Shown here in pieces: positions 1 to 64,000 of a DNA stretch of 64,000 nt. The position numbers and the translations under genes were made by a program. Each line of letters opens with the position of its first letter. Positions within the stretch are counted from its first letter, which is position 1. The notes below the pieces were generated by a model, which made no database searches, was not told the origin of the DNA, and saw only the letters and a program-made list of their open reading frames with translations. Location: positions 1 through 64,000 of the forward strand of contig JADFDO010000003.1 in assembly GCA_018262855.1 (NCBI GenBank), written 5' to 3'. Origin of the DNA: Methanolinea sp. (GTDB taxonomy: Archaea > Halobacteriota > Methanomicrobia > Methanomicrobiales > Methanospirillaceae).

Positions 1-432
1 GTCTTTTCCCCTTCACCCCGGCTCCGGTCGTTCCATCTCCTCCTCCTCATCCTGGTCACCTGGCTGGTTCTCCTGCCGATCCTCATTCTCGTGGTGTTCT
101 CCGCACCCGTCCACCTCACGCTTTTGGCAGCGTTCGTAATTCTTGCTATACTCCTTCTGATCCGCTGGTATATCCCGAGATACTGGGAATCGTTCCGGGT
201 CTGTTTCACCGGGAGCAGTATGATCTGCGAGAGGGGGGTATGGAGAACAGTGCGCACTGCGGTGCCGTATTCACGGATCTGGGGTCTTGAGATCGAGTGC
301 GGGGTTGTATGCCGCTACCTCGGGATCTCGTTTTTGAAGGTTCTCCTTGATGACAAGAGCACCATCCGTCTCCCGGGAGTGGAAGAGCCGGAGAAGACAC
401 GAGCCTTTGTGGAGAACATTGTTCGGAGCTGA
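1..432 (+). CDS. PH-domain (bPH2/YdbS-like) membrane protein, 5' end outside window
   Basis: The reading frame is open from base 1, so the start lies upstream of the window; the first internal start codon is GTG 91. Two hydrophobic segments (roughly bases 30-100 and 110-165) are followed by a short beta-rich domain of the bacterial PH type, containing R-G-V-W-R and a V-P-Y-S-R-I turn typical of that family. A second protein of the same family lies at 34477-35085 and shares the R-G-V-W and V-P-Y-x-R-I motifs. Family members are membrane-anchored; their ligand is usually unknown. It converges on the cooC-like gene with a 25-base gap. Confidence 0.7.
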   Translation, partial: VFSPSPRLRSFHLLLLILVTWLVLLPILILVVFSAPVHLTLLAAFVILAILLLIRWYIPRYWESFRVCFTGSSMICERGVWRTVRTAVPYSRIWGLEIECGVVCRYLGISFLKVLLDDKSTIRLPGVEEPEKTRAFVENIVRS

Positions 433-457
433 AAAGGAAGGGAGCAGGAGACCGGGA

Positions 458-1228
458 TCAGGAGACCGCGGGAGTCCCCTTTTCCTTCACACGGCGGAGG
501 ATCTCCTGCGCAAGTCGCCGCACTGCCTCTCTTGCAGGAGAGCCCGGCGGGATGGACCCGACCGGGGACCCGGCAAGGTCTGCGGCCTCGACTGCAGGAT
601 CCTCGGGAATGACGATTCCGATATCCGGTGCTCCCGGGACCACGTCTGAACTCTGTCCCTTCCACCGGTTCACGACGAGCACCTGGGGAACCGAAGAGAG
701 GCCGAGCGACTTCGCAAGGTCCCTGATCCTCGCAGCCGTCCGGATGCCCCTCGCCCCCGGGTCGCTCACGATGACGAGCAGGTCGGGAATCCCGATCGTT
801 CCCCTGCTGATATGCTCCATCCCGGCCTCGTTGTCGATCACGATGAACCGGTACTCCTTCCGGAGCATCGCGATACTGCGCTGTAACACGTCGTTGGCAA
901 AGCAGTAACAGCCGGTGCCCTCCGGCAGCCCCATTGCGACGAGATCGAACCCGCGCTCCTCCACAATCGCCTGCCTGAACCGGAGCTCCATGAACTCGGT
1001 CCTCGTCATCCCCGGAGGGATGCTCTCCTTGAACGATTCCTCCCTCATAGACCCGAGCGTCTTGGTGACTTCCACGCCGAGGGCCTCGTGGAGGTTGGCG
1101 TTCGGGTCCGCGTCAACCGCGAGCACGGGGGACTCGCCCGCCTCGATAAGTGCCCGAACCAGCAGGGCGGCAAGCGTGGTCTTCCCGGTCCCCCCCTTCC
1201 CGGTGACCGCAACCGAGAAGGGACTCAT
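458..1228 (-). CDS. cooC: CooC/AcsF-type nickel-insertion ATPase
   Basis: A P-loop ATPase of the MinD/CooC family, 256 residues. A deviant Walker A (G-K-G-G-T-G-K-T-T) sits near residues 10-18 and D-A-D-P-N-A-N-L near residues 40-47. The second half holds V-I-D-N-E-A-G-M-E-H, the usual CooC signature around switch II. CooC and AcsF use ATP to help load nickel into CO dehydrogenase or acetyl-CoA synthase. The ATG overlaps the stop of the methionine synthase gene (ATGA), so it is the last gene of the acsB operon. Because no CODH gene is seen here, its likely client is the A-cluster of AcsB; that is inference. Confidence 0.88.
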   Translation of the reverse strand: MSPFSVAVTGKGGTGKTTLAALLVRALIEAGESPVLAVDADPNANLHEALGVEVTKTLGSMREESFKESIPPGMTRTEFMELRFRQAIVEERGFDLVAMGLPEGTGCYCFANDVLQRSIAMLRKEYRFIVIDNEAGMEHISRGTIGIPDLLVIVSDPGARGIRTAARIRDLAKSLGLSSVPQVLVVNRWKGQSSDVVPGAPDIGIVIPEDPAVEAADLAGSPVGSIPPGSPAREAVRRLAQEILRRVKEKGTPAVS

Positions 1229-2262
1229 TTGGGCCGCCCGGCCCGTGCACGGTCCGAGAGTGCCGCCGCGGCACCCATGATCTCCCGTGCCTGAGACGGG
1301 TCTCCGGTCTGGATTCCGCAGGTTGGAGTGACCACGGACTGTTTCATGAAGAGGTCGTCAGAGCATGAATCCGCAACCTGCTGCCGGATCGCGGAGAACT
1401 GCTGGAAGAGGCTGTCGGGCGTCACCTTTGAGAAATCCTCGGGCCTTGCAGGAACCAGCCCCCAGGCAACGACCCCGCCCCTCTCCATGAAGGCCACGAG
1501 GTCGTCCATATAGAGGAGGAGTTCGCGGGAGCAGGTGAAAGCATCGAACGAGAGGAACGAGGGGTTGAGGCCCATTAAATAACTCCAGTCGGTGTTGGCG
1601 CAGCAGTGTATCCCGATCCCCCCTTCCACCATCCCGGCAATATCCTCCCACCCTGCCGTGACGTTCTCCTGCCGGATGGGAACCACCGATGAGCCGAGCG
1701 ATGCAAGGTAGGGCTCATTCAGCACTACCAGGGTCTCTTTCACCCCGGAAAACTGCCGCATCGCCTCCTCACACCACCGGGCAATGAGTGCGATCATCTT
1801 TGAGATCACGTCGGCATACTGGTCGTCGTAATAGAGCGGCCTCCGGTCGGCATCCACCACCTGCATTCCGAAGGTCACCGGACCCGTCACCTGGCACTTG
1901 AGGATGGCTGCCGAAGAAAAATCCCTCTTCGCCATCTCGAAGAACGCCGAGGCATTCCGGTCCGTCCGGGCATAGGGTGCGACGTTCTTCTCCATGAAGT
2001 CGAGGTAGATCTTCTCCATCTCGCTCCCTATGTCCCGCGAGGGATCGATGCCAAGTCTTCCGTCATGGACAGATCCCCCTGGCAATGGTGCAGAATCGCA
2101 GAACACGATCGATTCCATGAGGCCCCGGTTGGGAAGGGTTGGCACGTAGGGAAACTTGGGAAAGGCTTCGAGGACATCGTCACATGCCTGCCGGGGATCG
2201 GTATGGGGAAGACCGCCGATGCCGGTCGCCCCGCATTCCGGGGGAGTGATCCAGGAGCTCAT
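1225..2262 (-). CDS. Core-MetE methionine synthase (cobalamin/corrinoid-protein dependent type)
   Basis: A 345-residue protein matching only the C-terminal, zinc-binding barrel of MetE; the N-terminal folate-binding half of MetE (about 750 residues in bacteria) is absent. Zinc-ligand candidates are His219 and Cys221 (H-C-C-A-N) and Cys315 (T-P-T-C-G-I), with Asp240 where MetE has Glu. L-N-E-P lies near residue 183. The start at 2262 overlaps the RACo stop (ATGA) and has a G-G-A-G-A-G-G-G ribosome site. Short MetE proteins of this kind are known to take methyl groups from corrinoid proteins and pass them to homocysteine. Lying inside a CFeSP operon, its donor is probably methyl-CFeSP. A different thiol acceptor cannot be excluded. 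Confidence 0.8.
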   Translation of the reverse strand: MSSWITPPECGATGIGGLPHTDPRQACDDVLEAFPKFPYVPTLPNRGLMESIVFCDSAPLPGGSVHDGRLGIDPSRDIGSEMEKIYLDFMEKNVAPYARTDRNASAFFEMAKRDFSSAAILKCQVTGPVTFGMQVVDADRRPLYYDDQYADVISKMIALIARWCEEAMRQFSGVKETLVVLNEPYLASLGSSVVPIRQENVTAGWEDIAGMVEGGIGIHCCANTDWSYLMGLNPSFLSFDAFTCSRELLLYMDDLVAFMERGGVVAWGLVPARPEDFSKVTPDSLFQQFSAIRQQVADSCSDDLFMKQSVVTPTCGIQTGDPSQAREIMGAAAALSDRARAGRPK

Positions 2263-4169
2263 GTACTCCCTCTCCTGATCCTGCACTGCCCGAGTTTCGT
2301 CTCCACGTCCGGGAAGAGGGAGAGATCGGTGTGGGGCAGGAAGCAGCTTCTGGTATACTCATCCATGAACGCGGGTTCAGCGTTCAGCTCGACGTAGGCG
2401 ATCTTTTCCGCGATCTCGTCAAGCACCTTCTTCTTCCTCCGGTTCAGGAGCGCGATGTTTGCCCCTGCAATCGCACCGTTCCCGATTCCGGTCACCCTGC
2501 CGACCGGGACTTCCGGTATAAGCCCGATGGTGATCGCATGATTCTTGTCGAGGTAATTGCCAAACGCACCCGCGAAGAAGATCCGTGAGATCTCTCCCCT
2601 CGCGATCCCTGCCTTGTTCATGAGGGTCTGGCAGGCCGCAAGGACCGATGCCTTGCTCATGATGAGCGCCTTGATATCGTTCTCGGTGACCACGATGTCC
2701 CGTCCGATCGCGGTCTCGTCCTTCCAGGCGACCACGAACTCGGGGACATGGCGTCCCATCCTGATCCGTTCGTGTGCGATAGTCATGTTGATCCTGCCGG
2801 TCCTGTCGATGACACAGGCCTCGAGGAGCTGGGCGAGGAGATCGATCAGCCCCGACCCGCAGATCCCTTTCGGTTTCTGGTTATGGATGGTCGAGAATGA
2901 CGGGACAAGCGTGACCGGATCGATGGTGATCCGCTCGATTGCCCCCGGGTTCGCCCGCATGCCAAAGAGGACCTCCCCGCCTTCAAGGGCTGGGCCTGCC
3001 GCACCTGCACAGGTAAACATCCAGTCCCGGTTCCCCAGGACCACCTCGAAGTTGGTCCCGATATCGATCAGGAGTGAGATCTCCTCGCTCTCCGCCATGC
3101 CTGATGCAAGGATATCGGCAATGATATCACCCCCTATGAAGTCGCTGACCGCCGGGAAGATGAAGAGGCCTGAATTCTCGCCCACCGCAAGGCCGATCCT
3201 CTGTGCAGCGGTAGTAAGATACCGCCTGACGACAGGGACATAAGGCTCCTCGATCATGTAGGCCGGATCGATTCCCATCAGGATATGGGTCATGATGGTG
3301 TTCCCGGCCACTACCACCTCGTAAATATCCTCCCTGTCGATCCCCGCGGAATTCGATGCCTCGGTGAGGGCTACATTGATGCTGTCGACGGCAAGGGACT
3401 GTAGTTTTGTAAGCCCTCCTCCCGACTTGGCATAGGTGACCCGGGAGAGGATATCCTCGCCGCAGCTGATCTGGTGATTGTAGCTCGAGCCGATCCCCAT
3501 GATGTGCCCGTCAGCAAGGTTCCTGATGTAGACCACGATGGTGGTGGTCCCGAGGTCCACCGCAGCCCCGTAGATATGGCTGGCAGTATCCCCCTTCTCG
3601 ACGTGGATGAGGCGGTAGCCCCCCGGCACGAGCGCAACTGTTGCGGTGATCTTCCAGCCGCTGTCGCGGAGAACCCGGGGTATCCGGCGTATCACCTCGA
3701 GCGGGGCATAGATGGCCCTCTCCTTCGGCCCGCCGCTCTTCTCGATCTCCCAGAGGAGCCGGGTGAGATCGGGTGACTGGTCGTCGAGGGAGGGCGGAAC
3801 AAGGGTGAGGAAATACTTCCATACGGCCGGGTTCAGGGCGGTAGGGATCTCCCCGGAATCAACGAGGATCTGCTGTTCCTGGACGAGCGTGGCATCGGGG
3901 ATCACCACCCGGAGGTCGTCGATGACCTTCGCCTGGCAGGCAAGGCAGACGCCATCCTCTACTTCAGCTGCTGAAAGGATGCTTTCATACTGCTCATGGT
4001 CGAATTCTGTCCGTCCGCTTTTTACGATAACCTTGCACTTCCCGCACTTTCCCTGCCCGCCGCAGACCACGTTTATGTGAAAGCCTGCCTTCTGCGCAGC
4101 TTCGAGAATGGTGCTCCCCTTCACAATCTCGACTTTCCGGAAACTCGGGAGGAATGTGACCGTCGGCAT
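2259..4169 (-). CDS. acsV: RACo: ATP-dependent reductive activator of the corrinoid iron-sulfur protein
   Basis: A 636-residue protein. The N-terminal [2Fe-2S] ferredoxin domain has Cys36, Cys42, Cys45 and Cys78. A linker and middle domain follow, then a large ASKHA-type C-terminal domain beginning around A-V-D-L-G-T-T-T and including L-L-I-D-I-G-T-N and F-A-G-A-F-G-N. RACo uses ATP to re-reduce cob(II)alamin that forms by accidental oxidation of CFeSP. The ATG at 4169 lies two bases past the cdhE stop; a longer in-frame start at 4244 would run back into cdhE and is less likely. Its place directly behind the two CFeSP subunits supports the role. Confidence 0.9.
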   Translation of the reverse strand: MPTVTFLPSFRKVEIVKGSTILEAAQKAGFHINVVCGGQGKCGKCKVIVKSGRTEFDHEQYESILSAAEVEDGVCLACQAKVIDDLRVVIPDATLVQEQQILVDSGEIPTALNPAVWKYFLTLVPPSLDDQSPDLTRLLWEIEKSGGPKERAIYAPLEVIRRIPRVLRDSGWKITATVALVPGGYRLIHVEKGDTASHIYGAAVDLGTTTIVVYIRNLADGHIMGIGSSYNHQISCGEDILSRVTYAKSGGGLTKLQSLAVDSINVALTEASNSAGIDREDIYEVVVAGNTIMTHILMGIDPAYMIEEPYVPVVRRYLTTAAQRIGLAVGENSGLFIFPAVSDFIGGDIIADILASGMAESEEISLLIDIGTNFEVVLGNRDWMFTCAGAAGPALEGGEVLFGMRANPGAIERITIDPVTLVPSFSTIHNQKPKGICGSGLIDLLAQLLEACVIDRTGRINMTIAHERIRMGRHVPEFVVAWKDETAIGRDIVVTENDIKALIMSKASVLAACQTLMNKAGIARGEISRIFFAGAFGNYLDKNHAITIGLIPEVPVGRVTGIGNGAIAGANIALLNRRKKKVLDEIAEKIAYVELNAEPAFMDEYTRSCFLPHTDLSLFPDVETKLGQCRIRRGST

Positions 4170-4171
4170 GA

Positions 4172-5509
4172 TCAGGGCTTCCACTCCTGGAGCAGGAACT
4201 CGGCGATATCCGCAGCGTCTCGCGGGCCAACGAGGACCTTCCACCCGGTGGCATCTTCAATCCTCCCCGAGAGCGGGGCTGCATATCCCGGGATGATGAG
4301 TTTCCGGTGCGAGACCGCGTTCCCGAGATCGAACTTTGCGATTGCCTCCTTCACCATCGCTTCCTGGAGTTTTCCCGACGCGACCGCGGTCAGGACCGAG
4401 AGCCCCTCGGTATCCACCACCAGCATCAGCGACGGGACGCGGGATGCCTCGAGGTACCCCTGCAGGGTGAAGAACGTGAGCGAGAAGTTGACCGAGAGGA
4501 GAACAGGGGCGTCCTTCCCGGGGCTGCCGATCCTATAGAGACCCGGGGTGATCTGGATGGGCTTCTGCGGATCGGTGTAAATGTTCTGCCGGAGAACAAG
4601 AAGCGCCTTCCTCACCGGCTGTGACAGGGGATTGCAGACCAGCACCGAGCCGAACTTCGCAACCCCGGTGACGAGGAAGGCATCCTCAAGACCCGGCTGA
4701 GCACAGTCGAGGAACACGGGATACCCGAGTGCAGGGGTCTGGCGGGTCACCGCATGCTGCCGTACCGCAGTCGTCCTGTTCAGCACCTCGTGGAGGGAAG
4801 GAGAGGTCAGGTCCAGGAGGAGGTTGCTGACCCCCTCTGTCGCACACTTCGACGAGAGATCGGCCAGGGAATCGAGGGTGTCTGCCCGGATCGCCAGCGG
4901 ACAGGAGAATTTTTTCGCGAGTCTGCACATCTCCTGGTAGTTTTCATGCGTTGCGGCATGGATGAGCGGACGGTAGTTGCCGGAGACTCCAAGGCCTGCT
5001 TCCATGCAGACGGGATCAGTGCTCATCAGCACCTCGGGAAGGTCTGCGACCGACTCAACTGCTTCCACGGCACGGGAGAACTCCCCGGGACTCCCCGATT
5101 CGCACCGTATAGCGATACCATTCAGCCTGAGATCGGTCCCGATCCTGGTGAGGACGTAGTCCCGGACATCGGTGGTTATTTCCTTTATCCGGTCTCCGGG
5201 CATGGTGTCCGGAATGGCGGTCATGATGCCCGGCTCGTGGATGAATGTCTTCTCGTGGCGGTACTGGACCATCTCCTCGCCGAGCGTAAAGGAACGCTCG
5301 CCCACTCCTATCTTCACCTTCTGGATGGGCGGACGGGTGGAGGCGCCAAGGATTGCCTTTGCATTCTCGTCGAGGTACGGGCACTGGTCGGGCTGGGCCT
5401 TTCCTCCGGCAAGTTTCATTGCGAACGTGAGGCACGTGGGGTCCCCGCATTCCTTGCAGTTCTTCTTGGGGAGCAGCTTGTAGATGTCCAGGGGTTTGAG
5501 CGAGGCCAT
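4172..5509 (-). CDS. cdhE: Corrinoid iron-sulfur protein large subunit (ACDS gamma, AcsC/CdhE)
   Basis: A 445-residue protein, normal for the family. The N-terminal [4Fe-4S] domain has Cys18, Cys21, Cys26 and Cys43, the hallmark of CdhE/AcsC. A TIM-barrel region and a C-terminal cobalamin-binding domain follow (G-R-I-E-D-A-T-G-W-K-V-L-V-G-P-R-D-A-A near the end). The protein carries the corrinoid that shuttles a methyl group between the A-cluster of acetyl-CoA synthase and a methyltransferase. It follows cdhD with a six-base gap. Confidence 0.95.
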   Translation of the reverse strand: MASLKPLDIYKLLPKKNCKECGDPTCLTFAMKLAGGKAQPDQCPYLDENAKAILGASTRPPIQKVKIGVGERSFTLGEEMVQYRHEKTFIHEPGIMTAIPDTMPGDRIKEITTDVRDYVLTRIGTDLRLNGIAIRCESGSPGEFSRAVEAVESVADLPEVLMSTDPVCMEAGLGVSGNYRPLIHAATHENYQEMCRLAKKFSCPLAIRADTLDSLADLSSKCATEGVSNLLLDLTSPSLHEVLNRTTAVRQHAVTRQTPALGYPVFLDCAQPGLEDAFLVTGVAKFGSVLVCNPLSQPVRKALLVLRQNIYTDPQKPIQITPGLYRIGSPGKDAPVLLSVNFSLTFFTLQGYLEASRVPSLMLVVDTEGLSVLTAVASGKLQEAMVKEAIAKFDLGNAVSHRKLIIPGYAAPLSGRIEDATGWKVLVGPRDAADIAEFLLQEWKP

Positions 5510-5515
5510 GGGCGA

Positions 5516-6469
5516 TCACTCCCCTCCGCCAGGGTGTACTTGAAAGAGCGACGAACATGCATCCCTGATGAGCGGGACCGTCTCCGGGTGCCGAACAGAG
5601 ACGATCGCGGCTCCTGCAAGATATGCCGGGAGCATGGCATAGAGTTCCCATGCAACCGCGATCCGGTCAGCATCTTCACCTTCGGCCTCCCTGACTTCCT
5701 TGATGGTGAGCGAATCTACCGCTGAACTGATCATGGGCATGGCGAGATCCTCGTCACCCTTGAGTGCGGCGGTCCTGATACGCTCCATGACAGAGTAGGA
5801 ATATTCAAATCCATACCCGAGCGCTCCTGTATACGGGTCGATCGCGATTCTGTCTCGGGGTATCCCTATCTCGCGGAGGAGAATATTCAGCTGCTTGGCG
5901 AGGTTGATATCAATCGGGGACTGCGCAATGATGGAATGGCCATACGCCATCGCAGCCGCCGCAACGCTCCGGTACCGGCCCGCTTCTGCGGTCCCGAGGA
6001 GGATGCGCTCACCTGCAGCAGCCTCACCGATCTTCTGGTAGACCTCGCTGTCGATTGCGGGATCGTTGCTTCCCTCGATACTGATCGGGAGGCTTGTTGC
6101 CTGGAGTACCTCCTCGACGGTCTTCCTGATGGCAGCACAGTCTGAGAACCCGCGCCTCCGGGTACTCGTGCAGTACAGCCTGATCAGGTCGGGACGGATC
6201 TCTGCCTCCGCGAACCGTGCCCATGCCGCCGGATCGGATGAGGCGTCTCCCACCGCATGCCGGGCGACCGCGGGCCAGAGGTCCGGGTCATCGGCAATCT
6301 CGTAGGCAACAACCGCGGGATACCCCAGAGGCGCGTTGCCGATCCCGTTGAGGTCTTTCTCTCCTCCAACCTTCAGAGTGCGGCTCCTGGTCCCGCCCTC
6401 TGACCTGGTTGCACCGATCACAAGTTCCCCGATCTGCCCGGTCCAGTCCGATATGGTAGAGATTCCCAT
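5516..6469 (-). CDS. cdhD: Corrinoid iron-sulfur protein small subunit (ACDS delta, AcsD/CdhD)
   Basis: A 317-residue TIM-barrel protein of the CdhD/AcsD family. Typical features are G-G-x-K-D-L-N-G near residue 35, I-S-I-E-G-S-N-D-P near residue 135 and A-I-D-P-Y-T-G-A-L-G-Y-G-F-E-Y-S near residue 215. It pairs with CdhE to form CFeSP and helps hold the corrinoid. It starts 13 bases after acsB ends, so the two are surely co-transcribed. The next gene, cdhE, follows at six bases. Confidence 0.94.
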   Translation of the reverse strand: MGISTISDWTGQIGELVIGATRSEGGTRSRTLKVGGEKDLNGIGNAPLGYPAVVAYEIADDPDLWPAVARHAVGDASSDPAAWARFAEAEIRPDLIRLYCTSTRRRGFSDCAAIRKTVEEVLQATSLPISIEGSNDPAIDSEVYQKIGEAAAGERILLGTAEAGRYRSVAAAAMAYGHSIIAQSPIDINLAKQLNILLREIGIPRDRIAIDPYTGALGYGFEYSYSVMERIRTAALKGDEDLAMPMISSAVDSLTIKEVREAEGEDADRIAVAWELYAMLPAYLAGAAIVSVRHPETVPLIRDACSSLFQVHPGGGE

Positions 6470-6482
6470 GGCCAGGCCCTCC

Positions 6483-8513
6483 CTAGATCAGCGGCTTCAT
6501 GCCGAGCGCCGGGTGGTCCACCGAGGCCAGGAATTCTGTCAGTGCCTCGATGGTCACGGCAGTCTTCTCGTCTGCGATCTTCTCGTAGAGCGATTCGAGG
6601 TTCTTTGCCTTGAGGTGGTCACGGAGACGGGTGCCAATCTCCTCTTTCAGGATCGATGGGATCCAGACCAGGCGTTCGATTCCGCCCTCGGCCTGGAGGA
6701 AGCGGTCGGAGAGGATGAATCCCTTCGAAATTCCCGCAAATCCGGGCGTCTGGGCTCCTCCCCCGATCGTGCCTGCAAGGGTTGAGAAGGTCATTCCCGA
6801 AGGGGTTTCTCCCTTGAACTCCCTCGAGACCACCATGAAGCCGTTTACCTCCGGCAGCATGACGGCAATACACTCAAAACAGCCGCAGCATGTCATGGGG
6901 AACTCCATGATGCTGTAGAGGGAGCACCGGTCGACCTCCCCGTGGGACGCTTTTTTCACAAACCTGTTCACCCCCTCGAACTCTCCCCTCTCCAGGTCGA
7001 TGAGCTTTCCTTTCTCGACAGGCTGATTCGCTCCTGCCGGTGCGATCTCATAGGCGATCTTGCCGTCGAGCCACGTGATCGCCCCGCAGAGCGCCGGTCT
7101 TTCAGGCGTAATGATGCAGACGTGGTTGGGGGCAAAGGTCTGGCAGAGCGTGCAGGAGTAGAAGGTGTCAACATCGGTGTCCTTCATCCCCCTGATCCTC
7201 TCGTCGCGCTCCAGGTACACCGCCTCGGCTTTCTCCCGCGCCTCTAACACAGCCTTCTCATCGGTGATGAGGGTGACCTGGACCGCGTCAAGGAGGTCCG
7301 GGAAGTCCATCCTGAACTTCGCGGCGAGGAGGACGCCTATGTCGCGTATGTGCACACCCTTGGAGACCGCATCTTTTGAGAGCCGGACCCAGATGATATC
7401 CCGCTGTGCCACGTGCCAGGAGCCCTCGCCGTAGTTGACAAAGTTATGGATCCTCCGTTCAAGGACCGGCTCGTACTCCTTCTTCATCTGCGATCCTGCC
7501 ACTTCGACGAGGATGGCGAGCGGAACTGCAGATCCCTCCTTGATATCCTCGATCTCGGGACCAATGACTTGGACCTCCCCTTCCTTCACTTCCGTACCGG
7601 GTCTGACCCTCAAAATCTCGAACGCCGGGGAGCGCCCGCCGCCGAACTCCACGTACATCTCCTCCTTGCGGATGCTCTTCCCTTCGAATGCCGGCGAGCA
7701 GGCCATGGGGATGGGGATCGCGGTCACGTTTACCTTGATACCCCGGAGCTCCATTCCGGTACGGACCGCGTCGGCAATACGGACGGGGACCCACGAGCCT
7801 CCCTCGTAGCCTCCCGGGGTGATGACCGGGATGCCGAGCACACGGAACGTATCGATAATCGCGACTTCCTCTTCGTTCAGCCCCGGAAATACTATTGCGA
7901 TGGCCTTTGCCCGCTCCCGGGCGTAGGAGAGGAGCCTTGTGGCATCCCCCGGGGTCACTCCCCCGAACATCATTGCCACCCTTGCGAGGATATCGATGAA
8001 ATGGATGGCTGACGAGGGGCGTGATCCGAGCGGAACAAGCCTGTATTCTGTCCCGACCCTGACACCTGCTGACTGGAGGCTCCCGATGATCCCTCCGGAG
8101 AGGAACGTCAGCATATACTTCTCCTGCAGTTCCCTGCAGAGCCCGGCCGCTTCTATCGGGTCAGCGGGAGTCCCCGCGACCAGAGCAAGGCCGAGAATAC
8201 TTCCGTCCACGAGCGAGTATCCAAGCGTCCGCAGCACCGCGTCCGGGATGAACCCGGTATAGGGAGCTGGTTCCCGGCCGGATACAGCTGCCTCACCCGC
8301 AGCCAGGCACTCGGCGGCAACCAGGGGATTTTCACCTGCAGCCGAAAACGCTGCCAGCGCTTCATTCCTGTCATGCACCGGGGATCCGGTCAGTGCAAAG
8401 GTGACAGGGAGGTGGTATGCCGTCTCCTCATAGGAAAAAGATCCTGTCATCCCCTCGAGCCGTCTCTTCAGGGCTGCTTTCCCGGCATCAACTGCCTTAT
8501 CCACGTCATTCAT
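6483..8513 (-). CDS. acsB: Acetyl-CoA synthase catalytic subunit, bacterial AcsB-like with N-terminal domain
   Basis: A 676-residue enzyme that makes or cleaves acetyl-CoA at a nickel-iron-sulfur A-cluster. All six ligands are present: Cys454, Cys457, Cys466, Cys476, Cys543 and Cys545 (C-G-C-F-E-C). Their spacing (3, 9, 10, 67, 2) equals that of Moorella AcsB Cys506 to Cys597. Ordinary archaeal CdhC is about 470 residues and lacks the N-terminal domain; here about 260 N-terminal residues precede the common core, as in bacteria, though the N-terminus is some 50 residues shorter than in Moorella. The start at 8513 has an A-A-A-G-G-G ribosome site; the upstream ATG at 8552 abuts the TATA box. 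First gene of the operon. Confidence 0.93.
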   Translation of the reverse strand: MNDVDKAVDAGKAALKRRLEGMTGSFSYEETAYHLPVTFALTGSPVHDRNEALAAFSAAGENPLVAAECLAAGEAAVSGREPAPYTGFIPDAVLRTLGYSLVDGSILGLALVAGTPADPIEAAGLCRELQEKYMLTFLSGGIIGSLQSAGVRVGTEYRLVPLGSRPSSAIHFIDILARVAMMFGGVTPGDATRLLSYARERAKAIAIVFPGLNEEEVAIIDTFRVLGIPVITPGGYEGGSWVPVRIADAVRTGMELRGIKVNVTAIPIPMACSPAFEGKSIRKEEMYVEFGGGRSPAFEILRVRPGTEVKEGEVQVIGPEIEDIKEGSAVPLAILVEVAGSQMKKEYEPVLERRIHNFVNYGEGSWHVAQRDIIWVRLSKDAVSKGVHIRDIGVLLAAKFRMDFPDLLDAVQVTLITDEKAVLEAREKAEAVYLERDERIRGMKDTDVDTFYSCTLCQTFAPNHVCIITPERPALCGAITWLDGKIAYEIAPAGANQPVEKGKLIDLERGEFEGVNRFVKKASHGEVDRCSLYSIMEFPMTCCGCFECIAVMLPEVNGFMVVSREFKGETPSGMTFSTLAGTIGGGAQTPGFAGISKGFILSDRFLQAEGGIERLVWIPSILKEEIGTRLRDHLKAKNLESLYEKIADEKTAVTIEALTEFLASVDHPALGMKPLI

Positions 8514-8552
8514 CGATATCCCTTTCTTATGGTCTAACTTCCCCCTGTGCAT

Positions 8553-8560
8553 CTATATGA
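8553..8560 (-). promoter_or_regulatory. Putative TATA box of the acsB operon
   Basis: The minus strand reads TCATATAG here, about 45 bases upstream of the chosen acsB start. Transcription would begin around 8530, giving a leader of some 17-20 bases with an A-A-G-G-G site. This placement argues against the in-frame ATG at 8552 as the translation start. Confidence 0.45.
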
Positions 8561-8681
8561 GTTTGGATCTTACCGGATAACCAACAAGGGGAAGAGAATC
8601 CGGTGCGTGCAGGTGTAGCCCGGGCAGGGATTGTCTGGTTCATGAACCAGGTGAGAGAGAGAAAAAGCGGGGTGGACGGGA

Positions 8682-9092
8682 TCAACGGGAGACCTGGCAT
8701 CTGGTGGTAATAGTGTTGATGAACAGGTATGCCAGCGCGATCAGTAACAATACTGCCGGCACGAGGGGAAATGATCCTTTGTGATGAGTCAGTATCGTGG
8801 ATGTGACCGATGAATCCAGAAGAAGCCATCCGTAATAACAGACGGCAGCCGCGGCAAGGTGCCGGGAATACCGGGGATACCTGACAAGGGCAACAGCCAG
8901 CACTCCTGAGATCAACCATTTCGCAAAGAGATACAGTCCTGCTGCCGCGCCGTCGAGCTTGGTTCCGAAGAACCAGTCTTCCCAGTTGAGAATGAACACG
9001 AATAGAAACATCAGTGCGGAAAACGAGAGGCAGAGAACCAGGCAGTATTTCAGGATTCGATCGGGAATCCTTACGCTATTTTTTTGGTCCAT
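8682..9092 (-). CDS. Small integral membrane protein, function unknown
   Basis: A 136-residue protein with four predicted membrane helices (about residues 14-36, 47-65, 75-95 and 105-125) and a hydrophilic first dozen residues. I do not recognise a family. The loop W-E-D-W-F-F-G-T-K-L-D-G between helices 1 and 2 is the most distinctive part. It stands alone, 170 bases upstream of acsB on the same strand and separated from it by the acsB promoter. The 139 bases between its start and the helicase stop show nothing clear. Confidence 0.6.
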   Translation of the reverse strand: MDQKNSVRIPDRILKYCLVLCLSFSALMFLFVFILNWEDWFFGTKLDGAAAGLYLFAKWLISGVLAVALVRYPRYSRHLAAAAVCYYGWLLLDSSVTSTILTHHKGSFPLVPAVLLLIALAYLFINTITTRCQVSR

Positions 9093-9231
9093 TTTACGCT
9101 CCTGTGATGATGCTCACATCGGGTTCCCTGCCATGTCCTGTCCTGGATTGAGATCTCCTTCAAATCAAGGATCGCTCCATTCCCTGGATCGAGCGGGAGT
9201 GCCCGTTCGTAGCAGGCATCTGTCCATATCC

Positions 9232-11274
9232 TCACTTCCTTCTCTTCTTTCCATCATCCTTCTTCTGCTCGGCATCCGCACATTCGAGCTCGGCAACGAT
9301 CTCCAGCGGGTCTTCGATCTTCTTCATCAGTTTCTGGATCTCGGAAAGACGCTCGACGCCTATGAAATGCTCCGCCATCACATTCGCGAGGGGTGAAAGG
9401 ACAATTTTGCCATCCTGGCATGCCACAAGATCCCGTTCCAGAAGGACATCGAGTGCCGGCTCCATGCTGCCGACCATGCTGTTGTTGATGCGATCGAGAT
9501 CGGCAAGCCTGCCATTGCACACAACCGCATTTGCCACGTACTCCTCGGAACTCTGCTCGAGATCATGCTCCGGGGCAACCTCCTCCATCTCCCCTTTCAG
9601 AAGCTGCATCGCCACCTCCTCTTCGGTAACCCTGGATTCACGGGAGTAGGAAGCACCGGGTTCAGCGAGCACCACCACCTTCCCGAGGTCATGGAAGTCC
9701 GGACGGCCTGCACGGCCGGCCATCTGGTTGAATTCCTGGACCGAGAGCCAGGAGATGCCCATCGCGAGGGAGTCGAAGATCACCTGGGATGCAGGAAAGT
9801 CAACCCCTGCCCCGAGCGCCGCAGTGGTGACCACTGCCCGCAACTTCCCGGAGAGGAATTTTGCTTCTATCTCCCTCCTCTCCTGGGAGGTCAGGCCTGC
9901 ATGGTAGGCAGCGTACCCGGGTCCAAGGGCATCGGCAATGACATGCGTCCTTGCTCTCGCATGGGTGAATACAATCGTCTGGCCGTGGAATCCCTTTGAC
10001 GAGACGCGGGAGTACTCCTGGGTGCAGAGCCTTTTAATGGTCGGGATCTTCTGCTTGTGCTCGACAAAGACGAGATACCGCTCGAGTGCCACCGGCCTGT
10101 CGTCATACCTGACAAGTGCCGCATTCAGTTTCTTTGCAAGCACTTTCGGCACCCCGATTGTTGCCGAGAGATACAGGAACTGGGCTTTCGGAAAGAGATA
10201 TTTGAGCCTTGCAATCAGTCCGTCGAGACGGTGACCGCGATCCGGGTCCTCGAGCATCTGGACCTCATCAATCACCACAGTGCCGATCAGGGGAAGCTTC
10301 TTCCCGGAGCGGATGAAGTGATCCACGCCCTCATAGGTCCCGACGACAACAGGGGCTCTTATATTCCGGTCGCCAACCGGAGCGTTCTCAGGCAGCTTGA
10401 TGCGGGCCTGCCCGATCAGGACCCCGACTTCCGCGATCTTCCCGTACCTCTCTTCGAAACGCTGGTACTTCTGGACGGCAAGCGCCACCAGGGGGACCAG
10501 GAAAAGGGTATGGCCCCTTTTTTCCATGTAATTCTTGAGTCCCGCCATCTCCCCGATGAACGTCTTTCCGCTCGCGGTGGCAGAGACGATCAGGAGATGC
10601 TTGCCATGCAGGAGACCCGCATCCACCGCCATCTGCTGTGCAGGCATCAGCGTCTCGACTCCTGCAGCATCAATAAAGTCGCGGGGAAGTGGGAGCTCTG
10701 CGATCTCCTGGGTTTTCTGCAGGGGATGTGCTTCGAGGCGGTCGAAGAGTGCCTGGGAGATCCTTACCTTCTCCGGCTGAACGCTTGCGAGTACCTTGTC
10801 CATGTCCCGGAGATTCCTGAGAAGCTCCTCAAGGTGCCCGAGTGCCTGTGTTCCTACCTTGCCCATGGTGGCGAGTTCCCGCCGGAGTTCCCTCCGTGCG
10901 CAGTCGAAACAGACCTGCTCCCCGGTGGTGTACCGGACGCTGTTCTTCTTATTGATGGGTGTGACCCTGTCATCCATGAGGCAGATCCTGCATACCTTTG
11001 CATGGGCGAAGGGAATCTGGAAATCATGGAGAAATCCCTCGAACGGCTCATCCTGCTGGGTTAGGTAGACGGTCGCCTTCCGGAGTGAGACCACGAGCTC
11101 CTTTGAGGGGGTGGTGCGGAACTGGTGCTTCCTGCCCCATTTGACACGGTAATGGCCCGGCCGGTGACCCTTTGCAGTCGCATCGATCTCGGCGATTCCC
11201 ACCGCCCTTACCTGCAGATTGTCGAGAAACAGGATCTTGTAATTACCCTTCTGTGGCTGGACAATCACGTTCAT
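9232..11274 (-). CDS. Superfamily 2 DEAD/DEAH-box helicase with N-terminal zinc finger
   Basis: A 680-residue Ski2-like helicase. The first 190 residues form a non-helicase region with a C-R-I-C ... C-F-D-C pair that probably binds zinc. The helicase core follows: Walker A S-A-T-A-S-G-K-T near residue 232, Walker B V-I-D-E-V-Q near residue 335, S-A-T near residue 370 and the Q-M-A-G-R-A-G-R-P motif VI near residue 525. This layout is seen in methanogen helicases of unassigned role. The ATG overlaps the stop of the upstream regulator (ATGA), so it belongs to a three-gene operon. It differs from Hel308 in its long N-terminal part. Confidence 0.85.
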   Translation of the reverse strand: MNVIVQPQKGNYKILFLDNLQVRAVGIAEIDATAKGHRPGHYRVKWGRKHQFRTTPSKELVVSLRKATVYLTQQDEPFEGFLHDFQIPFAHAKVCRICLMDDRVTPINKKNSVRYTTGEQVCFDCARRELRRELATMGKVGTQALGHLEELLRNLRDMDKVLASVQPEKVRISQALFDRLEAHPLQKTQEIAELPLPRDFIDAAGVETLMPAQQMAVDAGLLHGKHLLIVSATASGKTFIGEMAGLKNYMEKRGHTLFLVPLVALAVQKYQRFEERYGKIAEVGVLIGQARIKLPENAPVGDRNIRAPVVVGTYEGVDHFIRSGKKLPLIGTVVIDEVQMLEDPDRGHRLDGLIARLKYLFPKAQFLYLSATIGVPKVLAKKLNAALVRYDDRPVALERYLVFVEHKQKIPTIKRLCTQEYSRVSSKGFHGQTIVFTHARARTHVIADALGPGYAAYHAGLTSQERREIEAKFLSGKLRAVVTTAALGAGVDFPASQVIFDSLAMGISWLSVQEFNQMAGRAGRPDFHDLGKVVVLAEPGASYSRESRVTEEEVAMQLLKGEMEEVAPEHDLEQSSEEYVANAVVCNGRLADLDRINNSMVGSMEPALDVLLERDLVACQDGKIVLSPLANVMAEHFIGVERLSEIQKLMKKIEDPLEIVAELECADAEQKKDDGKKRRK

Positions 11275-12080
11275 GGGGCTATCAGGTCATGGAGGACATA
11301 GGTAAGCCCCACCCCTTCCAGCCGCTTCAGGAAATCGGTAAATTCCTCGTCCACGATGAGAATAGCGCATTCGATACCGTGGAACGCAGCCTCGATCACC
11401 CCTTCCCTGGCCCCGAAGAACATATCTGGGGTTTTTCCTGCCTGCTGCAGGGCGACGCATCCTTCAAGGCCGACTGCCGCCACCACTCCCACATTCTCGA
11501 TGACTTCAAGAAGCCGATCCTTTCGTACCTTGCGTGATCCTCCGCGCTGGACCCTGGGGACCTTGCATACGTGGATGATACCTTCGGTATGATCGATCAG
11601 CCCTGTCAACCGGGCGACACCCACATCCTCCCCGGCCTTTGCATTCATCACCACCGTCCCCATGGCACTCCTGGGCTCCCGCGAAGCGTAGAGCCAGCCC
11701 TGCTCCATGTATACTCCGACCTCGTCTCCCTCAAAAAGATCAACGGCCGCGATGGCGGTCCAGGTGGAGACCTGCTGGATGATGTCCCGCCGGATATGGC
11801 GGGCATATGATTCAAGGGCTTCAGCGTGGCTCAGGATCCATTCGATACCGCTCCTTGTGACACTGTATCTCCCGCGGCCATGGGAGGCGACCATCTCCTC
11901 GTCTACGAGCTCACGAATGTATTCTGAGACCGCCTGGGGTGTGATGCCGAGTTTTTCCGCAATCTCCTGCTGCCTTACCGCTGGCTGGTGCTCGGCAACC
12001 TCGACAAGTATCTGCAGACGGGTAACTTCGCGTTTGCTCCGGAGAAGCGATGATAGGGGATCCTTACTGGCTTCTGTCAA
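11271..12080 (-). CDS. Winged-helix regulator with conserved archaeal C-terminal domain
   Basis: A 269-residue protein. An N-terminal winged helix spans about residues 20-85, with recognition-helix region K-L-G-I-T-P-Q-A-V-S-E-Y-I-R. A C-terminal alpha/beta domain of unknown function follows; it contains G-C-V-A-L-Q-Q-A-G-K-T-P-D-M-F-F-G-A-R-E, which could be a ligand-sensing fold. It overlaps the upstream small regulator by 17 bases and the downstream helicase by four. The order regulator-regulator-helicase suggests a self-controlled operon, but the target is unknown. Confidence 0.75.
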   Translation of the reverse strand: MTEASKDPLSSLLRSKREVTRLQILVEVAEHQPAVRQQEIAEKLGITPQAVSEYIRELVDEEMVASHGRGRYSVTRSGIEWILSHAEALESYARHIRRDIIQQVSTWTAIAAVDLFEGDEVGVYMEQGWLYASREPRSAMGTVVMNAKAGEDVGVARLTGLIDHTEGIIHVCKVPRVQRGGSRKVRKDRLLEVIENVGVVAAVGLEGCVALQQAGKTPDMFFGAREGVIEAAFHGIECAILIVDEEFTDFLKRLEGVGLTYVLHDLIAP

Positions 12081-12576
12081 GGAGCACCAGCCCCTGCCCC
12101 TTTACATCCAGATGGGGGATCCGCTTCGCAAGCCCCTTGATGAAGACGGGATTGACTGCAAACTTCCTTGCAATATCATTGATTGAGGTGTTCCCCGACC
12201 GGAGCTCCTCCTCCACCTTCTCGACCATTAGGCGGAGCTGTTCATCGTTGGAGACCGCAATGAAGAGCAGGTCGGAGAGATCCACGAAATTACACTGGAA
12301 ATTCGCCCTGAACTTGTTATAGGTTGCCCGGTATTCCTTGATCGGTTTCTGCCCGGGTTCCGGCATCCTCCACTTCTCCTCGATAAGGCTCCCCTTCTTG
12401 AGTACCAGCAGGCAATGCCCCACATCCCCTTCCTCCAGATGGCTGCAGAGCTCCTCCTCGGTCATCCAGGATTTGTTCAACAGATCGTAGACCTGCTTGA
12501 ATGTCGAATTATGGAATGTCATGAGAAGAGGAACAAGGTCCACGGGATCGTTGACTATCCGTATATGGCCGCTCAC
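12064..12576 (-). CDS. ArsR-like winged-helix protein, methanogen type
   Basis: A 170-residue protein. The N-terminal half looks like a winged helix (residues 15-85: F-K-Q-V-Y-D-L-L-N-K-S-W-M-T-E-E-E-L). The C-terminal half carries a second possible helix-turn-helix (T-S-I-N-D-I-A-R-K-F-A-V-N-P-V-F-I-K-G-L). The start is a GTG at 12576 that falls about 20 bases from the TATA box, so the mRNA is probably leaderless. First gene of the helicase operon and divergent from hypF. Its ligand is unknown. Confidence 0.7.
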   Translation of the reverse strand: MSGHIRIVNDPVDLVPLLMTFHNSTFKQVYDLLNKSWMTEEELCSHLEEGDVGHCLLVLKKGSLIEEKWRMPEPGQKPIKEYRATYNKFRANFQCNFVDLSDLLFIAVSNDEQLRLMVEKVEEELRSGNTSINDIARKFAVNPVFIKGLAKRIPHLDVKGQGLVLLDRSQ

Positions 12577-12590
12577 TGGTAAAACCCTAA

Positions 12591-12601
12591 TATTATATGA
12601 A
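12591..12601 (-). promoter_or_regulatory. TATA box of the regulator-helicase operon
   Basis: The minus strand reads TTCATATAATA. The expected transcription start, about 26 bases downstream, coincides with the GTG start at 12576, so a leaderless transcript is likely. The A/T-rich stretch at 12603-12620 on the plus strand probably serves hypF. Confidence 0.5.
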
Positions 12602-12633
12602 GTGATAAATCAATAAATCTTTGTTTGAACGGC

Positions 12634-14865
12634 ATGCAGAGGAGCGGAAGGATACAAATCCGCGGGATTGTGCAGGGAGTCGGCTTCCGGCCTTTTGTGT
12701 ATGCCGCCGCGAAGAGCCTCGGGATTCGCGGCACGGTTACGAACCTCGGAAGCGAGGTGGAGATCCGGGCATCAGGAGATCGGTTCGACGAGTTTGTGAG
12801 GGAGATCTCACAGGGCCCGCCATTATCCCGGATCGACCGTGTCGAGGTGTTCGAGGATGCCGGACCTTTCCCGGATGACTTTTCGATCCTGCCGAGCCGG
12901 GCCGGCTCCCTCTCCGGGATGATCCCTCCGGATATCGCCATCTGCGACCAGTGTATATCCGACATCACCACACCCGGCGGGAGGTACGATGAATACTGGT
13001 GCACCTCGTGCGTGAACTGCGGCCCCCGGTACAGTATCATCGAGACGCTCCCCTATGACAGGGAAAGGACCTCGATGAACATCTTTCCCATGTGCCCGGA
13101 GTGCGGGAGGGAATACGGCGACCCCGGATGCCGTCGGCACCATGCCCAGACCATCGCTTGTTCCACCTGCGGTCCGGGCCTGAAACTCACGGATGCAGAG
13201 GGCAACATCGTTCCCTGCACTCACGTGATTGCCGAGACTGCCCGCCTCCTTGATACCGGGGCTGTTGTGGCGATACGGGGAATCGGAGGCTTCCACCTCG
13301 CCTGCATCGAGGATTCGGCACGGGAGCTGAAGCGGCGGCTCGGGAGATCGGAGCAGCCGTTCGCCATCATGGTAAAGCCTGATTTCATCGACCGCATCGC
13401 GATCGTGTCGGGTGAAGACCGGATGATCCTGGAAAACTGCCAGAAGCCCATCGCGGTGCTGGAGAAGCGCGATCACGAGGCACATGGCGATATCAGCAAC
13501 CTCCACACCATTGGCTGCATGTTCCCGTATACAGGGTTGCACCACCTCCTCTTCTCCCACCTCTCACACCCCCTCCTGATCATGACGAGTGCAAACATGC
13601 CAGGGTATCCCATGATCACCGAGATCGATACTGCCATGGCACGGATGCACAATCATGTTGATTTCTTCCTGTCCCACAACCGCAGGATCGTGAACCGGTG
13701 CGACGACTCCGTGGTACGGGACGGGTTCATCATCCGGCTCTCCCGTGGCATGGCCCCGCGGAGAACCGCACTCGACCTGGGAAGGAGATCCATCCTCGCA
13801 GTAGGGCCGGAACTGAATTCAAACATCACGATCTACAGGGATGGTTTCTGCACCACCTCGCCCCATATAGGAAACGTGAGGAATCCGCAGACCTATGACT
13901 ATCTTAAAGAGACGATCGGGAACCTTGGCCGGTTGCTGGGAAGGGGATACCAGTATATTGCCCACGATGCACATCCCCAGTTCCTCTCCACAAGGTATGC
14001 AAAGGAACTTGCCGAACAGCATGGTGCAACCCTGGTCCCCGTCCAGCACCACCAGGCACATATCGCGGCGACAACCCAGGAACCCTGCATTGGGATCGCC
14101 ATTGACGGCGTTGGCTATGGGGAGGACAATACAATCTGGGGTGGGGAGATCTTTGCCGGAACCGTCCCACACTACGAGAGGGTCGGTCACCTCGAAGTGG
14201 TCCCGATGCCTGGCGGTGACTTGGCCACCCGGTTCCCAGAGAGGATGCTGTATGGTATGCTCCCATGCGATGCGACTGTTGCACTCCTTGAGAGCCGCGG
14301 GTGGACCGATGTTGAGTTAACAGTTCTTGAAGCACAGGTGTCCCGTGCAATCAACGTGGTCCCCACGTCCAGCACGGGGAGGGTGCTCGATGCCGCCTCT
14401 GCACTCCTCGGTATCTGCAGGGAGAGGACGTATGATGGCGAACCGGCCATGAAACTGGAATCCTTTGCGGCCGGCGGAAAGGCAGAGCCCTGGGACCTCA
14501 CATGTATCCGGGAAGGAGAGAGGGAAGTCCTCTCCACGAGATCGCTCCTGCGGGAGGTAATGAACCGGGCAGAAAGGGTGAAAGACCGCGATACATCTGC
14601 CCTCCGGAACATTGCAGCATCTTTCCAGTTCAACTTGGCCAGGGGGATTGCAGGGATGGCCATCCATGCAGCAGTGGAGAGGGATATCTCCCTTGTTGCA
14701 CTTTCAGGGGGAGTGGCATACAACCGGGCGATCAGGGAGACCATCCGGAGCCAGGTGGCGGCCTCGGGCATCGGTTTCTGCATGAATCCCGACTACCCCC
14801 TTGGGGATGGTTGCATATCCTTTGGGCAGTGCATTTACGCCGGGATCACTGCGGGGGATGAGTGA
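12634..14865 (+). CDS. hypF: Carbamoyltransferase HypF, [NiFe]-hydrogenase maturation
   Basis: A 743-residue HypF. The N-terminal acylphosphatase domain (G-I-V-Q-G-V-G-F-R-P-F-V) is followed by two zinc-finger modules with paired cysteines (C-D-Q-C ... C-V-N-C; C-P-E-C ... C-S-T-C). Next come a YrdC-like domain (residues about 200-380) and a Kae1-like C-terminal domain with H-H-Q-A-H-I-A. HypF makes thiocarbamate on HypE from carbamoyl phosphate, the source of the cyanide ligands of [NiFe] hydrogenases, which methanogens need. ATG 12634 is preferred; TTG 12625 is also in frame. It is monocistronic here; hypE is not in the window. Confidence 0.95.
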   Translation: MQRSGRIQIRGIVQGVGFRPFVYAAAKSLGIRGTVTNLGSEVEIRASGDRFDEFVREISQGPPLSRIDRVEVFEDAGPFPDDFSILPSRAGSLSGMIPPDIAICDQCISDITTPGGRYDEYWCTSCVNCGPRYSIIETLPYDRERTSMNIFPMCPECGREYGDPGCRRHHAQTIACSTCGPGLKLTDAEGNIVPCTHVIAETARLLDTGAVVAIRGIGGFHLACIEDSARELKRRLGRSEQPFAIMVKPDFIDRIAIVSGEDRMILENCQKPIAVLEKRDHEAHGDISNLHTIGCMFPYTGLHHLLFSHLSHPLLIMTSANMPGYPMITEIDTAMARMHNHVDFFLSHNRRIVNRCDDSVVRDGFIIRLSRGMAPRRTALDLGRRSILAVGPELNSNITIYRDGFCTTSPHIGNVRNPQTYDYLKETIGNLGRLLGRGYQYIAHDAHPQFLSTRYAKELAEQHGATLVPVQHHQAHIAATTQEPCIGIAIDGVGYGEDNTIWGGEIFAGTVPHYERVGHLEVVPMPGGDLATRFPERMLYGMLPCDATVALLESRGWTDVELTVLEAQVSRAINVVPTSSTGRVLDAASALLGICRERTYDGEPAMKLESFAAGGKAEPWDLTCIREGEREVLSTRSLLREVMNRAERVKDRDTSALRNIAASFQFNLARGIAGMAIHAAVERDISLVALSGGVAYNRAIRETIRSQVAASGIGFCMNPDYPLGDGCISFGQCIYAGITAGDE

Positions 14866-14970
14866 GGGCCGGGAAGTACCTCACGTCAGGTTCTCAGGGT
14901 TTTTCGATAATTTCCGGCAGCATCTGGCTATAGTGGTTATTCGATAGAGGCTAGAAGACCTGTGGAAGTA

Positions 14971-14980
14971 TTAAAAAAAG
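14971..14980 (-). terminator. Oligo-T terminator after the PEGA-domain gene
   Basis: The minus strand has a run of seven T just beyond the stop codon at 14988, a usual archaeal termination signal. No hairpin is needed or obvious. Confidence 0.45.
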
Positions 14981-14987
14981 AGTCCGA

Positions 14988-16160
14988 TTACCGGGTAAAC
15001 CGGTCAGGGAACATCAGGATGAGGGGGACCGCCGTGATCTTTCCGGCCTCAACAGTCACGGTCTTCACTTTTGTCTGGTACCTGGGATACACAAGTTTCA
15101 ATTCGTAGTCTCCCGGGGCCAGACCCTGGATAGTGGCCGGCGTGTTCCCTTTTACTTCATTATTGAGGTAAATCACGGCATTTTTCGGGAAGCTCTTCAC
15201 GGACATTCCACCTGTTTCCCCGGGTGAACCAGTCTGGGTGACGGTGGTGGTTATCGTTGGTGTCGGGAATCCTCCACCTCCGCTGGTTCTCTGGAGGATA
15301 ACGAAGGGCAATCTCTTGTGCTGTCCCGATATCACGTCCACATTCGAGATATACTCAGAATACCCGGCAGCGCTGACTTTCAGGGTGTGGGAACCAGGAC
15401 TCAGTGCGATATCAATCTGTGGAGTGATCCCGATGGCCGTTCCATCAATAATGACTGTTGCCTTCCCCGGGAAACTGAAGACGGTGAGGTATCCTGGATC
15501 CACATAGGTTGGAATGGTCGTGGTAGTGGTCGTCGTAGGAGACGTCGAAGTGGTCGTGGTCGTGGTTGTGTCCGTTGGCAATGGCGAAGTCGCGGTGGTC
15601 GTAGTCGTTGTCGTGGTGGTGGTGGTTGTAGTTTCAGTTGGTGACGGGGAAGTCGTTGTCGTGGTAGTCGTTGTCGTAGTGGTAGTCGTCGGAATTCCGC
15701 CTACAGTAATTGTTCCTGGGACTATTACAGGTGTGATTGACCCGCCTCCTTCAGCAGTTATTTCCTTGACATTGAGGGTAAGCGAGGTCGATCCCGCCGA
15801 TTTGCCTCTAACATTGAGGGTTGCAAGGGTGACCGCACTACTGCCGGGAGGAACTGAATATGTTGCTGCTGTCAGCATGAAATCTGTCGATGGTACGGTG
15901 CTGTTTGCCTTGAGCAATGCCCATGCTGGGAATGTTATGCCTGTCACTTCCGCGATGGATGGATCTGTAAACGTGGCATTCATGAGATACCCGCGGAGGC
16001 CACTGGGGAAACTATCCCCCGAAATCACGATGCTGGTGGTGGCCCCTGCTGCGGGAAGCGTCGCGGAACCAACAGTCAGTGTGGTAGCCAGTGCAGGCAG
16101 TGCGAGCATGCACAGGCACAATCCTAGAATTTCTAGTCTTAACAGTGTAGTATGATTCAT
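14988..16160 (-). CDS. Secreted protein: cohesin-like domain, Thr-rich linker, two PEGA domains
   Basis: A 390-residue protein with a signal peptide (about residues 1-25, L-C-L-C-M-L-A-L-P-A-L-A). Residues 26-155 form a cohesin-like beta domain (G-L-R-G-Y-L-M-N-A-T-F-T-D-P-S). Residues 156-220 are nearly all threonine with a little Ser/Pro, a likely glycosylated linker. Two PEGA repeats follow (V-F-S-F-P-G-K-A-T-V-I-I-D-G and V-K-S-F-P-K-N-A-V-I-Y-L-N-N), separated by a Gly/Thr linker. PEGA domains occur on archaeal surface proteins. There is no C-terminal membrane anchor. The preceding gene shares the cohesin-like module, so the two may work together on the cell surface. Confidence 0.85.
   Translation of the reverse strand: MNHTTLLRLEILGLCLCMLALPALATTLTVGSATLPAAGATTSIVISGDSFPSGLRGYLMNATFTDPSIAEVTGITFPAWALLKANSTVPSTDFMLTAATYSVPPGSSAVTLATLNVRGKSAGSTSLTLNVKEITAEGGGSITPVIVPGTITVGGIPTTTTTTTTTTTTTSPSPTETTTTTTTTTTTTTATSPLPTDTTTTTTTSTSPTTTTTTTIPTYVDPGYLTVFSFPGKATVIIDGTAIGITPQIDIALSPGSHTLKVSAAGYSEYISNVDVISGQHKRLPFVILQRTSGGGGFPTPTITTTVTQTGSPGETGGMSVKSFPKNAVIYLNNEVKGNTPATIQGLAPGDYELKLVYPRYQTKVKTVTVEAGKITAVPLILMFPDRFTR
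15511..15690. repeat. Low-complexity threonine-codon repeat
   Basis: About 180 bases of near-periodic GTCGTGGTAGT-type sequence on the plus strand encode the threonine-rich linker of the PEGA protein on the minus strand. Four Thr runs are separated by short Ser/Pro/Glu or Asp breaks, so slippage could change its length between strains. Confidence 0.9.
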
Positions 16161-16353
16161 GTGTATCCCTCATCCTGCAGTGATAGGCTCCGATCTGCCT
16201 GCAGGAGGCAGATTGGCCTTCTCCTGCGAAAATCTCCTGAATTCTTGGTTATGCATCATAATATTTAAACCATGAGGTAAAATGAAGTAATTCTTCGAAT
16301 TTCTCTCCATTTTACTTGAATATGGCCTTCTTTCATAAAAATGGAGAACTTGA

Positions 16354-19300
16354 TCAGACCATGGTGAACAGGATGTACAGGTCATCAAAGTCAATCCGGC
16401 CATTGTTGTTGTAATCGAACAGGCTCACCGGTTCGTTCGCCTGGATCCATTCGAGATACAGGAAGTAGAGGATCACGTCATCGAAATCGATCCGTCCGTT
16501 CCCGTTGATGTCCCAATACACTCCGTCATGGTATGGATCGGTGGGCGGGGTGCTGTATCCCGGGAATGGGAGCAGAGCAACGATGGTGACAGGTGCCGGG
16601 TTGACATGAGTGTGCACCGGGTCTCCTGTATCGGTATCGATCTGGGATACCGTCACATTCATCGTTGTTGACATGGGCACCTTCCCCGTGCTATTGAAGA
16701 GCGCCAGATCGATGTTGGTTGCTCCCGGATGGATCACATCGTCGATATCAGAGACCTTCATCCATATCGATGATGAAGGGACAGTCCCGTTGATGACATA
16801 CACCGGGTTGACCCATGAAGGCGGATGGAATGTGACCATGTCCGCGGCAGATGGATCGGTGAAGTAGATGGTGATGTTATAACCCGAGAGCCCACGGTCC
16901 GCCTCTTCAAGGATCAGCTTCATCGCGGTCGTCGAATTGGTGGGAATGATCGCAGTCGATGGGACGAAGGTAAGGTTTGCGACGGCTGCATTACCCCAGA
17001 CACTGATATAGCGGTCCCTCGTCATGCTGCTCGTCCCAAACTCGTTTCCTACTGTGAGCTTAATCGTGAAGTTCCCTGCGTTGAGATACGTGTGGTTGAA
17101 TGTCAGGTTGCTGGTCTTGTTGTCGATGTAGCCATCCCCGAGGTCCCACAGCCACCAGTTCGGATACCCGGTTGAATGATCGGTAAAGTTGACAATGTGG
17201 CTCTCCACGAGGTTTCTTGGATCAGCAGTGAAGTTCGCGACAGGAACCTCACCTACCCTTATGTATTCAGTCTTTGATTCTGTATCCGTCCCCCAGAAGT
17301 TAGTGACCGTAAGGTTGACCGTGTAGTTCCCTCTCGCATTGAAGATGTGTAGCGGATTCTTGGTCGTTCCATTCGCTGATCCATCTCCGAAACTCCAGTT
17401 CCAGGTGTTCACCGACGGAACTGCAAACGAGGTGTCGGTAAACCCGACGTGAAGGGGTGCGATCCCATACGTTACATTTGCCGTGAAGTTCGCATCAGGA
17501 ACGCACCCGGCCTCCACCATGTAATACTTGGTAGTGCTATTGGAGCCGTACCAATTCGTCGCATTCAGGCTCACGTTATAGAGCCCCGGGATGTTGTAGG
17601 TGAAGTTGAATGGATGCTGCACAATGCTGTGGTTTCCATCTCCGAAACTCCAATTCCAGGCAACCGGTGTGTCGTCCGTCAGGTCGGTGAAGCTCACGTT
17701 CAGAGGTGCAAGGCCCTGGCAGAAGGTGCAGGGTACATCTGTCATGTTTGCAGAGAAGTTCACAATCAGGGGAGGTCCTACCTGGACATACCAGTATTTC
17801 CCTGTCGAGTTGCTCCCCTCTGCATTGCTGACTGTCAGGTTGACCGTCCAGTTACCGGTGGAGTACGTGTGGGATGGATGCTGCAGATTCGATGTCCCGC
17901 CATCTCCAAAGAGCCAGGACCACATAGTGGGGTTCCCAGTCGAGAGATCGGTGAAGTTCACGAGCAGCGGTGGGAGTCCCTTGATAAGCGTATAGTTGGT
18001 GACTCCGAGTGCTTCCCCGGTGAAGTTTGCGGTCGGCGGGATCGATACTATCCTTGCCACGAAAGCATCAAAGGCAAAGCGATAGGTCGGCTGAACTGGG
18101 TTCTTCAACGGGAAATCGCGTGAGTCGGTCCATCCGACCACCGAGACATTCGCACCCTGCCTTGCAATGCCCATAGCCCTATCGTCATATTCCCCGCCAA
18201 GGTACGTTGAGTACATGAGACCGGTCCCGTTGGGAAGGAAGCGGGTTACGAATGCATCGTACTTGAAACCGTCCATATTGGTATAGAGGGGACCTGCGGT
18301 CGGGAAGTTGGATGAATCAGTAAACCCTGTAATAAAGGCAGACCCTGTCTCATCAACTACAATTCCGGTACCTTCATCAACGAGGTTTCCGCCGATGAAG
18401 GTGGAGAAGTTAAGTGACAATCCATTGGGATTAAACTTTGTAACGAAGGCGTCCTGGATCCCTAACTTATTCGATTGGTAAGGATTCTTGAGGGGGAATC
18501 CGGAATACGGGTTGTTAGTCGCCTGGGTATACCCTGTCACATAAATATACCCATTGGCATCCACATCAATGCCGTATCCCGTTTCTTCACCTATCCCCCC
18601 AAGATATGTGGATGAATTCAACGCGCTCGCATCAGAATTGAGGTGGGTAACAAATGCATCCTGGTTCCATGAAATATTCTGCCTGAATGCCGGGAGGATC
18701 GTAGGGAAATTCCATGATCGCGTCAATCCCGTCACATAAATTTCCTGTGTGGTGGGATGGAGTGCGATCCCATAACCCTGGTCAGTGCCATCACCTCCCA
18801 GGAATGTGGAGAAGTCAAGGCTCATTGCCCCTGGACCATATGAGATACCGGATATGAATACATCGAAGGTGCCATTCAGCTCATCATCCCATGCACCTGC
18901 GGTTGTGGGGAAGTTCCAGGACCCCGTATACCCGGTTATCACGACCGAATTTCCGGATCCGTTCATATCGATTGCTTGACCGACATCGGTCATGTTTCCG
19001 CCCAGGAACGAGGAACAGACAAGAGTCGTTCCAGTTGGGTCAAGAACCGAAACGAATACATCGGAATCTGGATAGGCAACATGCTTTGTTGGCTGGAATG
19101 CGCCGAGGACAGGATAATTGTCGGAGATGGTATACCCAGTGACAATAGCATTACCGGATGCATCAACCACGATTCCCTGTCCGGAATCGTCATTGTATCC
19201 TCCAATATACGTGGAATAGTTGAGCGCTGTTCCATCGGGTTCAAACTTGGTGACAAATACATCCAGCCCCCCAGCGTTCAGCATCTGGTATCTCGGATTT

Positions 19301-20145
19301 CCTTCAGGGAATGGGAAATCGGTCGACTGGGTTGCACCGGTCACATAGGTGCTCCCTGCGCTGTCAACTGCAACCGCATACCCGCGGTCCTGCTGGCTTC
19401 CACCAAGGTAGGTTGAGAAATCAAGGTACGGGTCGATGATTAGCGGATATCGGGCGTCATAGGTTCCCAGTGAAAAGCCCACAAGGGAATCTCCGAGGAT
19501 CAAATATTCACAGCCAATGGGAACCTGGATGCCGTCAATAGCCTGGTAGCAGAACGGTGCTGCTTCCACAAGGGTTCCTGTTGCGGTCCTGACAAGAAGC
19601 GCACCTCCTTCATCACGGGAGAGGCTCTCCTGTCCAGAGTAGCGGAATACAACCTTCGCAGGGTCAACACCGGGAGCGAGCCGGATATCCCTCTTGAGGG
19701 CTCCATGAGTACCGTAGTAGATGATATCCACACCCGGGAGTATGTCTCCATATTTCACACTCCCGTAGGTCGGCACAGAGGAGACCCATTTCCCAGGATC
19801 GCTTCCCAGGAAGAAGTTCGCAGTCCCCTGCAGGAGGTCTTCTCCAACAACGCGTGCTCCGCCATCCTGTCCAACAATAGTTATCTCTACCGCGGAACCA
19901 GGCTCATTCTCTATGCCGGCTGCCGCACAGACCACCCCCTCGCGGGTAAAATAGATGCTGTGGCCTGCAGCATCCGCATGGTAAAGAACCTCTGCACTCT
20001 TCTGTCCCTGGTTCTCGATAAAGACCAGGGGGAGCCTGGCCATATCCACCCCGACCGCCGTATCGGCGACTGTCGGGGCCATGGTGAGTGCCAGGAGCAC
20101 TGCTACCATGATAAGGATAAATGAAATTCCTGACATTGATCTCAT
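16354..20145 (-). CDS. Giant secreted protein: beta-propeller, four PKD domains, cohesin-like module, dockerin
   Basis: About 1263 residues. A signal peptide is followed by an N-terminal domain (L-P-L-V-F-I-E-N-Q-G-Q), then seven SBBP-type repeats (S-T-Y-L-G-G ... G-Y-A-V-A-V-D-x-x-G ... Y-V-T-G-x-T ... F-P), fitting a seven-bladed propeller. Four PKD domains follow (W-x-W-x-F-G-D-G). A cohesin-like module near residues 1045-1180 shares G-L-x-G-Y and F-T-D-P-S with the neighbouring PEGA protein. The C-terminus is a dockerin with two calcium loops, D-I-N-G-N-G-R-I-D-F-D-D and D-Y-N-N-N-G-R-I-D-F-D-D. The start at 20145 has a G-G-A-A-G-G-T-G site; 20166 is also possible. It is probably a surface adhesion or matrix protein. 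Confidence 0.88.
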   Translation of the reverse strand: MRSMSGISFILIMVAVLLALTMAPTVADTAVGVDMARLPLVFIENQGQKSAEVLYHADAAGHSIYFTREGVVCAAAGIENEPGSAVEITIVGQDGGARVVGEDLLQGTANFFLGSDPGKWVSSVPTYGSVKYGDILPGVDIIYYGTHGALKRDIRLAPGVDPAKVVFRYSGQESLSRDEGGALLVRTATGTLVEAAPFCYQAIDGIQVPIGCEYLILGDSLVGFSLGTYDARYPLIIDPYLDFSTYLGGSQQDRGYAVAVDSAGSTYVTGATQSTDFPFPEGNPRYQMLNAGGLDVFVTKFEPDGTALNYSTYIGGYNDDSGQGIVVDASGNAIVTGYTISDNYPVLGAFQPTKHVAYPDSDVFVSVLDPTGTTLVCSSFLGGNMTDVGQAIDMNGSGNSVVITGYTGSWNFPTTAGAWDDELNGTFDVFISGISYGPGAMSLDFSTFLGGDGTDQGYGIALHPTTQEIYVTGLTRSWNFPTILPAFRQNISWNQDAFVTHLNSDASALNSSTYLGGIGEETGYGIDVDANGYIYVTGYTQATNNPYSGFPLKNPYQSNKLGIQDAFVTKFNPNGLSLNFSTFIGGNLVDEGTGIVVDETGSAFITGFTDSSNFPTAGPLYTNMDGFKYDAFVTRFLPNGTGLMYSTYLGGEYDDRAMGIARQGANVSVVGWTDSRDFPLKNPVQPTYRFAFDAFVARIVSIPPTANFTGEALGVTNYTLIKGLPPLLVNFTDLSTGNPTMWSWLFGDGGTSNLQHPSHTYSTGNWTVNLTVSNAEGSNSTGKYWYVQVGPPLIVNFSANMTDVPCTFCQGLAPLNVSFTDLTDDTPVAWNWSFGDGNHSIVQHPFNFTYNIPGLYNVSLNATNWYGSNSTTKYYMVEAGCVPDANFTANVTYGIAPLHVGFTDTSFAVPSVNTWNWSFGDGSANGTTKNPLHIFNARGNYTVNLTVTNFWGTDTESKTEYIRVGEVPVANFTADPRNLVESHIVNFTDHSTGYPNWWLWDLGDGYIDNKTSNLTFNHTYLNAGNFTIKLTVGNEFGTSSMTRDRYISVWGNAAVANLTFVPSTAIIPTNSTTAMKLILEEADRGLSGYNITIYFTDPSAADMVTFHPPSWVNPVYVINGTVPSSSIWMKVSDIDDVIHPGATNIDLALFNSTGKVPMSTTMNVTVSQIDTDTGDPVHTHVNPAPVTIVALLPFPGYSTPPTDPYHDGVYWDINGNGRIDFDDVILYFLYLEWIQANEPVSLFDYNNNGRIDFDDLYILFTMV

Positions 20146-20408
20146 GAGTTGCACCTTCCACCTCATTCCCAGACGCTATAGCAATGGTGAGGAGTCAATA
20201 CCCTGCCCCTAGGATGCCACGCAGTATCCACTCACTCTGCCAAAGCCCACGATCTAGTATCTGGTATGAAACCTGGAGTTCTGATCAGATTGTGGTAAAA
20301 AAACCCTCTATTTGAATGATGATAAATCTTTCCCCCAAAAAACCCAATTTTTGCGTATTTCGGCTTGAAAGGGCAAAATATTCTGTACCCGTTCTGTGGC
20401 AACGGACC

Positions 20409-20418
20409 TTATATAAGA
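20409..20418 (+). promoter_or_regulatory. TATA box
   Basis: CTTATATAAG lies about 27 bases before the GTG at 20441, the spacing expected for a leaderless transcript starting at that GTG. This supports the upstream frame of the following small gene as its true beginning. The 20167-20408 stretch otherwise shows only A/T-rich sequence that probably includes the promoter of the large secreted protein. Confidence 0.5.
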
Positions 20419-20440
20419 TAGGCACCAACACGCCGTTGCC

Positions 20441-20787
20441 GTGCCAAGGGAACTTTCCGAGCGGGACCTGCTGCTCCTGAAAAAATGGCTCCAGAATGCG
20501 AGGAGATTACCTGCACCGGGTCCGGTCTTCACTTCAGGTCCCTGATCCCTCCGATCTCCAACCATCTTTCTTCTGATCCCGCAGATTTCGATTACAGGAT
20601 CAGTTCTCTTTCGAGGGAGGATCTCGAATCTCTCCTTGGGTTAATCCGGGATAGGAGCGAGAGTCTTGGCTGCATACCTTTTGCCCACATAAGCATCCTG
20701 ATCGACCATATCGGACGCGAGATTGGTCTCGGGGGAGCAGCCGAAGTGCTTGAGATATACGAGATAAGCCGTCGCTGTGATGAATGA
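20441..20787 (+). pseudogene. Small gene of unknown function, apparently frameshifted
   Basis: The leaderless GTG at 20441 opens a frame of 34 residues (L-S-E-R-D-L-L-L-L-K-K-W-L-Q-N-A) that stops at 20543-20545. The overlapping frame from ATG 20485 continues to 20787, and its second part reads well as protein (I-S-S-L-S-R-E-D-L-E-S-L-L-G-L-I). Joined near 20530-20545, they give a helical protein of about 115 residues, which makes more sense than either frame alone. I do not recognise the family. A sequencing error, a true mutation or programmed frameshifting could each explain it; alternatively, only the 100-residue ORF from 20485 is real. Confidence 0.45.
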
Positions 20788-20857
20788 AATTGTATGGATG
20801 GATGCGCAGTATTGCCCGGTTGGCATGATTTTTATTGTCCTTTTTCAAAAATTCACG

Positions 20858-20868
20858 ATATATTTAAG
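20858..20868 (+). promoter_or_regulatory. TATA box of the DUF350 gene
   Basis: ATATATTTAAG lies about 50 bases before the ATG at 20916. It gives a leader of roughly 25-30 bases ending in a G-A-G-G-T-G-A ribosome site. Confidence 0.45.
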
Positions 20869-20915
20869 TATTGTATACCCCCACCTATGACAAACCAAAT
20901 TGAGGTGAAAGTCAC

Positions 20916-21416
20916 ATGTTGTGGGCAAATGCTATAATTGGGATCATACAGTTGATCGTCGCCATCATCCTGGCAGTGGTCGCTCTGTATATCGGGTATT
21001 CCGTGCTCTCAAAGATCACGAAGGGAATTGATGAAGAGAAAGAACTTGCAAAGGGCAACACCGCCGTCGGCGTTATCATCGCGTCTGTCTTCATTGCGAT
21101 TGCCGTGGTAGTGCAGTCGGGAGTCTCAGGGATATCCCTTGGTATTTCGAAGGCTCTCGCAGTGGGGTTCTCATCCTTTGACGGACTGGTCGCGATCGGA
21201 GGAGCGTTCCTCCAGCTTGTCCTCGGGATTCTCCTGGCCGTAGGTGCCATCTACCTTGCCCTGAATATCCTTGATCGGCTCACTAAGGGAGTGAGCGAGT
21301 TCGAGGAGATCAGGAAGGGAAATGTGGCCGTTGCCCTTGAGATGGCAGGGGTCATCATCGCAACCGCGGTGATCATCCAGTCCGGTGTGATGGGAATCAC
21401 CGCAGCCCTCATCTGA
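20916..21416 (+). CDS. Tandem DUF350 membrane protein
   Basis: A 166-residue protein made of two copies of the DUF350 unit (residues about 5-75 and 90-160). Each has two membrane helices around a polar loop: K-G-I-D-E-E-K-E-L-A-K-G-N-T-A-V-G in the first copy and K-G-V-S-E-F-E-E-I-R-K-G-N-V-A-V-A in the second. Single DUF350 proteins are common in bacteria; the function is unknown. It stands alone, with its own TATA box and a T7 run at 21422-21428 that probably ends transcription. Confidence 0.85.
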   Translation: MLWANAIIGIIQLIVAIILAVVALYIGYSVLSKITKGIDEEKELAKGNTAVGVIIASVFIAIAVVVQSGVSGISLGISKALAVGFSSFDGLVAIGGAFLQLVLGILLAVGAIYLALNILDRLTKGVSEFEEIRKGNVAVALEMAGVIIATAVIIQSGVMGITAALI

Positions 21417-21564
21417 TCATCTTTTTTTAACGCCGGATTATACCAGCCTGCAATACCGGGATCGGGAAACCTCCTGGTTGTAAATCGCATGCTGTGCAAA
21501 TGACAATCAGTCTTTCATTGCAGCATGAAAACAGGGAATTGGGTAATTTGAAGAAGAGAGAAGT

Positions 21565-23079
21565 TCAGGATTCCTGAGATTCCTGCCTGTCGGTCCCCGC
21601 CTCTGGTTTCATCGAGGGGAAGAGGATGACCTCCTTGATGGAGTTCTTGTTCGTGAGGAGCATGACAAGGCGATCGATCCCGAGACCCACCCCTCCGGTA
21701 GGCGGCATCCCGTATCCCAGTGCATTGATGAAGTCATAGTCGATCATCTGGGCTTCCATGTCGCCGGCTCTCCTCTTTGCGTCTTGGCGTTCGAACCTCT
21801 CCATCTGGTCGACGGGATCATTCAGCTCTGAAAAGCCGTTTGCGATCTCCATTCCGCAGATGAAGAGCTCGAACCTCTCGGTGAATCCTTCGCGTGTACG
21901 GTGTTTCTTCGCGAGCGGGGAGTTCTCGATGGGGAAATCGTAAATGAATGTCGGCTGGACGAGCTGGTCCTCGACAAGACCCTCGAAGAGCAGCACAAGG
22001 AGTTCACGCTGGTTTGTGGCCTTCTCCCAGTCCTCGATCTTCTTCTCCTGCGCAATCGTCCGGAGTTCGTCCCAGGAATATTCCCAGATATCAATACCTG
22101 CAAGTTCCTTCACCGCCATGTCCATGCTCATCTTCTTCCATGGCGGAGTGAAATCAAGCCCGGTCTCGTCAAACGTCAGCGTGAAGGACCCGTGGATCTC
22201 GTGCACCAGGGTGCTGATGATCCCTTCGGTGAGCGCCATCATGTCCCTGTAGTCCCGGTACGCCTCGTAGATCTCCACCATGGAGAACTCGGGGTTGTGG
22301 TGGGTGTCGATATCCTCGTTCCGGAAGTTCCTGGCCAGTTCGAAGACCTTCTCAAAGCCCCCTACGACAAGCCGCTTGAGATAGAGCTCGGGTGCGATCC
22401 GCATGAAGAGGTTCTGCTGGAGGTAATGATGGAACGTGGTGAAAGGCCTTGCATTGGCGCCGCCGTAGATGGGCTGAAGGATGGGTGTCTCGAACTCGAG
22501 AAATCCACGATCTGTGAGATAACTCCGGATCAGGGAGATGATGCGGCTCCTTGTCCTGAAGGTCTCGCGAATATCCTCGTTCATGATGAGATCCACGTAC
22601 CGCTGGCGGTACCGTTTCTCCACGTCCTTCAGACCGTGGAACTTCTCGGGGAGTGGGCACAGCGCCTTCGTCAGGAGTGTTATCTCGTCAACCCACAGAG
22701 TGATCTCTCCCACCTTGGTGCGGAACACATGACCACGCACGCCAATGATATCACCCCGTTCGATTGCCCGGAGGAAGAAATTGAATGCCTCTTCCCCCAC
22801 GTCATTCTTCCGGATATAGAGCTGGATACGGCCGCTTCCGTCCTGGAGATCGGCAAAGACTGTCTTTCCGTGATTCCTTATTGTATACAGGCGGCCGGCA
22901 GTGCATACTCTCTCCTCGCTCTTTTCATGCCCGGCCCCGGCATGCCTCTCCCTGATTGCACTGATATCCTCTCTCCCTTCGAACTCCGGAGGGTAAAAGG
23001 GGACACCTGATGCACGCACTTCCTCTCTCTTCTCAAGCCTCTGCTGGTCGAATGCAACGTCGTTCTGCCTGTTCTCCAT
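21565..23079 (-). CDS. lysS: Lysyl-tRNA synthetase, class II
   Basis: A 504-residue enzyme. The N-terminal OB-fold anticodon-binding domain covers about residues 50-150. The class II core follows with motif 1 near R-S-R-I-I-S-L-I-R, motif 2 (F-R-N-E-D-I-D-T-H-H-N-P-E-F) and motif 3 (G-x-G-x-G-I-D-R-L-V-M-L-L-T). It charges tRNA-Lys. The ATG at 23079 follows A-A-G-G-A-G-A-G at good spacing; an upstream ATG at 23106 is less likely. Many archaea carry a class I enzyme instead, so the class II form is informative. No linked gene of related function. Confidence 0.95.
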   Translation of the reverse strand: MENRQNDVAFDQQRLEKREEVRASGVPFYPPEFEGREDISAIRERHAGAGHEKSEERVCTAGRLYTIRNHGKTVFADLQDGSGRIQLYIRKNDVGEEAFNFFLRAIERGDIIGVRGHVFRTKVGEITLWVDEITLLTKALCPLPEKFHGLKDVEKRYRQRYVDLIMNEDIRETFRTRSRIISLIRSYLTDRGFLEFETPILQPIYGGANARPFTTFHHYLQQNLFMRIAPELYLKRLVVGGFEKVFELARNFRNEDIDTHHNPEFSMVEIYEAYRDYRDMMALTEGIISTLVHEIHGSFTLTFDETGLDFTPPWKKMSMDMAVKELAGIDIWEYSWDELRTIAQEKKIEDWEKATNQRELLVLLFEGLVEDQLVQPTFIYDFPIENSPLAKKHRTREGFTERFELFICGMEIANGFSELNDPVDQMERFERQDAKRRAGDMEAQMIDYDFINALGYGMPPTGGVGLGIDRLVMLLTNKNSIKEVILFPSMKPEAGTDRQESQES

Positions 23080-23297
23080 GATCTCTCCTTTTCTCAACCG
23101 ACACACTAAGGACTCATCCGGGCAGTGTGGAAGAGGAGCCTTTCGGCTCTTTCTCCATGCAGGCTCCCGAAAGGACAGCCTGCAGGATTTGTTCCCTTAT
23201 AAAATTCGCATGGAAGATGATAATGTTTGTACGTTTCCTGGGAATGCCCGGCAGGAACAGGTCTCTCAACCAGCAAGTACCGGACCGACAGGACTGC

Positions 23298-23615
23298 TTA
23301 TGTGGAATTTTTCCTGATTATTTCATCGAGTGCCTCGAAGATCATCTCCTTTACTCCTTCCCTCTCCCCTGATAATGCTCTCCTGAGGGGCTGAAGAGCA
23401 CGGATATCCCCCATGTATCCAAGTGCCCAGGCTGCTTTCTGGCGAACCCGCCAGTCATCGTCATCCAGTGCCTTGATAATCGGATCTACAGAGGCCCCAT
23501 CTCCATCCCGGGCTAGTGCCTCGATCGCTTTCCATCGTGTCGAAGGGTCGGGATCATCAAGAAGACCCATGTAATACGCACGCCGATCATCCTCCCGGGA
23601 GCGTTCCGCATCCAT
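23298..23615 (-). CDS. Small HEAT-repeat protein
   Basis: A 105-residue helical protein with three HEAT/PBS-lyase-like repeats: D-P-S-T-R-W-K-A-I-E-A-L, D-D-W-R-V-R-Q-K-A-A-W-A-L-G-Y and a third, more diverged copy. Such repeats bind other proteins; partners are unknown. It lies 218 bases upstream of lysS on the same strand. Confidence 0.75.
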   Translation of the reverse strand: MDAERSREDDRRAYYMGLLDDPDPSTRWKAIEALARDGDGASVDPIIKALDDDDWRVRQKAAWALGYMGDIRALQPLRRALSGEREGVKEMIFEALDEIIRKNST

Positions 23616-23790
23616 ACCGTTGAAAGGGAATGCAAATCACAAAAAAGATTCCTGACGGGAACGCTGCGATCCTCCCGCTTGGTGCACGTATGCCGTATGG
23701 TTCCAGCATGATCATTTCCTGTGCAGCTGGTTGTTCCTGGAAGTATCTTCCGGAGCACCAGCACCGGAATTTTCTGCATTCCCCGCAGAA

Positions 23791-23800
23791 CTATATAAAA
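23791..23800 (+). promoter_or_regulatory. TATA box of the flavoprotein/ABC exporter operon
   Basis: CTATATAAAA lies 35-44 bases before the ATG at 23835, giving a leader of about 15 bases with an A-G-A-G-G ribosome site. It probably drives the three genes to 26256. The 23616-23790 stretch holds nothing else that I recognise. Confidence 0.5.
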
Positions 23801-23834
23801 TGCCCACACAGACTCAATAAAGAGGTTTTTTTAC

Positions 23835-24398
23835 ATGAGAGTCGTGCTTCTCTCCGGGAGTCCGCGGCCTGAAGGGAATACCTTCCAGGTGGTCGAGGAG
23901 TGTGCGAGCGTGATCAGGGAGCAGGGTCTCGACGCAGAGGTGATATCCCTTGCAGGAATGAAGATCGAATCCTGTACTGCCTGCCGCCGCTGCGCAAAAG
24001 AGGGCAACTGCGTGCTCGATGACGGCCTGGCGGGGATCATCGACCGCATCAGGGATGCAGAGGGGTTTATCGTCGCATCCCCTGTCTACTTCGGGACTGC
24101 CCGGGGGGATGTCATGGCGGCGCTCCAGAGGAACGGCATGGTATCGATGTCCACCAGCAGGTTTCTCTCCTGGAAGGTGGGCGGCCCCATAGCGGTCGCA
24201 CGGAGGGGCGGGCACACCGCCGCGATCCAGGAGATGCTGATGTTCTTCTTCATCAACAACATGATCGTGCCGGGCTCTACCTACTGGAACATGCTCTTCG
24301 GGAAAGAGCCCGGCGAGGTCTGGAAGGACGTGGAGGGAATCACCACGGTCAGGCTTTTTTCAGAGAACGTTGCACGATTGATCAGGAAGATTGCCTGA
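23835..24398 (+). CDS. Iron-sulfur flavoprotein / NAD(P)H-dependent FMN reductase family
   Basis: A 187-residue flavodoxin-fold protein. The N-terminal G-S-P-R-P-E-G-N-T binds the FMN phosphate. The compact motif C-T-A-C-R-R-C-A-K-E-G-N-C (residues about 50-62) is that of Isf-type [4Fe-4S] flavoproteins, which shuttle electrons in methanogens. S-P-V-Y-F-G-T-A follows as the second flavin loop. It is followed at 33 bases by an ABC exporter, with which it may be co-transcribed; a functional link is not evident. Three related proteins lie at 56470, 58794 and 59411. Confidence 0.85.
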   Translation: MRVVLLSGSPRPEGNTFQVVEECASVIREQGLDAEVISLAGMKIESCTACRRCAKEGNCVLDDGLAGIIDRIRDAEGFIVASPVYFGTARGDVMAALQRNGMVSMSTSRFLSWKVGGPIAVARRGGHTAAIQEMLMFFFINNMIVPGSTYWNMLFGKEPGEVWKDVEGITTVRLFSENVARLIRKIA

Positions 24399-24430
24399 AG
24401 AGGAATTGCAGAGTATGCGGGAGAACCAAC

Positions 24431-25417
24431 GTGGTTGATTCGATCATTGAAGTCTCCGGTCTTGTGCACTCTTACGGGGACTTCGAGGCAGTCAAAGGCA
24501 TCAGTTTCTCTGTTGAGGCCGGGGAGATCTTCTCGTTCCTGGGACCAAACGGTGCGGGGAAGAGCACCGCGATCAATGTCCTCACCACCCTCCTCCCGGT
24601 CCAGCAGGGTTCCGCCAGGGTCGCAGGATTTGATGTCGCGTCTGAACCGGCAAAGGTCAGGAGTTCGATCGGGATCGTCTTCCAGGAGGTAACCCTTGAC
24701 CGTGACATGACCTGCTGGGAGATACTGGAATTCCACGGGTCACTCTACCGCATGCCCAAAAAAGAGCGGAGAGCACGGATTGACGAACTCCTGGAGCTTG
24801 TCGAGCTCGAGGGGAAGAGGGATACCCTCACGAAACACCTTTCGGGAGGGATGAAGCGGAGGCTGGAGATCGCCCGAGGACTGATGACACGCCCGAAGGT
24901 CCTCTTCCTTGACGAACCAACCATCGGCCTTGACCCGCAGACCAGGAGACGCATGTGGGACTACATTAAGTCCGTAAACGAAGAGGGGACCACCATCTTC
25001 CTGACCACCCACTACATGGACGAGGCAGATCAGCTCAGCAACAGGGTCAGCATCATCGATCATGGGCAGATCATTGCAACAGGACCTGCATGGGAGCTCA
25101 AGAATATGCTTGGAGCTGACCTTATATTCCTGGAGACGAGCAATGATGCCGCCGCACGCGACCTTCTGCGTAAAATGCATGAAGTAACAGGCATACAGGA
25201 AAAAAAGGCGGGATTCATCGTCAGAATCAGCCAGGATGGCACGCATCTCCTGCCAGGGGTCATGGATGAACTCAGGAATTCCGGGATACAGATTCGCACG
25301 GTCAACCTCAAAAAACCGTCGATGGACGATGTTTTCGTGCATTTCACAGGAAGGGATTTGCGGGATGAGGGGCAGGAGCACGCTCCTGCAGCCCTATCGC
25401 GGGCATTGAGGCGGTGA
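24431..25417 (+). CDS. ABC transporter ATP-binding protein, DrrA-like
   Basis: A 328-residue nucleotide-binding subunit: Walker A G-P-N-G-A-G-K-S-T near residue 39, Q-loop (F-Q-E-V-T), signature L-S-G-G-M-K-R-R-L near residue 140, Walker B V-L-F-L-D-E-P near residue 160 and an H-loop (T-T-H-Y-M). The last 100 residues are the C-terminal domain of DrrA-type exporters of drugs or lipids. The start is a GTG at 24431. The permease gene overlaps its stop. Confidence 0.9.
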   Translation: MVDSIIEVSGLVHSYGDFEAVKGISFSVEAGEIFSFLGPNGAGKSTAINVLTTLLPVQQGSARVAGFDVASEPAKVRSSIGIVFQEVTLDRDMTCWEILEFHGSLYRMPKKERRARIDELLELVELEGKRDTLTKHLSGGMKRRLEIARGLMTRPKVLFLDEPTIGLDPQTRRRMWDYIKSVNEEGTTIFLTTHYMDEADQLSNRVSIIDHGQIIATGPAWELKNMLGADLIFLETSNDAAARDLLRKMHEVTGIQEKKAGFIVRISQDGTHLLPGVMDELRNSGIQIRTVNLKKPSMDDVFVHFTGRDLRDEGQEHAPAALSRALRR

Positions 25418-26256
25418 CCATGCATCCAGGATTCCTCACCATCTACTGGAGGGATATGATCCGTTTCGTACGGTTCCGGACCCTTCTCTTCTCATCCCTT
25501 GTACAGCCCGCGCTCTGGATGGCATTCTTCGGGATCGCCATGTCGGCAAACTTCACCCGGCTCACTTCAGACGTCCCGCCGGTCCCAGGGATACCAAATG
25601 TCGGGTACCTGACGTTCATGGCCGCCGGCGTCATCGCCATGACGACGCTTTTTACGAGCCTCTTTGGAGGGATGACACTCCTCTTTGACAAGAACTGGGG
25701 CCTGCTCAGGGAAGTGATGGCAAGCCCTCTCCCGAGAGACCACATCATCTTTGGCATTGCACTCTCGGGAATGACCAAGTCCTACATCCAGGCAACCATC
25801 ATCATGGTCTTCGGGATCTTCATAGGTGCAGAATTTTTTCAGGGATTCGGTCCGCTGGAGATCGTATTCTCGATCCTCGGGATCCTCCTGTTCGTCGGGA
25901 TCTTCTCGCTCGGGTTCCTCTTCCTCTCGGCAGCGATTGCCATCTCGCTCGACAGCCCCGAAGGGATGCAGGGGATCATGACGCTCCTTACAATGCCGAT
26001 CTTTTTTGCGAGCAATGCCCTTTACCCGGTGAATGCATTCCCCCCGGCCCTGCAGGCGGTCTCAATGGGAAATCCCTTGACTCACCTTGTGAACGGCATA
26101 CGCTATTTCGCGATCGGGGACGACTTCCAGGCTATCGGGATCGTTTATTCGACGACTGTCACCGAATTGCTCGTCTCCCTTTCAGTCCTTCTTGTCTTTG
26201 CGATCGCAATGTTCGCGCTGGCATGGTGGAGGTTCCAGAAAGCCGTGGTCACATGA
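25414..26256 (+). CDS. ABC-2 type transporter permease
   Basis: A 280-residue membrane protein with six predicted helices and the ABC-2 fold. G-M-T-L-L-F-D-K-N-W-G-L-L-R-E-V-M-A-S-P is the cytoplasmic coupling loop typical of the DrrB/NodJ type. It overlaps the ATPase stop by four bases (GTGA); the ATG at 25420 is the alternative start. With the preceding gene it forms a complete exporter; the substrate cannot be told. Confidence 0.9.
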   Translation: MTMHPGFLTIYWRDMIRFVRFRTLLFSSLVQPALWMAFFGIAMSANFTRLTSDVPPVPGIPNVGYLTFMAAGVIAMTTLFTSLFGGMTLLFDKNWGLLREVMASPLPRDHIIFGIALSGMTKSYIQATIIMVFGIFIGAEFFQGFGPLEIVFSILGILLFVGIFSLGFLFLSAAIAISLDSPEGMQGIMTLLTMPIFFASNALYPVNAFPPALQAVSMGNPLTHLVNGIRYFAIGDDFQAIGIVYSTTVTELLVSLSVLLVFAIAMFALAWWRFQKAVVT

Positions 26257-26293
26257 AATAGCTGGACCATTTTCATCCAAAACTTAAAATTCC

Positions 26294-26301
26294 TTTTTTT
26301 T
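26294..26301 (+). terminator. Oligo-T terminator of the ABC exporter operon
   Basis: Eight T in a row lie 38 bases after the permease stop, in the gap before the convergent helicase gene. Confidence 0.5.
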
Positions 26302-26345
26302 CATTATGCATGAACAAGGACGCATACACCAAGGGGCGGGTGCAA

Positions 26346-28496
26346 TCATTCCCCCGCTTTTCCGCAACTCTCCTCACCCGGCGCTGGCACCCTGTAGAGA
26401 GGAAGACCTGAGAACCAGCCGGCAAACTCCTCCATGTGCCAGGTATCCACTGATGCCATCTCACGCACCAGGGGTAGGGGAAGAGCGGGCCCGAACTTCC
26501 AGTTCTCAGCCGGAGGGATCTTCATGAGATCGGTCATCTCCTGTGCAGACAGTGCCTGGATCTGACTGAATGCATCAAGGACGATCTCTGCCGCACCCTC
26601 TTTGGCAAGGTCCTGGAACAAGAGGGAGAGATCGTCATACCGGATCTTCATCTTCTCCCCCTTTATCCGCCTGACGAGCGCAGTAAGAAGGGCGTTGTCG
26701 GATCTCGAGAGGAAGGTGAGCGCGATTGCGTCCAGCTTGCGCCTGCCGGGGACTTCCCAGATATGGATCCCCTTCGAATGGAGAGGCGGGATGCTCCTGA
26801 TGATCCCTGATAATGCTTCCTCGTGCGGTTCGAGGAGTGGAAGGAGCGTCCTCCTCCTTGATAGGATCTTCTGGACCGCCTGGCAGACTACGGGGGAGAA
26901 GCCCGCCTGCCCCCCGGTCCAAAAGGCCTTGCCTCCAGTCTCCCCGCCAGGAACGACCACAACGAGGTTGTGCGACTCGTCGCTCTTGACAAGGGTCCAG
27001 CTCTTCCCGCCAAGGGAGAAACTCCCTTTACCGCCGCTGGCAACAAAGCGGGCATCCAGCCTCCCCACGAGTTCACCATCAGGGGTGACCGCACGTAAAT
27101 CACCCCCTCCCCGGATGACCGAGTAGAGGTCCTTCCAGTTGGACTTTCCATACCAAGCCTCCATCTTTGGCCCCGGCATGAAGATCTCACCGTCACGGAC
27201 AAGGAACTCCTCGTGTTCGAGGTGGTGTAAGAGGAGGTCATGGATATTTTCCGGAAGCTCGCGGAAGAGAGGGAGTGTGCCGAGATACTGCCGAAGCCTT
27301 GTCCGCGTGGTCCTCCGGTGCCTGATGATCTCGAGGAAAACCTGCTGAACAAGGAGGTTATAAGGCCGCTTCACAGGGATGAGCGGCTCGACTCTCTTTT
27401 TACTGGCACTCTCTATCACCGCTGCACAGAGGAGCAGGTCCCAGGCATCGACGAGCACAAACGCCATATAGGGGGATCGGCCCCTCCTCCCGCTCCTTCC
27501 CATGCGCTGGAGGAAAGATGAGACTGAGGTGGGCGCCCCAATCTGCACCACCACGTCGAGGTCGCCGATGTCAATACCGAGCTCAAGCGTGCTCGTGCAG
27601 ATGATGCAGGCACTCCCTTCTCCGGCGATCGAGTCCTCTGCAGCCTTCCGCATCTCCGGCGACAAAGAAGAATGGTGGACGAAGAGGTGGGACACACTCC
27701 CCCGGAGAGCCCGTCCTGCCTGCTCTGCTTCAGCCCTGCTGTTCACAAAGACGAGTGCCTTCCTGGCAGACACAATCCGGGCGATGGCTTCCATTCGTTT
27801 CTGTTCGTCTTCCTCAAGGTAGAACGAGAACCGCTTCTCTCTCGGCGGTTGTGCGACATGGACAAGTTGCCGGTCCTTCCAGTCTCCCGAGAGCCATGCC
27901 AGCACCTCTTCGGGATTCCCTACCGTCGCCGAGAGCCCGATTCGCTGGACATGACGCCCCGCGATTCTGTCGAGACGTTCAAGGAGAACCCTGAGATGGG
28001 CTCCTCTCTCCGACTCTACGAAGGCATGCAGTTCATCAACGATGACGAACCGGGCATGGCGGAGATCCCTCGAAGGTCTTCCCTCTCTCATCAGCACCTC
28101 GAGTGATTCCGGGGTGATCATCAGGATATGAGGCGGTTCCCCTTCGCTCCAGGACCGGTCGCCGCGGGGAACATCACCGTGCCACACCCGGACTTCGAGT
28201 CCTGTAGGGACACAAAAAGACCGGAACCTCTCTTCCTGGTCATTGATCAGTGCCTTTAATGGTGACAGGTAGATGCAGGCAACGCCAGGGCTCCCCTCCT
28301 TGAGGATGCGATCGAGAACCGGGATGAGCGCTGCCTCGGTCTTTCCTCCTGCCGTAGGGGCAATCACCATCACATCCTTCCCAAGAGCCACCTCTCCGTA
28401 TGCCCGCGACTGTACCTCCCGGAGGTCCGACCAGCCCAGGCGGTTCGCGAGCACCTCCTGGAGCGATTCGTGGAGCCCTGGAAAAATCCCGTTCAC
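26346..28496 (-). CDS. Lhr-type superfamily 2 helicase
   Basis: A 716-residue helicase: Walker A A-P-T-A-G-G-K-T near residue 46, I-V-D-E-L-H-A-F motif II near residue 152, L-S-A-T-V-G-N-P motif III near residue 188 and Q-R-M-G-R-S-G-R-R-G motif VI near residue 342. A winged-helix and C-terminal Lhr-core region follow. Lhr proteins act on RNA-DNA hybrids and in repair in archaea. The start is GTG 28496. It is monocistronic and shorter than the full-length Lhr of bacteria. Confidence 0.9.
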   Translation of the reverse strand: MNGIFPGLHESLQEVLANRLGWSDLREVQSRAYGEVALGKDVMVIAPTAGGKTEAALIPVLDRILKEGSPGVACIYLSPLKALINDQEERFRSFCVPTGLEVRVWHGDVPRGDRSWSEGEPPHILMITPESLEVLMREGRPSRDLRHARFVIVDELHAFVESERGAHLRVLLERLDRIAGRHVQRIGLSATVGNPEEVLAWLSGDWKDRQLVHVAQPPREKRFSFYLEEDEQKRMEAIARIVSARKALVFVNSRAEAEQAGRALRGSVSHLFVHHSSLSPEMRKAAEDSIAGEGSACIICTSTLELGIDIGDLDVVVQIGAPTSVSSFLQRMGRSGRRGRSPYMAFVLVDAWDLLLCAAVIESASKKRVEPLIPVKRPYNLLVQQVFLEIIRHRRTTRTRLRQYLGTLPLFRELPENIHDLLLHHLEHEEFLVRDGEIFMPGPKMEAWYGKSNWKDLYSVIRGGGDLRAVTPDGELVGRLDARFVASGGKGSFSLGGKSWTLVKSDESHNLVVVVPGGETGGKAFWTGGQAGFSPVVCQAVQKILSRRRTLLPLLEPHEEALSGIIRSIPPLHSKGIHIWEVPGRRKLDAIALTFLSRSDNALLTALVRRIKGEKMKIRYDDLSLLFQDLAKEGAAEIVLDAFSQIQALSAQEMTDLMKIPPAENWKFGPALPLPLVREMASVDTWHMEEFAGWFSGLPLYRVPAPGEESCGKAGE

Positions 28497-28561
28497 CTGT
28501 GATCACCAGAACGTTGGAGCCTTAGAAAAGTTATCTGTTGTGCTGTGGGAATAAGAAACGC

Positions 28562-28749
28562 ATATATATATTGTATTCTCCAAGTTGATCAGGTAAACCC
28601 GGATGTCACGAACACGAATGCCTCATGTGGTGTCGGATCTTCGTCATACCGGCGTGTTTTCTTTCTTCTTCCTGTTTAGGTAGGGGACCAGCCAGGCTGC
28701 CGGTCCCCATGTAACGGCACATCCCTGGAGTTTACCGGAGGTTTCTCTC
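28562..28749 (+). promoter_or_regulatory. Promoter and long structured leader of the symporter operon
   Basis: The TATA-like ATATATATAT at 28562-28571 is followed by some 150 bases of leader before the first start codon, unusually long for this genome. A perfect seven-base-pair hairpin GGGGACC/GGTCCCC (28683-28689 with 28702-28708) lies about 40 bases before the ATG. The leader ends in C-C-G-G-A-G-G, a strong ribosome site. It could be a cis-regulatory RNA, but it matches no riboswitch class that I recognise. Confidence 0.4.
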
Positions 28750-28860
28750 ATGTTTGGAATTCCTGACCCTCAAATATGGATCGCATACCTGCTCTGCATA
28801 GCGCTTGCCCTCGCCTGTATCGTCTATGGCCTCATCTATTGGAACAGGGGAGGTGAGTGA
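28750..28860 (+). CDS. Symporter small accessory protein (36 residues)
   Basis: A single-helix micro-protein, M-F-G-I-P-D-P-Q-I-W then about 20 hydrophobic residues, ending W-N-R-G-G-E. It sits behind the G-G-A-G-G ribosome site, and its TGA overlaps the GTG of the symporter (GTGA). Small membrane partners of this type are found directly in front of some sodium:solute symporters. Its size, position and single transmembrane segment fit that role. Confidence 0.8.
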   Translation: MFGIPDPQIWIAYLLCIALALACIVYGLIYWNRGGE

Positions 28861-30425
28861 AGGTGGCAGCCAGTCTCTTCTGGATTGCCATCATCACCGC
28901 CATCTACCTTGTGATGATCCTCTGCCTCGGGTACCTCGGGTATAAAAAGACCAAAGCGGCCGAGGACTATCTGGTTGCAGGAAGGAATGCCCATCCGGTG
29001 GTCATTGCCCTCTCATACGGGGCAACATTCATCAGCACTTCGGCTATCGTCGGTTTCGGGGGACAGGCTGCGAATCTCGGGATGGGCCTTATATGGCTGA
29101 CCGTTTTTAACATCGGTGTGGGGATCCTCCTGGCGTTCGTGATCTTCGGAAAGAAGACCCGGGAGGTAGGCTCACGACTGAAAGCAATTACATTCCCGGA
29201 CCTTATGGGAAAGGTCTACTCCTCCCAGTTCATGCAGGTCGTATCAGGTCTCGTGATCATCGTCGGGATGCCCCTCTACACCGCTGCCGTCCTGATAGGG
29301 GGAGCCCAGTTCATCAAGGAGACCCTGGGGATCTCATATTCAGTATCCCTCATAGGCTTTGCAATCATCGTCGCTATCTACGTGATTTTTGGCGGGCTTA
29401 TTGCGGTTATGTATACCGATGCGGTCCAGGGTGCGATCATGCTTGTGGGAATGACATTTTTATTGATATTCACGTATGTCATCCTTGGCGGGGTCGAAGC
29501 GGCACATACTGCGCTCACGAACATGGCAAACCTGGTCCCGGCCAAACTCGCTGAACAGGGGATGAATGGCTGGACAGTGATGCCCGATCTAGGATCCCCC
29601 ATCTGGTTCACACTTGTGACAACCCTTGTCCTGGGTGTGGGGATAGGCGTGCTTGCCCAGCCCCAGCTGGTGGTCCGGTTCATGACCGCGAAGGACAACC
29701 GCTCCCTGAACCGGGCGGTCCTTGTGGGTGGACCGTTCATCCTGATGATGACCGGGGTGGCTTTTACTGTCGGAGCCTTAACCAACGTCTATTTTTACCA
29801 GGCGAAGGGAACCCTCGCAGTGGCTGCGGCAGGAGGAAATGTCGATTCGGTCATCCCACTCTTCATCAACCTCGCCACGCCGGACTGGTTCACCGTGCTG
29901 TTCATGGTGACGCTCCTTGCGGCAGCGATGTCCACCCTCTCTTCGCTCTTCCACACCATGGGAACTGCGTTGATCTGTGATCTCTGGGGCAGAGGCCGTG
30001 AATGCGCCCTGTCCCTTAAGGCAAACCAGGCCGGTGTGCTGATCATGATCATCATAAGTCTGATCGTTGCATTCCTGATGCCAGGGAGCATCATCGCTCT
30101 TGCAACCGCGATGTTCATGGGCCTCTGTGCGTCCGCATTCCTCCCGGTATTCGCAGTGGCAGTCTATTGTAAGAAGCCTGATCCACTAGCGGCAAAGGTG
30201 AGCCTCGTGGTCGGTGCAGTCGTTTGGTTCGTGTGGGCCCTCTTCGTGAATGCCAAATATGCTGCCGTATTCGGGCTTTCAACGGCTGTGCTCGGGACCA
30301 CGAGCGTCCTCACCTATCCCTGGAATGCGATGGACCCCATTATTATCGGGCTTCCCCTTTCTGCACTGACCATTCTCATTCTCCAGGCAAGAAGCGGCAT
30401 GAGGAAGGAGAGCACCCCCGCGTAA
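28857..30425 (+). CDS. Sodium:solute symporter (SSS family)
   Basis: A 522-residue transporter with about 13 membrane helices. The family signatures are Y-L-V-A-G-R-N in the first loop, A-T-F-I-S-T-S-A-I-V-G near residue 60 and G-G-L-I-A-V-M-Y-T-D-A-V-Q-G near residue 180. It imports a solute with sodium; the substrate cannot be told from sequence. Acetate, amino acids and other small acids are all possible. The start is GTG 28857, coupled to the micro-protein stop. Confidence 0.92.
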   Translation: MKVAASLFWIAIITAIYLVMILCLGYLGYKKTKAAEDYLVAGRNAHPVVIALSYGATFISTSAIVGFGGQAANLGMGLIWLTVFNIGVGILLAFVIFGKKTREVGSRLKAITFPDLMGKVYSSQFMQVVSGLVIIVGMPLYTAAVLIGGAQFIKETLGISYSVSLIGFAIIVAIYVIFGGLIAVMYTDAVQGAIMLVGMTFLLIFTYVILGGVEAAHTALTNMANLVPAKLAEQGMNGWTVMPDLGSPIWFTLVTTLVLGVGIGVLAQPQLVVRFMTAKDNRSLNRAVLVGGPFILMMTGVAFTVGALTNVYFYQAKGTLAVAAAGGNVDSVIPLFINLATPDWFTVLFMVTLLAAAMSTLSSLFHTMGTALICDLWGRGRECALSLKANQAGVLIMIIISLIVAFLMPGSIIALATAMFMGLCASAFLPVFAVAVYCKKPDPLAAKVSLVVGAVVWFVWALFVNAKYAAVFGLSTAVLGTTSVLTYPWNAMDPIIIGLPLSALTILILQARSGMRKESTPA

Positions 30426-30427
30426 AT

Positions 30428-30496
30428 CCTTTTTATATGAAAATCGCATCCGCGATTTTCATTTTGTATGCATGTATCTCGAAGTGAATCATGTGG
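30428..30496 (+). repeat. Hairpin repeat, copy A
   Basis: Its core at 30437-30462 is a perfect 11-base-pair hairpin: ATGAAAATCGC, loop ATCC, GCGATTTTCAT. The flanks (CTTTTTAT before, TTTTGTATGC and ATCATGTG after) match copy C at 32299-32366 over about 65 bases. It begins three bases after the symporter stop and may end its transcript. Confidence 0.8.
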
Positions 30497-30564
30497 TTTA
30501 AATAAAAAACACTAATGATGCGTCCTGCAACAGGCTCGACGCATAAAAAAACCGGATGTATATT

Positions 30565-30600
30565 CATAGAAAATCGCATCCGCGATTTTCATTTTCTATG
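30565..30600 (+). repeat. Hairpin repeat, copy B
   Basis: It has the same core arms, GAAAATCGC and GCGATTTTC, at 30569-30590. The flanks differ: CATAGAAAAT at 30565-30574 is also complementary to ATTTTCTATG at 30591-30600, so two alternative foldings exist. It ends two bases before the exchanger gene, in the convergent gap with the symporter. Confidence 0.75.
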
Positions 30601-30602
30601 CT

Positions 30603-31532
30603 TCATGCATACATCATGAAGAGATACAGGATATAGCCGGAAAAGACAAGGAGTGCCCATGCACGGAGCATCCAGTTCTTCTTAAGAATGAACATGGGGA
30701 TTATGCAGAATGTTACTACGAGGAGGATCAGATTTGTTGTTTGCTCGGGGACCGTGACCGGATGAATGAGACTCCCGACGCCCAGGATAAAGAGCAGGTT
30801 GAAATAGTTACTCCCGAGAAGGTTTCCCGCTGACACCCCGCCATAATTCTTGAGAATGGCGACAAGCGAGGTCACCAGTTCAGGAATCGAAGTTCCTGCC
30901 GCTACGATCGAGAGCCCGATGATATAGGGGGGGATAAGAAATATCGTCGCGAGATCAATCGCACCTGACAGAAAGAGCGAAGATCCTCCGATCACCCCGG
31001 CCAACCCGAGAATGGTGTGGAGATAATCCAGGTTCCCATGCGACTGAAGGCCCTCTTCAGGTGGTACAATCCCTTTTTTACAGATATAAAGAAGGATGAC
31101 AGCAAATCCCCCGAGGAATAGCACAGATGTGTAGATATCCAGGATTCCACGGAGTGCCAAGGTGATATAAAGAACTGTTGCAAGTATGGTCAGTGCGAGT
31201 TCTTTCCAGAGAATAGGCCTTGTTTTCGGGGTGAGTATGGGACCGGGCTTCACGAGAACGCAGAGGGCAAGGATAAAGGCAATATTGAAAATATTGCTCC
31301 CGATGACATTCCCAAGGCCGATATCGTCCTTCCCGATAAGGACCGCATTGGTGGTTACGAAAAATTCGGGGAGCGAAGTTCCAAACGCGATAATAGTAAA
31401 TCCAACAATGCCCGATGGAATACCCCATTTCACGGCAAGTCCGGCACCCCCTTTCACCAGCCAGTCTGCCCCTTTGACGAGGAGGATGAGCCCTGTGCAG
31501 AAGAGGGCGGAGGCGATGAGAAGAGGCCCCAT
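30603..31532 (-). CDS. Calcium/sodium exchanger, CaCA family (YrbG-like)
   Basis: A 309-residue membrane protein with ten predicted helices and the two inverted CaCA alpha-repeats: G-T-S-L-P-E-F-F ... G-N-V-I-G-S-N-I-F-N in the first half and G-T-S-I-P-E-L-V-T-S ... G-N-L-L-G-S-N-Y-F-N in the second. It exchanges cations across the membrane. The start at 31532 follows a G-A-G-G site inside the end of the previous gene; the in-frame ATG at 31583 would overlap that gene by 47 bases. Confidence 0.92.
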   Translation of the reverse strand: MGPLLIASALFCTGLILLVKGADWLVKGGAGLAVKWGIPSGIVGFTIIAFGTSLPEFFVTTNAVLIGKDDIGLGNVIGSNIFNIAFILALCVLVKPGPILTPKTRPILWKELALTILATVLYITLALRGILDIYTSVLFLGGFAVILLYICKKGIVPPEEGLQSHGNLDYLHTILGLAGVIGGSSLFLSGAIDLATIFLIPPYIIGLSIVAAGTSIPELVTSLVAILKNYGGVSAGNLLGSNYFNLLFILGVGSLIHPVTVPEQTTNLILLVVTFCIIPMFILKKNWMLRAWALLVFSGYILYLFMMYA

Positions 31533-31536
31533 CCAG

Positions 31537-32184
31537 TCATTCCTCACATTTGGGCATTTTCCTGCGATATACCAGGTACGCACCGATGACTGCCCCCAGT
31601 ATCACGATTGCGACTCCGATTCCGAGAAGGGGTTGGGAAAGGATGAGGCCCCAGACATATTCCGCCCCTAGTGCAATAAGGTAGCAGCCGAGAAATGCCC
31701 CTATGGCGATTGCAAGGAGCACGCTCCTGCTCGGCATCCCGAGCAGCCGCCCCACCAGGGATGCACCGATGCCACCGGAACCCTGGAAAGGAAACATGAC
31801 AAAGAGCACGATGCCGGTAAAATAAAATCTCTTCAGCCACGGTCTGCACGATAAGAATGCCTGGCCATGGTCCATGAACCGCGAGATCCAGGCTCCTAGC
31901 AGTGGAATCCGATACGCCAGTTCAAAATTAAGGGCCATGAAGATACCCGCGAGAATATCGAGGAGTGCTATAGAAGTCCCGATAAGCCACCAGGGGAACC
32001 CGAGTGCCACACCGATGGGAAGGATCGTCTCCTTTCCTGCCGGGGGTATTACGTATGCACCCATCAACCCGGACAACAACAGCGCCCTCTCATAAGGGAG
32101 GAAGAGAAAGAGGAGCAGGATGTAGAGCCCGCCAAGGATAAACGGGAAGATAAACCGTAGGGCCAAGTTAATTGTCGGGTGCAT
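31537..32184 (-). CDS. Small multidrug export family membrane protein
   Basis: A 215-residue protein with five or six membrane helices. It contains E-T-I-L-P-I-G-V-A-L-G-F-P near residue 55 and P-F-Q-G-S-G-G-I-G-A-S-L-V-G near residue 135, the two motifs of the small multidrug-export (sm_multidrug_ex) family. It precedes the CaCA exchanger by four bases, so both are one transcript. The start at 32184 has A-G-G-A-A-G upstream; a longer frame reaches 32271. Export activity is inferred from the family name only. Confidence 0.75.
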   Translation of the reverse strand: MHPTINLALRFIFPFILGGLYILLLFLFLPYERALLLSGLMGAYVIPPAGKETILPIGVALGFPWWLIGTSIALLDILAGIFMALNFELAYRIPLLGAWISRFMDHGQAFLSCRPWLKRFYFTGIVLFVMFPFQGSGGIGASLVGRLLGMPSRSVLLAIAIGAFLGCYLIALGAEYVWGLILSQPLLGIGVAIVILGAVIGAYLVYRRKMPKCEE

Positions 32185-32298
32185 TGATGGCTTCCTGCCT
32201 GGGTATGAGATCGGTATCCATCGGTAAAAATGCATGGGCACCGGGCCAGTGGAATCCCGTTGCTCCACCATTTCCCGGAAGAGATGGGTCCTCCCTCC

Positions 32299-32366
32299 TT
32301 ATTTTTATATGAAAATCGCATCCGCAATTTTCATTTTGTATGCTTATGTCTCGATAGGAATCATGT
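32299..32366 (+). repeat. Hairpin repeat, copy C
   Basis: The core ATGAAAATCGC, loop ATCC, GCAATTTTCAT lies at 32309-32334 and differs from copy A by one base that breaks one pair. The flanks match copy A closely. It lies between two minus-strand genes. Together with copies A and B it brackets the two-gene transporter unit 30603-32184. Confidence 0.8.
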
Positions 32367-32418
32367 GTGTTTTACAAAGAGAAGTGGGGATGGCTCCTGC
32401 AGGAATCTCTTTTCCAGA

Positions 32419-32973
32419 TTATATACGCACTTTCCGGACCTCGTTGTAGAGCAGTACAAGGGAGAGGCTGATAAGGTTGAGGGTGGTTGCTGCATACCAG
32501 AGATAACTCTCAATCGTGGTCAGCAGGGTTATCCATCCGGACCAGAGCATGGTGCAGATGATAACAAACGACAGCAGGGTGTCCACTGCAAGGAACACGA
32601 GGGGCATCCTGAAATAGGCGCCCAGCTGTGCGATCGTGCAGTATTCAAAGGGAGCGGATTGCCCCAGGAGATCGAGGATCGCCCGCCCTGCATTCATCAG
32701 GAGGTCGATGCCTGCCCATACGATTACACACCAGCCCAGCACTGCAATCATGCCGTGGTGAGGAAGAGTGAGGACACGGATTGCCGCAATCCCGAAGAGG
32801 AGTTTGAAGATGCAGAAAGGAATGCCGATGGTGAGCGAGAGGAAAAGCGGCCTCTGGAAGAACTGCTGCAGGGGATCAATTCCTGTCCCTGACCGGTGCG
32901 GGGTGCCTGTCTTCTTCTGTGACCTATCAGCAGACATGTTGTTCCTTCCACTCATTCCCGAAACTATGAGCAT
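32419..32973 (-). CDS. Membrane protein of unknown function
   Basis: About 184 residues: a polar N-terminus of some 40 residues rich in Ser, Lys and Arg, then four predicted helices (around residues 46-66, 74-96, 116-140 and 152-172). I do not recognise the family. The start at 32973 has A-A-G-G-A-G-A-A-C just upstream; later ATGs at 32955 and 32937 are possible. A much longer frame to 33210 runs into the next gene and is not credible. Confidence 0.55.
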   Translation of the reverse strand: MLIVSGMSGRNNMSADRSQKKTGTPHRSGTGIDPLQQFFQRPLFLSLTIGIPFCIFKLLFGIAAIRVLTLPHHGMIAVLGWCVIVWAGIDLLMNAGRAILDLLGQSAPFEYCTIAQLGAYFRMPLVFLAVDTLLSFVIICTMLWSGWITLLTTIESYLWYAATTLNLISLSLVLLYNEVRKVRI

Positions 32974-33034
32974 GTTCTCCTTACCAGGAGATATAAGCCC
33001 CGTCAGAGAGCACCACTGATGAATACACGCATGA

Positions 33035-34285
33035 TCAGGATTCCCGATCCTGGCCATATGCGTCCTTCTTCGCGATGTTCCTTCCGGCAACCACGCCCGA
33101 TGAGCAGGCGAACTGGAGGTTATAACCCCCCGTGTCGCCATCGATGTCGACCACTTCGCCGGCAAAAAAGAGCCCGCGGTGGAGGCGTGATTCCATGGTC
33201 CCCGGATCAATCTCTTTGAGTGTCACACCTCCCCGAGTCACCATCGCTCTGTCAAATCCCTCCAGTGCCCGGACCGGAAAAGAATACCCTGTGATCATCG
33301 ATACAAGGGTATTCCTTGTGCCCTTCGTGAGGTGGGCGCAGGTCTGCCCGCTTTCAATTCCTGCCTGTCCGAGAAGGTGCTTCACGAGCCGTTCGGGAAG
33401 TGAGAGATCCCTCAGCATTCTTGAGACCGTGATTCCCTTCCCGCCCATCAGGAGTCCGGTTACCGTACTCTTTGCCTGTTCGGGCTCCTGGCAGGGGAAG
33501 AACGAGACTTTCACGAGATCTCCGGGTTTGATATACCTCGATATATCGAGAATCCCGGGGCCCGAGAGCCCGGTATGGGTCAGGAGGAGATCTCCATGGT
33601 GCTTGAGCACGCTTCTCCCGTCGTGAAACAGGGTGATTGGGGTGTTCTCAAATGACATCCCGGCAAGGTCTGTCAGAGGAAAGTCCCTGACAAGCACTGC
33701 TGCAAGTGCCGGGCCGGTATCAGTGATGCAATGCCCAAATGAACCTGCAAGTTGATACCCGTCTCCCGAAGACCCCGTCGCAGGGTAGGATGCCCCACCC
33801 GTCGCAATGACCAGGTTATCCGCACAATACGTCTCCCTCCTGGTGGTGACGAGAAAACGTCCGTTGCCGAAACCCGCGGAGAGGATAGGTTCACTGCACC
33901 TGATTCCAACTCCGTACAGCGAGCATTCGGCAAGGAGGACCTTCAGGACATCTGATGACTTCCTTGTGACCGGGAATACCTTCCCTCCTTCTGCGCCCGC
34001 CATCGGAAGGCCGCGATCCCTGAAGAATGCAATAAGTTCGCGGTTCGAGTACTGCAGGAGGGAAGGCTTTACAAATTTTCCGTGTTCACCGTAATGAACA
34101 AGGAATGAGGAGATCTCGCCTTCATGGGTGATATTACACTGGCCGGAACCCGAGATGAGGAGTTTTCTCCCGCAGGAGGGCATTTTTTCCAGGATAATCA
34201 CGTGTTTTCCGGCAGCCGCACAGGTGCATGCACAGAACAGCCCCGCCGGGCCGCCTCCCACCACAATGACATCAGTCTCCTTCAT
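33035..34285 (-). CDS. HI0933/YhiN-family FAD-dependent oxidoreductase
   Basis: A 416-residue flavoprotein. The N-terminal Rossmann motif G-G-G-P-A-G-L-F-C-A (residues 10-19) is followed by G-S-G-Q-C-N-I-T-H, the signature of the HI0933/YhiN family. A second glycine motif, A-T-G-G-A-S-Y-P-A-T-G-S-S-G-D-G, sits near residue 170, and G-E-V-V-D-I-D-G-D-T-G-G-Y-N-L-Q-F-A at the C-terminus. Bacterial relatives include BaiN, a bile-acid reductase, but the general substrate is unknown. Only the 61-base gap to the preceding membrane protein links it to anything. Confidence 0.88.
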   Translation of the reverse strand: MKETDVIVVGGGPAGLFCACTCAAAGKHVIILEKMPSCGRKLLISGSGQCNITHEGEISSFLVHYGEHGKFVKPSLLQYSNRELIAFFRDRGLPMAGAEGGKVFPVTRKSSDVLKVLLAECSLYGVGIRCSEPILSAGFGNGRFLVTTRRETYCADNLVIATGGASYPATGSSGDGYQLAGSFGHCITDTGPALAAVLVRDFPLTDLAGMSFENTPITLFHDGRSVLKHHGDLLLTHTGLSGPGILDISRYIKPGDLVKVSFFPCQEPEQAKSTVTGLLMGGKGITVSRMLRDLSLPERLVKHLLGQAGIESGQTCAHLTKGTRNTLVSMITGYSFPVRALEGFDRAMVTRGGVTLKEIDPGTMESRLHRGLFFAGEVVDIDGDTGGYNLQFACSSGVVAGRNIAKKDAYGQDRES

Positions 34286-34476
34286 TTGCTACCCCTGCAT
34301 TTCCTTTCACCCTGTCAGGCTTCATTCAACCCTGGGACTATATGTTCAGGAAGTCCGTGAAGCAATAAAAACCTCTCACAGTCCAGATCACTGGAGATGG
34401 CGTACTATTTATTGTCCGATGACACCCATATGAAAGACCATTAGTTGATTATCCTTCCATTTTACAGGTGAATCAG

Positions 34477-35085
34477 ATGAAATCCGGGCATTTTTCCTTA
34501 TTCACACCGTTCAAGCCTGATAAAAGCCTCGTAAGCATGTATCATGTGCTCTTTGTGACACTCCTGATCGTGTTCGGGGGAATACTCCTCTTTGCAGGAT
34601 ATCACTCGGGATCGGGTATTCTCCTTGCGGGAGCTATTGTCGCGGTCCTCTTTCTCGCAGGCGGGTATCTTTACTGGGTCGGCAGATACTACCAGACGAT
34701 ATTTTTCGAACTGAAGGACGACGAGGTGACCTGGAGGAGGGGCGTTTGGTTCCGGATGACAGGAATCGTTCCCTACGACCGCATTACGAATATCGATATC
34801 TACCAGGGACCCCTCATGCGCTATTTTGGATTCTCGTCGATCAAACTCCAGACAGCAGGGTATTCGGCACAGGCAAGGTCTGAGATCGTCCTTGAAGGTA
34901 TCGTGGAGGCGGAGGAGTTGAGAGAGACCATCCGTTCACTTATACGGAGATCAAGGGTTGTTACAGGGCCTTCTGATGCAACGGGCACTCCTGCAAAACC
35001 CGGAATACCACAGACTTCAGAAGACAGGCTGCTTGGTGAGGTCAGGGCAATCCGTCAACTGCTGGAGAGGAGACAACAGTCCTGA
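34477..35085 (+). CDS. PH-domain (bPH2/YdbS-like) membrane protein
   Basis: A 202-residue protein. Two membrane helices (about residues 24-46 and 50-72) precede a bacterial PH domain with R-R-G-V-W-F-R-M-T-G-I-V-P-Y-D-R-I-T-N-I-D-I. A tail of about 50 polar residues includes P-A-K-P-G-I-P-Q-T and a terminal helix, L-L-G-E-V-R-A-I-R-Q-L-L-E-R. It resembles the partial gene at the left edge of the window. ATG 34477 is chosen; GTG 34468 is in frame. Function unknown. Confidence 0.82.
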   Translation: MKSGHFSLFTPFKPDKSLVSMYHVLFVTLLIVFGGILLFAGYHSGSGILLAGAIVAVLFLAGGYLYWVGRYYQTIFFELKDDEVTWRRGVWFRMTGIVPYDRITNIDIYQGPLMRYFGFSSIKLQTAGYSAQARSEIVLEGIVEAEELRETIRSLIRRSRVVTGPSDATGTPAKPGIPQTSEDRLLGEVRAIRQLLERRQQS

Positions 35086-35117
35086 TAGGGTGAGCCCAGG
35101 AAGAGGCCCATCCCCGG

Positions 35118-35705
35118 TCAGTACTTCTTCCTCTCCGTATCTTCCTGCCGCCATTTCCGGTAGAGGTGATGCTCGATGGAGAGGGTGTCAAGAACTTTCC
35201 CGACGACGTGGTCCACGAGACCCCGGATAGTCTCAGGCCTGTGATAAAAACCGGGCGAGGCAGGAAGGATCACTGCCCCTGCATCAGCCAGGGTGAGCAT
35301 GTTGCGGAGATGGATTACTGAGAGCGGAGTCTCCCGTGGAACGAGGACCAGTGGGCGGTGCTCTTTGAGTGCACAGTCGGCTGCCCGCAGGAGGAGGTTG
35401 TCAGCAAACCCGCAGGCGATTCCCGCGATAGTTTTCATGCTGCAGGGAATCACCACCATGCCCTGGTGTACATAACCACCGGACGCCAGTGGCGAGGTGA
35501 AATCACCACTCTCATGAATCCTTGTTGCCAGGGCCGTGACCTTTTCCGGTGTGAGGGATGTTTCTATCTCGATCATCCTGGCAGCTGTCTCGGTCATGAT
35601 GAGATCTGTCTCCACGCCAAGCTCCCTCGCAGCCTCAAGCAATCTTATTCCATACAGAATGCCGCTTGCACCGGAGAGTCCCACGATTATCCGGGTCTTT
35701 GCCAT
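35118..35705 (-). CDS. ubiX: UbiX-family flavin prenyltransferase
   Basis: A 195-residue protein with G-L-S-G-A-S-G near residue 10 and V-I-P-C-S-M-K-T-I-A-G-I-A near residue 88, the two signatures of the UbiX/Pad1 family. V-L-V-P-R-E-T-P-L is present as well. UbiX makes prenylated FMN, the cofactor of UbiD decarboxylases. No ubiD lies in this window. In archaea the pair probably serves prenylated quinone-like or mevalonate-route decarboxylation. Confidence 0.92.
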   Translation of the reverse strand: MAKTRIIVGLSGASGILYGIRLLEAARELGVETDLIMTETAARMIEIETSLTPEKVTALATRIHESGDFTSPLASGGYVHQGMVVIPCSMKTIAGIACGFADNLLLRAADCALKEHRPLVLVPRETPLSVIHLRNMLTLADAGAVILPASPGFYHRPETIRGLVDHVVGKVLDTLSIEHHLYRKWRQEDTERKKY

Positions 35706-35769
35706 CGGGTACAGTGGTGATCCTGCCGTGGTTAATATGGTTGTGATGCAGGATCTGCTCCCGTGGCAA

Positions 35770-36189
35770 TCATGAAGAAAGGCCGAATGACCGGACTATC
35801 CTTGAACGGATTGCATCCTTCGGATACGCACCCGTGATACGATCTGCCAGTTGTCCTCCCCTGAAGAGGAGGATTGTCGGAATCGCCGATATATTGAACT
35901 GAACTGCCAGCTGCTGGTTATGATCCGTGTTGCACTTGCCGAAAGTAACCTGCCCGGCCATCTCGTGGCAGAGATCCTCGATCACGGGACCGACCATCCG
36001 GCATGGACCGCACCATTCAGCCCAGAAGTCCACGACAAAGTGCTGATGCTCACCAAGGAGCCTGCGGAAGTTCGCCTGGTCCACGAGGATCACCTTCGCG
36101 GCAGGTGCATCCTTGCGCGGGGCATGCAACTTCTCCTCAAGCTCACGGAGCTTCTTTTCCCTGATCCGCTGTAATTCCTCATCTCCCAT
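35770..36189 (-). CDS. Thioredoxin with charged N-terminal extension
   Basis: A 139-residue protein. About 35 charged residues ([17 protein letters not shown]) form a probable helix ahead of a standard thioredoxin fold with active site W-C-G-P-C near residue 70 and cis-proline motif S-A-I-P-T near residue 111. It reduces protein disulfides, probably with the thioredoxin reductase at 53246. The helical extension could mediate dimerisation. Confidence 0.9.
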
Positions 36190-36306
36190 ACTGTTTTTGT
36201 ATGGTGATAGGACCAGATAATCGCTGCTCCTGAATGGCTCAGGGACGCATTCCGGAGTAAACTATATCACTGCAGAAGTTGGAATTACTAACCCTGCACT
36301 TCCGGA

Positions 36307-36380
36307 AGCGAGGTGGGGTAGTCAGGATATCCCGACGGGCTCATAACCCGTAGATCGATGGTTCAAATCCATCCCTCGCT
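36307..36380 (+). tRNA. Initiator tRNA-Met (CAT)
   Basis: A 74-base cloverleaf: acceptor AGCGAGG/CCTCGCT, anticodon stem ACGGG/CCCGT with loop CTCATAA, T-stem GATGG/CCATC with loop TTCAAAT. The A1-U72 first pair and the three G-C pairs (GGG/CCC) next to the anticodon loop are the archaeal initiator features. No intron is seen and the CCA end is not encoded. Confidence 0.95.
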
Positions 36381-36387
36381 ATTATCT

Positions 36388-36435
36388 ATGAAAATGCCTC
36401 CGGCATTTTCATGCGTCGGGCCTGATGCCAGACGC
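36388..36435 (+). terminator. Tandem hairpins after initiator tRNA (repeat copy D)
   Basis: The first hairpin at 36388-36412, ATGAAAATGCC, loop TCC, GGCATTTTCAT, has the same outer arms as copies A-C but a different, still fully paired, apex. A second hairpin, GCGTC...GACGC, lies at 36413-36435. They begin eight bases after the tRNA and may terminate it. The 36436-36548 stretch holds nothing recognised. Confidence 0.5.
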
Positions 36436-36548
36436 CTCATACGTGTTTTCAAAACTCTTATCATGCTGTGCCTGCCACCGCATGGCAGCCCGTCCACTGC
36501 GAGAATCCCGAAACAGTAGTTCCTTGTTAAAAAGGGCGCCGGATCATA

Positions 36549-37970
36549 TCAGGACCCGAAGGATTCAAGCCTCGTCTGGAAGGTCCCGTCAAGGTAATCG
36601 ATGTCCGGTGAGCTGCTTTCTTCTCCCGAAATCTCCACGGGATAACATCCTGAAAGGCAACCTGTGCAGAGGTTCGACCGATCTATCCCTATAGCCTCCA
36701 CGAGGGCTTCAATTGAGATATGATGGAGTGAAGTGGCGGTGATTCTCTTTCTCACCTCATCCATGGCCTTATCACTCGCAATCAACTCCTCGCGGGTGGG
36801 CATGTCCACCCCGAGATAACAGGGGGCTTTAATGGGTGGGGATCCAATCCTCATGTGGATCTCCCGTGCTCCGGCATCCCGCATGATCCCGATTATCCTC
36901 CGGGATGTGGTCCCTCTCACGATGCTGTCATCAACAAGCACGATTGATTTGTTGTCGAGGTGACTCTTGATGGGATTCAGCTTGATTCTGACCGCAAGCT
37001 CGCGTTCGGTCTGGGTTGCCATGATGAAAGTCCGGCCCATATAGCGGTTCTTAAGAAGGCTCTCAACGTACGGGATCTTTGACCTCTCGGAATATCCTAT
37101 TGCATACGCTGTACCTGAGTCGGGGACTGTACATACCGAATCCGCCGGGACCGGGGCTTCTTCAAAAAGTTTTCCGCCGATCTTCAACCGAACATCATAG
37201 ACGAGGGCTCCGTCGAGTATCGCATCGGCACGGGCAAAATAAATGTACTCAAATATGCAGTGGGCTCTCCTTTGCGCGACTGCGATCTGGGTGCTCCTCA
37301 TACCCTGATCATCGATGCAGATCATCTCTCCAGGTGCAACATCGCGAAGGAATCTTCCCCCCAGAGCATCGATTGCAACGCTCTCCGATGCAATGATGAG
37401 CCCCTGTTCTGTCTTCCCGATGCAGAGTGGCTTGATCCCGAGCGGGTCGCGGAAACCGATAAGAACACCGTCGATCATCATCACGACCGAGTATGATCCT
37501 TTGAGGATCCTCATGCACCGGTGGACAGCATCCTCGATGCAGCCCGATTTGCACATCTCTTCGGTGATTACCTTTGCAATAATCTCCGTGTCAGTGGTTG
37601 AACAGAAGAGCTGGCCCTGAGATTCATATTCCTCCCTCAATTCCCTGCTGTTCACCAGGTTCCCGTTATGGGCAATGGATAGGATATGATCCCGATGGGC
37701 AAAATTGAAGGGCTGTGCATTTTCAGGGCGGTTTGCACCAGTAGTGGGATACCTCACGTGTCCGATTCCAACAGTTCCCTCGAGGCTTTCGAGAATCGAA
37801 GAGTCGAACACGTCGGCCACAAGACCCTGGCCCTTATGCTTATAGAGCCGGCTGCCGTCAAACGTCGAGATACCTGCACTTTCCTGCCCCCTGTGCTGGA
37901 GGGCATAGAGGGCATAATATAGGGAAAAAGAGACACCGCCAGCATCTCTGATGCCAACGATTCCGCACAT
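36549..37970 (-). CDS. purF: Amidophosphoribosyltransferase
   Basis: A 473-residue PurF, first committed step of purine synthesis (PRPP + glutamine). Translation from ATG 37970 places Cys2 (M-C-G-I-V-G) as the N-terminal nucleophile after processing; the longer in-frame start at 38015 would bury it and is rejected. The glutaminase half has G-H-V-R-Y-P-T-T-G; the phosphoribosyl half has V-L-V-D-D-S-I-V-R-G-T-T. Cysteines near the C-terminus (C-T-G-C-L-S-G-C-Y-P) suggest the iron-sulfur type. It starts eight bases after the L37e gene. Confidence 0.95.
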   Translation of the reverse strand: MCGIVGIRDAGGVSFSLYYALYALQHRGQESAGISTFDGSRLYKHKGQGLVADVFDSSILESLEGTVGIGHVRYPTTGANRPENAQPFNFAHRDHILSIAHNGNLVNSRELREEYESQGQLFCSTTDTEIIAKVITEEMCKSGCIEDAVHRCMRILKGSYSVVMMIDGVLIGFRDPLGIKPLCIGKTEQGLIIASESVAIDALGGRFLRDVAPGEMICIDDQGMRSTQIAVAQRRAHCIFEYIYFARADAILDGALVYDVRLKIGGKLFEEAPVPADSVCTVPDSGTAYAIGYSERSKIPYVESLLKNRYMGRTFIMATQTERELAVRIKLNPIKSHLDNKSIVLVDDSIVRGTTSRRIIGIMRDAGAREIHMRIGSPPIKAPCYLGVDMPTREELIASDKAMDEVRKRITATSLHHISIEALVEAIGIDRSNLCTGCLSGCYPVEISGEESSSPDIDYLDGTFQTRLESFGS

Positions 37971-37978
37971 GGATGGTC

Positions 37979-38161
37979 TTAATGGGTCGGGACTTTTGGT
38001 CTCTTCATCGTCCACTTATATCCGCGTATCTTCGTGCTCTTCCCGAATCCGCAGGCAGAGCAGGTCTTGTGACGCAGGTGGTACGAGACGCTTCCGCATC
38101 TGCGACAGGCAATGTGCGTCTTGTGATTCCTTTTTCCCATTGAAGGAGTTCCTTTTGACAT
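37979..38161 (-). CDS. rpl37e: Ribosomal protein L37e
   Basis: A 60-residue zinc ribbon protein of the large subunit with C-R-R-C-G near residue 19 and C-S-A-C-G-F-G near residue 34, the four zinc ligands. Basic residues dominate. It follows the LSm gene at 26 bases, a pairing conserved in archaea, and has an A-A-G-G-T-G-A ribosome site. Confidence 0.96.
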
Positions 38162-38187
38162 GATTCACCTTTTTTTTAAGATATTCC

Positions 38188-38454
<267 letters not shown>

Positions 38455-38484
38455 TTACTTTGGGGTAATATATGTGCGTAACGC

Positions 38485-38496
38485 CTATACTTAAAG
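38485..38496 (-). promoter_or_regulatory. TATA box of the LSm-L37e-purF operon
   Basis: The minus strand reads CTTTAAGTATAG, about 50 bases before the LSm start, predicting a leader of near 28 bases. On the opposite strand TGATATATTTTT at 38584-38595 probably serves the divergent PUA gene. The divergent gap 38449-38627 holds nothing else clear. Confidence 0.5.
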
Positions 38497-38627
38497 GTAC
38501 CGTCGGGCCCGTTGCGCTCTTCGCCCACCATGGTCCAATACAGGCATTTTCAGGGTAATTCCAGTACACACTGGTTTTCAGCATGATATATTTTTAGGGG
38601 CTGGCAGCAAGAGTATGAGAGCAAAGG

Positions 38628-39125
38628 ATGTCCAGAATCATCGCAAAGAAACGACACACGATACGAAAATCCCAGGCCCAGGACCTTCTGGCTGACCTGC
38701 AGAAGCAGATTGGGAGTTCTGCCGCACTCTTTTCGTCCGGCAGGATCGAGATCCTGGAGACTGATGCAGGCATCATGCTCTACCTTGTGGATAAGAAACC
38801 GCTTCTTATGCACCTCGGGGGTTATGTCTTTCCTACGTTGAAGGGTCTCCTTGAGCATCCTATTCCTGAACGGAGGGTAGTCGTTGACTCCGGTGCTGTA
38901 CCGTTCGTGATCAAGGGAGCTGACGTCATGCGCCCCGGCATCACCTCCATCTCCGATGATATCAGGGCTGGGATGCCGGTACAGGTGGTTGAAGAACGGC
39001 ATGGCAAGCCGGTTGCCATTGGAATTTCCCTCTTCGATGCCGGAGAGATGAGGGAGAAGTCCAGCGGAAAAGTGATCAAGACTCATTATTACGTGGGAGA
39101 TGAATTATGGGCCCTCGAAATTTAA
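38628..39125 (+). CDS. PUA-domain RNA-binding protein (MCT-1/Tma20-like)
   Basis: A 165-residue protein. An N-terminal pre-PUA domain (residues 1-80) is followed by a C-terminal PUA domain with V-V-V-D-S-G-A-V-P-F-V-I-K-G-A-D-V-M-R-P-G-I (about 83-105). Eukaryotic relatives MCT-1 and Tma20 act in translation reinitiation and recycling; archaeal copies are presumed to bind ribosome or tRNA. Divergent from the LSm gene. Confidence 0.9.
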   Translation: MSRIIAKKRHTIRKSQAQDLLADLQKQIGSSAALFSSGRIEILETDAGIMLYLVDKKPLLMHLGGYVFPTLKGLLEHPIPERRVVVDSGAVPFVIKGADVMRPGITSISDDIRAGMPVQVVEERHGKPVAIGISLFDAGEMREKSSGKVIKTHYYVGDELWALEI

Positions 39126-39210
39126 GGGAAAACCATTTTTTCCGCACAATGAACACTCGATTGTCAATTCAGGGCTTCCGGACCGGTAATATCGACTTTT
39201 AGATAGATAC

Positions 39211-39221
39211 TATTAAATAAA
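39211..39221 (+). promoter_or_regulatory. TATA box of sepF
   Basis: TATTAAATAAA is centred 26 bases before the ATG at 39242, so the sepF transcript is probably leaderless. Confidence 0.5.
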
Positions 39222-39241
39222 TAACAATAGACAATTTTGCT

Positions 39242-39613
39242 ATGGTAAAATTCCTGGATACCCTTCTTGGAAAGAGTACGCCTTCATCTGAAGATGATTA
39301 CATGGACCTCGACCTCGAGGCGTTCGAGGAGGCTGAAGCCGGTGCACCGGCACTCTTCGTGAAGATCGCAAGTGTCGGGGATATTAAGGACAGTCCTCGG
39401 ATCAAGGATGAGATTTACAACGGGAATATCGTGATCGCGGATATTGCCAAGCTGAAGGCGGACAAGGTCATGTACGAGCGGGTCCTCAAGGATCTCAAGG
39501 AAGTAGCAAAGGACGTCAATGGAGACATCATAGGACTTGGAGACCAGAGATACGTCGTGATAACCCCGAATTCCGTCAAAATTTCCCGGGACAAGATCGG
39601 CGGGGTCAGCTGA
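39242..39613 (+). CDS. sepF: Archaeal SepF cell division protein
   Basis: A 123-residue protein of the SepF/DUF552 family. The N-terminal M-V-K-F-L-D-T-L-L-G-K could be the membrane-binding helix; an acidic linker (residues 17-34) leads to the core with I-V-I-A-D-I and D-I-I-G-L-G-D-Q-R-Y-V-V-I-T-P. In archaea SepF anchors FtsZ to the membrane. It is followed three bases later by a ZPR1 gene. Confidence 0.92.
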   Translation: MVKFLDTLLGKSTPSSEDDYMDLDLEAFEEAEAGAPALFVKIASVGDIKDSPRIKDEIYNGNIVIADIAKLKADKVMYERVLKDLKEVAKDVNGDIIGLGDQRYVVITPNSVKISRDKIGGVS

Positions 39614-39616
39614 AGA

Positions 39617-40183
39617 GTGCGGCAGGTGGTCCCAGGTCCCTGCCCTGGCTGCAGCACAGAGATAGAATACCTTTACCAGACTGAAGATATCCCCTATTTT
39701 TCCGGAATTCTGATTATATCAGCCCGGTGCACGCACTGCGGGTATCGCTTCGTTGACACACAACTGCTGAAAAATACCGAGCCTTCACGGTGGGAACTTC
39801 AGATCTCATCACCTGATGACCTCAACATAAGGGTTGTCCGGAGCATGAATGGGATCATAAGCATTCCTGAGTTCGGAGTTCATATCGACCCAGGGCCGGC
39901 CTGCGAGGGATTTGTTTCAAACGTTGAGGGTGTCCTGAACAGGATCGATGCGGTGATCGCAAGCGTTGCGGGATGGACAGAGGATCCAAAGGAAGTTGAG
40001 AATGCCGGACACCTCCGGGAGCGGATCGCACAGGTGAAAGCTGGCCGGCTTTCGGTGACGCTTCGCATAGACGATCCCACTGGAAATTCAGCAATACTTG
40101 GTGAAAAGGCCAGGATTTTCCCCATCACCGCGGTCGAATGCGAATCCTGGGATGATGATTCCCCGGGGAATCAAATCAGCTGA
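39617..40183 (+). CDS. ZPR1 zinc finger protein
   Basis: A 188-residue single-unit ZPR1 protein. The N-terminal zinc finger has C-P-G-C near residue 9 and C-T-H-C-G-Y near residue 38; the rest is the A/B domain with P-E-F-G-V-H-I-D-P-G-P. Eukaryotic ZPR1 is a translation-factor (eEF1A) folding chaperone; archaeal copies carry one unit instead of two. The start is GTG 39617, three bases after sepF, so co-transcribed. Its end overlaps the convergent purM by eight bases. Confidence 0.88.
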   Translation: MRQVVPGPCPGCSTEIEYLYQTEDIPYFSGILIISARCTHCGYRFVDTQLLKNTEPSRWELQISSPDDLNIRVVRSMNGIISIPEFGVHIDPGPACEGFVSNVEGVLNRIDAVIASVAGWTEDPKEVENAGHLRERIAQVKAGRLSVTLRIDDPTGNSAILGEKARIFPITAVECESWDDDSPGNQIS

Positions 40184-41171
40184 TCGGGACCCCTTTCAGC
40201 CGCACCCCTGGATCGGGATTCACACTCCCTACCACCCTGCTTCCCTTTACTCCTGACAGGATGGGGTCTTCTGATCCAGAAGGCACTACGAATGCATATC
40301 CCATGCCCATGTTGAAGGTCCTGTACATCTCGGCCGTCTCAACCTTTCCGTGCTCCTGCAGCCAGGTAAATATCTCCTGGGGGGGAAGTGGATCGGTGAA
40401 ATCGAATCCATACTTCGTGAGCCTCGAGAAGTTGAGGAGACCTCCACCGGTCACATGGCACATCCCGTGCACCTCCGTCTTTTCCGTGATTGAAAGCACC
40501 TGGTTGTAAATAAGGGTCGGGTGAAGCAGCTCTCTCGCGATAGTTCGCCCGTTTCTGAGGACCGTATCCCATGCATCCTCGCTCTCCACGATCTTTCGGG
40601 CAAGCGAGAGGCCGTTGCTGTGAATACCTGAAGAAGGCAATCCCACAACCAGGTCGCCGGGCCGGATCTTCCTTCCATCGATCACATTTTCTTTCTCCTG
40701 AATTCCAAGGCATGTGCCGGCAAGATCGAGGCCATTCACAAGGCCCCGGAGTGATGCGGTTTCCCCCCCAACAATATTCACGTTTGCCTGCCTTGCACCC
40801 TCATTTAAGCCGATCCCTATCTGTGCCATCTGGTCCACGGAGAGGCGATCGGTTGCAATGTAGTCGACAAAGGCAACCGGCTCCATGTTCATGACATAGA
40901 GGTCATTCACGTTCATCGCCATGCAATCGATCCCGACCGTTAACCAGTCCCGGAGGCGATCTGCGACCAGCATCTTTGTCCCGACCCCGTCAACGGTGAG
41001 CGCAAGCGCAAGGTGGCCGAGATCGATCAGGCCTGCGAAATGGCCGACATTGCCCATCATGGGATACTGCCCTTTCCTCCGGAATGAGAGGTTCTTTACA
41101 AGCGCTGAGATCGCCTTGCTCTCGAGACTTATGTCAACCCCGGCTTCGCGATAGGTACTGTGATTACTCAT
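40176..41171 (-). CDS. purM: Phosphoribosylformylglycinamidine cyclo-ligase
   Basis: A 331-residue PurM, fifth step of purine synthesis (FGAM to AIR). It begins M-S-N-H-S-T-Y-R-E-A-G-V-D-I, the family N-terminus; T-V-D-G-V-G-T-K and I-V-G-G-E-T-A-S-L are the ATP-binding motifs. The ATG at 41171 overlaps the lysC stop by eight bases; an extended start at 41246 would lie inside lysC. Confidence 0.95.
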   Translation of the reverse strand: MSNHSTYREAGVDISLESKAISALVKNLSFRRKGQYPMMGNVGHFAGLIDLGHLALALTVDGVGTKMLVADRLRDWLTVGIDCMAMNVNDLYVMNMEPVAFVDYIATDRLSVDQMAQIGIGLNEGARQANVNIVGGETASLRGLVNGLDLAGTCLGIQEKENVIDGRKIRPGDLVVGLPSSGIHSNGLSLARKIVESEDAWDTVLRNGRTIARELLHPTLIYNQVLSITEKTEVHGMCHVTGGGLLNFSRLTKYGFDFTDPLPPQEIFTWLQEHGKVETAEMYRTFNMGMGYAFVVPSGSEDPILSGVKGSRVVGSVNPDPGVRLKGVPIS

Positions 41172-42564
41172 TGTCCTCCTCGGAGAGCCTGAATTCATCG
41201 TGCAGGATACGCATGGCCTTCGGACCGTCCTCCTGCCTGACGACAAACGAGATATTGACCTCGGATGATCCCTGCGTGATCATCATTACGTTGATGCCTC
41301 CCTGACCGAGCGCAGAGAATATCCTGCCCCCCGTCCCTTTGGCTCCTGCCATCCCGGAGCCCACGACGGCGACAGCACAGACGTCCCTGTTCGTGGTGAC
41401 CTGCCGTACCATCCCCTGGTTGACAAGCACCGAGAGGGCCTCCCTCGCGGTATGCTCCTGGCTCTCTTCGATCACGAGCGTGATATTCGCCTCTGATGAC
41501 CCCTGAGAGATCATCATCACGTTGACATCCCTGTCTGCAAGCAGGCCGAAAATTGCCTTCGCGACACCAGGTCTCCCGATCATCTGTGCCCCGCAGATGT
41601 TCACCATGGCCACCTTCTCGATATAGGTAAGGGCTTTGACTACCCGTGAGTCCCTCTGCTCGCTCTTCACTATTGCAGTCCCGGGGTGTGAGGGATTGAA
41701 CGTGTTCTTCACCCTGACGACAATATCCTTCTTCATTGCCGGCTCGATCGACCTGGGGTGCATCACCTTGGCACCGAAATAGGAGAGTTCCATGACTTCA
41801 AGGTACGAGATAGTGGAGATCACCCTGGCATCATGGATGAGCCTCGGATCGGAGGTCATGATCCCGTCCACATCGGTCCAAATCAGGATCTCGTCTGCCT
41901 CGATCGCTGCGCCGATGATTGCAGCAGAGTAGTCAGAACCTGACCTTCCGAGGGTAGTGACGACCCCGGTCGTGGTGCAGCCCATGAAACCCATAATGAC
42001 AGGAACGGTATCTGCCAGGAGCGGGATGATCCGGTTCCGTATCTTTGCCTCGCTCTCGGGCAGCGCCATTGCTTCCCCGTGGTTCTGGGTAGTGATGATT
42101 CCGGCCTCGCACCCGTCCAGCGTGGTTGAAGGTAACCCCTGCTGCCTGAATACTGCGCTCACGACGAGACTGTTCAGACGCTCCCCGAAGGTGATGATAT
42201 AATCGCGGGACCTGGGGGTGAGTTCCCGAAGGTTGTGCACGGCTTTTAAGATGCTCTCCAGGTTGCAGAGCTGATCTTCAAGGAGAAGCCCCACCTCGTC
42301 AGCATATTCCTCGGCCGATTCGAGAAGAACTTTTCCATGCCGTATCCGCAGTGAATTGATGAACGGTTCGATCCCGGTGGCATCAGGGCTTCCGGCAAGC
42401 TCTGTGGCCATGGTAATCAGCTGGTCGGTAACACCACGCTGGGCGGAGACTACCACGGCGACCTCGTTCCCTGACTGGTACGCGGATTTTACAATATCCA
42501 CGACCCGGGTGAGACTGGGCCCGTCGGCCACCGAAGTGCCGCCAAATTTCATCAAAAACCTCAT
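41164..42564 (-). CDS. lysC: Aspartate kinase
   Basis: A 466-residue enzyme, first step of the Lys/Thr/Met pathway. M-K-F-G-G-T-S-V starts the kinase domain; G-R-S-G-S-D-Y-S-A-A sits near residue 211. Two C-terminal ACT domains (V-N-V-M-M-I-S-Q-G-S-S-E-A-N-I and I-N-V-M-M-I-T-Q-G-S-S-E-V-N-I) allow feedback control by pathway end products. It shares a transcript with purM. Confidence 0.95.
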   Translation of the reverse strand: MRFLMKFGGTSVADGPSLTRVVDIVKSAYQSGNEVAVVVSAQRGVTDQLITMATELAGSPDATGIEPFINSLRIRHGKVLLESAEEYADEVGLLLEDQLCNLESILKAVHNLRELTPRSRDYIITFGERLNSLVVSAVFRQQGLPSTTLDGCEAGIITTQNHGEAMALPESEAKIRNRIIPLLADTVPVIMGFMGCTTTGVVTTLGRSGSDYSAAIIGAAIEADEILIWTDVDGIMTSDPRLIHDARVISTISYLEVMELSYFGAKVMHPRSIEPAMKKDIVVRVKNTFNPSHPGTAIVKSEQRDSRVVKALTYIEKVAMVNICGAQMIGRPGVAKAIFGLLADRDVNVMMISQGSSEANITLVIEESQEHTAREALSVLVNQGMVRQVTTNRDVCAVAVVGSGMAGAKGTGGRIFSALGQGGINVMMITQGSSEVNISFVVRQEDGPKAMRILHDEFRLSEEDNE

Positions 42565-42625
42565 TTAGGCTCACGCTTTCCTTTGCTAGCTATTTATGTA
42601 CGTATATGACCCACCTTATAATAAG

Positions 42626-44251
42626 ATGCGGTCAGCTGAATTTCTCGATTGTCACGTGCTTGTGATAGGAAGCGGAGGAGCGGGGGTTCGTGCAGCAATA
42701 GAGGCCTCCTGCTACGGGGAAACCATCCTCCTCTCCAAGACGATTGCAGGGAAGGGCGGATGTACCACCATGGCTGAGGGGGGTTACAATGCTGTGCTGA
42801 GAGAGGAGGACTCATGCGAGGATCACTTCGAGGACACGATGAAAGGCGGGGCTTACCTGAACGATCCTGCCCTCGTGAGAATTCTCGTCGATGAATCACC
42901 GGAAAGGATCAGGGACCTCCTGAAATGGGGAGCGGTGTTTGACGTCACCGACCGTTGCGAAGTCGCCCAGAGGCCATTTGGGGGGCAGTGTTTTCCCCGC
43001 ACCTGCTATGCCGGCGACCGTACCGGCCACGAGATGATGGCAACCCTCATGGACAGGATGGCCTCTTCGGGTACAGAGGTCATCCAGGAGGTGAGCGTGA
43101 TCCACCTCTTCAAGGATGAAAATACCGTCACGGGAGCCCTTGGAATCGATCGCAACGGGGAGCTCCTCGCTATCCGTTCTGACAGCACCATCCTCGCAAC
43201 CGGAGGAGGAACAAGGATCTACGATATCTCCACCAACTCCTCGAGCGGAACAGGAGACGGGTACGCCCTTGGATTCCGGGCAGGCGCCGATCTGATCGAC
43301 ATGGAACAGGTGCAGTTCCACCCAACAGGTGCTGTATTTCCCTACGATGCCCGGGGTCGCCTGGTGACGGAGGCCGTGCGTGGTGAGGGAGGAATTCTCA
43401 AAAATTCGCTCAATGAACGGTTCATGTCGAGATATGATCCTGAACGGATGGAACTCTCGACGAGGGACGTGGTATCCCGCTCGATTGCGACCGAGATTCT
43501 CGAAGGACGGGGGACTGGACATGGCGGGGTATACCTGGACGTGACCCACCTGCCGCGGTCCCAGATCGAGAGCAGGCTGCCGGTCATGCTCGAGCAGTTC
43601 CTCAAGTTCGGCGTGGATATACGCGATGAACCCATGGAGGTCGCACCAACAGCCCACCACATCATGGGGGGACTAAGGATATCTACAGACGGGCAGACAA
43701 CAATCCCCTGTCTCTATGCCTGCGGTGAAGTGGCAGGCGGCGTTCACGGGGCGAACAGGCTTGGGGGGAACGCACTTGCTGATACCCAGGTATTCGGGAA
43801 GCGAGCAGGTGAAGCGGCAGGCAGGTCCAGGAAACGGGTCAAAAAAATTCACAGGAAGGAGATCGAAGCCCAGGAGAAGAGACTGGCAGGTTTCCATGAA
43901 GGTTCGGTCCTTCCGACGACGATTGCCCGTTCCCTCCAGACCGCCATGTGGGAAGGTGCCGGAATTTTCCGGACCGCAAGGGAGCTCGAAAAAACACTCG
44001 AAGTAATCAAACACCTCTCTTCGCTACCCCTTAAGGCAACAGGGAATTCCAACCTTGCAGAGTGCTGCACCGTCCAGAACATGCTCAGGACCGCATCGCT
44101 TGTGGTCAGGGGTGCACTGCTCCGGAAAGAGTCCCGGGGAGCTCACGTGAGAAAAGACGTAACCCAGACCTGGGATGCGAAGTCCTCACCCTATGGCCAC
44201 ACCTGGCAGAATCTCAAGGACTCCGGCGTGGAAACAGGGGTAAAAGCATGA
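42626..44251 (+). CDS. tfrA: Thiol:fumarate reductase subunit A (flavoprotein)
   Basis: A 541-residue flavoprotein of the succinate dehydrogenase/fumarate reductase family. G-S-G-G-A-G-V-R-A-A is the FAD Rossmann motif; Q-F-H-P-T-G near residue 230 and H-H-I-M-G-G and G-A-N-R-L-G-G-N-A-L-A-D motifs belong to the active site and FAD contacts. TfrA with TfrB reduces fumarate with coenzymes M and B as donors, giving succinate and the CoM-S-S-CoB heterodisulfide. ATG 42626 fits a leaderless transcript from TATA at 42590-42600; ATG 42596 is in frame but lies inside that element. tfrB overlaps the stop. Confidence 0.92.
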   Translation: MRSAEFLDCHVLVIGSGGAGVRAAIEASCYGETILLSKTIAGKGGCTTMAEGGYNAVLREEDSCEDHFEDTMKGGAYLNDPALVRILVDESPERIRDLLKWGAVFDVTDRCEVAQRPFGGQCFPRTCYAGDRTGHEMMATLMDRMASSGTEVIQEVSVIHLFKDENTVTGALGIDRNGELLAIRSDSTILATGGGTRIYDISTNSSSGTGDGYALGFRAGADLIDMEQVQFHPTGAVFPYDARGRLVTEAVRGEGGILKNSLNERFMSRYDPERMELSTRDVVSRSIATEILEGRGTGHGGVYLDVTHLPRSQIESRLPVMLEQFLKFGVDIRDEPMEVAPTAHHIMGGLRISTDGQTTIPCLYACGEVAGGVHGANRLGGNALADTQVFGKRAGEAAGRSRKRVKKIHRKEIEAQEKRLAGFHEGSVLPTTIARSLQTAMWEGAGIFRTARELEKTLEVIKHLSSLPLKATGNSNLAECCTVQNMLRTASLVVRGALLRKESRGAHVRKDVTQTWDAKSSPYGHTWQNLKDSGVETGVKA

Positions 44252-45711
44252 AGGAGATGAGCGTAAGGGTCTTCCGTTTTGACCCCAGCGAGGATAAGGC
44301 ACCTCACTACCAGACATACCATGTGCAGGTCAATGAGGGCGCACGGGTCCTCCATCTCCTGCACGCCATTCATGAAGAGCATGATCCTACTCTCTCCTAT
44401 CGTTATTGTTGCGGATCAGGACAGTGCGGGAGCTGTGCTGTCAGGGTGAACGGGGAACCCGTTCTTGCATGCATGGAGGAGGCAAGGGATGGTATCACCA
44501 TCGAGCCCCTGGAACTTCCTGTTCAGAAGGACCTGATGGTTGATCTCGAACCCTATCTCGCATCGATATCTTCCCTGGCACCCAGGGAAGAGTTCGTCAT
44601 GCCACCGCAAGATGTCGTGGACACCATCAAACCGCTCCGGAGCTGCATTGAATGCCTCGCATGTGTCTCGGCATGTCCTGCTCTCAAGGTCATTGCATTC
44701 GCCGGACCTACCGCAATGCGGGAAGATCTGAGGCTCGCCCTCGACCCGCGTGACACCGAGGACCGGGTCACGGAAGCGGTGAAGGCAGGTCTTTTTACCT
44801 GCACCTCCTGCCAGGCCTGCTGGAAGGTATGTCCGAAAGATATTCAGATCCCCGGAAAAGCGATCGAGAAACTTCGTGCTCTCGCGAATAAGAAAGGACT
44901 GACCCTCCCGCGCCACCAGGAAGTGGAGAAGCTGGTTAAGGAGACCGGGAGGAGTGTCGTCCGGACAGAAACCTCGTTCCTTGAACAGGTACCTGAAGTC
45001 ATCGAACCTGTCGGACCGGTCAAGGCTACAGTAGGATTCTTTGTCGGGTGCATGTACAACCTCCGGCTCCCGAAGACTGCACTTGACGCCATGGAGGTAC
45101 TCAAAAGGAACGGCATCCGTGTCATCATACCAAAGGAGCAGGTGTGCTGTGGTTCCCCGCTTATCCGGACAGGGCAGGTGGATTATCTTGATACGCTGAA
45201 GAGAAGGAATATCGACGCCTTTGTTTTCAGAAAAATCGACACTGTACTTACGATGTGCGCCGGATGCGGGTCAACACTGAAAAACGACTACACCACCCCC
45301 TTCCGTGTCATGGACATCAACGAGTTGCTGACAAAGTTCGGGATCGAACCCCCTGCAAGGCTTTCTCTGAAGGCAACATACCACGACCCCTGCCATCTCC
45401 TTCGTGGTCAGGGGATACGCGATCTTCCCAGGGAACTCATTACCCAGGTTGTTGACCTGGTTGAGATGCCATCAATCTGCTGCGGGTCAGGAGGGGGTGT
45501 AAGGTCAGGGATTCCCGAGGAGGCTGCCGCACTTGCAGAAAAGCGAAGGGATGAGATCGAGAAGACAGGAGCGGATATCGTGATCAGCTCATGCCCATTC
45601 TGCGAGTTCCATATCATGGAGCACACCGATCGACCGGTGAAGAACATCACAACACTCCTCCTTGAGGGTTACCGCGAAAAAGACCGGAAAAAAATGGAAA
45701 AGCCTGTGTGA
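44248..45711 (+). CDS. tfrB: Thiol:fumarate reductase subunit B (iron-sulfur, HdrB-like)
   Basis: A 487-residue protein. The N-terminal [2Fe-2S] domain has C-C-G-S-G-Q-C-G-S-C; the ferredoxin part has C-I-E-C-L-A-C-V-S-A-C-P and C-T-S-C-Q-A-C-W-K-V-C-P; two CCG domains (C-C-G-S-P-L ... C-A-G-C-G; C-C-G-S-G-G-G ... C-P-F-C) make the thiol-oxidising half. The latter resemble HdrB, where CoM-SH and CoB-SH are handled. ATG 44248 overlaps the tfrA stop (ATGA). The 194 bases after it hold only the next promoter. Confidence 0.93.
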   Translation: MKEMSVRVFRFDPSEDKAPHYQTYHVQVNEGARVLHLLHAIHEEHDPTLSYRYCCGSGQCGSCAVRVNGEPVLACMEEARDGITIEPLELPVQKDLMVDLEPYLASISSLAPREEFVMPPQDVVDTIKPLRSCIECLACVSACPALKVIAFAGPTAMREDLRLALDPRDTEDRVTEAVKAGLFTCTSCQACWKVCPKDIQIPGKAIEKLRALANKKGLTLPRHQEVEKLVKETGRSVVRTETSFLEQVPEVIEPVGPVKATVGFFVGCMYNLRLPKTALDAMEVLKRNGIRVIIPKEQVCCGSPLIRTGQVDYLDTLKRRNIDAFVFRKIDTVLTMCAGCGSTLKNDYTTPFRVMDINELLTKFGIEPPARLSLKATYHDPCHLLRGQGIRDLPRELITQVVDLVEMPSICCGSGGGVRSGIPEEAAALAEKRRDEIEKTGADIVISSCPFCEFHIMEHTDRPVKNITTLLLEGYREKDRKKMEKPV

Positions 45712-45882
45712 TACGAAATTATCCTTTTTCTCCGGAAATTATCAAACATCCTGACTATAAAGAGATTCAGTCTCCTTTTTCGCCCGAAAGAAGAAATAAC
45801 GTGCCAATTCTGTTTCAAATCGACAAATGCAGGATAAAATTCTGATCGGGCTGGTGCAGGATCCAAAACGATTATTCCCGTT

Positions 45883-45893
45883 CATATAAATAC
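45883..45893 (+). promoter_or_regulatory. TATA box of the signalling operon
   Basis: CATATAAATAC ends 13 bases before the ATG at 45906, too close for a leader; a very short or absent leader is expected. It probably drives three overlapping genes to 49776. Confidence 0.4.
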
Positions 45894-45905
45894 TAACCCA
45901 TACCG

Positions 45906-47828
45906 ATGAAACTCCAGTCAAGAGTCCTGCTCCTTTATTTCATCATTGCTCTTCTTGTACTGGTTCTCATTGGAGGGGTCCTCCCCTCATCTCTCCACAA
46001 GCAGAATCTCAACACGGTCTCGGGACACTACATAGACCAGCTGCAGCACATCGATTTTGCCATCTCCAATTTTATCTCAAGCGTGAAGTATGACGTGCAT
46101 GAGCTGGCGACGAACGAGGATGTCCGGGCCAGGGATGATGCCGAATTCACCAGCTTTCTGAATGCATCTGAAGATTCCTTTTTCTACACGATAGGTCGTC
46201 AGGAACAGGAGATTGTCAATATCCTGAAGGGATACCAGCTCACACACCCTTACGTTGATTCAGTCTATATGGGCCGGGAGAATGGAGCATTTATAAGGGC
46301 ATTTCCGCGAGCCCGGCCTACTGCATATGATCCACGCACACGTCCCTGGTATATCCTTGCAATGTCGAACCCAGGAGAGATTATGGTCACAGAACCCTAT
46401 CAGGCAGTGACCACACCTGACGTGAATATCGGGATTGTCACCACCCTTCTTGATGAACGTGGAGACCCTTACGGGGTGGTTGGCGCCGACATCACCCTCG
46501 TAAGTCTCACGAATTATATATCGAGGTTTGATGTGGGAGATGATGCGGAGATGATCCTGGCGGACAAAAATGGGATGATCCTCGCCTCCAGAAATTCCTC
46601 GCTCCTTTTTGGAGATATCAGGAGCATCCTTGGCGAACAGACCGAACCTTTTCTCACGGTGAATGAGGGGGTAATTGTTCTCAACGACAGGTACCTCATT
46701 CACTATACCTCCCCTGAACTTGGCTGGAAGATAGGTGTCTTCATTCCGTTCAGTTCTGTCGAGGAGCAGATCAATCAGTCCATTCAGATGATTCTCCTTT
46801 TTGTCCTGATCGCCCTCGGGCTGCTCAGCATAATCACAGTGGTCATTCTCAACCACACTGTTATTACTCCACTCTCAAGCCTGACTGATACCACAAGGAG
46901 GATTGCAGAGACCGGGGACCTGAACCAGGAGATAGAGAAAAGAAGTTCTGGTGAGATCGGGATGCTTGCGAACTCTTTTGGAGCAATGGTTGACAGGTTG
47001 CGACAGGAAGGACAGGAAAAGGACAAAGCACTCGCTGAACTTTCACAATACCGGGACCATCTTGAAGACCTCGTTGCTGAACGTACGCGTGAACTGGCCC
47101 TTGCAAAGGAGTCTGCCGAATCTGCCGACCGCCTGAAATCTGTCTTTCTTGCAACAATGTCCCATGAATTGAGGACGCCTCTGAACTCCATCATAGGTTT
47201 CTCGGGGATTCTCCTCCAGGAACTGGCAGGTCCCCTGAACGACGAACAGAAGAAACAGCTCACCATGGTCTCCGAGAGTGCGGATCACCTGCTTGCCCTG
47301 ATCAATGATGTTCTGGACATCTCGAAGATCGAAGCTGGGCAGCTGAAACTCGCACACGAACCTTTCGACCTGAAAAAATCCATCGAAAAAGTACTGAGGA
47401 CGGTCACGTCCCTTGCAGAGAGAAAAGGCATCCGGCTCGAGAGTGAGATCGACTCTTCCGTTGGCGAAGTGAGGGGCGACAGCCGGCGTGTAGAACAGGT
47501 GCTTCTCAACCTACTATCCAACGCCATCAAGTTTACCGAACAGGGCTATATCAGACTTGATTGTACGCGACAGGGAAAGGATATCTTCATATGTGTGAAA
47601 GATACGGGGATTGGTATCCGGGAGGCTGACATGGAGAAACTTTTCAAGCCATTCCGCCAGATCGATACGGGTCTCACCCGACAGTATGAAGGAACAGGGC
47701 TTGGCCTCTCCATTTCGAAAAAGCTTGTCCACCTGATGGGAGGTACTATTAACGCAGAGAGCGAATATGGCAAAGGGAGTACCTTTTACTTCACCATTCC
47801 AGGGGACGGGGGGCAGGACACACCATGA
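45906..47828 (+). CDS. Membrane sensor histidine kinase: dCache, HAMP, HisKA, HATPase
   Basis: A 640-residue kinase. A first membrane helix (about residues 7-29) is followed by an extracytoplasmic dCache-type sensor domain (D-P-R-T-R-P-W-Y near residue 143), a second helix near 296-318 and a HAMP segment. HisKA includes [10 protein letters not shown] with phosphoacceptor His420; the HATPase has [16 protein letters not shown] and G-T-G-L-G-L-S. It senses an outside ligand and phosphorylates the next gene's product, which overlaps it by four bases. Confidence 0.92.
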
Positions 47829-48208
47829 AAATACTCTATATTGAGGACAACGACCAGAATTTTTACCTGGTAAATTATATTCTCCGGGCAAAAGGATATG
47901 AAGTGATTCGGGCACGGGATGGGAGAGAAGGTGTGAAACTGGCAGAAGAACAGGAACCCATGCTTATCCTGCTCGATATCCAGTTACCGGTTATGGACGG
48001 GTACGCTACCGCACGTGAACTGCGGACCATCTCCCGACTCTCAGGAATACCGATCGTGGCGTTGACTTCATACGCCATGGCAGGGGATCGTGAGAAGGCT
48101 CTCTCCGCAGGATGCATTGGATATATTGAAAAACCAATCAATCCAAAAACTTTTGTGGCACAGATAGAAGAATATCTCGTTCCAGAACATCAAGCGAGTA
48201 AACCGTGA
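47825..48208 (+). CDS. Single-domain response regulator
   Basis: A 127-residue stand-alone receiver: acidic pair E-D-N near residues 7-9, phosphoacceptor Asp51 ([11 protein letters not shown]), Thr near residue 83 and Lys in E-K-P-I near residue 103. It has no output domain, so it must signal by binding a partner, perhaps as a phosphorelay step between the kinases on either side. Four-base overlaps with both neighbours. Confidence 0.92.
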
Positions 48209-49776
48209 CACGGATCCTGATCGTTGATGATATCCAGACCAATATCTACCTCCTGGAATCAATCCTTAAAGGGTATGGGTTCTCGGTAGTCTCTGCAAGG
48301 AACGGATCTGAAGCACTTGATGTGGCACGAAAAGATCCTCCCGATCTCATTATCACGGATATTCTGATGCCGGTGATGGACGGGTTCGAGCTCTGCAGGC
48401 AATGGAAGGCTGATCCACTCCTGGAAAAAATCCCTTTCGTATTTTACACTGCGACGTATACCGACCCGAGGGATGAACAATTTGCCATGAGCCTCGGGGC
48501 GGAACGGTTCATTGTCAAGCCCCAGAAACCTGAGGTTCTCGCCCGCGTCGTGCAGGATGTCCTGAATCAACGCGAAGAGGGAGGTGGTTTATCCGAAACC
48601 AGGCCCCTTGGCGACGAGATGGAGATACTCTGCCAGTACAACGAGGTACTCTTCCGAAAGCTTGAGAGCAAGGTGGTTCAGCTCCACGCCGACATCGAAG
48701 AGAGAAAGCGCATTGAAGCAAAACTGTCGGAAAACGAAGAATTTCTTGATGCTATCATCGAGAATATCCCTGACATGATCTTTGTCAAGGATGCCCAGAA
48801 TCTGCGCTTCGTGCGGTTCAACCAGGCCGGCGAAGCATTGGTCGGGTTTACCCGGGAAGAGATGTATGGGAAAAACGACCATGATTTTTTCCCGAGCGAA
48901 CAGGCAGACTTCTTCATCGAGAAAGATCGGGAAGTGCTGGCCGGAAAAAACATCCTGGATATTCCCCGTGAAACCATCAGGACAAGATATAAAGGGACAC
49001 GTATCATCCATACCAAAAAAATCCCGATTTTGTCGAGAACGGATGAACCAAAATACCTGCTCGGAATTTCCGAGGATATCACCGAGCGGATCGTTGCCGA
49101 GGAAGCGCTCGCCCGGGCCGTCAATAAACTGAATCTTCTGAATGCTATCACGTTCGACGAGATCCAGAACGCCGTCTTCTCGCTTTCGGGGTACCTGGAC
49201 CTGATGAAAAAGAATCCGACAGGAGATTCACTGAAGCAATACCTTGAAAAACAGACTGCGATCACGGAGGCAATGAGAAATTCACTCGATTTTGCGAAGA
49301 TGTACCAGGATCTGGGGCAGAAACCCCCAACATGGCAGAATGTCATGTACTCGTTCCTCTTCGCATTATCGCATATCGATACACCATCTTTTTCGCGAAG
49401 CATCGAAGTAGAAGGCCTTGAGATCTATGCCGATCCCCTGCTGGAAATGGTCTTCCTCACCCTGATTCACAACGTGATACAGCACGCCAGGGGAGCTACT
49501 GCAATTTCGCTCTACTACCGTGAATCTGAAGAGGGCATCACGCTCTTTTTCGAGGATAACGGCGAAGGTATCCCGGATGATTCGAAGGAAATGATATTCG
49601 AGAGGGAATGTGAGGGGAAGAAGCGTCTCGGGCTCTTTCTTTCCCGTGAAATCCTTTCGATTACGGACATCACGATACATGAGACAGGGACACATGGCAG
49701 GGGGGCACGGTTCGAGTTAGCCGTCCCAAAGGGTGCCTACCGGTTCACAGGAGTCCCGGAAAGCCCCAGGGTCTAA
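48205..49776 (+). CDS. REC-PAS-histidine-kinase-like protein lacking the usual phosphoacceptor histidine
   Basis: A 523-residue cytoplasmic protein: receiver domain (residues 1-125, Asp52 in T-D-I-L-M-P-V-M-D-G), a coiled linker, a PAS domain (about 175-295, K-D-A-Q-N-L-R-F) and a kinase-like region. Where methanogen kinases of this type have T-R-H-D-I-x-N at the dimerisation helix, this one has T-F-D-E-I-Q-N, so Asp318 replaces histidine. The ATPase domain keeps an N-box (N-V-I-Q-H) and G1 (D-N-G-E-G-I-P). It probably acts as a receptor or ATPase output rather than a kinase. The start is GTG 48205. Confidence 0.85.
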   Translation: MTRILIVDDIQTNIYLLESILKGYGFSVVSARNGSEALDVARKDPPDLIITDILMPVMDGFELCRQWKADPLLEKIPFVFYTATYTDPRDEQFAMSLGAERFIVKPQKPEVLARVVQDVLNQREEGGGLSETRPLGDEMEILCQYNEVLFRKLESKVVQLHADIEERKRIEAKLSENEEFLDAIIENIPDMIFVKDAQNLRFVRFNQAGEALVGFTREEMYGKNDHDFFPSEQADFFIEKDREVLAGKNILDIPRETIRTRYKGTRIIHTKKIPILSRTDEPKYLLGISEDITERIVAEEALARAVNKLNLLNAITFDEIQNAVFSLSGYLDLMKKNPTGDSLKQYLEKQTAITEAMRNSLDFAKMYQDLGQKPPTWQNVMYSFLFALSHIDTPSFSRSIEVEGLEIYADPLLEMVFLTLIHNVIQHARGATAISLYYRESEEGITLFFEDNGEGIPDDSKEMIFERECEGKKRLGLFLSREILSITDITIHETGTHGRGARFELAVPKGAYRFTGVPESPRV

Positions 49777-50125
49777 AGTCAGATTATTTTAGGATCTTCG
49801 CTACCTGGTGTAGGCAGGATAGACGAACCGAGTCCATTTTGTGGGGGCGGTTCAGTGACTGAATTGGTATGCATAGAACAAACTCGATTCAATCTCCCAT
49901 GCAACACAGCGAGGAGGAATTTTTTAGGCATGAGTTGATCCTGATGACCGATTTATGAGTTACAGATACCCTTCCCCATTTGAGAAATGGCTGGGTGATG
50001 CTGTGGCCTGCAGGATCGCAGTTCTCTTCCGATATGGACCTGCACCCATCCATTGCTTCTCCGAATGGTTCAGGACGCTCTCCGGTTGAAAAGAACTACG
50101 ACACCTGACCGAATTGTAGCGGGAT
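49777..50125. other. Intergenic stretch without recognised feature
   Basis: About 350 bases between the signalling operon and the convergent NreA gene. No ORF, RNA fold or repeat is clear to me. Confidence 0.6.
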
Positions 50126-51310
50126 TCAGGCGACTTCCCTTCCGGGTTTTAAGAATGCATCCAGTGTTGTCTGCCTGACATGGAACTGGGATTTGAGAAG
50201 AGTGCTCTCACCAATGAACCTCTCCATCGGGAATTGCATCCGCGTTGAAATATCAAAAAGTGCCGAGGAGAGATCCTCAAATTCACGGTACGGCTGGAGC
50301 ATCGCCTGGCGCACATTCTCACGAACGTTGAATACTCCCATCGGGATATACCCCTTCCTGGCCTCCCGCAGAACGAATGCCCCGGCCTGGACCCTCTGTC
50401 TCTCCAGCCCTTCAAGGACCGCCATCTTGCAGGAGTAATAGCAGCCACCGACACTGGAATACTCCTTTTTACCCCTGAACTCCTCGTGGTCGGAGAAGAG
50501 GACCTCCTCATCTCCCCTGATATGCAGAAAGGCCTCCATCCATTCATACTGCCAGGCGGTGGGGAGCAGTATGACTGCATAGTGATTGTTGAGGCTTTCA
50601 AATTCGTGAACCCTGACGGTGTCGATCAGGTTGTTCTGCCGGACACGGGAGAGAAACCGGCCTGCAAGGGTGGTATCGCAGGCAGTAATCGACCATCGGG
50701 TGGGAACAAGCCGCCTTTTAGGCCCGCATCCAAGTGCGCCCACCGAGAGGGCTTTCTGGATGCTGCTGAAAGGGATGCCATTTTGCTGAAGCTCGAAGAT
50801 CGCATCCGATGCCGAAAGATCGCTGTCATAGTAACAGCGTTCCAGGTGGGGTTCAAACCGACTGCTCTCGGCCCTGAAATCAATGAGCTCGGCGCTCGGG
50901 CCAAACGGAGTATGCTCCTCTGAAAAAGAAGTCCCCGCAGGCTTTTCAGCGAACGATGCCTCGCTCTCGAGGGATCCCGCAGAGAGTGCAATCTCCTGGA
51001 GCCGTATGGCATTCCGATCATTGGTCTGGTTGACATCCTGGAGCCTTTTACCCCTCACGAGATCAAGCCGGCAGGAGAGGATATCCTCCTGAGACCATCC
51101 TGCAGGGATCCAGGATTCAGGGGTATCCATGATCCCGCATTCCTCTCTCACGGGGGCAATCAGAGGCCCTGCAAACACCCTCGGGTAATTCCAGCTTCCC
51201 ACAAATACCGATGGGGGGGTGCTCCCTTCCATGGTCTTATCGATCTCCCTCGAGGTTCCCATCCTGGAGGTCGTGATTGCACGAAGGTACGCTCCTTTGC
51301 CCAGAGCCAT
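50126..51310 (-). CDS. nreA: DNA repair protein NreA with PCNA-binding tail
   Basis: A 394-residue member of the archaeal Nre family (DUF650/DUF651). F-V-G-S-W-N-Y-P-R-V-F-A-G-P lies near residue 36 and W-S-I-T-A-C-D near residue 210. The C-terminus ends in Q-T-T-L-D-A-F-L plus eight residues, a good PIP box for binding the sliding clamp. NreA acts in repair of DNA damage in archaea. Single gene; ATG start. Confidence 0.92.
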   Translation of the reverse strand: MALGKGAYLRAITTSRMGTSREIDKTMEGSTPPSVFVGSWNYPRVFAGPLIAPVREECGIMDTPESWIPAGWSQEDILSCRLDLVRGKRLQDVNQTNDRNAIRLQEIALSAGSLESEASFAEKPAGTSFSEEHTPFGPSAELIDFRAESSRFEPHLERCYYDSDLSASDAIFELQQNGIPFSSIQKALSVGALGCGPKRRLVPTRWSITACDTTLAGRFLSRVRQNNLIDTVRVHEFESLNNHYAVILLPTAWQYEWMEAFLHIRGDEEVLFSDHEEFRGKKEYSSVGGCYYSCKMAVLEGLERQRVQAGAFVLREARKGYIPMGVFNVRENVRQAMLQPYREFEDLSSALFDISTRMQFPMERFIGESTLLKSQFHVRQTTLDAFLKPGREVA

Positions 51311-51376
51311 GGCTTCTGAATACTCTGAAATGCCACGCTATAAACCTGCATGATGCAGTGGGAAAGTGGAGTGCCG

Positions 51377-51928
51377 CTACACTCCCATGAGCGTGAGCAG
51401 GATGCAGATGCAGACCGGGATGGTAAGGTTGTCATCGACGGGGGATACAAGCTCGACAATCCCTGCAACAAGCGAGGCCGCGAATGCCTGGAGGGGGGAG
51501 ATGAGGATGAGAAGGGCTGCAGTGTTCACAAGGATACCCGCAACAGTTCCTTCAAACGATTTCCCGTTCGTGATGCGATGCTTCCCAAAGTGAATACCGG
51601 CAAGAGTTGCCACCCCATCGAGGACTGCTATTGTCAGGATAGAGGGAACAGCAACCGCTGTGGGAAAGAAGATTACGCAGAAGAGGGCACTGGCAGTGAA
51701 AAAAAACGCCCCCTTCCCCGGATATTCCCCTTCACGCTCCAGGTTCGTGATGAGAAGGGTGATCAGTGGTATATGAAATCCCCTGCGCACACCCTCCGCA
51801 AGGATAAATCCAATGAAGATGGACGCGCCAAGGAGGGCGATCATCATGTCCTTCGGAAGGAGATTCGCAAGGGCTGCAATTCCTACACCAAAGAACATGT
51901 GGATGATCTTTCGCGCCTCTTCGTGCAT
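51377..51928 (-). CDS. CTP-dependent dolichol/diacylglycerol kinase-like membrane protein
   Basis: A 183-residue membrane protein with about six helices. E-E-A-R-K-I-I-H-M-F-F-G near the N-terminus and G-K-S-F-E-G-T-V-A-G near residue 122 match the SEC59/DGK1 CTP-transfer kinase family. It probably phosphorylates a polyprenol or archaeal lipid alcohol with CTP. A longer in-frame region lies on another frame and is not coding. Confidence 0.78.
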   Translation of the reverse strand: MHEEARKIIHMFFGVGIAALANLLPKDMMIALLGASIFIGFILAEGVRRGFHIPLITLLITNLEREGEYPGKGAFFFTASALFCVIFFPTAVAVPSILTIAVLDGVATLAGIHFGKHRITNGKSFEGTVAGILVNTAALLILISPLQAFAASLVAGIVELVSPVDDNLTIPVCICILLTLMGV

Positions 51929-52014
51929 TGATTAAAGTGGGAAGGGATGCACCATAACAGGTGGGATTTGAACCCGGTGAATTTGATGAACGATGTGGTT
52001 GAATAGTACCAGTA

Positions 52015-53232
52015 ATGTCAGGAGAGCTTCCGGACTGCAGCCCTGGGTGGACCGAAAACACAGACGTAACAGACGATATCATCATCTCCGGCAGCCCGGT
52101 GCTAAGGTATTCCGGGGAGTTCTGGACTTCGGGGCAGCGGAAAGGATCTTCACTCCATGAGATTTCGTACCGTGCATGCTTCAAACCACAACTCCCGGCA
52201 TTCTTCATCCGGCAACTCACAAGTGAGGGTGACCTCGTCTACGATCCCTTCAACGGCCGTGGAACCACCGCGATTGAGGCTGCACTCCAGAGGAGGGCCG
52301 TCGCAGCGAACGACATCAATCCACTCTCACTGATCCTCACCCTGCCCCGCCTCCAGCCCCCTGATGCATGGGAGGTGAAGAAGAGGCTTGACGAGATACC
52401 CTATCGTGGAGATAACAGAGTGGACATCGACCTCTCCATGTTTTATCATCAGGAAACGGAAGCAGAGATCGTCTCCCTGCGTGGGTATCTACTCGAGAAG
52501 GCACATACGGGAACTCTCGATCATATTGACGAATGGATCCGGATGGTTGCAACCAACCGGCTTACAGGGCACTCCCCGGGCTTTTTCTCTGTCTATACCC
52601 TCCCTCCGAACCAGGCAGTCTCAGCGGAACGGCAGGTTCTCATAAACAGAAAAAGGAACCAGAAACCAGGATACCGGGACACGAAAGACCTGATATACAG
52701 GAAAACACGCTCCCTCCTAAAGGGTGTGGATGAAACAGCAAGAGATAATCTCCGGTATGCGGGCGAAAATGCTGTCCTCTTGTCAAGGGACGCAAGGGAC
52801 ACCCCTGAGTTAAAAGCTGGTTCCGTGCAGCTCACCGTCACATCACCACCTTTTCTCGATGTAGTCCAGTATTCCCGGGATAACTGGCTCCGGTGCTGGT
52901 TCAACGGGATCGATACGCAGACGATCGAGAAGGATATCACGATGACGCGCTCTCTCCGGGAATGGGAGGAAGTCATGCACGGTACATTCCGGGAGCTGTT
53001 CAGGATCACAAAGCCAGGAGGATACGTTGCCTTTGAGGTCGGCGAAGTGAGGAGGGGGGCCGTGAAGCTTGATGAAGTCGTGGTCCCGCTTGGAACCCGG
53101 GCAGGGTTCTCCTGCCAGGGAATCCTCGTGAACTGCCAGCACTTCACGAAGACCTCCCATATCTGGGGCATCGGAAACAATGATTCCGGGACCAATACCA
53201 ACCGTATCGTGGTCTTTAAAAAAGGGTTTTAG
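52015..53232 (+). CDS. DNA (cytosine-N4 or adenine-N6) methyltransferase, orphan
   Basis: A 405-residue SAM-dependent enzyme. The SAM-binding motif D-P-F-N-G-R-G-T-T lies near residue 78 and the catalytic T-S-P-P-F near residue 280, so the SAM motif comes first, unlike many N4-cytosine enzymes. The S-P-P-F form suggests cytosine-N4 methylation. C-terminal P-G-G-Y-V-A-F-E-V-G-E-V is a typical late motif. No restriction gene lies beside it. An RNA target cannot be ruled out. Confidence 0.78.
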   Translation: MSGELPDCSPGWTENTDVTDDIIISGSPVLRYSGEFWTSGQRKGSSLHEISYRACFKPQLPAFFIRQLTSEGDLVYDPFNGRGTTAIEAALQRRAVAANDINPLSLILTLPRLQPPDAWEVKKRLDEIPYRGDNRVDIDLSMFYHQETEAEIVSLRGYLLEKAHTGTLDHIDEWIRMVATNRLTGHSPGFFSVYTLPPNQAVSAERQVLINRKRNQKPGYRDTKDLIYRKTRSLLKGVDETARDNLRYAGENAVLLSRDARDTPELKAGSVQLTVTSPPFLDVVQYSRDNWLRCWFNGIDTQTIEKDITMTRSLREWEEVMHGTFRELFRITKPGGYVAFEVGEVRRGAVKLDEVVVPLGTRAGFSCQGILVNCQHFTKTSHIWGIGNNDSGTNTNRIVVFKKGF

Positions 53233-53245
53233 CAGAGGTTCTTTC

Positions 53246-54394
53246 CTATTTTGTCAGGTAAGCGTACGCTTCCAATGCCGCCTTCGCTCCTTCTCCCGCG
53301 GCGGTGATAATCTGCTTGGTCCTGATATTCGTCACATCGCCAGCCGCGAAGACCCCTGGGAAGCTTGTGTTGCAATTGATATCGATCACGATCTCCTTCA
53401 TCTCGTTCAGCATCAGGAAGCCCTCAAGAAAGTCGGTATTCGGAATCCACCCCACCTCCGCAAACACCCCATCGAGAGCAATAACGGTCTCTTTCCCGGA
53501 ATCGCGGTCCTTTATCGTAATACCGTTCAACATTGCATTGCCCTGGAGCGAAGAGATCGTGTGGTTTTCGTATGTGATGATATTCTTCTGCTCGCGGTAC
53601 CTGGTAATGTACGCTTCGTCAGCCTTGATCGTGCTCCGAACAATCAGGTAGACGGTCTTTGCGATTTTGCTCATCTCGATGGCAGTCTGTAGCGCAGAGT
53701 TCCCGCCACCAACCACGGCAACCACCTTGTCCCGGAAGAGCGGGCCGTCGCAGGTCGAGCAGGTCGAAAGCCCCCGTCCAAGGTATCTCTCCTCTCCCTC
53801 GACCCCGAGTTTCCTGGGACGTTTTCCCTGGGTCAGGATGACGGTTTTCGCCGAGTATGTTGCCCCTGTGGCGGTCTCGGCGAGGAAGATCTCCCCCTCT
53901 TTCCTTATGGAGGCCACGCGGTCCAGTTCAAGGCTGATATGCTCCTCTCTGACCTGTTCCTCGAACCTGTGCATCAAATCTTCTCCCGAGACCATCCGGT
54001 ATCCCATGTAGTTCTCGATTGCCCAGCTCTCGAGTGCCTGCCCCCCGATGTTCTCGGAGATTATCACCGTTTTTAACATCTTTCTTGAGCAATATACCCC
54101 TGCGGTGAGCCCTCCCGGACCGGCCCCCACAATCAATACATCATAGATATCCCCTGGCTTCGCACTCCCGAAAAGTTCATTCAACCGCTGGGCATCAAAC
54201 CCCACAATAACCTCGTCATCAACGACAATCACGGGGACTCCGTACTGGCCTGAGATCTCCACCATCTTTTTGGCCTGTTCCCGGTCAGTTCCCACATCGA
54301 TGGCCATGTAGTCCACATCATATTTATCCAAAAAAGCCTTCACCATGCGACAGTAGGGGCAGTTCTGGGTAGAATACACAGTAACCCTGGGCAT
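53246..54394 (-). CDS. Glutaredoxin-thioredoxin reductase fusion
   Basis: A 382-residue fusion. Residues 1-78 form a glutaredoxin-like domain with C-P-Y-C (residues 13-16) and cis-proline V-P-V-I. Residues 83-382 are a TrxB-like reductase: FAD motif G-A-G-P-G-G-L-T-A-G, redox-active C-S-T-C-D-G and NAD(P) motif G-G-G-N-S-A-L-Q. The fused domain may be the direct electron acceptor of the reductase. NADPH-binding residues are not the classic H-R-R-x-x-x-R, so the donor may be NADH or reduced F420. Convergent with the methyltransferase gene. Confidence 0.92.
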   Translation of the reverse strand: MPRVTVYSTQNCPYCRMVKAFLDKYDVDYMAIDVGTDREQAKKMVEISGQYGVPVIVVDDEVIVGFDAQRLNELFGSAKPGDIYDVLIVGAGPGGLTAGVYCSRKMLKTVIISENIGGQALESWAIENYMGYRMVSGEDLMHRFEEQVREEHISLELDRVASIRKEGEIFLAETATGATYSAKTVILTQGKRPRKLGVEGEERYLGRGLSTCSTCDGPLFRDKVVAVVGGGNSALQTAIEMSKIAKTVYLIVRSTIKADEAYITRYREQKNIITYENHTISSLQGNAMLNGITIKDRDSGKETVIALDGVFAEVGWIPNTDFLEGFLMLNEMKEIVIDINCNTSFPGVFAAGDVTNIRTKQIITAAGEGAKAALEAYAYLTK

Positions 54395-54542
54395 GCAGGG
54401 GATTTATAACCGGGAATGATGATAAACGTGGTGGAGCCGGAAAAGGGATCCACGCAATGGGGGTTACAGGCAGCGGTTTTACCGCTGGGAAATGGATCGT
54501 TTTTCTTACGTGATTGTATCAGTAGCGGGTATTGTGAAAAAA

Positions 54543-55019
54543 TTAGTATTGCGGATTTATCGGCTGGAACGGCATGTCCTTGTCGAACACCTTGTAGGTG
54601 ACACCATTAGCCATTGTCACATACACGAGAACCCTGTCAGTCCCAGTCGTGCCGGAGAGAACGATCTCTGATCCCATACGGGGACTTGCCAGTGTCTCCT
54701 GATCAACTGTCATATCAGAGCGGATCGCCTGTGCGGTCATGGACGAGGTAAAGGCAAGACCCTGGCCGCCTTCGTACGTCACCGTGATGGACGGGTCTGT
54801 AGAGATGGTGTTCTTGACGACCTGGACTGTGACAAGATAGGTCAGGGGCATCACATCAGTAGGTTCAGGAACGAAGGAAAGTGTGGGAGATGCGGTCGGA
54901 ATCGCGGTGGGGGGAGTGGTCACTGCAGTGCCCGGAAATAAGCCGGGACTCTCCATGCAGCCGGCTGCAAGGATTGCCGTGCAGACGATGATAAGGACAG
55001 GAACTGATCGCAGGTACAT
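54543..55019 (-). CDS. Putative secreted lipoprotein
   Basis: About 158 residues. The N-terminal signal sequence ends L-A-A-G-C, a lipobox-like site with the lipidated cysteine near residue 21. A Pro/Thr-rich stretch (residues 30-52) then leads to a beta-rich domain of about 105 residues of unknown family. ATG 55019 has A-A-A-G-G-T upstream; starts at 55034 and 55049 are in frame. Ligand unknown. Confidence 0.65.
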   Translation of the reverse strand: MYLRSVPVLIIVCTAILAAGCMESPGLFPGTAVTTPPTAIPTASPTLSFVPEPTDVMPLTYLVTVQVVKNTISTDPSITVTYEGGQGLAFTSSMTAQAIRSDMTVDQETLASPRMGSEIVLSGTTGTDRVLVYVTMANGVTYKVFDKDMPFQPINPQY

Positions 55020-55133
55020 GGATATACCTTTCATCCGCTCGTATATCAATATTTGATGGTTGTGAATATCCCTGGTTTCCAGATACAGAGATCCAGCCCC
55101 ACCAGAGCAAAAAAAAGGTACGATTGATTTCTC

Positions 55134-55634
55134 TTACTCAATCGTCTTGAACACTTTCTTGTTTGCCATGCAGATCGGGCACTTGTCGGGTGCGGTGCCA
55201 AGGAATACATTTCCACAGACCGGACAGAGATACACCGTGCGGTTTGACATGTCCTGGCCACGGGTAAGGTTGTTCAACGCTTCCTTGTACAGGGTGGCGT
55301 GGACCTCCTCGGCTTTCATGGCATAGGAAAAGACAAGACTGATATCACTCTTCTTCTCAGCGTCGGCTTCCTTAATGAATGCCGGATACATCTCGGTATA
55401 CTCATGAGTTTCACCTGAAACCGACGCTGCAAGGTTCTCCTTGGTGGGGTGGATCATCCCCATTGCTTTCAGGAGCTTCCGCGCATGGATCGCCTCAGCC
55501 TCGGATGCTGCCCGGAACAACCGTCCGATGTTCTTGAATCCTTCGGATTCTGCCTGCTCTGCAAAGGCTGCATACTTACGGTTGGCCTGCGACTCTCCTG
55601 CAAAGGCCTCCATCGCATTCTCCATTGTTGCCAT
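55134..55634 (-). CDS. rbr: Rubrerythrin
   Basis: A 166-residue protein. The di-iron four-helix domain carries E-S-Q-A-N-R-K-Y (residues 14-21), E-A-E-A-I-H-A-R (44-51) and K-A-E-E-V-H-A (107-113). The C-terminal rubredoxin domain has C-P-V-C-G and C-P-I-C. It reduces hydrogen peroxide in anaerobes. It is a single gene within a region rich in redox-defence genes. Confidence 0.95.
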   Translation of the reverse strand: MATMENAMEAFAGESQANRKYAAFAEQAESEGFKNIGRLFRAASEAEAIHARKLLKAMGMIHPTKENLAASVSGETHEYTEMYPAFIKEADAEKKSDISLVFSYAMKAEEVHATLYKEALNNLTRGQDMSNRTVYLCPVCGNVFLGTAPDKCPICMANKKVFKTIE

Positions 55635-55778
55635 GGTTGTAACGTTAGGGAAGAGGATGCCAAATAGGTATTCATGGTGGCTGGCGTCTTTTCTGGTACC
55701 AGGACCGGAACGGTTTTCCCGATATGAAAGATCCAGGTTTTTCTTATCTCATACCAACATCTCCTGGCAGGGAACCAG

Positions 55779-56447
55779 ATGAAACCGATGCGGGAACTCG
55801 ATGAAACAGACCGGCCGAGGGAGAAGATTGCCTCCAGGGGACCTGAATCGCTGACCGACAGGGAACTCATTGCTGCGATTATCGGGAGGGGGACAAAGGG
55901 GCGAGACGTATTCGATATTGCCGGTGAGATTGCGGATCTTATCAAAAAAGATCCGGAAGAGATCAGGTGTCAGACCCTCTCGATGATTCACGGGGTGGGA
56001 CCCGGAAAGGCTTCCCAGATCGTTGCAGCATTCGAACTGGCCCGCCGCTACATGAGGAACAGCGAAGAGCCCAGGATCAAGGTCCAGACCCCCGCTGATA
56101 TCCTGCCGCTCATCTCCGATCTGAATGGCCAGCGCCAGGAGCACTTCCTCTGTATCACGCTGAACGGGGCACACGAGGTGATCGCGACACGAACCATCAC
56201 TGTCGGCCTCCTGAACCACAGTCTTGTGCACCCACGCGAAGTGTTTGCAGATGCAATCACCGACCGTGCTGCTGCAGTGATATGCGTGCATAACCATCCT
56301 TCAGGAACCCTTGAGCCGAGTTCCCAGGATCTCGCCATCACCCGCCAACTTTCCCAGGCAGGGGAGATATTAGGGATCCGCCTCCTTGACCATATTATTG
56401 TTGCCAGATCAGGGTATCTAAGCCTGAAAGAGCGTGGGCTCTTGTAA
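55779..56447 (+). CDS. radC: RadC-family JAMM-domain protein
   Basis: A 222-residue protein. An N-terminal helix-hairpin-helix region (G-P-E-S-L-T-D-R-E-L; G-V-G-P-G-K-A-S-Q) is followed by a JAMM metalloprotease-like domain with V-H-N-H-P-S-G, E-P-S-S-Q-D near residue 175. The family name comes from an old repair phenotype; the biochemical role is unsettled. Mostly bacterial, patchy in archaea. Confidence 0.93.
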   Translation: MKPMRELDETDRPREKIASRGPESLTDRELIAAIIGRGTKGRDVFDIAGEIADLIKKDPEEIRCQTLSMIHGVGPGKASQIVAAFELARRYMRNSEEPRIKVQTPADILPLISDLNGQRQEHFLCITLNGAHEVIATRTITVGLLNHSLVHPREVFADAITDRAAAVICVHNHPSGTLEPSSQDLAITRQLSQAGEILGIRLLDHIIVARSGYLSLKERGLL

Positions 56448-56469
56448 GGGATTTTCCTTATAGCATGTA

Positions 56470-57069
56470 TTATTTCCCTTCCCGAAGCATCATCCCGAGT
56501 TCCTTCCCCTTCCTGTACGCTTCATCAAGAAGATCGGGCCGGGTCGTAATATCACGGATGTGGTCCATGTCCCTTATGAGGAGTTCGCCGTGGTATTTCA
56601 CATCAATAATGTCAAAGAAGGCCTTCATCGTGAGTTTTGCACCATCGAAGACATTGGGGATGTTCATCCCTGAGATCCCGATATAAAGACCCCGGCGGCG
56701 GGAGATCCTCTCAGGGGAAACGAGCGAAGATTTGCGCATGTATTTTGCCATGAAGAAGACCTGGAACCTGTCAATGAAACCTTTCAGTGCCCCGGGGATT
56801 CCCATGGTCATGATGGGAGTCGCAACGATCAGGCTGTCCATATCCCTGAATTTATGATACATGGCCTGCATGTCATCATCCATCATGCATGTCTCGTGGT
56901 CACGGCAGTAAAAAGCCTCCATGCATGGTTGAAAATCCAGGTTCGTCACTGCGATGGTCTCGGTCTCGCACCCTGCATCCCGAACACCCTCCAATGCCTT
57001 CTCGAGCAGTTTCGCCGTGTTTCCTTCAATAAGCGGACTTCCCAGGAGCCCGATAACCCTGTATCCCAT
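56470..57069 (-). CDS. Flavodoxin-fold FMN reductase family protein
   Basis: A 199-residue protein. G-S-P-L-I-E-G-N-T (near residue 9) binds flavin phosphate, T-P-I-M-T-M-G-I-P-G near residue 91 is the second loop. The cysteine motif is altered: C-M-E-A-F-Y-C-x-x-x-x-x-C, lacking the middle cysteine of the related proteins at 58794 and 59411. The start is ATG 57069; TTG 57075 is in frame. Monocistronic. Confidence 0.82.
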   Translation of the reverse strand: MGYRVIGLLGSPLIEGNTAKLLEKALEGVRDAGCETETIAVTNLDFQPCMEAFYCRDHETCMMDDDMQAMYHKFRDMDSLIVATPIMTMGIPGALKGFIDRFQVFFMAKYMRKSSLVSPERISRRRGLYIGISGMNIPNVFDGAKLTMKAFFDIIDVKYHGELLIRDMDHIRDITTRPDLLDEAYRKGKELGMMLREGK

Positions 57070-57230
57070 ACCCAACCTTGGCCTCTTGCCGTGGATATAT
57101 ATTACGATAGGGGATAGCCCGCTGCAAGCAAGCCTATTTCTTATTCATTTTTGATTTCAAGGCCAATATTCCGTTTTTATGGGTCATGAACAAAAGGGAT
57201 ATATAACTTACTCGCTTATACAACGTCTTG

Positions 57231-57464
57231 GTGATAGACCTGACCGAAAAGGTGAAAGCCGGGCAGAAGGTTGGCCCCGGCAAATATGTGTGCATTGATT
57301 GCGGGCGTGAACTGACACTCGATGCCGTTGAGCAGGATCTCAGGAAATGCCCGTCATGCGCCTGTGAAGAGTACCAGTGTTTCCCGATGACCCACATCCG
57401 CCCGGACATCAAGACCGCGGAAGATGTGATGAAGCCACCAAAGCGTGGAAAGAGTAACATATAA
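57231..57464 (+). CDS. Zinc-ribbon protein
   Basis: A 77-residue protein with C-I-D-C-G near residue 20 and C-P-S-C-A-C near residue 41, forming a rubredoxin-like zinc ribbon. The tail is R-P-D-I-K-T-A-E-D-V-M-K-P-P-K-R. GTG 57231 is the probable start; TTG 57228 is next to it. A TATA-like ATATATAAC lies at 57199-57207. Function unknown. Confidence 0.72.
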   Translation: MIDLTEKVKAGQKVGPGKYVCIDCGRELTLDAVEQDLRKCPSCACEEYQCFPMTHIRPDIKTAEDVMKPPKRGKSNI

Positions 57465-57571
57465 TTTAAAATTTTTCTTCACAGGCAGGGCTGGCCCCTG
57501 CGTATTGTTTTCAGAAAAAACAGAGTTTCCCTCATGAGAAACTTTTCAGGATTTTCAAGGAGCGTAAAAAA

Positions 57572-57697
57572 ATGGTGAATGTATCCAAGGAAGGGGAGCA
57601 GTACGAATGTGAGATCTGCGGGAACGTCGTTGTGGTAAAGGTCGCTGGCGGCGGAGAACTTATCTGCTGTGGCCAGCCGATGAATCTCAAGAAGTGA
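57572..57697 (+). CDS. Desulforedoxin-like FeS4 protein (41 residues)
   Basis: A complete small gene: ribosome site A-A-G-G-A-G-C-G before ATG 57572, TGA at 57695-57697. Cysteines 13, 16, 32 and 33 (C-E-I-C and C-C) form the FeS4 centre of desulforedoxin and the N-terminal domain of desulfoferrodoxin. It lacks the superoxide-reductase domain, so it is a small electron carrier. It starts a five-gene run to 60016. Confidence 0.85.
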
Positions 57698-57703
57698 TCA
57701 AAA

Positions 57704-58057
57704 ATGGCCAAAGAAGCAAAGAATGTCAAAGACCTTGAGAAGATGATCGGGAAAGTCCCGAAATTCTTCAAGGACCTTGCAGAGAAAGACCCCCTGATGT
57801 ATGACATGGTGATGAAGCTTGAGGGACACATCTGGGACGATGGGGCACTCACCCGGAAGACCAAGAAACTTATTGCAATTGCCATCGCCGCCTCGCTTCG
57901 TGACCAGCATGCGACCCGTGCCCAGCTGACAGGTGCCGCAAACCTGGGAGTTAAAAAGCAGGAGGTCGAAGAAGCATTGAGAGTTGCGTTCCTCCTTGCA
58001 GGGATGCCTGCCTATGTGTACGGGAAAGCACAACTCGATGAGATCATGAAGGAATGA
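57704..58057 (+). CDS. Carboxymuconolactone decarboxylase-like protein without the CxxC pair
   Basis: A 117-residue AhpD/CMD-fold helical protein. A-L-T-R-K-T-K-K-L-I-A-I-A-I-A-A-S near residue 47 is the family core, but the redox C-x-x-C expected about ten residues later is D-Q-H-A-T-R-A. The His in the pattern remains. The usual AhpD disulfide chemistry is therefore not possible. Six bases after the desulforedoxin gene and six before the peroxiredoxin. Confidence 0.82.
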   Translation: MAKEAKNVKDLEKMIGKVPKFFKDLAEKDPLMYDMVMKLEGHIWDDGALTRKTKKLIAIAIAASLRDQHATRAQLTGAANLGVKKQEVEEALRVAFLLAGMPAYVYGKAQLDEIMKE

Positions 58058-58063
58058 TGACCT

Positions 58064-58708
58064 GTGTGTTGTGGTGAATCTAATTCAATGCCCATTCTCG
58101 GTGAGCCGGCCCCGGACTTCGAGGCCCTTACCACCAACGGCATGGTAAAGCTTTCAGACTTCAAGGGTAAATGGCTGGTATTGTTCTCGCACCCGGCTGA
58201 CTTCACACCCGTATGCACGACCGAATTCATGGCGTTCTCCGCAATCGCGGATGAGTTGAAGTCGCTCAATGTGCAGCTGATGGGCCTCTCGATCGACTCT
58301 GTCCACTCCCACCTCGCCTGGATCAAGAATGTGAAGGAGAAGATGGGTGTTGACATCCCGTTCCCGATTATCGCAGACCTCGACATGAAGGTCGCAAAAA
58401 GGTATGGCATGATCCACCCGGGGCAGAGCAGTACGGCAGCCATCAGGGCAGTCTTCTTCATCGATGACAAGGGGATACTGCGTGCGATGATCTACTATCC
58501 GCTCACCGCCGGCCGTTTCATGCCCGAGATCGTCAGGCTGGTGAAATCACTCCAGACAACCGACAAATTCGGAGTTTCCACCCCTGCAAACTGGCAGCCT
58601 GGCGACAAGGTTGTTGTGCCAGCACCGAAGAACAAGGCTGAAATGGACAAGCGCCTTTCAGAAGGCTACGAATGCAAGGACTGGTACCTCTGCTTTAAGA
58701 AGATCTAA
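58064..58708 (+). CDS. Peroxiredoxin (archaeal Prx6-type)
   Basis: A 214-residue peroxidase. The peroxidatic cysteine lies in D-F-T-P-V-C-T-T-E near residue 50; C-terminal cysteines (C-K-D-W-Y-L-C) may act as resolving residues. GTG 58064 with A-A-G-G-A upstream gives M-C-C-G-E-S; ATG 58088 gives M-P-I-L-G-E-P-A-P-D-F, the usual family N-terminus, and is an equally good start. It reduces hydrogen peroxide. Confidence 0.92.
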   Translation: MCCGESNSMPILGEPAPDFEALTTNGMVKLSDFKGKWLVLFSHPADFTPVCTTEFMAFSAIADELKSLNVQLMGLSIDSVHSHLAWIKNVKEKMGVDIPFPIIADLDMKVAKRYGMIHPGQSSTAAIRAVFFIDDKGILRAMIYYPLTAGRFMPEIVRLVKSLQTTDKFGVSTPANWQPGDKVVVPAPKNKAEMDKRLSEGYECKDWYLCFKKI

Positions 58709-58793
58709 AAAAGAATCCAATTTTTTCCTCCTGACTCCAGATCCATTTCTCTTTTCCAACCCTTTTTCACCTCAAGGGCCCAAACGGACATTA

Positions 58794-59414
58794 ATGGAGA
58801 TCAAAGTCCTTGCATTTTCCGGAAGCCCCAGGAGAGGTGGGAACTCTGAGACCCTGCTGGACTGGGTCCTGGCCTCGATGGAACAGGAACCGGGTGTGAA
58901 GATTGAGAAAATTCCCCTGACAGAAGCAAATGTGAATCCATGCAGGGGTTGCAATGCGTGTGAAAAATTGAATAGATGCGTGCAGCGTGACGGTATGGAT
59001 GTCCTTCATGACAAGATCATCGATGCCGACTGCATTATCCTGGCCGCACCGATCTTCTGCATGGGCATCTGTGCCCAGGCAAAAGCCCTCATCGACCGTT
59101 TCCAGGTCTTCCGGTCACGGAAATTTGTGCTCAAACTCCCCGTGGTTCCCCCTGAACGGAAAGGAAAGCGGCTCGGCATATTCCTCTCGACAGCCGGCCA
59201 GAACTGGGACCATGTCTTCCTCGGGGCTGTACCATCGGTCAAGTGTTTCTTCCATGTAATAGATGTCAGGGACAAGGACATCCACTACCTCATGATCAAC
59301 GGTATTGACGAGAAGGGTGCAATCCTCTCACACCCGTCCGCAAAGGCTGATGCCGAACGCCTGGGCCACGAGGTCATCGCAGAACTGAGAAAGAGACTGG
59401 AGCAGCAGGGATGA
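58794..59414 (+). CDS. Isf-type iron-sulfur flavoprotein
   Basis: A 206-residue flavodoxin-fold protein with G-S-P-R-R-G-G-N-S near residue 10 and the compact cysteine motif C-R-G-C-N-A-C-x-x-x-x-x-C near residues 47-59. A-P-I-F-C-M-G-I-C-A follows. It may pass electrons to the peroxiredoxin/desulforedoxin pair. ATG 58794 is chosen; the frame runs back into the peroxiredoxin. The next gene overlaps its stop by four bases. Confidence 0.87.
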   Translation: MEIKVLAFSGSPRRGGNSETLLDWVLASMEQEPGVKIEKIPLTEANVNPCRGCNACEKLNRCVQRDGMDVLHDKIIDADCIILAAPIFCMGICAQAKALIDRFQVFRSRKFVLKLPVVPPERKGKRLGIFLSTAGQNWDHVFLGAVPSVKCFFHVIDVRDKDIHYLMINGIDEKGAILSHPSAKADAERLGHEVIAELRKRLEQQG

Positions 59415-60016
59415 CAGTGAAGGTCCTGGGCCTCTCGGGAAGTCCCCACCGTCACGGCAACACCGAGACACTTCTTGATGCATTCCTCGTTGGCGCAGAA
59501 GAGGCCGGTGGGGAGACAGAGAAGGTAATCCTCAAGGATCTCTCCTACACCCCGTGCCGTGGATGCAATGCGTGCCACAAGACAGGAGAATGCGTTGTCG
59601 AGGATGATGCCATTCTTCTCTTTGACCGTATCTTATCCGTTGACTGTCTTGCGGTCTCCTCCCCCATCTATAGCATGGGTATCACTGCAGAACTCAAAGG
59701 GCTCATCGACCGGGCACAGTATTTATGGGCACGGAAATTCATCTTAAAGAACCTCTTTTTTTCGAACGCGCACATTGTAAATCACAAGGGCGTCTTCATC
59801 TCGACCGCGGGACTCTCGTGGGATAATGTATTCGATGCGGCGTTTCCGGCAGTCACAGCCTTTTTCAACACGCTGGGATTTGAATACTATGATAATATCA
59901 TCGCCAATGACATGGACCGGTACAAGGGAATCCGGGGGCATCCCACTGCACTGGGCAGCGCCCGGGAAAAAGGAGGAAAAGTAGTCGGGGTGATTCGCAT
60001 ATCAAAACGGAAATGA
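59411..60016 (+). CDS. Isf-type iron-sulfur flavoprotein, second copy
   Basis: A 201-residue paralogue of the preceding protein: G-S-P-H-R-H-G-N-T, C-R-G-C-N-A-C-H-K-T-G-E-C and S-P-I-Y-S-M-G-I-T-A. ATGA overlap shows translational coupling. Two coupled copies suggest a heteromer or specialised donors and acceptors. Confidence 0.87.
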   Translation: MTVKVLGLSGSPHRHGNTETLLDAFLVGAEEAGGETEKVILKDLSYTPCRGCNACHKTGECVVEDDAILLFDRILSVDCLAVSSPIYSMGITAELKGLIDRAQYLWARKFILKNLFFSNAHIVNHKGVFISTAGLSWDNVFDAAFPAVTAFFNTLGFEYYDNIIANDMDRYKGIRGHPTALGSAREKGGKVVGVIRISKRK

Positions 60017-60052
60017 TCATTTCGAGAGCGACGATTTTTATGTTTTCAAGTA

Positions 60053-60412
60053 TCAGAATGCAGTCCACATCATGCCGACCGCAAACGCTTTTTGGTATTC
60101 ATCAGGCGAAAAGCCGGGATTTTTCTCTTCAAGATCTCTAATCGCAGCATTTTCTCCATCATTTCCTTTCCCATAGGAGCCCTCTCGGAACGCATCGCAC
60201 ACCTGGTACACATCGTATGAGAGTTTCCGGACCATGATGAGGGCGTCCCTGCACTCCGAAGCAGATGCTTCAGGTGCCCTGTCCATGATGAGGTTTTGGA
60301 GTTCCCTGTCGTCCGGCATTGGACATGAGGGGGGAGACCGGCCTTTTCGGAAGACCAGGTCAAAAGCGATCCGGACCGCAGTTGGATCCCTGATGTGTCG
60401 TGTTTTTGGCAT
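60053..60412 (-). CDS. Small protein of unknown function
   Basis: A 119-residue, mostly helical and charged protein with three cysteines (C-P-M, E-C-R, V-C-D). It resembles nothing that I know. Convergent with the flavoprotein gene; 104 bases beyond the end of cbiO. Confidence 0.5.
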   Translation of the reverse strand: MPKTRHIRDPTAVRIAFDLVFRKGRSPPSCPMPDDRELQNLIMDRAPEASASECRDALIMVRKLSYDVYQVCDAFREGSYGKGNDGENAAIRDLEEKNPGFSPDEYQKAFAVGMMWTAF

Positions 60413-60515
60413 GGATATCTGAACCCGAAATCACCACAGGGTGTTGACCTTCAATCCCATCACTTTTTTGAAGTGCGGTATCCTGGGCCCAATTTTTCGC
60501 CAGAAGTACTGCATG

Positions 60516-61691
60516 CTACCTGTTCCCATCTTTTGAGAGGTTTGAGACCCGTATGCAAACCTGGTTCTCCCTGCAGAATTCATCAACCCTCTCATGGACT
60601 CTTTGCACCATGCTCCCGGTGATGATGATAAGGCTGTCCTCCCCAAGCAGGGCCTTCAGGATGCACTTGTCGATGACCCCGTATGTGAAATCGAGCGGGA
60701 TCATCCTGTCTGCCGCATACTGCTTTGCACGTGTACCCATTCCCCCGATAGGGACACCCGGATTGGATGACCGCCAAACGCTGAGATCCACACCGTTGGG
60801 GGAATCCACATCAACGAGAGAGATGGTTCCGGGTTCCGTGTAGCAGGGCTTGTTCCGGAAGGCACGGTCCATGATATTGATCATGTCCAACACGGTCCTC
60901 GGTTTCCGCCCGGGGAGGTGAAAGCCCCTTCGTTCCAGTTCAAGGTAGAGTTCCAGAAGGGTCGGCATGGAGAGCCGGGCTTTCCTCACAAGATCCTGGT
61001 CACCGAAGGCGATATCAGGGACGTCCTCCTGGAGAATCTTACCATTCAAAAGGAGGATGGCCCTTTCAGCCCATGGGTAGGCGAGTTCGATGTCATGCGT
61101 GGAGATGATGATGGTCTTTCCCTGCTGGTTCAATTCGTCCAGGAGCTCCATGATATCCTCTGAACCGGACGGGTCGAGGCCGCTCGTGGGTTCATCGAAG
61201 ACAAGGACATCGGGGTCCATGGCGAGAATGCCGGCAATGGCCACTCTCTTCTTCTCTCCTCCCGAGAGCTGGTGGGGCGGGCGGCGTTCGAATCCTGAGA
61301 GCCCTACGAGCCGGAGTGATTTCTCGACCGCACCCTTCACCTCCTGCTCACTCAACCCGAGATTCGTTGGCCCGAACGCTACGTCCTGATACACTGTCGG
61401 GGCGATGATCTGCCGATCGGGATTCTGCATGACGAACCCAATCCTCTTCCGTACTGTGCGCAGGCTCTCCCGGTCGTACCGAATCGGTTCATTGTCAATG
61501 AGGATTGTCCCCAAATCCGGGCGTATCATCCCGTTGAACATCAGTAAAAGGGTCGATTTCCCGGCCCCGTTGGGTCCCACAAGAGCAACCTTCTCCCCTC
61601 TCCTGACATGGAAGCTTATCCCGTGGATCGCCTCTGGTCCTCTTGGATACCGGTAGCGTATATCCCGTGCCTCCAGGATGATGTGTGACAT
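60516..61691 (-). CDS. cbiO: Cobalt/nickel ECF transporter ATPase CbiO with C-terminal extension
   Basis: A 391-residue ATPase: Walker A G-P-N-G-A-G-K-S-T near residue 38, L-S-G-G-E-K-K-R-V signature near residue 142 and D-E-P-T-S-G-L-D near residue 166. Ordinary CbiO is about 280 residues; here about 120 more follow, containing V-D-S-P-N-G-V-D-L-S-V-W and I-I-I-T-G-S-M-V, a separate alpha/beta domain that may sense metal or regulate. It ends the cbiMNQO operon. Confidence 0.92.
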   Translation of the reverse strand: MSHIILEARDIRYRYPRGPEAIHGISFHVRRGEKVALVGPNGAGKSTLLLMFNGMIRPDLGTILIDNEPIRYDRESLRTVRKRIGFVMQNPDRQIIAPTVYQDVAFGPTNLGLSEQEVKGAVEKSLRLVGLSGFERRPPHQLSGGEKKRVAIAGILAMDPDVLVFDEPTSGLDPSGSEDIMELLDELNQQGKTIIISTHDIELAYPWAERAILLLNGKILQEDVPDIAFGDQDLVRKARLSMPTLLELYLELERRGFHLPGRKPRTVLDMINIMDRAFRNKPCYTEPGTISLVDVDSPNGVDLSVWRSSNPGVPIGGMGTRAKQYAADRMIPLDFTYGVIDKCILKALLGEDSLIIITGSMVQRVHERVDEFCRENQVCIRVSNLSKDGNR

Positions 61692-61700
61692 GGTCTGCTC

Positions 61701-62489
61701 CTACATGAACGAGATGTGACGGGTGGCAACAACGATTCCTGCCGATATAACCAGGAATGAGAAGACCGCGAGGGCAGGACGCAGGCGGACAGGTCCTCCC
61801 TCCCCGAGGGCTGCAAATTTCCCATCGTAACAGCGGGCTTCCATAGCCCGGACAAGATCCTCGCCCGACTCCCAGCTCGCAATGAATACCGCCCCACAGA
61901 GCGTGGCATACGAGTGAACTGACTCCCGGATTGAGCGGTACCCGAGCCGCATCACCTGCGCCCGGTACACCAGCACAAGGTGAGACATGATCAGAAAGAT
62001 TGTCCGGTAGATGATCATGGCAAGATCGAGGACTTCCGCCGGGAAGCGGGCACGTCTCATGACTGCAAAGAGATCGGTCATAGGTGTGGTAAGTGCAATG
62101 AAAACGAGGGACGACATTCCCCCGAGAAACCTTGAAAATACGAATAGCCCCTCGTTGATACTTACCCTTGTGATCGAGAGCGAGAGCCAGGGGAGCGGCT
62201 GCCATCTCCAGAAGATCTCCCCGCCTCCGCTGATGAGGATGATCACGATCACGCTGAACAGTGCAAAGATTGCCGGTCCCACAAATATCTTGAGGTACGT
62301 CTTTGCATCAATTCGTGCAATAGTCAGGAGTGCAAGGGAGAGTGCAACCGCGATGAAGAGCGGTGCTGCGAACGATGTCGAGAGGAGGCAGAGGAGTATG
62401 CCTCCAAGACCTGCTGCAAGCTTTGTGTAGGTGTTGACCTCCCGCAGTCCGTTCTCCTGGGCAATGTCCTCGAGAAGTTCGTCGTACAT
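61701..62489 (-). CDS. cbiQ: Cobalt/nickel transporter transmembrane protein CbiQ
   Basis: A 262-residue membrane protein with five or six helices and the ATPase-coupling motif A-M-E-A-R-C-Y near residue 215. It is the scaffold joining CbiM to CbiO. It starts 24 bases after cbiN and ends nine before cbiO. Confidence 0.92.
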   Translation of the reverse strand: MYDELLEDIAQENGLREVNTYTKLAAGLGGILLCLLSTSFAAPLFIAVALSLALLTIARIDAKTYLKIFVGPAIFALFSVIVIILISGGGEIFWRWQPLPWLSLSITRVSINEGLFVFSRFLGGMSSLVFIALTTPMTDLFAVMRRARFPAEVLDLAMIIYRTIFLIMSHLVLVYRAQVMRLGYRSIRESVHSYATLCGAVFIASWESGEDLVRAMEARCYDGKFAALGEGGPVRLRPALAVFSFLVISAGIVVATRHISFM

Positions 62490-62513
62490 CCTCTGGCATA
62501 AAGTATGGAATTT

Positions 62514-62819
62514 TCAGATGCTTCTATTCTTCTGGCCCTTCCAGTACCCGAATACCCATCCCACAAAGATGCCCCCTATTGCTGCCTGCAATGCGAACAG
62601 GCAGGACTCGATCTCTCCGCTCGGGGGTTCCCATTGTGGAACGAGAGGCTGGAAATCCTCTTCAGATAAGCCGGCAAGCTCGGCAACTTTCGATGATCCA
62701 ACCGTGTCAGACCCGGCGTACTCGGCATCGCCCATGATCGAACTGGTAAACAGGAAAAGTCCACAGAAGCAGAGTATGGCAACGAGCGCAAGTATTTCGA
62801 GGCGGTAGCGGGGGGACAT
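62514..62819 (-). CDS. cbiN: Cobalt transport protein CbiN
   Basis: A 101-residue protein with two membrane helices flanking an extracellular loop of about 45 residues that contains D-A-E-Y-A-G-S-D and A-G-L-S-E-E-D-F. CbiN helps CbiM take up cobalt. Its ATG shares one base with the cbiM stop. Confidence 0.88.
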   Translation of the reverse strand: MSPRYRLEILALVAILCFCGLFLFTSSIMGDAEYAGSDTVGSSKVAELAGLSEEDFQPLVPQWEPPSGEIESCLFALQAAIGGIFVGWVFGYWKGQKNRSI

Positions 62820-63511
62820 CAGGCATCACTCCCTGCAGCCCTGATCTTCTCATCCGGGAACACATTGAGGCGGATGAGAATCTCGGGCCTGAGCTGGACG
62901 ATGTACTTGAACACCAGTGCGAGCACAATCCCTTCGACGATAGCAAGGGGGATTTGAGTAATCGCAAAGATGCCCATGAAAAGCGCGAAAGAACTCAAAA
63001 ATCCACCCACCTCTGCAGGATATGCGAGAGCCAGTTCGAGTGAGGTGACAATGTATGTGCAGAGATCAGCGATGGCACACGCAAGGAACACTGTGAAATA
63101 CATGTTCACACCGGTGTCGCGGAGAGCACGGTAGATCCCCCATCCTGCGAGCGGCCCGACAATTCCCATGGAGACGATATTCGCACCAAGCACCGACAGG
63201 CCCCCGTGGGCCAGAAAGAGGCTCTGGAAAAGGAGCACGATGGCACATATGACCGAGGTAATCCAGGGGCCAAAGCAGACTGCAGAGAGACCGGTCCCGG
63301 TAGGATGGGAGCAGCTCCCTGTCACAGACGGGAGTTTCAATGATGAGAGAATAAAGATGAAACCCCCTGTCACACCCAAAAGCGGGAGCGCTTCACGATC
63401 GGAGGCAAGGATCTTTTTCAGCTGGATTATCCCGAATATAAGGCAGGGGATTGCGAGAATCCACCATATTACCGCCCAGTGCAGGGGAAGAAAACCTTCC
63501 ATGATGTGCAT
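62819..63511 (-). CDS. cbiM: Cobalt/nickel transporter substrate-binding subunit CbiM
   Basis: A 230-residue membrane protein with seven helices. The N-terminus M-H-I-M-E-G-F-L-P carries His2, a metal ligand in CbiM/NikM. G-S-C-S-H-P-T-G-T-G near residue 66 holds further ligands. It binds and imports cobalt or nickel, which this cell needs for corrinoids, F430 and hydrogenases. First gene of the operon, behind a strong palindrome. Confidence 0.94.
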   Translation of the reverse strand: MHIMEGFLPLHWAVIWWILAIPCLIFGIIQLKKILASDREALPLLGVTGGFIFILSSLKLPSVTGSCSHPTGTGLSAVCFGPWITSVICAIVLLFQSLFLAHGGLSVLGANIVSMGIVGPLAGWGIYRALRDTGVNMYFTVFLACAIADLCTYIVTSLELALAYPAEVGGFLSSFALFMGIFAITQIPLAIVEGIVLALVFKYIVQLRPEILIRLNVFPDEKIRAAGSDA

Positions 63512-63524
63512 GATATGACCTTCT

Positions 63525-63562
63525 AATCAATTTTATTTGAGTTAGAACAAATAAAACTGATT
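63525..63562 (-). promoter_or_regulatory. Palindromic operator at the cbiM promoter
   Basis: Arms of 15 bases, AATCAATTTTATTTG and CAAATAAAACTGATT, with a spacer of eight (63540-63547) are complementary apart from one base. The probable TATA element on the minus strand is ATAAATATTAA around 63562-63572, so the expected start near 63542 falls inside the palindrome. A repressor bound here would block transcription, presumably in response to cobalt or nickel. It does not match the NikR consensus I know. Confidence 0.6.
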
Positions 63563-63596
63563 AATATTTATGCCTTCTCTTTTCACTGTCTGAATT

Positions 63597-63603
63597 AAAA
63601 AAA
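63597..63603 (-). terminator. Oligo-T terminator after the site-2 protease gene
   Basis: Seven A on the plus strand, so seven T on the coding strand, lie nine bases after the protease stop and before the cbiM promoter. Confidence 0.45.
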
Positions 63604-63611
63604 GGAAACTC

Positions 63612-64000
63612 TTAAAAGACGAGGTAGAACGATCCGATCAGGATGCCGAATGCTGCTACGATCAGGACCGCAAACACGGCCGGGTTCCAGGCAAGCACCT
63701 TCTTCCCGTCAAGCACACTTACCGGGAGCATGTTGAACGCAGCGAGCATGGCGTTCACCTGAAGTCCAACAAATCCAATACGTTCAAGGACATTCATCGA
63801 AAGGAAAAAAAACTGGAACATGCCAGAAATGAACAGGATGATAGCAAATGGGATGCATAAAACGAGGTTGACTGCAGGTCCCGCAGCTGATATCTTCCCG
63901 TTCTGCTCTCTCGAGATGTAACTCCCATAAATCATCGTGGCTCCTGGTGCTGCAAAGACAACTCCGACAAGGGCAGCCATCGCTACCGCCACAAGAAGCA
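63612..64000 (-). CDS. Site-2 protease family (M50) membrane protein, N-terminus outside window
   Basis: The frame stays open to base 64000, so about 129 C-terminal residues are seen. Three or four membrane helices and F-N-M-L-P-V-S-V-L-D-G-K-K, the N-x-x-P-x-x-x-L-D-G motif that holds the third zinc ligand, identify the family; the H-E-x-x-H would lie beyond the edge. Such proteases cut within membranes. Confidence 0.85.
   Translation of the reverse strand, partial: LLVAVAMAALVGVVFAAPGATMIYGSYISREQNGKISAAGPAVNLVLCIPFAIILFISGMFQFFFLSMNVLERIGFVGLQVNAMLAAFNMLPVSVLDGKKVLAWNPAVFAVLIVAAFGILIGSFYLVF

Follow-up and report, generated by a model that had tools for sequence, protein, structure and literature searches.

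The window, a stretch of 64,000 nucleotides of Methanolinea sp. (contig JADFDO010000003.1), contains an operon of six genes: acsB, acsD, acsC, RACo, a core-MetE gene of the MesB type (hereafter MesB) and an AcsF/CooC-type ATPase gene. All of them lie on the minus strand:

6483..8513, minus strand: acsB, acetyl-CoA synthase (ACS) of the bacterial type (NF040764, 882 bits in the NCBIfam scan, where the cut-off is 800)
5516..6469, minus strand: acsD/cdhD, CFeSP small subunit (NF003376, 329 bits against a cut-off of 280)
4172..5509, minus strand: acsC/cdhE, CFeSP large subunit with a 4Fe-4S motif (NF003195, 523 bits against a cut-off of 306; Pfam FeS domain)
2259..4169, minus strand: RACo, reductive activator of CFeSP (PF14574, PF17651, PF17650 and PF00111)
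1225..2262, minus strand: core-MetE of the MesB type (alignment of 61 homologues, AlphaFold, Foldseek and profile alignment to MesA)
458..1228, minus strand: CooC/AcsF-type P-loop ATPase of the MinD/CooC superfamily (P-loop and CxC motif)

Neighbouring genes overlap or are separated by no more than about 15 bases, and the core-MetE/RACo and CooC/AcsF/core-MetE junctions are both ATGA overlaps. ORF coordinates and family scans confirm the six genes where an earlier note on this DNA had placed them, and the gene content of the operon bears out its observation that no CODH subunit, CdhB or AcsE gene is present there. The missing AcsE, which that note had used as evidence, has little weight, since archaeal CODH/ACS systems are not known to use one. 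The gene order is identical in all 43 named Methanomicrobiales loci that hold all six genes, so the set goes beyond chance, and the divergence of the six genes is correlated (r = 0.83–0.93). A few relatives (L025, L059, L065 and L066) carry inserts between acsC and RACo, which encode unrelated-looking proteins or none and do not belong to the cassette.

The start of acsB at the ATG at 8513 is supported by the alignments of homologues, which begin only at residue 12–14 of the longer ORF. Alignment of AcsB to the C. hydrogenoformans ACS and to relatives showed all six A-cluster cysteines (C-x2-C-x8-C-x9-C and C-G-C), as the earlier note had reported. The complete motif is kept in 106 of 107 aligned AcsB loci, and its four-cysteine part in all 107. 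The N-terminal domain, the part of ACS that docks CODH, is present and about 30 residues shorter than in acetogen ACS; alignment to the C. hydrogenoformans and M. thermoacetica enzymes starts only at residue 59–81. The four-cysteine (4Fe-4S) motif of AcsC was found in 67 of 67 aligned loci. RACo matches every RACo Pfam domain (Fer2 and the RACo linker, middle and C-terminal domains), and against the stricter NF040756 (AcsV) it scores 565 bits, below the cut-off of 800. The ATPase has a GKGGxGKTT P-loop and a CxC motif, as do all 78 cassette matches tested; judging by these motifs, it is probably the nickel-loading factor for ACS.

Neither the single MesB sequence nor a MesB profile gave a match in sequence searches of Pfam, NCBIfam and the PDB. 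The AlphaFold model (pLDDT 87.6) predicts a MetE fold: Foldseek ranked MetE structures first and uroporphyrinogen decarboxylase second, and no MtaA-type coenzyme M methyltransferase was among the best 50 matches. The zinc ligands H227, C229, D248 and C323 (residues are counted from the start of the ORF at 2286) are all intact, and the HCDC set is found in 61 of 61 MesB homologues of the clade. In MetE-type enzymes, the equivalents of Ser433 and Asp599 bind homocysteine by its carboxyl and amino groups. In the host MesB these positions are Gly25 and Asn190, respectively. The Ser433 equivalent is Ala or Gly in 53 of the 61 clade sequences, with Ser kept in eight, and the Asp599 equivalent is Asn or Ser in 59, with Asp kept in two. 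Both residues are retained in the phylum-level outgroup MesB (L197/L198) and in MesA. Because two homocysteine-holding residues are replaced in most members of the clade, the acceptor of MesB may not be homocysteine.

The term CODH-less, used in the earlier note, applies to the operon and to the genomes of nine relatives, but not to the host genome, in which an intact cooS lies on another contig with its own cooF, NuoE/F/G-like and cooC genes. All active-site motifs of this CooS are present, and its operon looks like a self-contained redox CODH. The genome search that the note had proposed thus recovered cooS, as well as a MesA-type methionine synthase gene (G000:C25:197972-198766), so the core-MetE is not the only methionine synthase of the host. 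There was no match to CdhA (TIGR00314), CdhB (PF02552) or a second CFeSP in the host genome, where the AcsCD of the operon are the sole CFeSP pair. An acetyl-CoA synthetase scored above the cut-off in all 10 genomes checked, namely the host and the nine CODH-less cassette genomes; stops that seemed to interrupt these genes turned out, at the two loci inspected, to be their regular terminal stops.

The distribution of the cassette was surveyed in 119 genomes of Methanomicrobiales and is patchy. Full-length AcsB and MesB share one set of 50 genomes, about two fifths of the sample, and no genome has only one of the two (Fisher p about 1e-34). MesB was not found in two Bipolaricaulota genomes and one Bathyarchaeota genome that have ACS. 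CooS is not associated with AcsB, being present in 30 of the 50 genomes with AcsB and in 44 of the 69 without it (p = 0.71). Both CooS and CdhA are missing from nine cassette genomes, one of which, G004, is a single contig with 99% completeness. Conversely, 37 genomes, among them six of the eight that are congeneric with the host, have CooS but no AcsB and no CdhA, so CooS must have a role of its own. Archaeal CdhA stands beside the cassette in 22 genomes, and 29 genomes of the order hold archaeal CdhC, which is 43–48% identical to AcsB. The CODH/ACS of M. hungatei (Mhun_0686–0690) was considered as a possible instance of the cassette and rejected: the presumed JF-1 genome (G111) has CdhA and CdhC, and no full-length AcsB or MesB.

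These data strongly indicate that the ACS module is independent of CODH; the cassette is a known pathway in a genuine variant form that does not depend on CODH. The function that we tentatively favour, at slightly short of an even chance, is a methyl-transfer cassette that cleaves acetyl-CoA and passes the methyl group via AcsCD to MesB and on to a thiol, most simply homocysteine. Acetate would be activated by acetyl-CoA synthetase. AcsB, loaded with nickel by AcsF/CooC and working most likely in the cleaving direction, would split acetyl-CoA, releasing CoA and CO and passing the methyl group to AcsCD, with RACo maintaining the corrinoid in the active state. The zinc enzyme MesB would then transfer the methyl group from AcsCD to the thiol, yielding methionine in the case of homocysteine. 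CO would exit the cell; where a separate CooS is encoded, as in the host, it could be oxidised by that enzyme. This function is supported by the strict pairing of AcsB and MesB, independence from CooS, the nine cassette genomes without CODH, the 22 that also have CdhA, the fixed gene order with correlated divergence, the intact motifs, the presence of acetyl-CoA synthetase and the like scheme put forward for Dehalococcoides mccartyi. It is opposed by the replacement of the Ser433 and Asp599 equivalents in most clade MesB and by the host CooS, which could provide CO for the reverse direction. Two further points count against it. Methyl-tetrahydromethanopterin is already on hand in methanogens, so spending acetyl-CoA looks wasteful, and with MesA present in 117 of the 119 genomes, the host included, it is not obvious why another methionine synthase would be needed. 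Much the same route, from AcsB through CFeSP and core-MetE to homocysteine, was outlined in the earlier note; its CODH-independent module stands, its homocysteine acceptor is weakened by the residue losses, and the direction of AcsB, the direct transfer from AcsCD to MesB and the acceptor are what we infer.

The host CooS, with its complete active-site motifs and own CooC, could also serve an ordinary acetyl-CoA-synthesising half of the Wood–Ljungdahl pathway, with CO from CooS, methyl groups from methyl-tetrahydromethanopterin and MesB merely tapping methyl-CFeSP. With no CdhA, CdhB or second CFeSP, AcsB is indeed the only ACS of the host. We consider this unlikely, however: CooS and AcsB are statistically independent in the order, nine cassette genomes have no CODH at all, and 37 genomes, most of the host's genus among them, have CooS without AcsB and CdhA. 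In addition, the cassette is retained alongside CdhA in 22 genomes, in which acetyl-CoA synthesis therefore has its own enzyme. Persistence without CODH would be accounted for if AcsB worked on external CO, joining scavenged CO with methyl groups passed from methyl-tetrahydromethanopterin to CFeSP and thus saving acetate, with MesB as a side branch. ACS is reversible, and in archaea the CFeSP subunits can be methylated by methyl-pterins with no AcsE involved. But the cassette has no gene for a methyl-pterin methyltransferase, acetate activation was found in 10 of 10 genomes checked, and it would be unexplained why AcsB and MesB are never apart (50 of 50); we regard this possibility, too, as improbable.

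The contrast between the invariant zinc site and the mostly replaced homocysteine-holding residues suggests that the clade MesB may have abandoned homocysteine and may exchange methyl groups between CFeSP and a different thiol, e.g., coenzyme M, linking acetyl-CoA chemistry to methyl-CoM, while the MesA of the same genomes, which retains Ser and Asp, can make methionine. This seems less probable still, as Foldseek puts MetE first with no MtaA-type enzyme in the best 50, Asn might also accommodate the amino acid, and Ser is kept in eight sequences and Asp in two. Its fullest form, in which MesB would be a methyl-CFeSP:thiol methyltransferase acting on a methanogen-specific thiol (e.g., coenzyme M) and the cassette a CODH-free acetyl-CoA/methyl-CoM shortcut beside the MesA methionine route, is the most doubtful.

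ACS and CODH are usually regarded as inseparable. In this archaeal order, the ACS of the cassette is linked to a zinc methyltransferase instead, and an archaeal CODH is often encoded in the same genome. If acetyl-CoA is cleaved as we favour, hydrogenotrophic methanogens would give off CO and draw methyl groups from acetate, in contradiction to the view that the methyl groups of their methionine come from methyl-tetrahydromethanopterin.

In the literature searched, mostly without subscription papers, the cassette is nowhere described as independent of CODH in Methanomicrobiales. Operons of mesB and acsCD in methanogens were already reported in 2021 (Price et al., PMC7857596), and the text consulted does not describe the strict link to acsB or the missing link to CODH. 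The cassette MesB resembles the folate-independent methionine synthases of the MesB family in its HCDC-type zinc ligands, MetE fold and acsC/acsD linkage, and differs in the Ser433 and Asp599 equivalents, which are mostly, though not always, conserved across that family and mostly replaced in this clade.

Full-length AcsB with an N-terminal domain, AcsCD, RACo and AcsF/CooC are shared with the CODH/ACS of acetogens (Moorella, Carboxydothermus and Clostridium autoethanogenum); unlike these, the cassette operon has no acsA/cooS or acsE, its AcsB is shortened at the N-terminus and MesB is added. The archaeal ACDS complex (CdhABCDE) has a homologous ACS core and CFeSP subunits, whereas the host lacks CdhA and CdhB and has AcsB in the longer form typical of bacteria; 22 genomes have both systems. 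The cassette also resembles the incomplete Wood–Ljungdahl pathway of D. mccartyi, which has ACS and CFeSP, neither CODH nor AcsE, and a core-MetE of the MesB type. The flow proposed there likewise runs from acetate through acetyl-CoA and methyl-CFeSP to methionine: acetate supplies the methyl group of methionine, and CO is released from the cell (PMC7005905, PMC7857596). ACS without CODH plus a core-MetE in Dehalococcoides, as mentioned in the earlier note, is borne out by the same papers. In the methanogens, however, the genes form one operon, whereas the D. mccartyi mesB adjoins SAM synthetase and SAH hydrolase genes; moreover, the host genome also has CooS and MesA, and the homocysteine-contact residues have diverged.

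The six genes that the earlier note had described at one end of the window were borne out by the gene layout and by family scans:

458–8513, minus strand: acsB, acsD, acsC, RACo, core-MetE (MesB type) and a CooC-type ATPase, six genes arranged head to tail

AcsB, AcsC and AcsD score above the curated cut-offs, and the RACo domains were confirmed. The genes for RACo, core-MetE and the CooC-type ATPase overlap by ATGA at 2262/2259 and 1228/1225, so the cassette is likely to form a single transcript. All 43 complete named loci share this gene order, and the divergence of the six proteins is correlated (r = 0.83–0.93). In some relatives, 1–3 kb inserts lie between acsC and RACo, as in three loci:

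L059, 14330–17383: 680-residue ORF on the opposite strand
L065, 7127–8476: membrane-anchored ORF of 337–338 residues, resembling that of L025
L025, 5558–7193: membrane-anchored ORF of 337–338 residues, resembling that of L065

AcsB is 96% identical to the closest named record, Methanolinea sp. UBA11423 (order Methanomicrobiales). Residues 72–689 align to Carboxydothermus ACS with every A-cluster cysteine present, and judging from sequence the protein is of the bacterial long form. Compared with acetogen ACS its N-terminal segment is shortened, and no alignment to Carboxydothermus or Moorella ACS was obtained for the first 59–81 residues (8513 start). Since the N-terminal domain of Moorella ACS touches CODH, this shortening is compatible with an ACS that does not dock CODH, though this is no more than a lead. 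The CooC-type protein carries a P-loop and a CxC motif; its most plausible identity is AcsF, the nickel-loading factor of ACS, and this would account for the presence of a CooC homologue in an operon that lacks CODH.

The genome itself (2.29 Mb, 31 contigs, 99.2% complete) contains a single CODH catalytic gene, encoding a 629-residue CooS (TIGR01702, 713 bits against a cut-off of 478), in a six-gene operon:

Contig C26 (locus L081), 3894–10333: CooF-like ferredoxin, CooS, NuoE-like, NuoF-like, NuoG/HoxU-like, CooC

In this operon the CODH comes together with dedicated electron-transfer subunits and a maturation factor, an arrangement suggestive of coupling to NAD(P)H, here in a methanogen. The genome is therefore not CODH-less. 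Neither CdhA nor CdhB was found genome-wide, and only one CFeSP pair is present. The methanogen host is supported by TfrA and TfrB (CoM/CoB-dependent fumarate reductase; window 42596–45711), both above NCBIfam curated cut-offs. Elsewhere in the window, 53246–54394 encodes a thioredoxin-reductase domain fused to a glutaredoxin-like N-terminal domain (TIGR01292 matches residues 84–380 only), and 16354–20166 a secreted 1270-residue protein with PKD-like repeats and two terminal EF-hand repeats, dockerin-like in look (DINGNGRIDFDDV, DYNNNGRIDFDDL).

Across 119 Methanomicrobiales genomes, each ≥90% complete and many metagenome-assembled, the distribution of the cassette was compared with that of CODH. 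Full-length AcsB occurs in 50 genomes, MesB in the identical 50 and neither in the other 69, a match that is striking despite shared ancestry because the cassette is patchy. CooS occurs in 74/119 genomes, many without any ACS: 30/50 genomes with AcsB against 44/69 others (p = 0.71, descriptive because the genomes share ancestry). CdhA is found in 22/50 cassette genomes, and nine (G004, G033, G062, G071, G083, G093, G106, G109 and G116) lack both CooS and CdhA. A prismane-family search at E ≤ 1e-20 gave no match in six of these nine and only matches of hybrid-cluster-protein size in G004, G071 and G106. G004 is a single contig and 99% complete, which makes it unlikely that its CODH simply lies on a missing contig. 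The eight other sampled genomes of the genus (G005, G028, G068, G076, G090, G104, G107 and G114) lack the cassette, which points to its gain or loss as a block; six of them have CooS. The cassette is very probably CODH-independent.

Pfam and NCBIfam scans of the core-MetE gave no match. Its structural model, built on 27 homologues (pLDDT 87.6), best matches MetE enzymes, with uroporphyrinogen decarboxylases second. The zinc ligands H227, C229, D248 and C323 are identical in 61 homologues and of the same HCDC type as in characterised MesB (PMC7857596). That paper, by Price et al., calls the homocysteine-contact Ser and Asp "mostly conserved" in MesB. In this clade, the carboxyl-contact Ser is replaced by Ala or Gly in 53/61 homologues and the amino-contact Asp by Asn or Ser in 59/61, while both are retained in more distant MesB of the same phylum (L197, L198) and in MesA of the same order; even a low-confidence MesB–MesA profile alignment matches up the zinc ligands and the Asp of the two families. 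The binding site has therefore changed in this clade: the core-MetE proposed earlier keeps a predicted MetE fold and the zinc ligands, but at these two contact positions its clade mostly carries other residues. The other methionine synthases that the earlier note suggested seeking do exist, as MesA-type (PF01717) proteins in 117/119 genomes, this one included, so MesB is not required merely for methionine production.

We infer both the direction and the methyl acceptor. Acetate would be activated by acetyl-CoA synthetase, which is over the cut-off in this genome and in all nine CODH-less ones; AcsB would split acetyl-CoA and pass the methyl group to AcsCD, MesB would hand it to a thiol, and RACo would repair the corrinoid. 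CO would exit or, where CooS is present, be oxidised by it. The linkage of AcsB to MesB without CODH favours cleavage. If MesB needed just methyl-CFeSP made from methyl-tetrahydromethanopterin, AcsB would be dispensable; were acetyl-CoA synthesis the purpose, CODH should be linked. On balance, we lean slightly towards acetyl-CoA cleavage, and the chances that homocysteine is the acceptor are about even.

What CODH/ACS does in acetate-requiring Methanospirillum has been termed undefined or unclear (PMC4704411, PMC11346949). An operon of mesB with acsCD is already known in methanogens (PMC7857596, Fig. 3B). The mechanism outlined here corresponds to the one put forward for D. mccartyi, and the Dehalococcoides parallel drawn in the earlier note, ACS without CODH together with a core-MetE, is confirmed by PMC7005905. 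Compared with these systems, the fixed six-gene cassette including acsB, the exact AcsB–MesB co-occurrence, the cassette's independence of CODH, even where it occurs alongside CdhA, and the altered homocysteine-contact residues of this MesB clade appear to be new.
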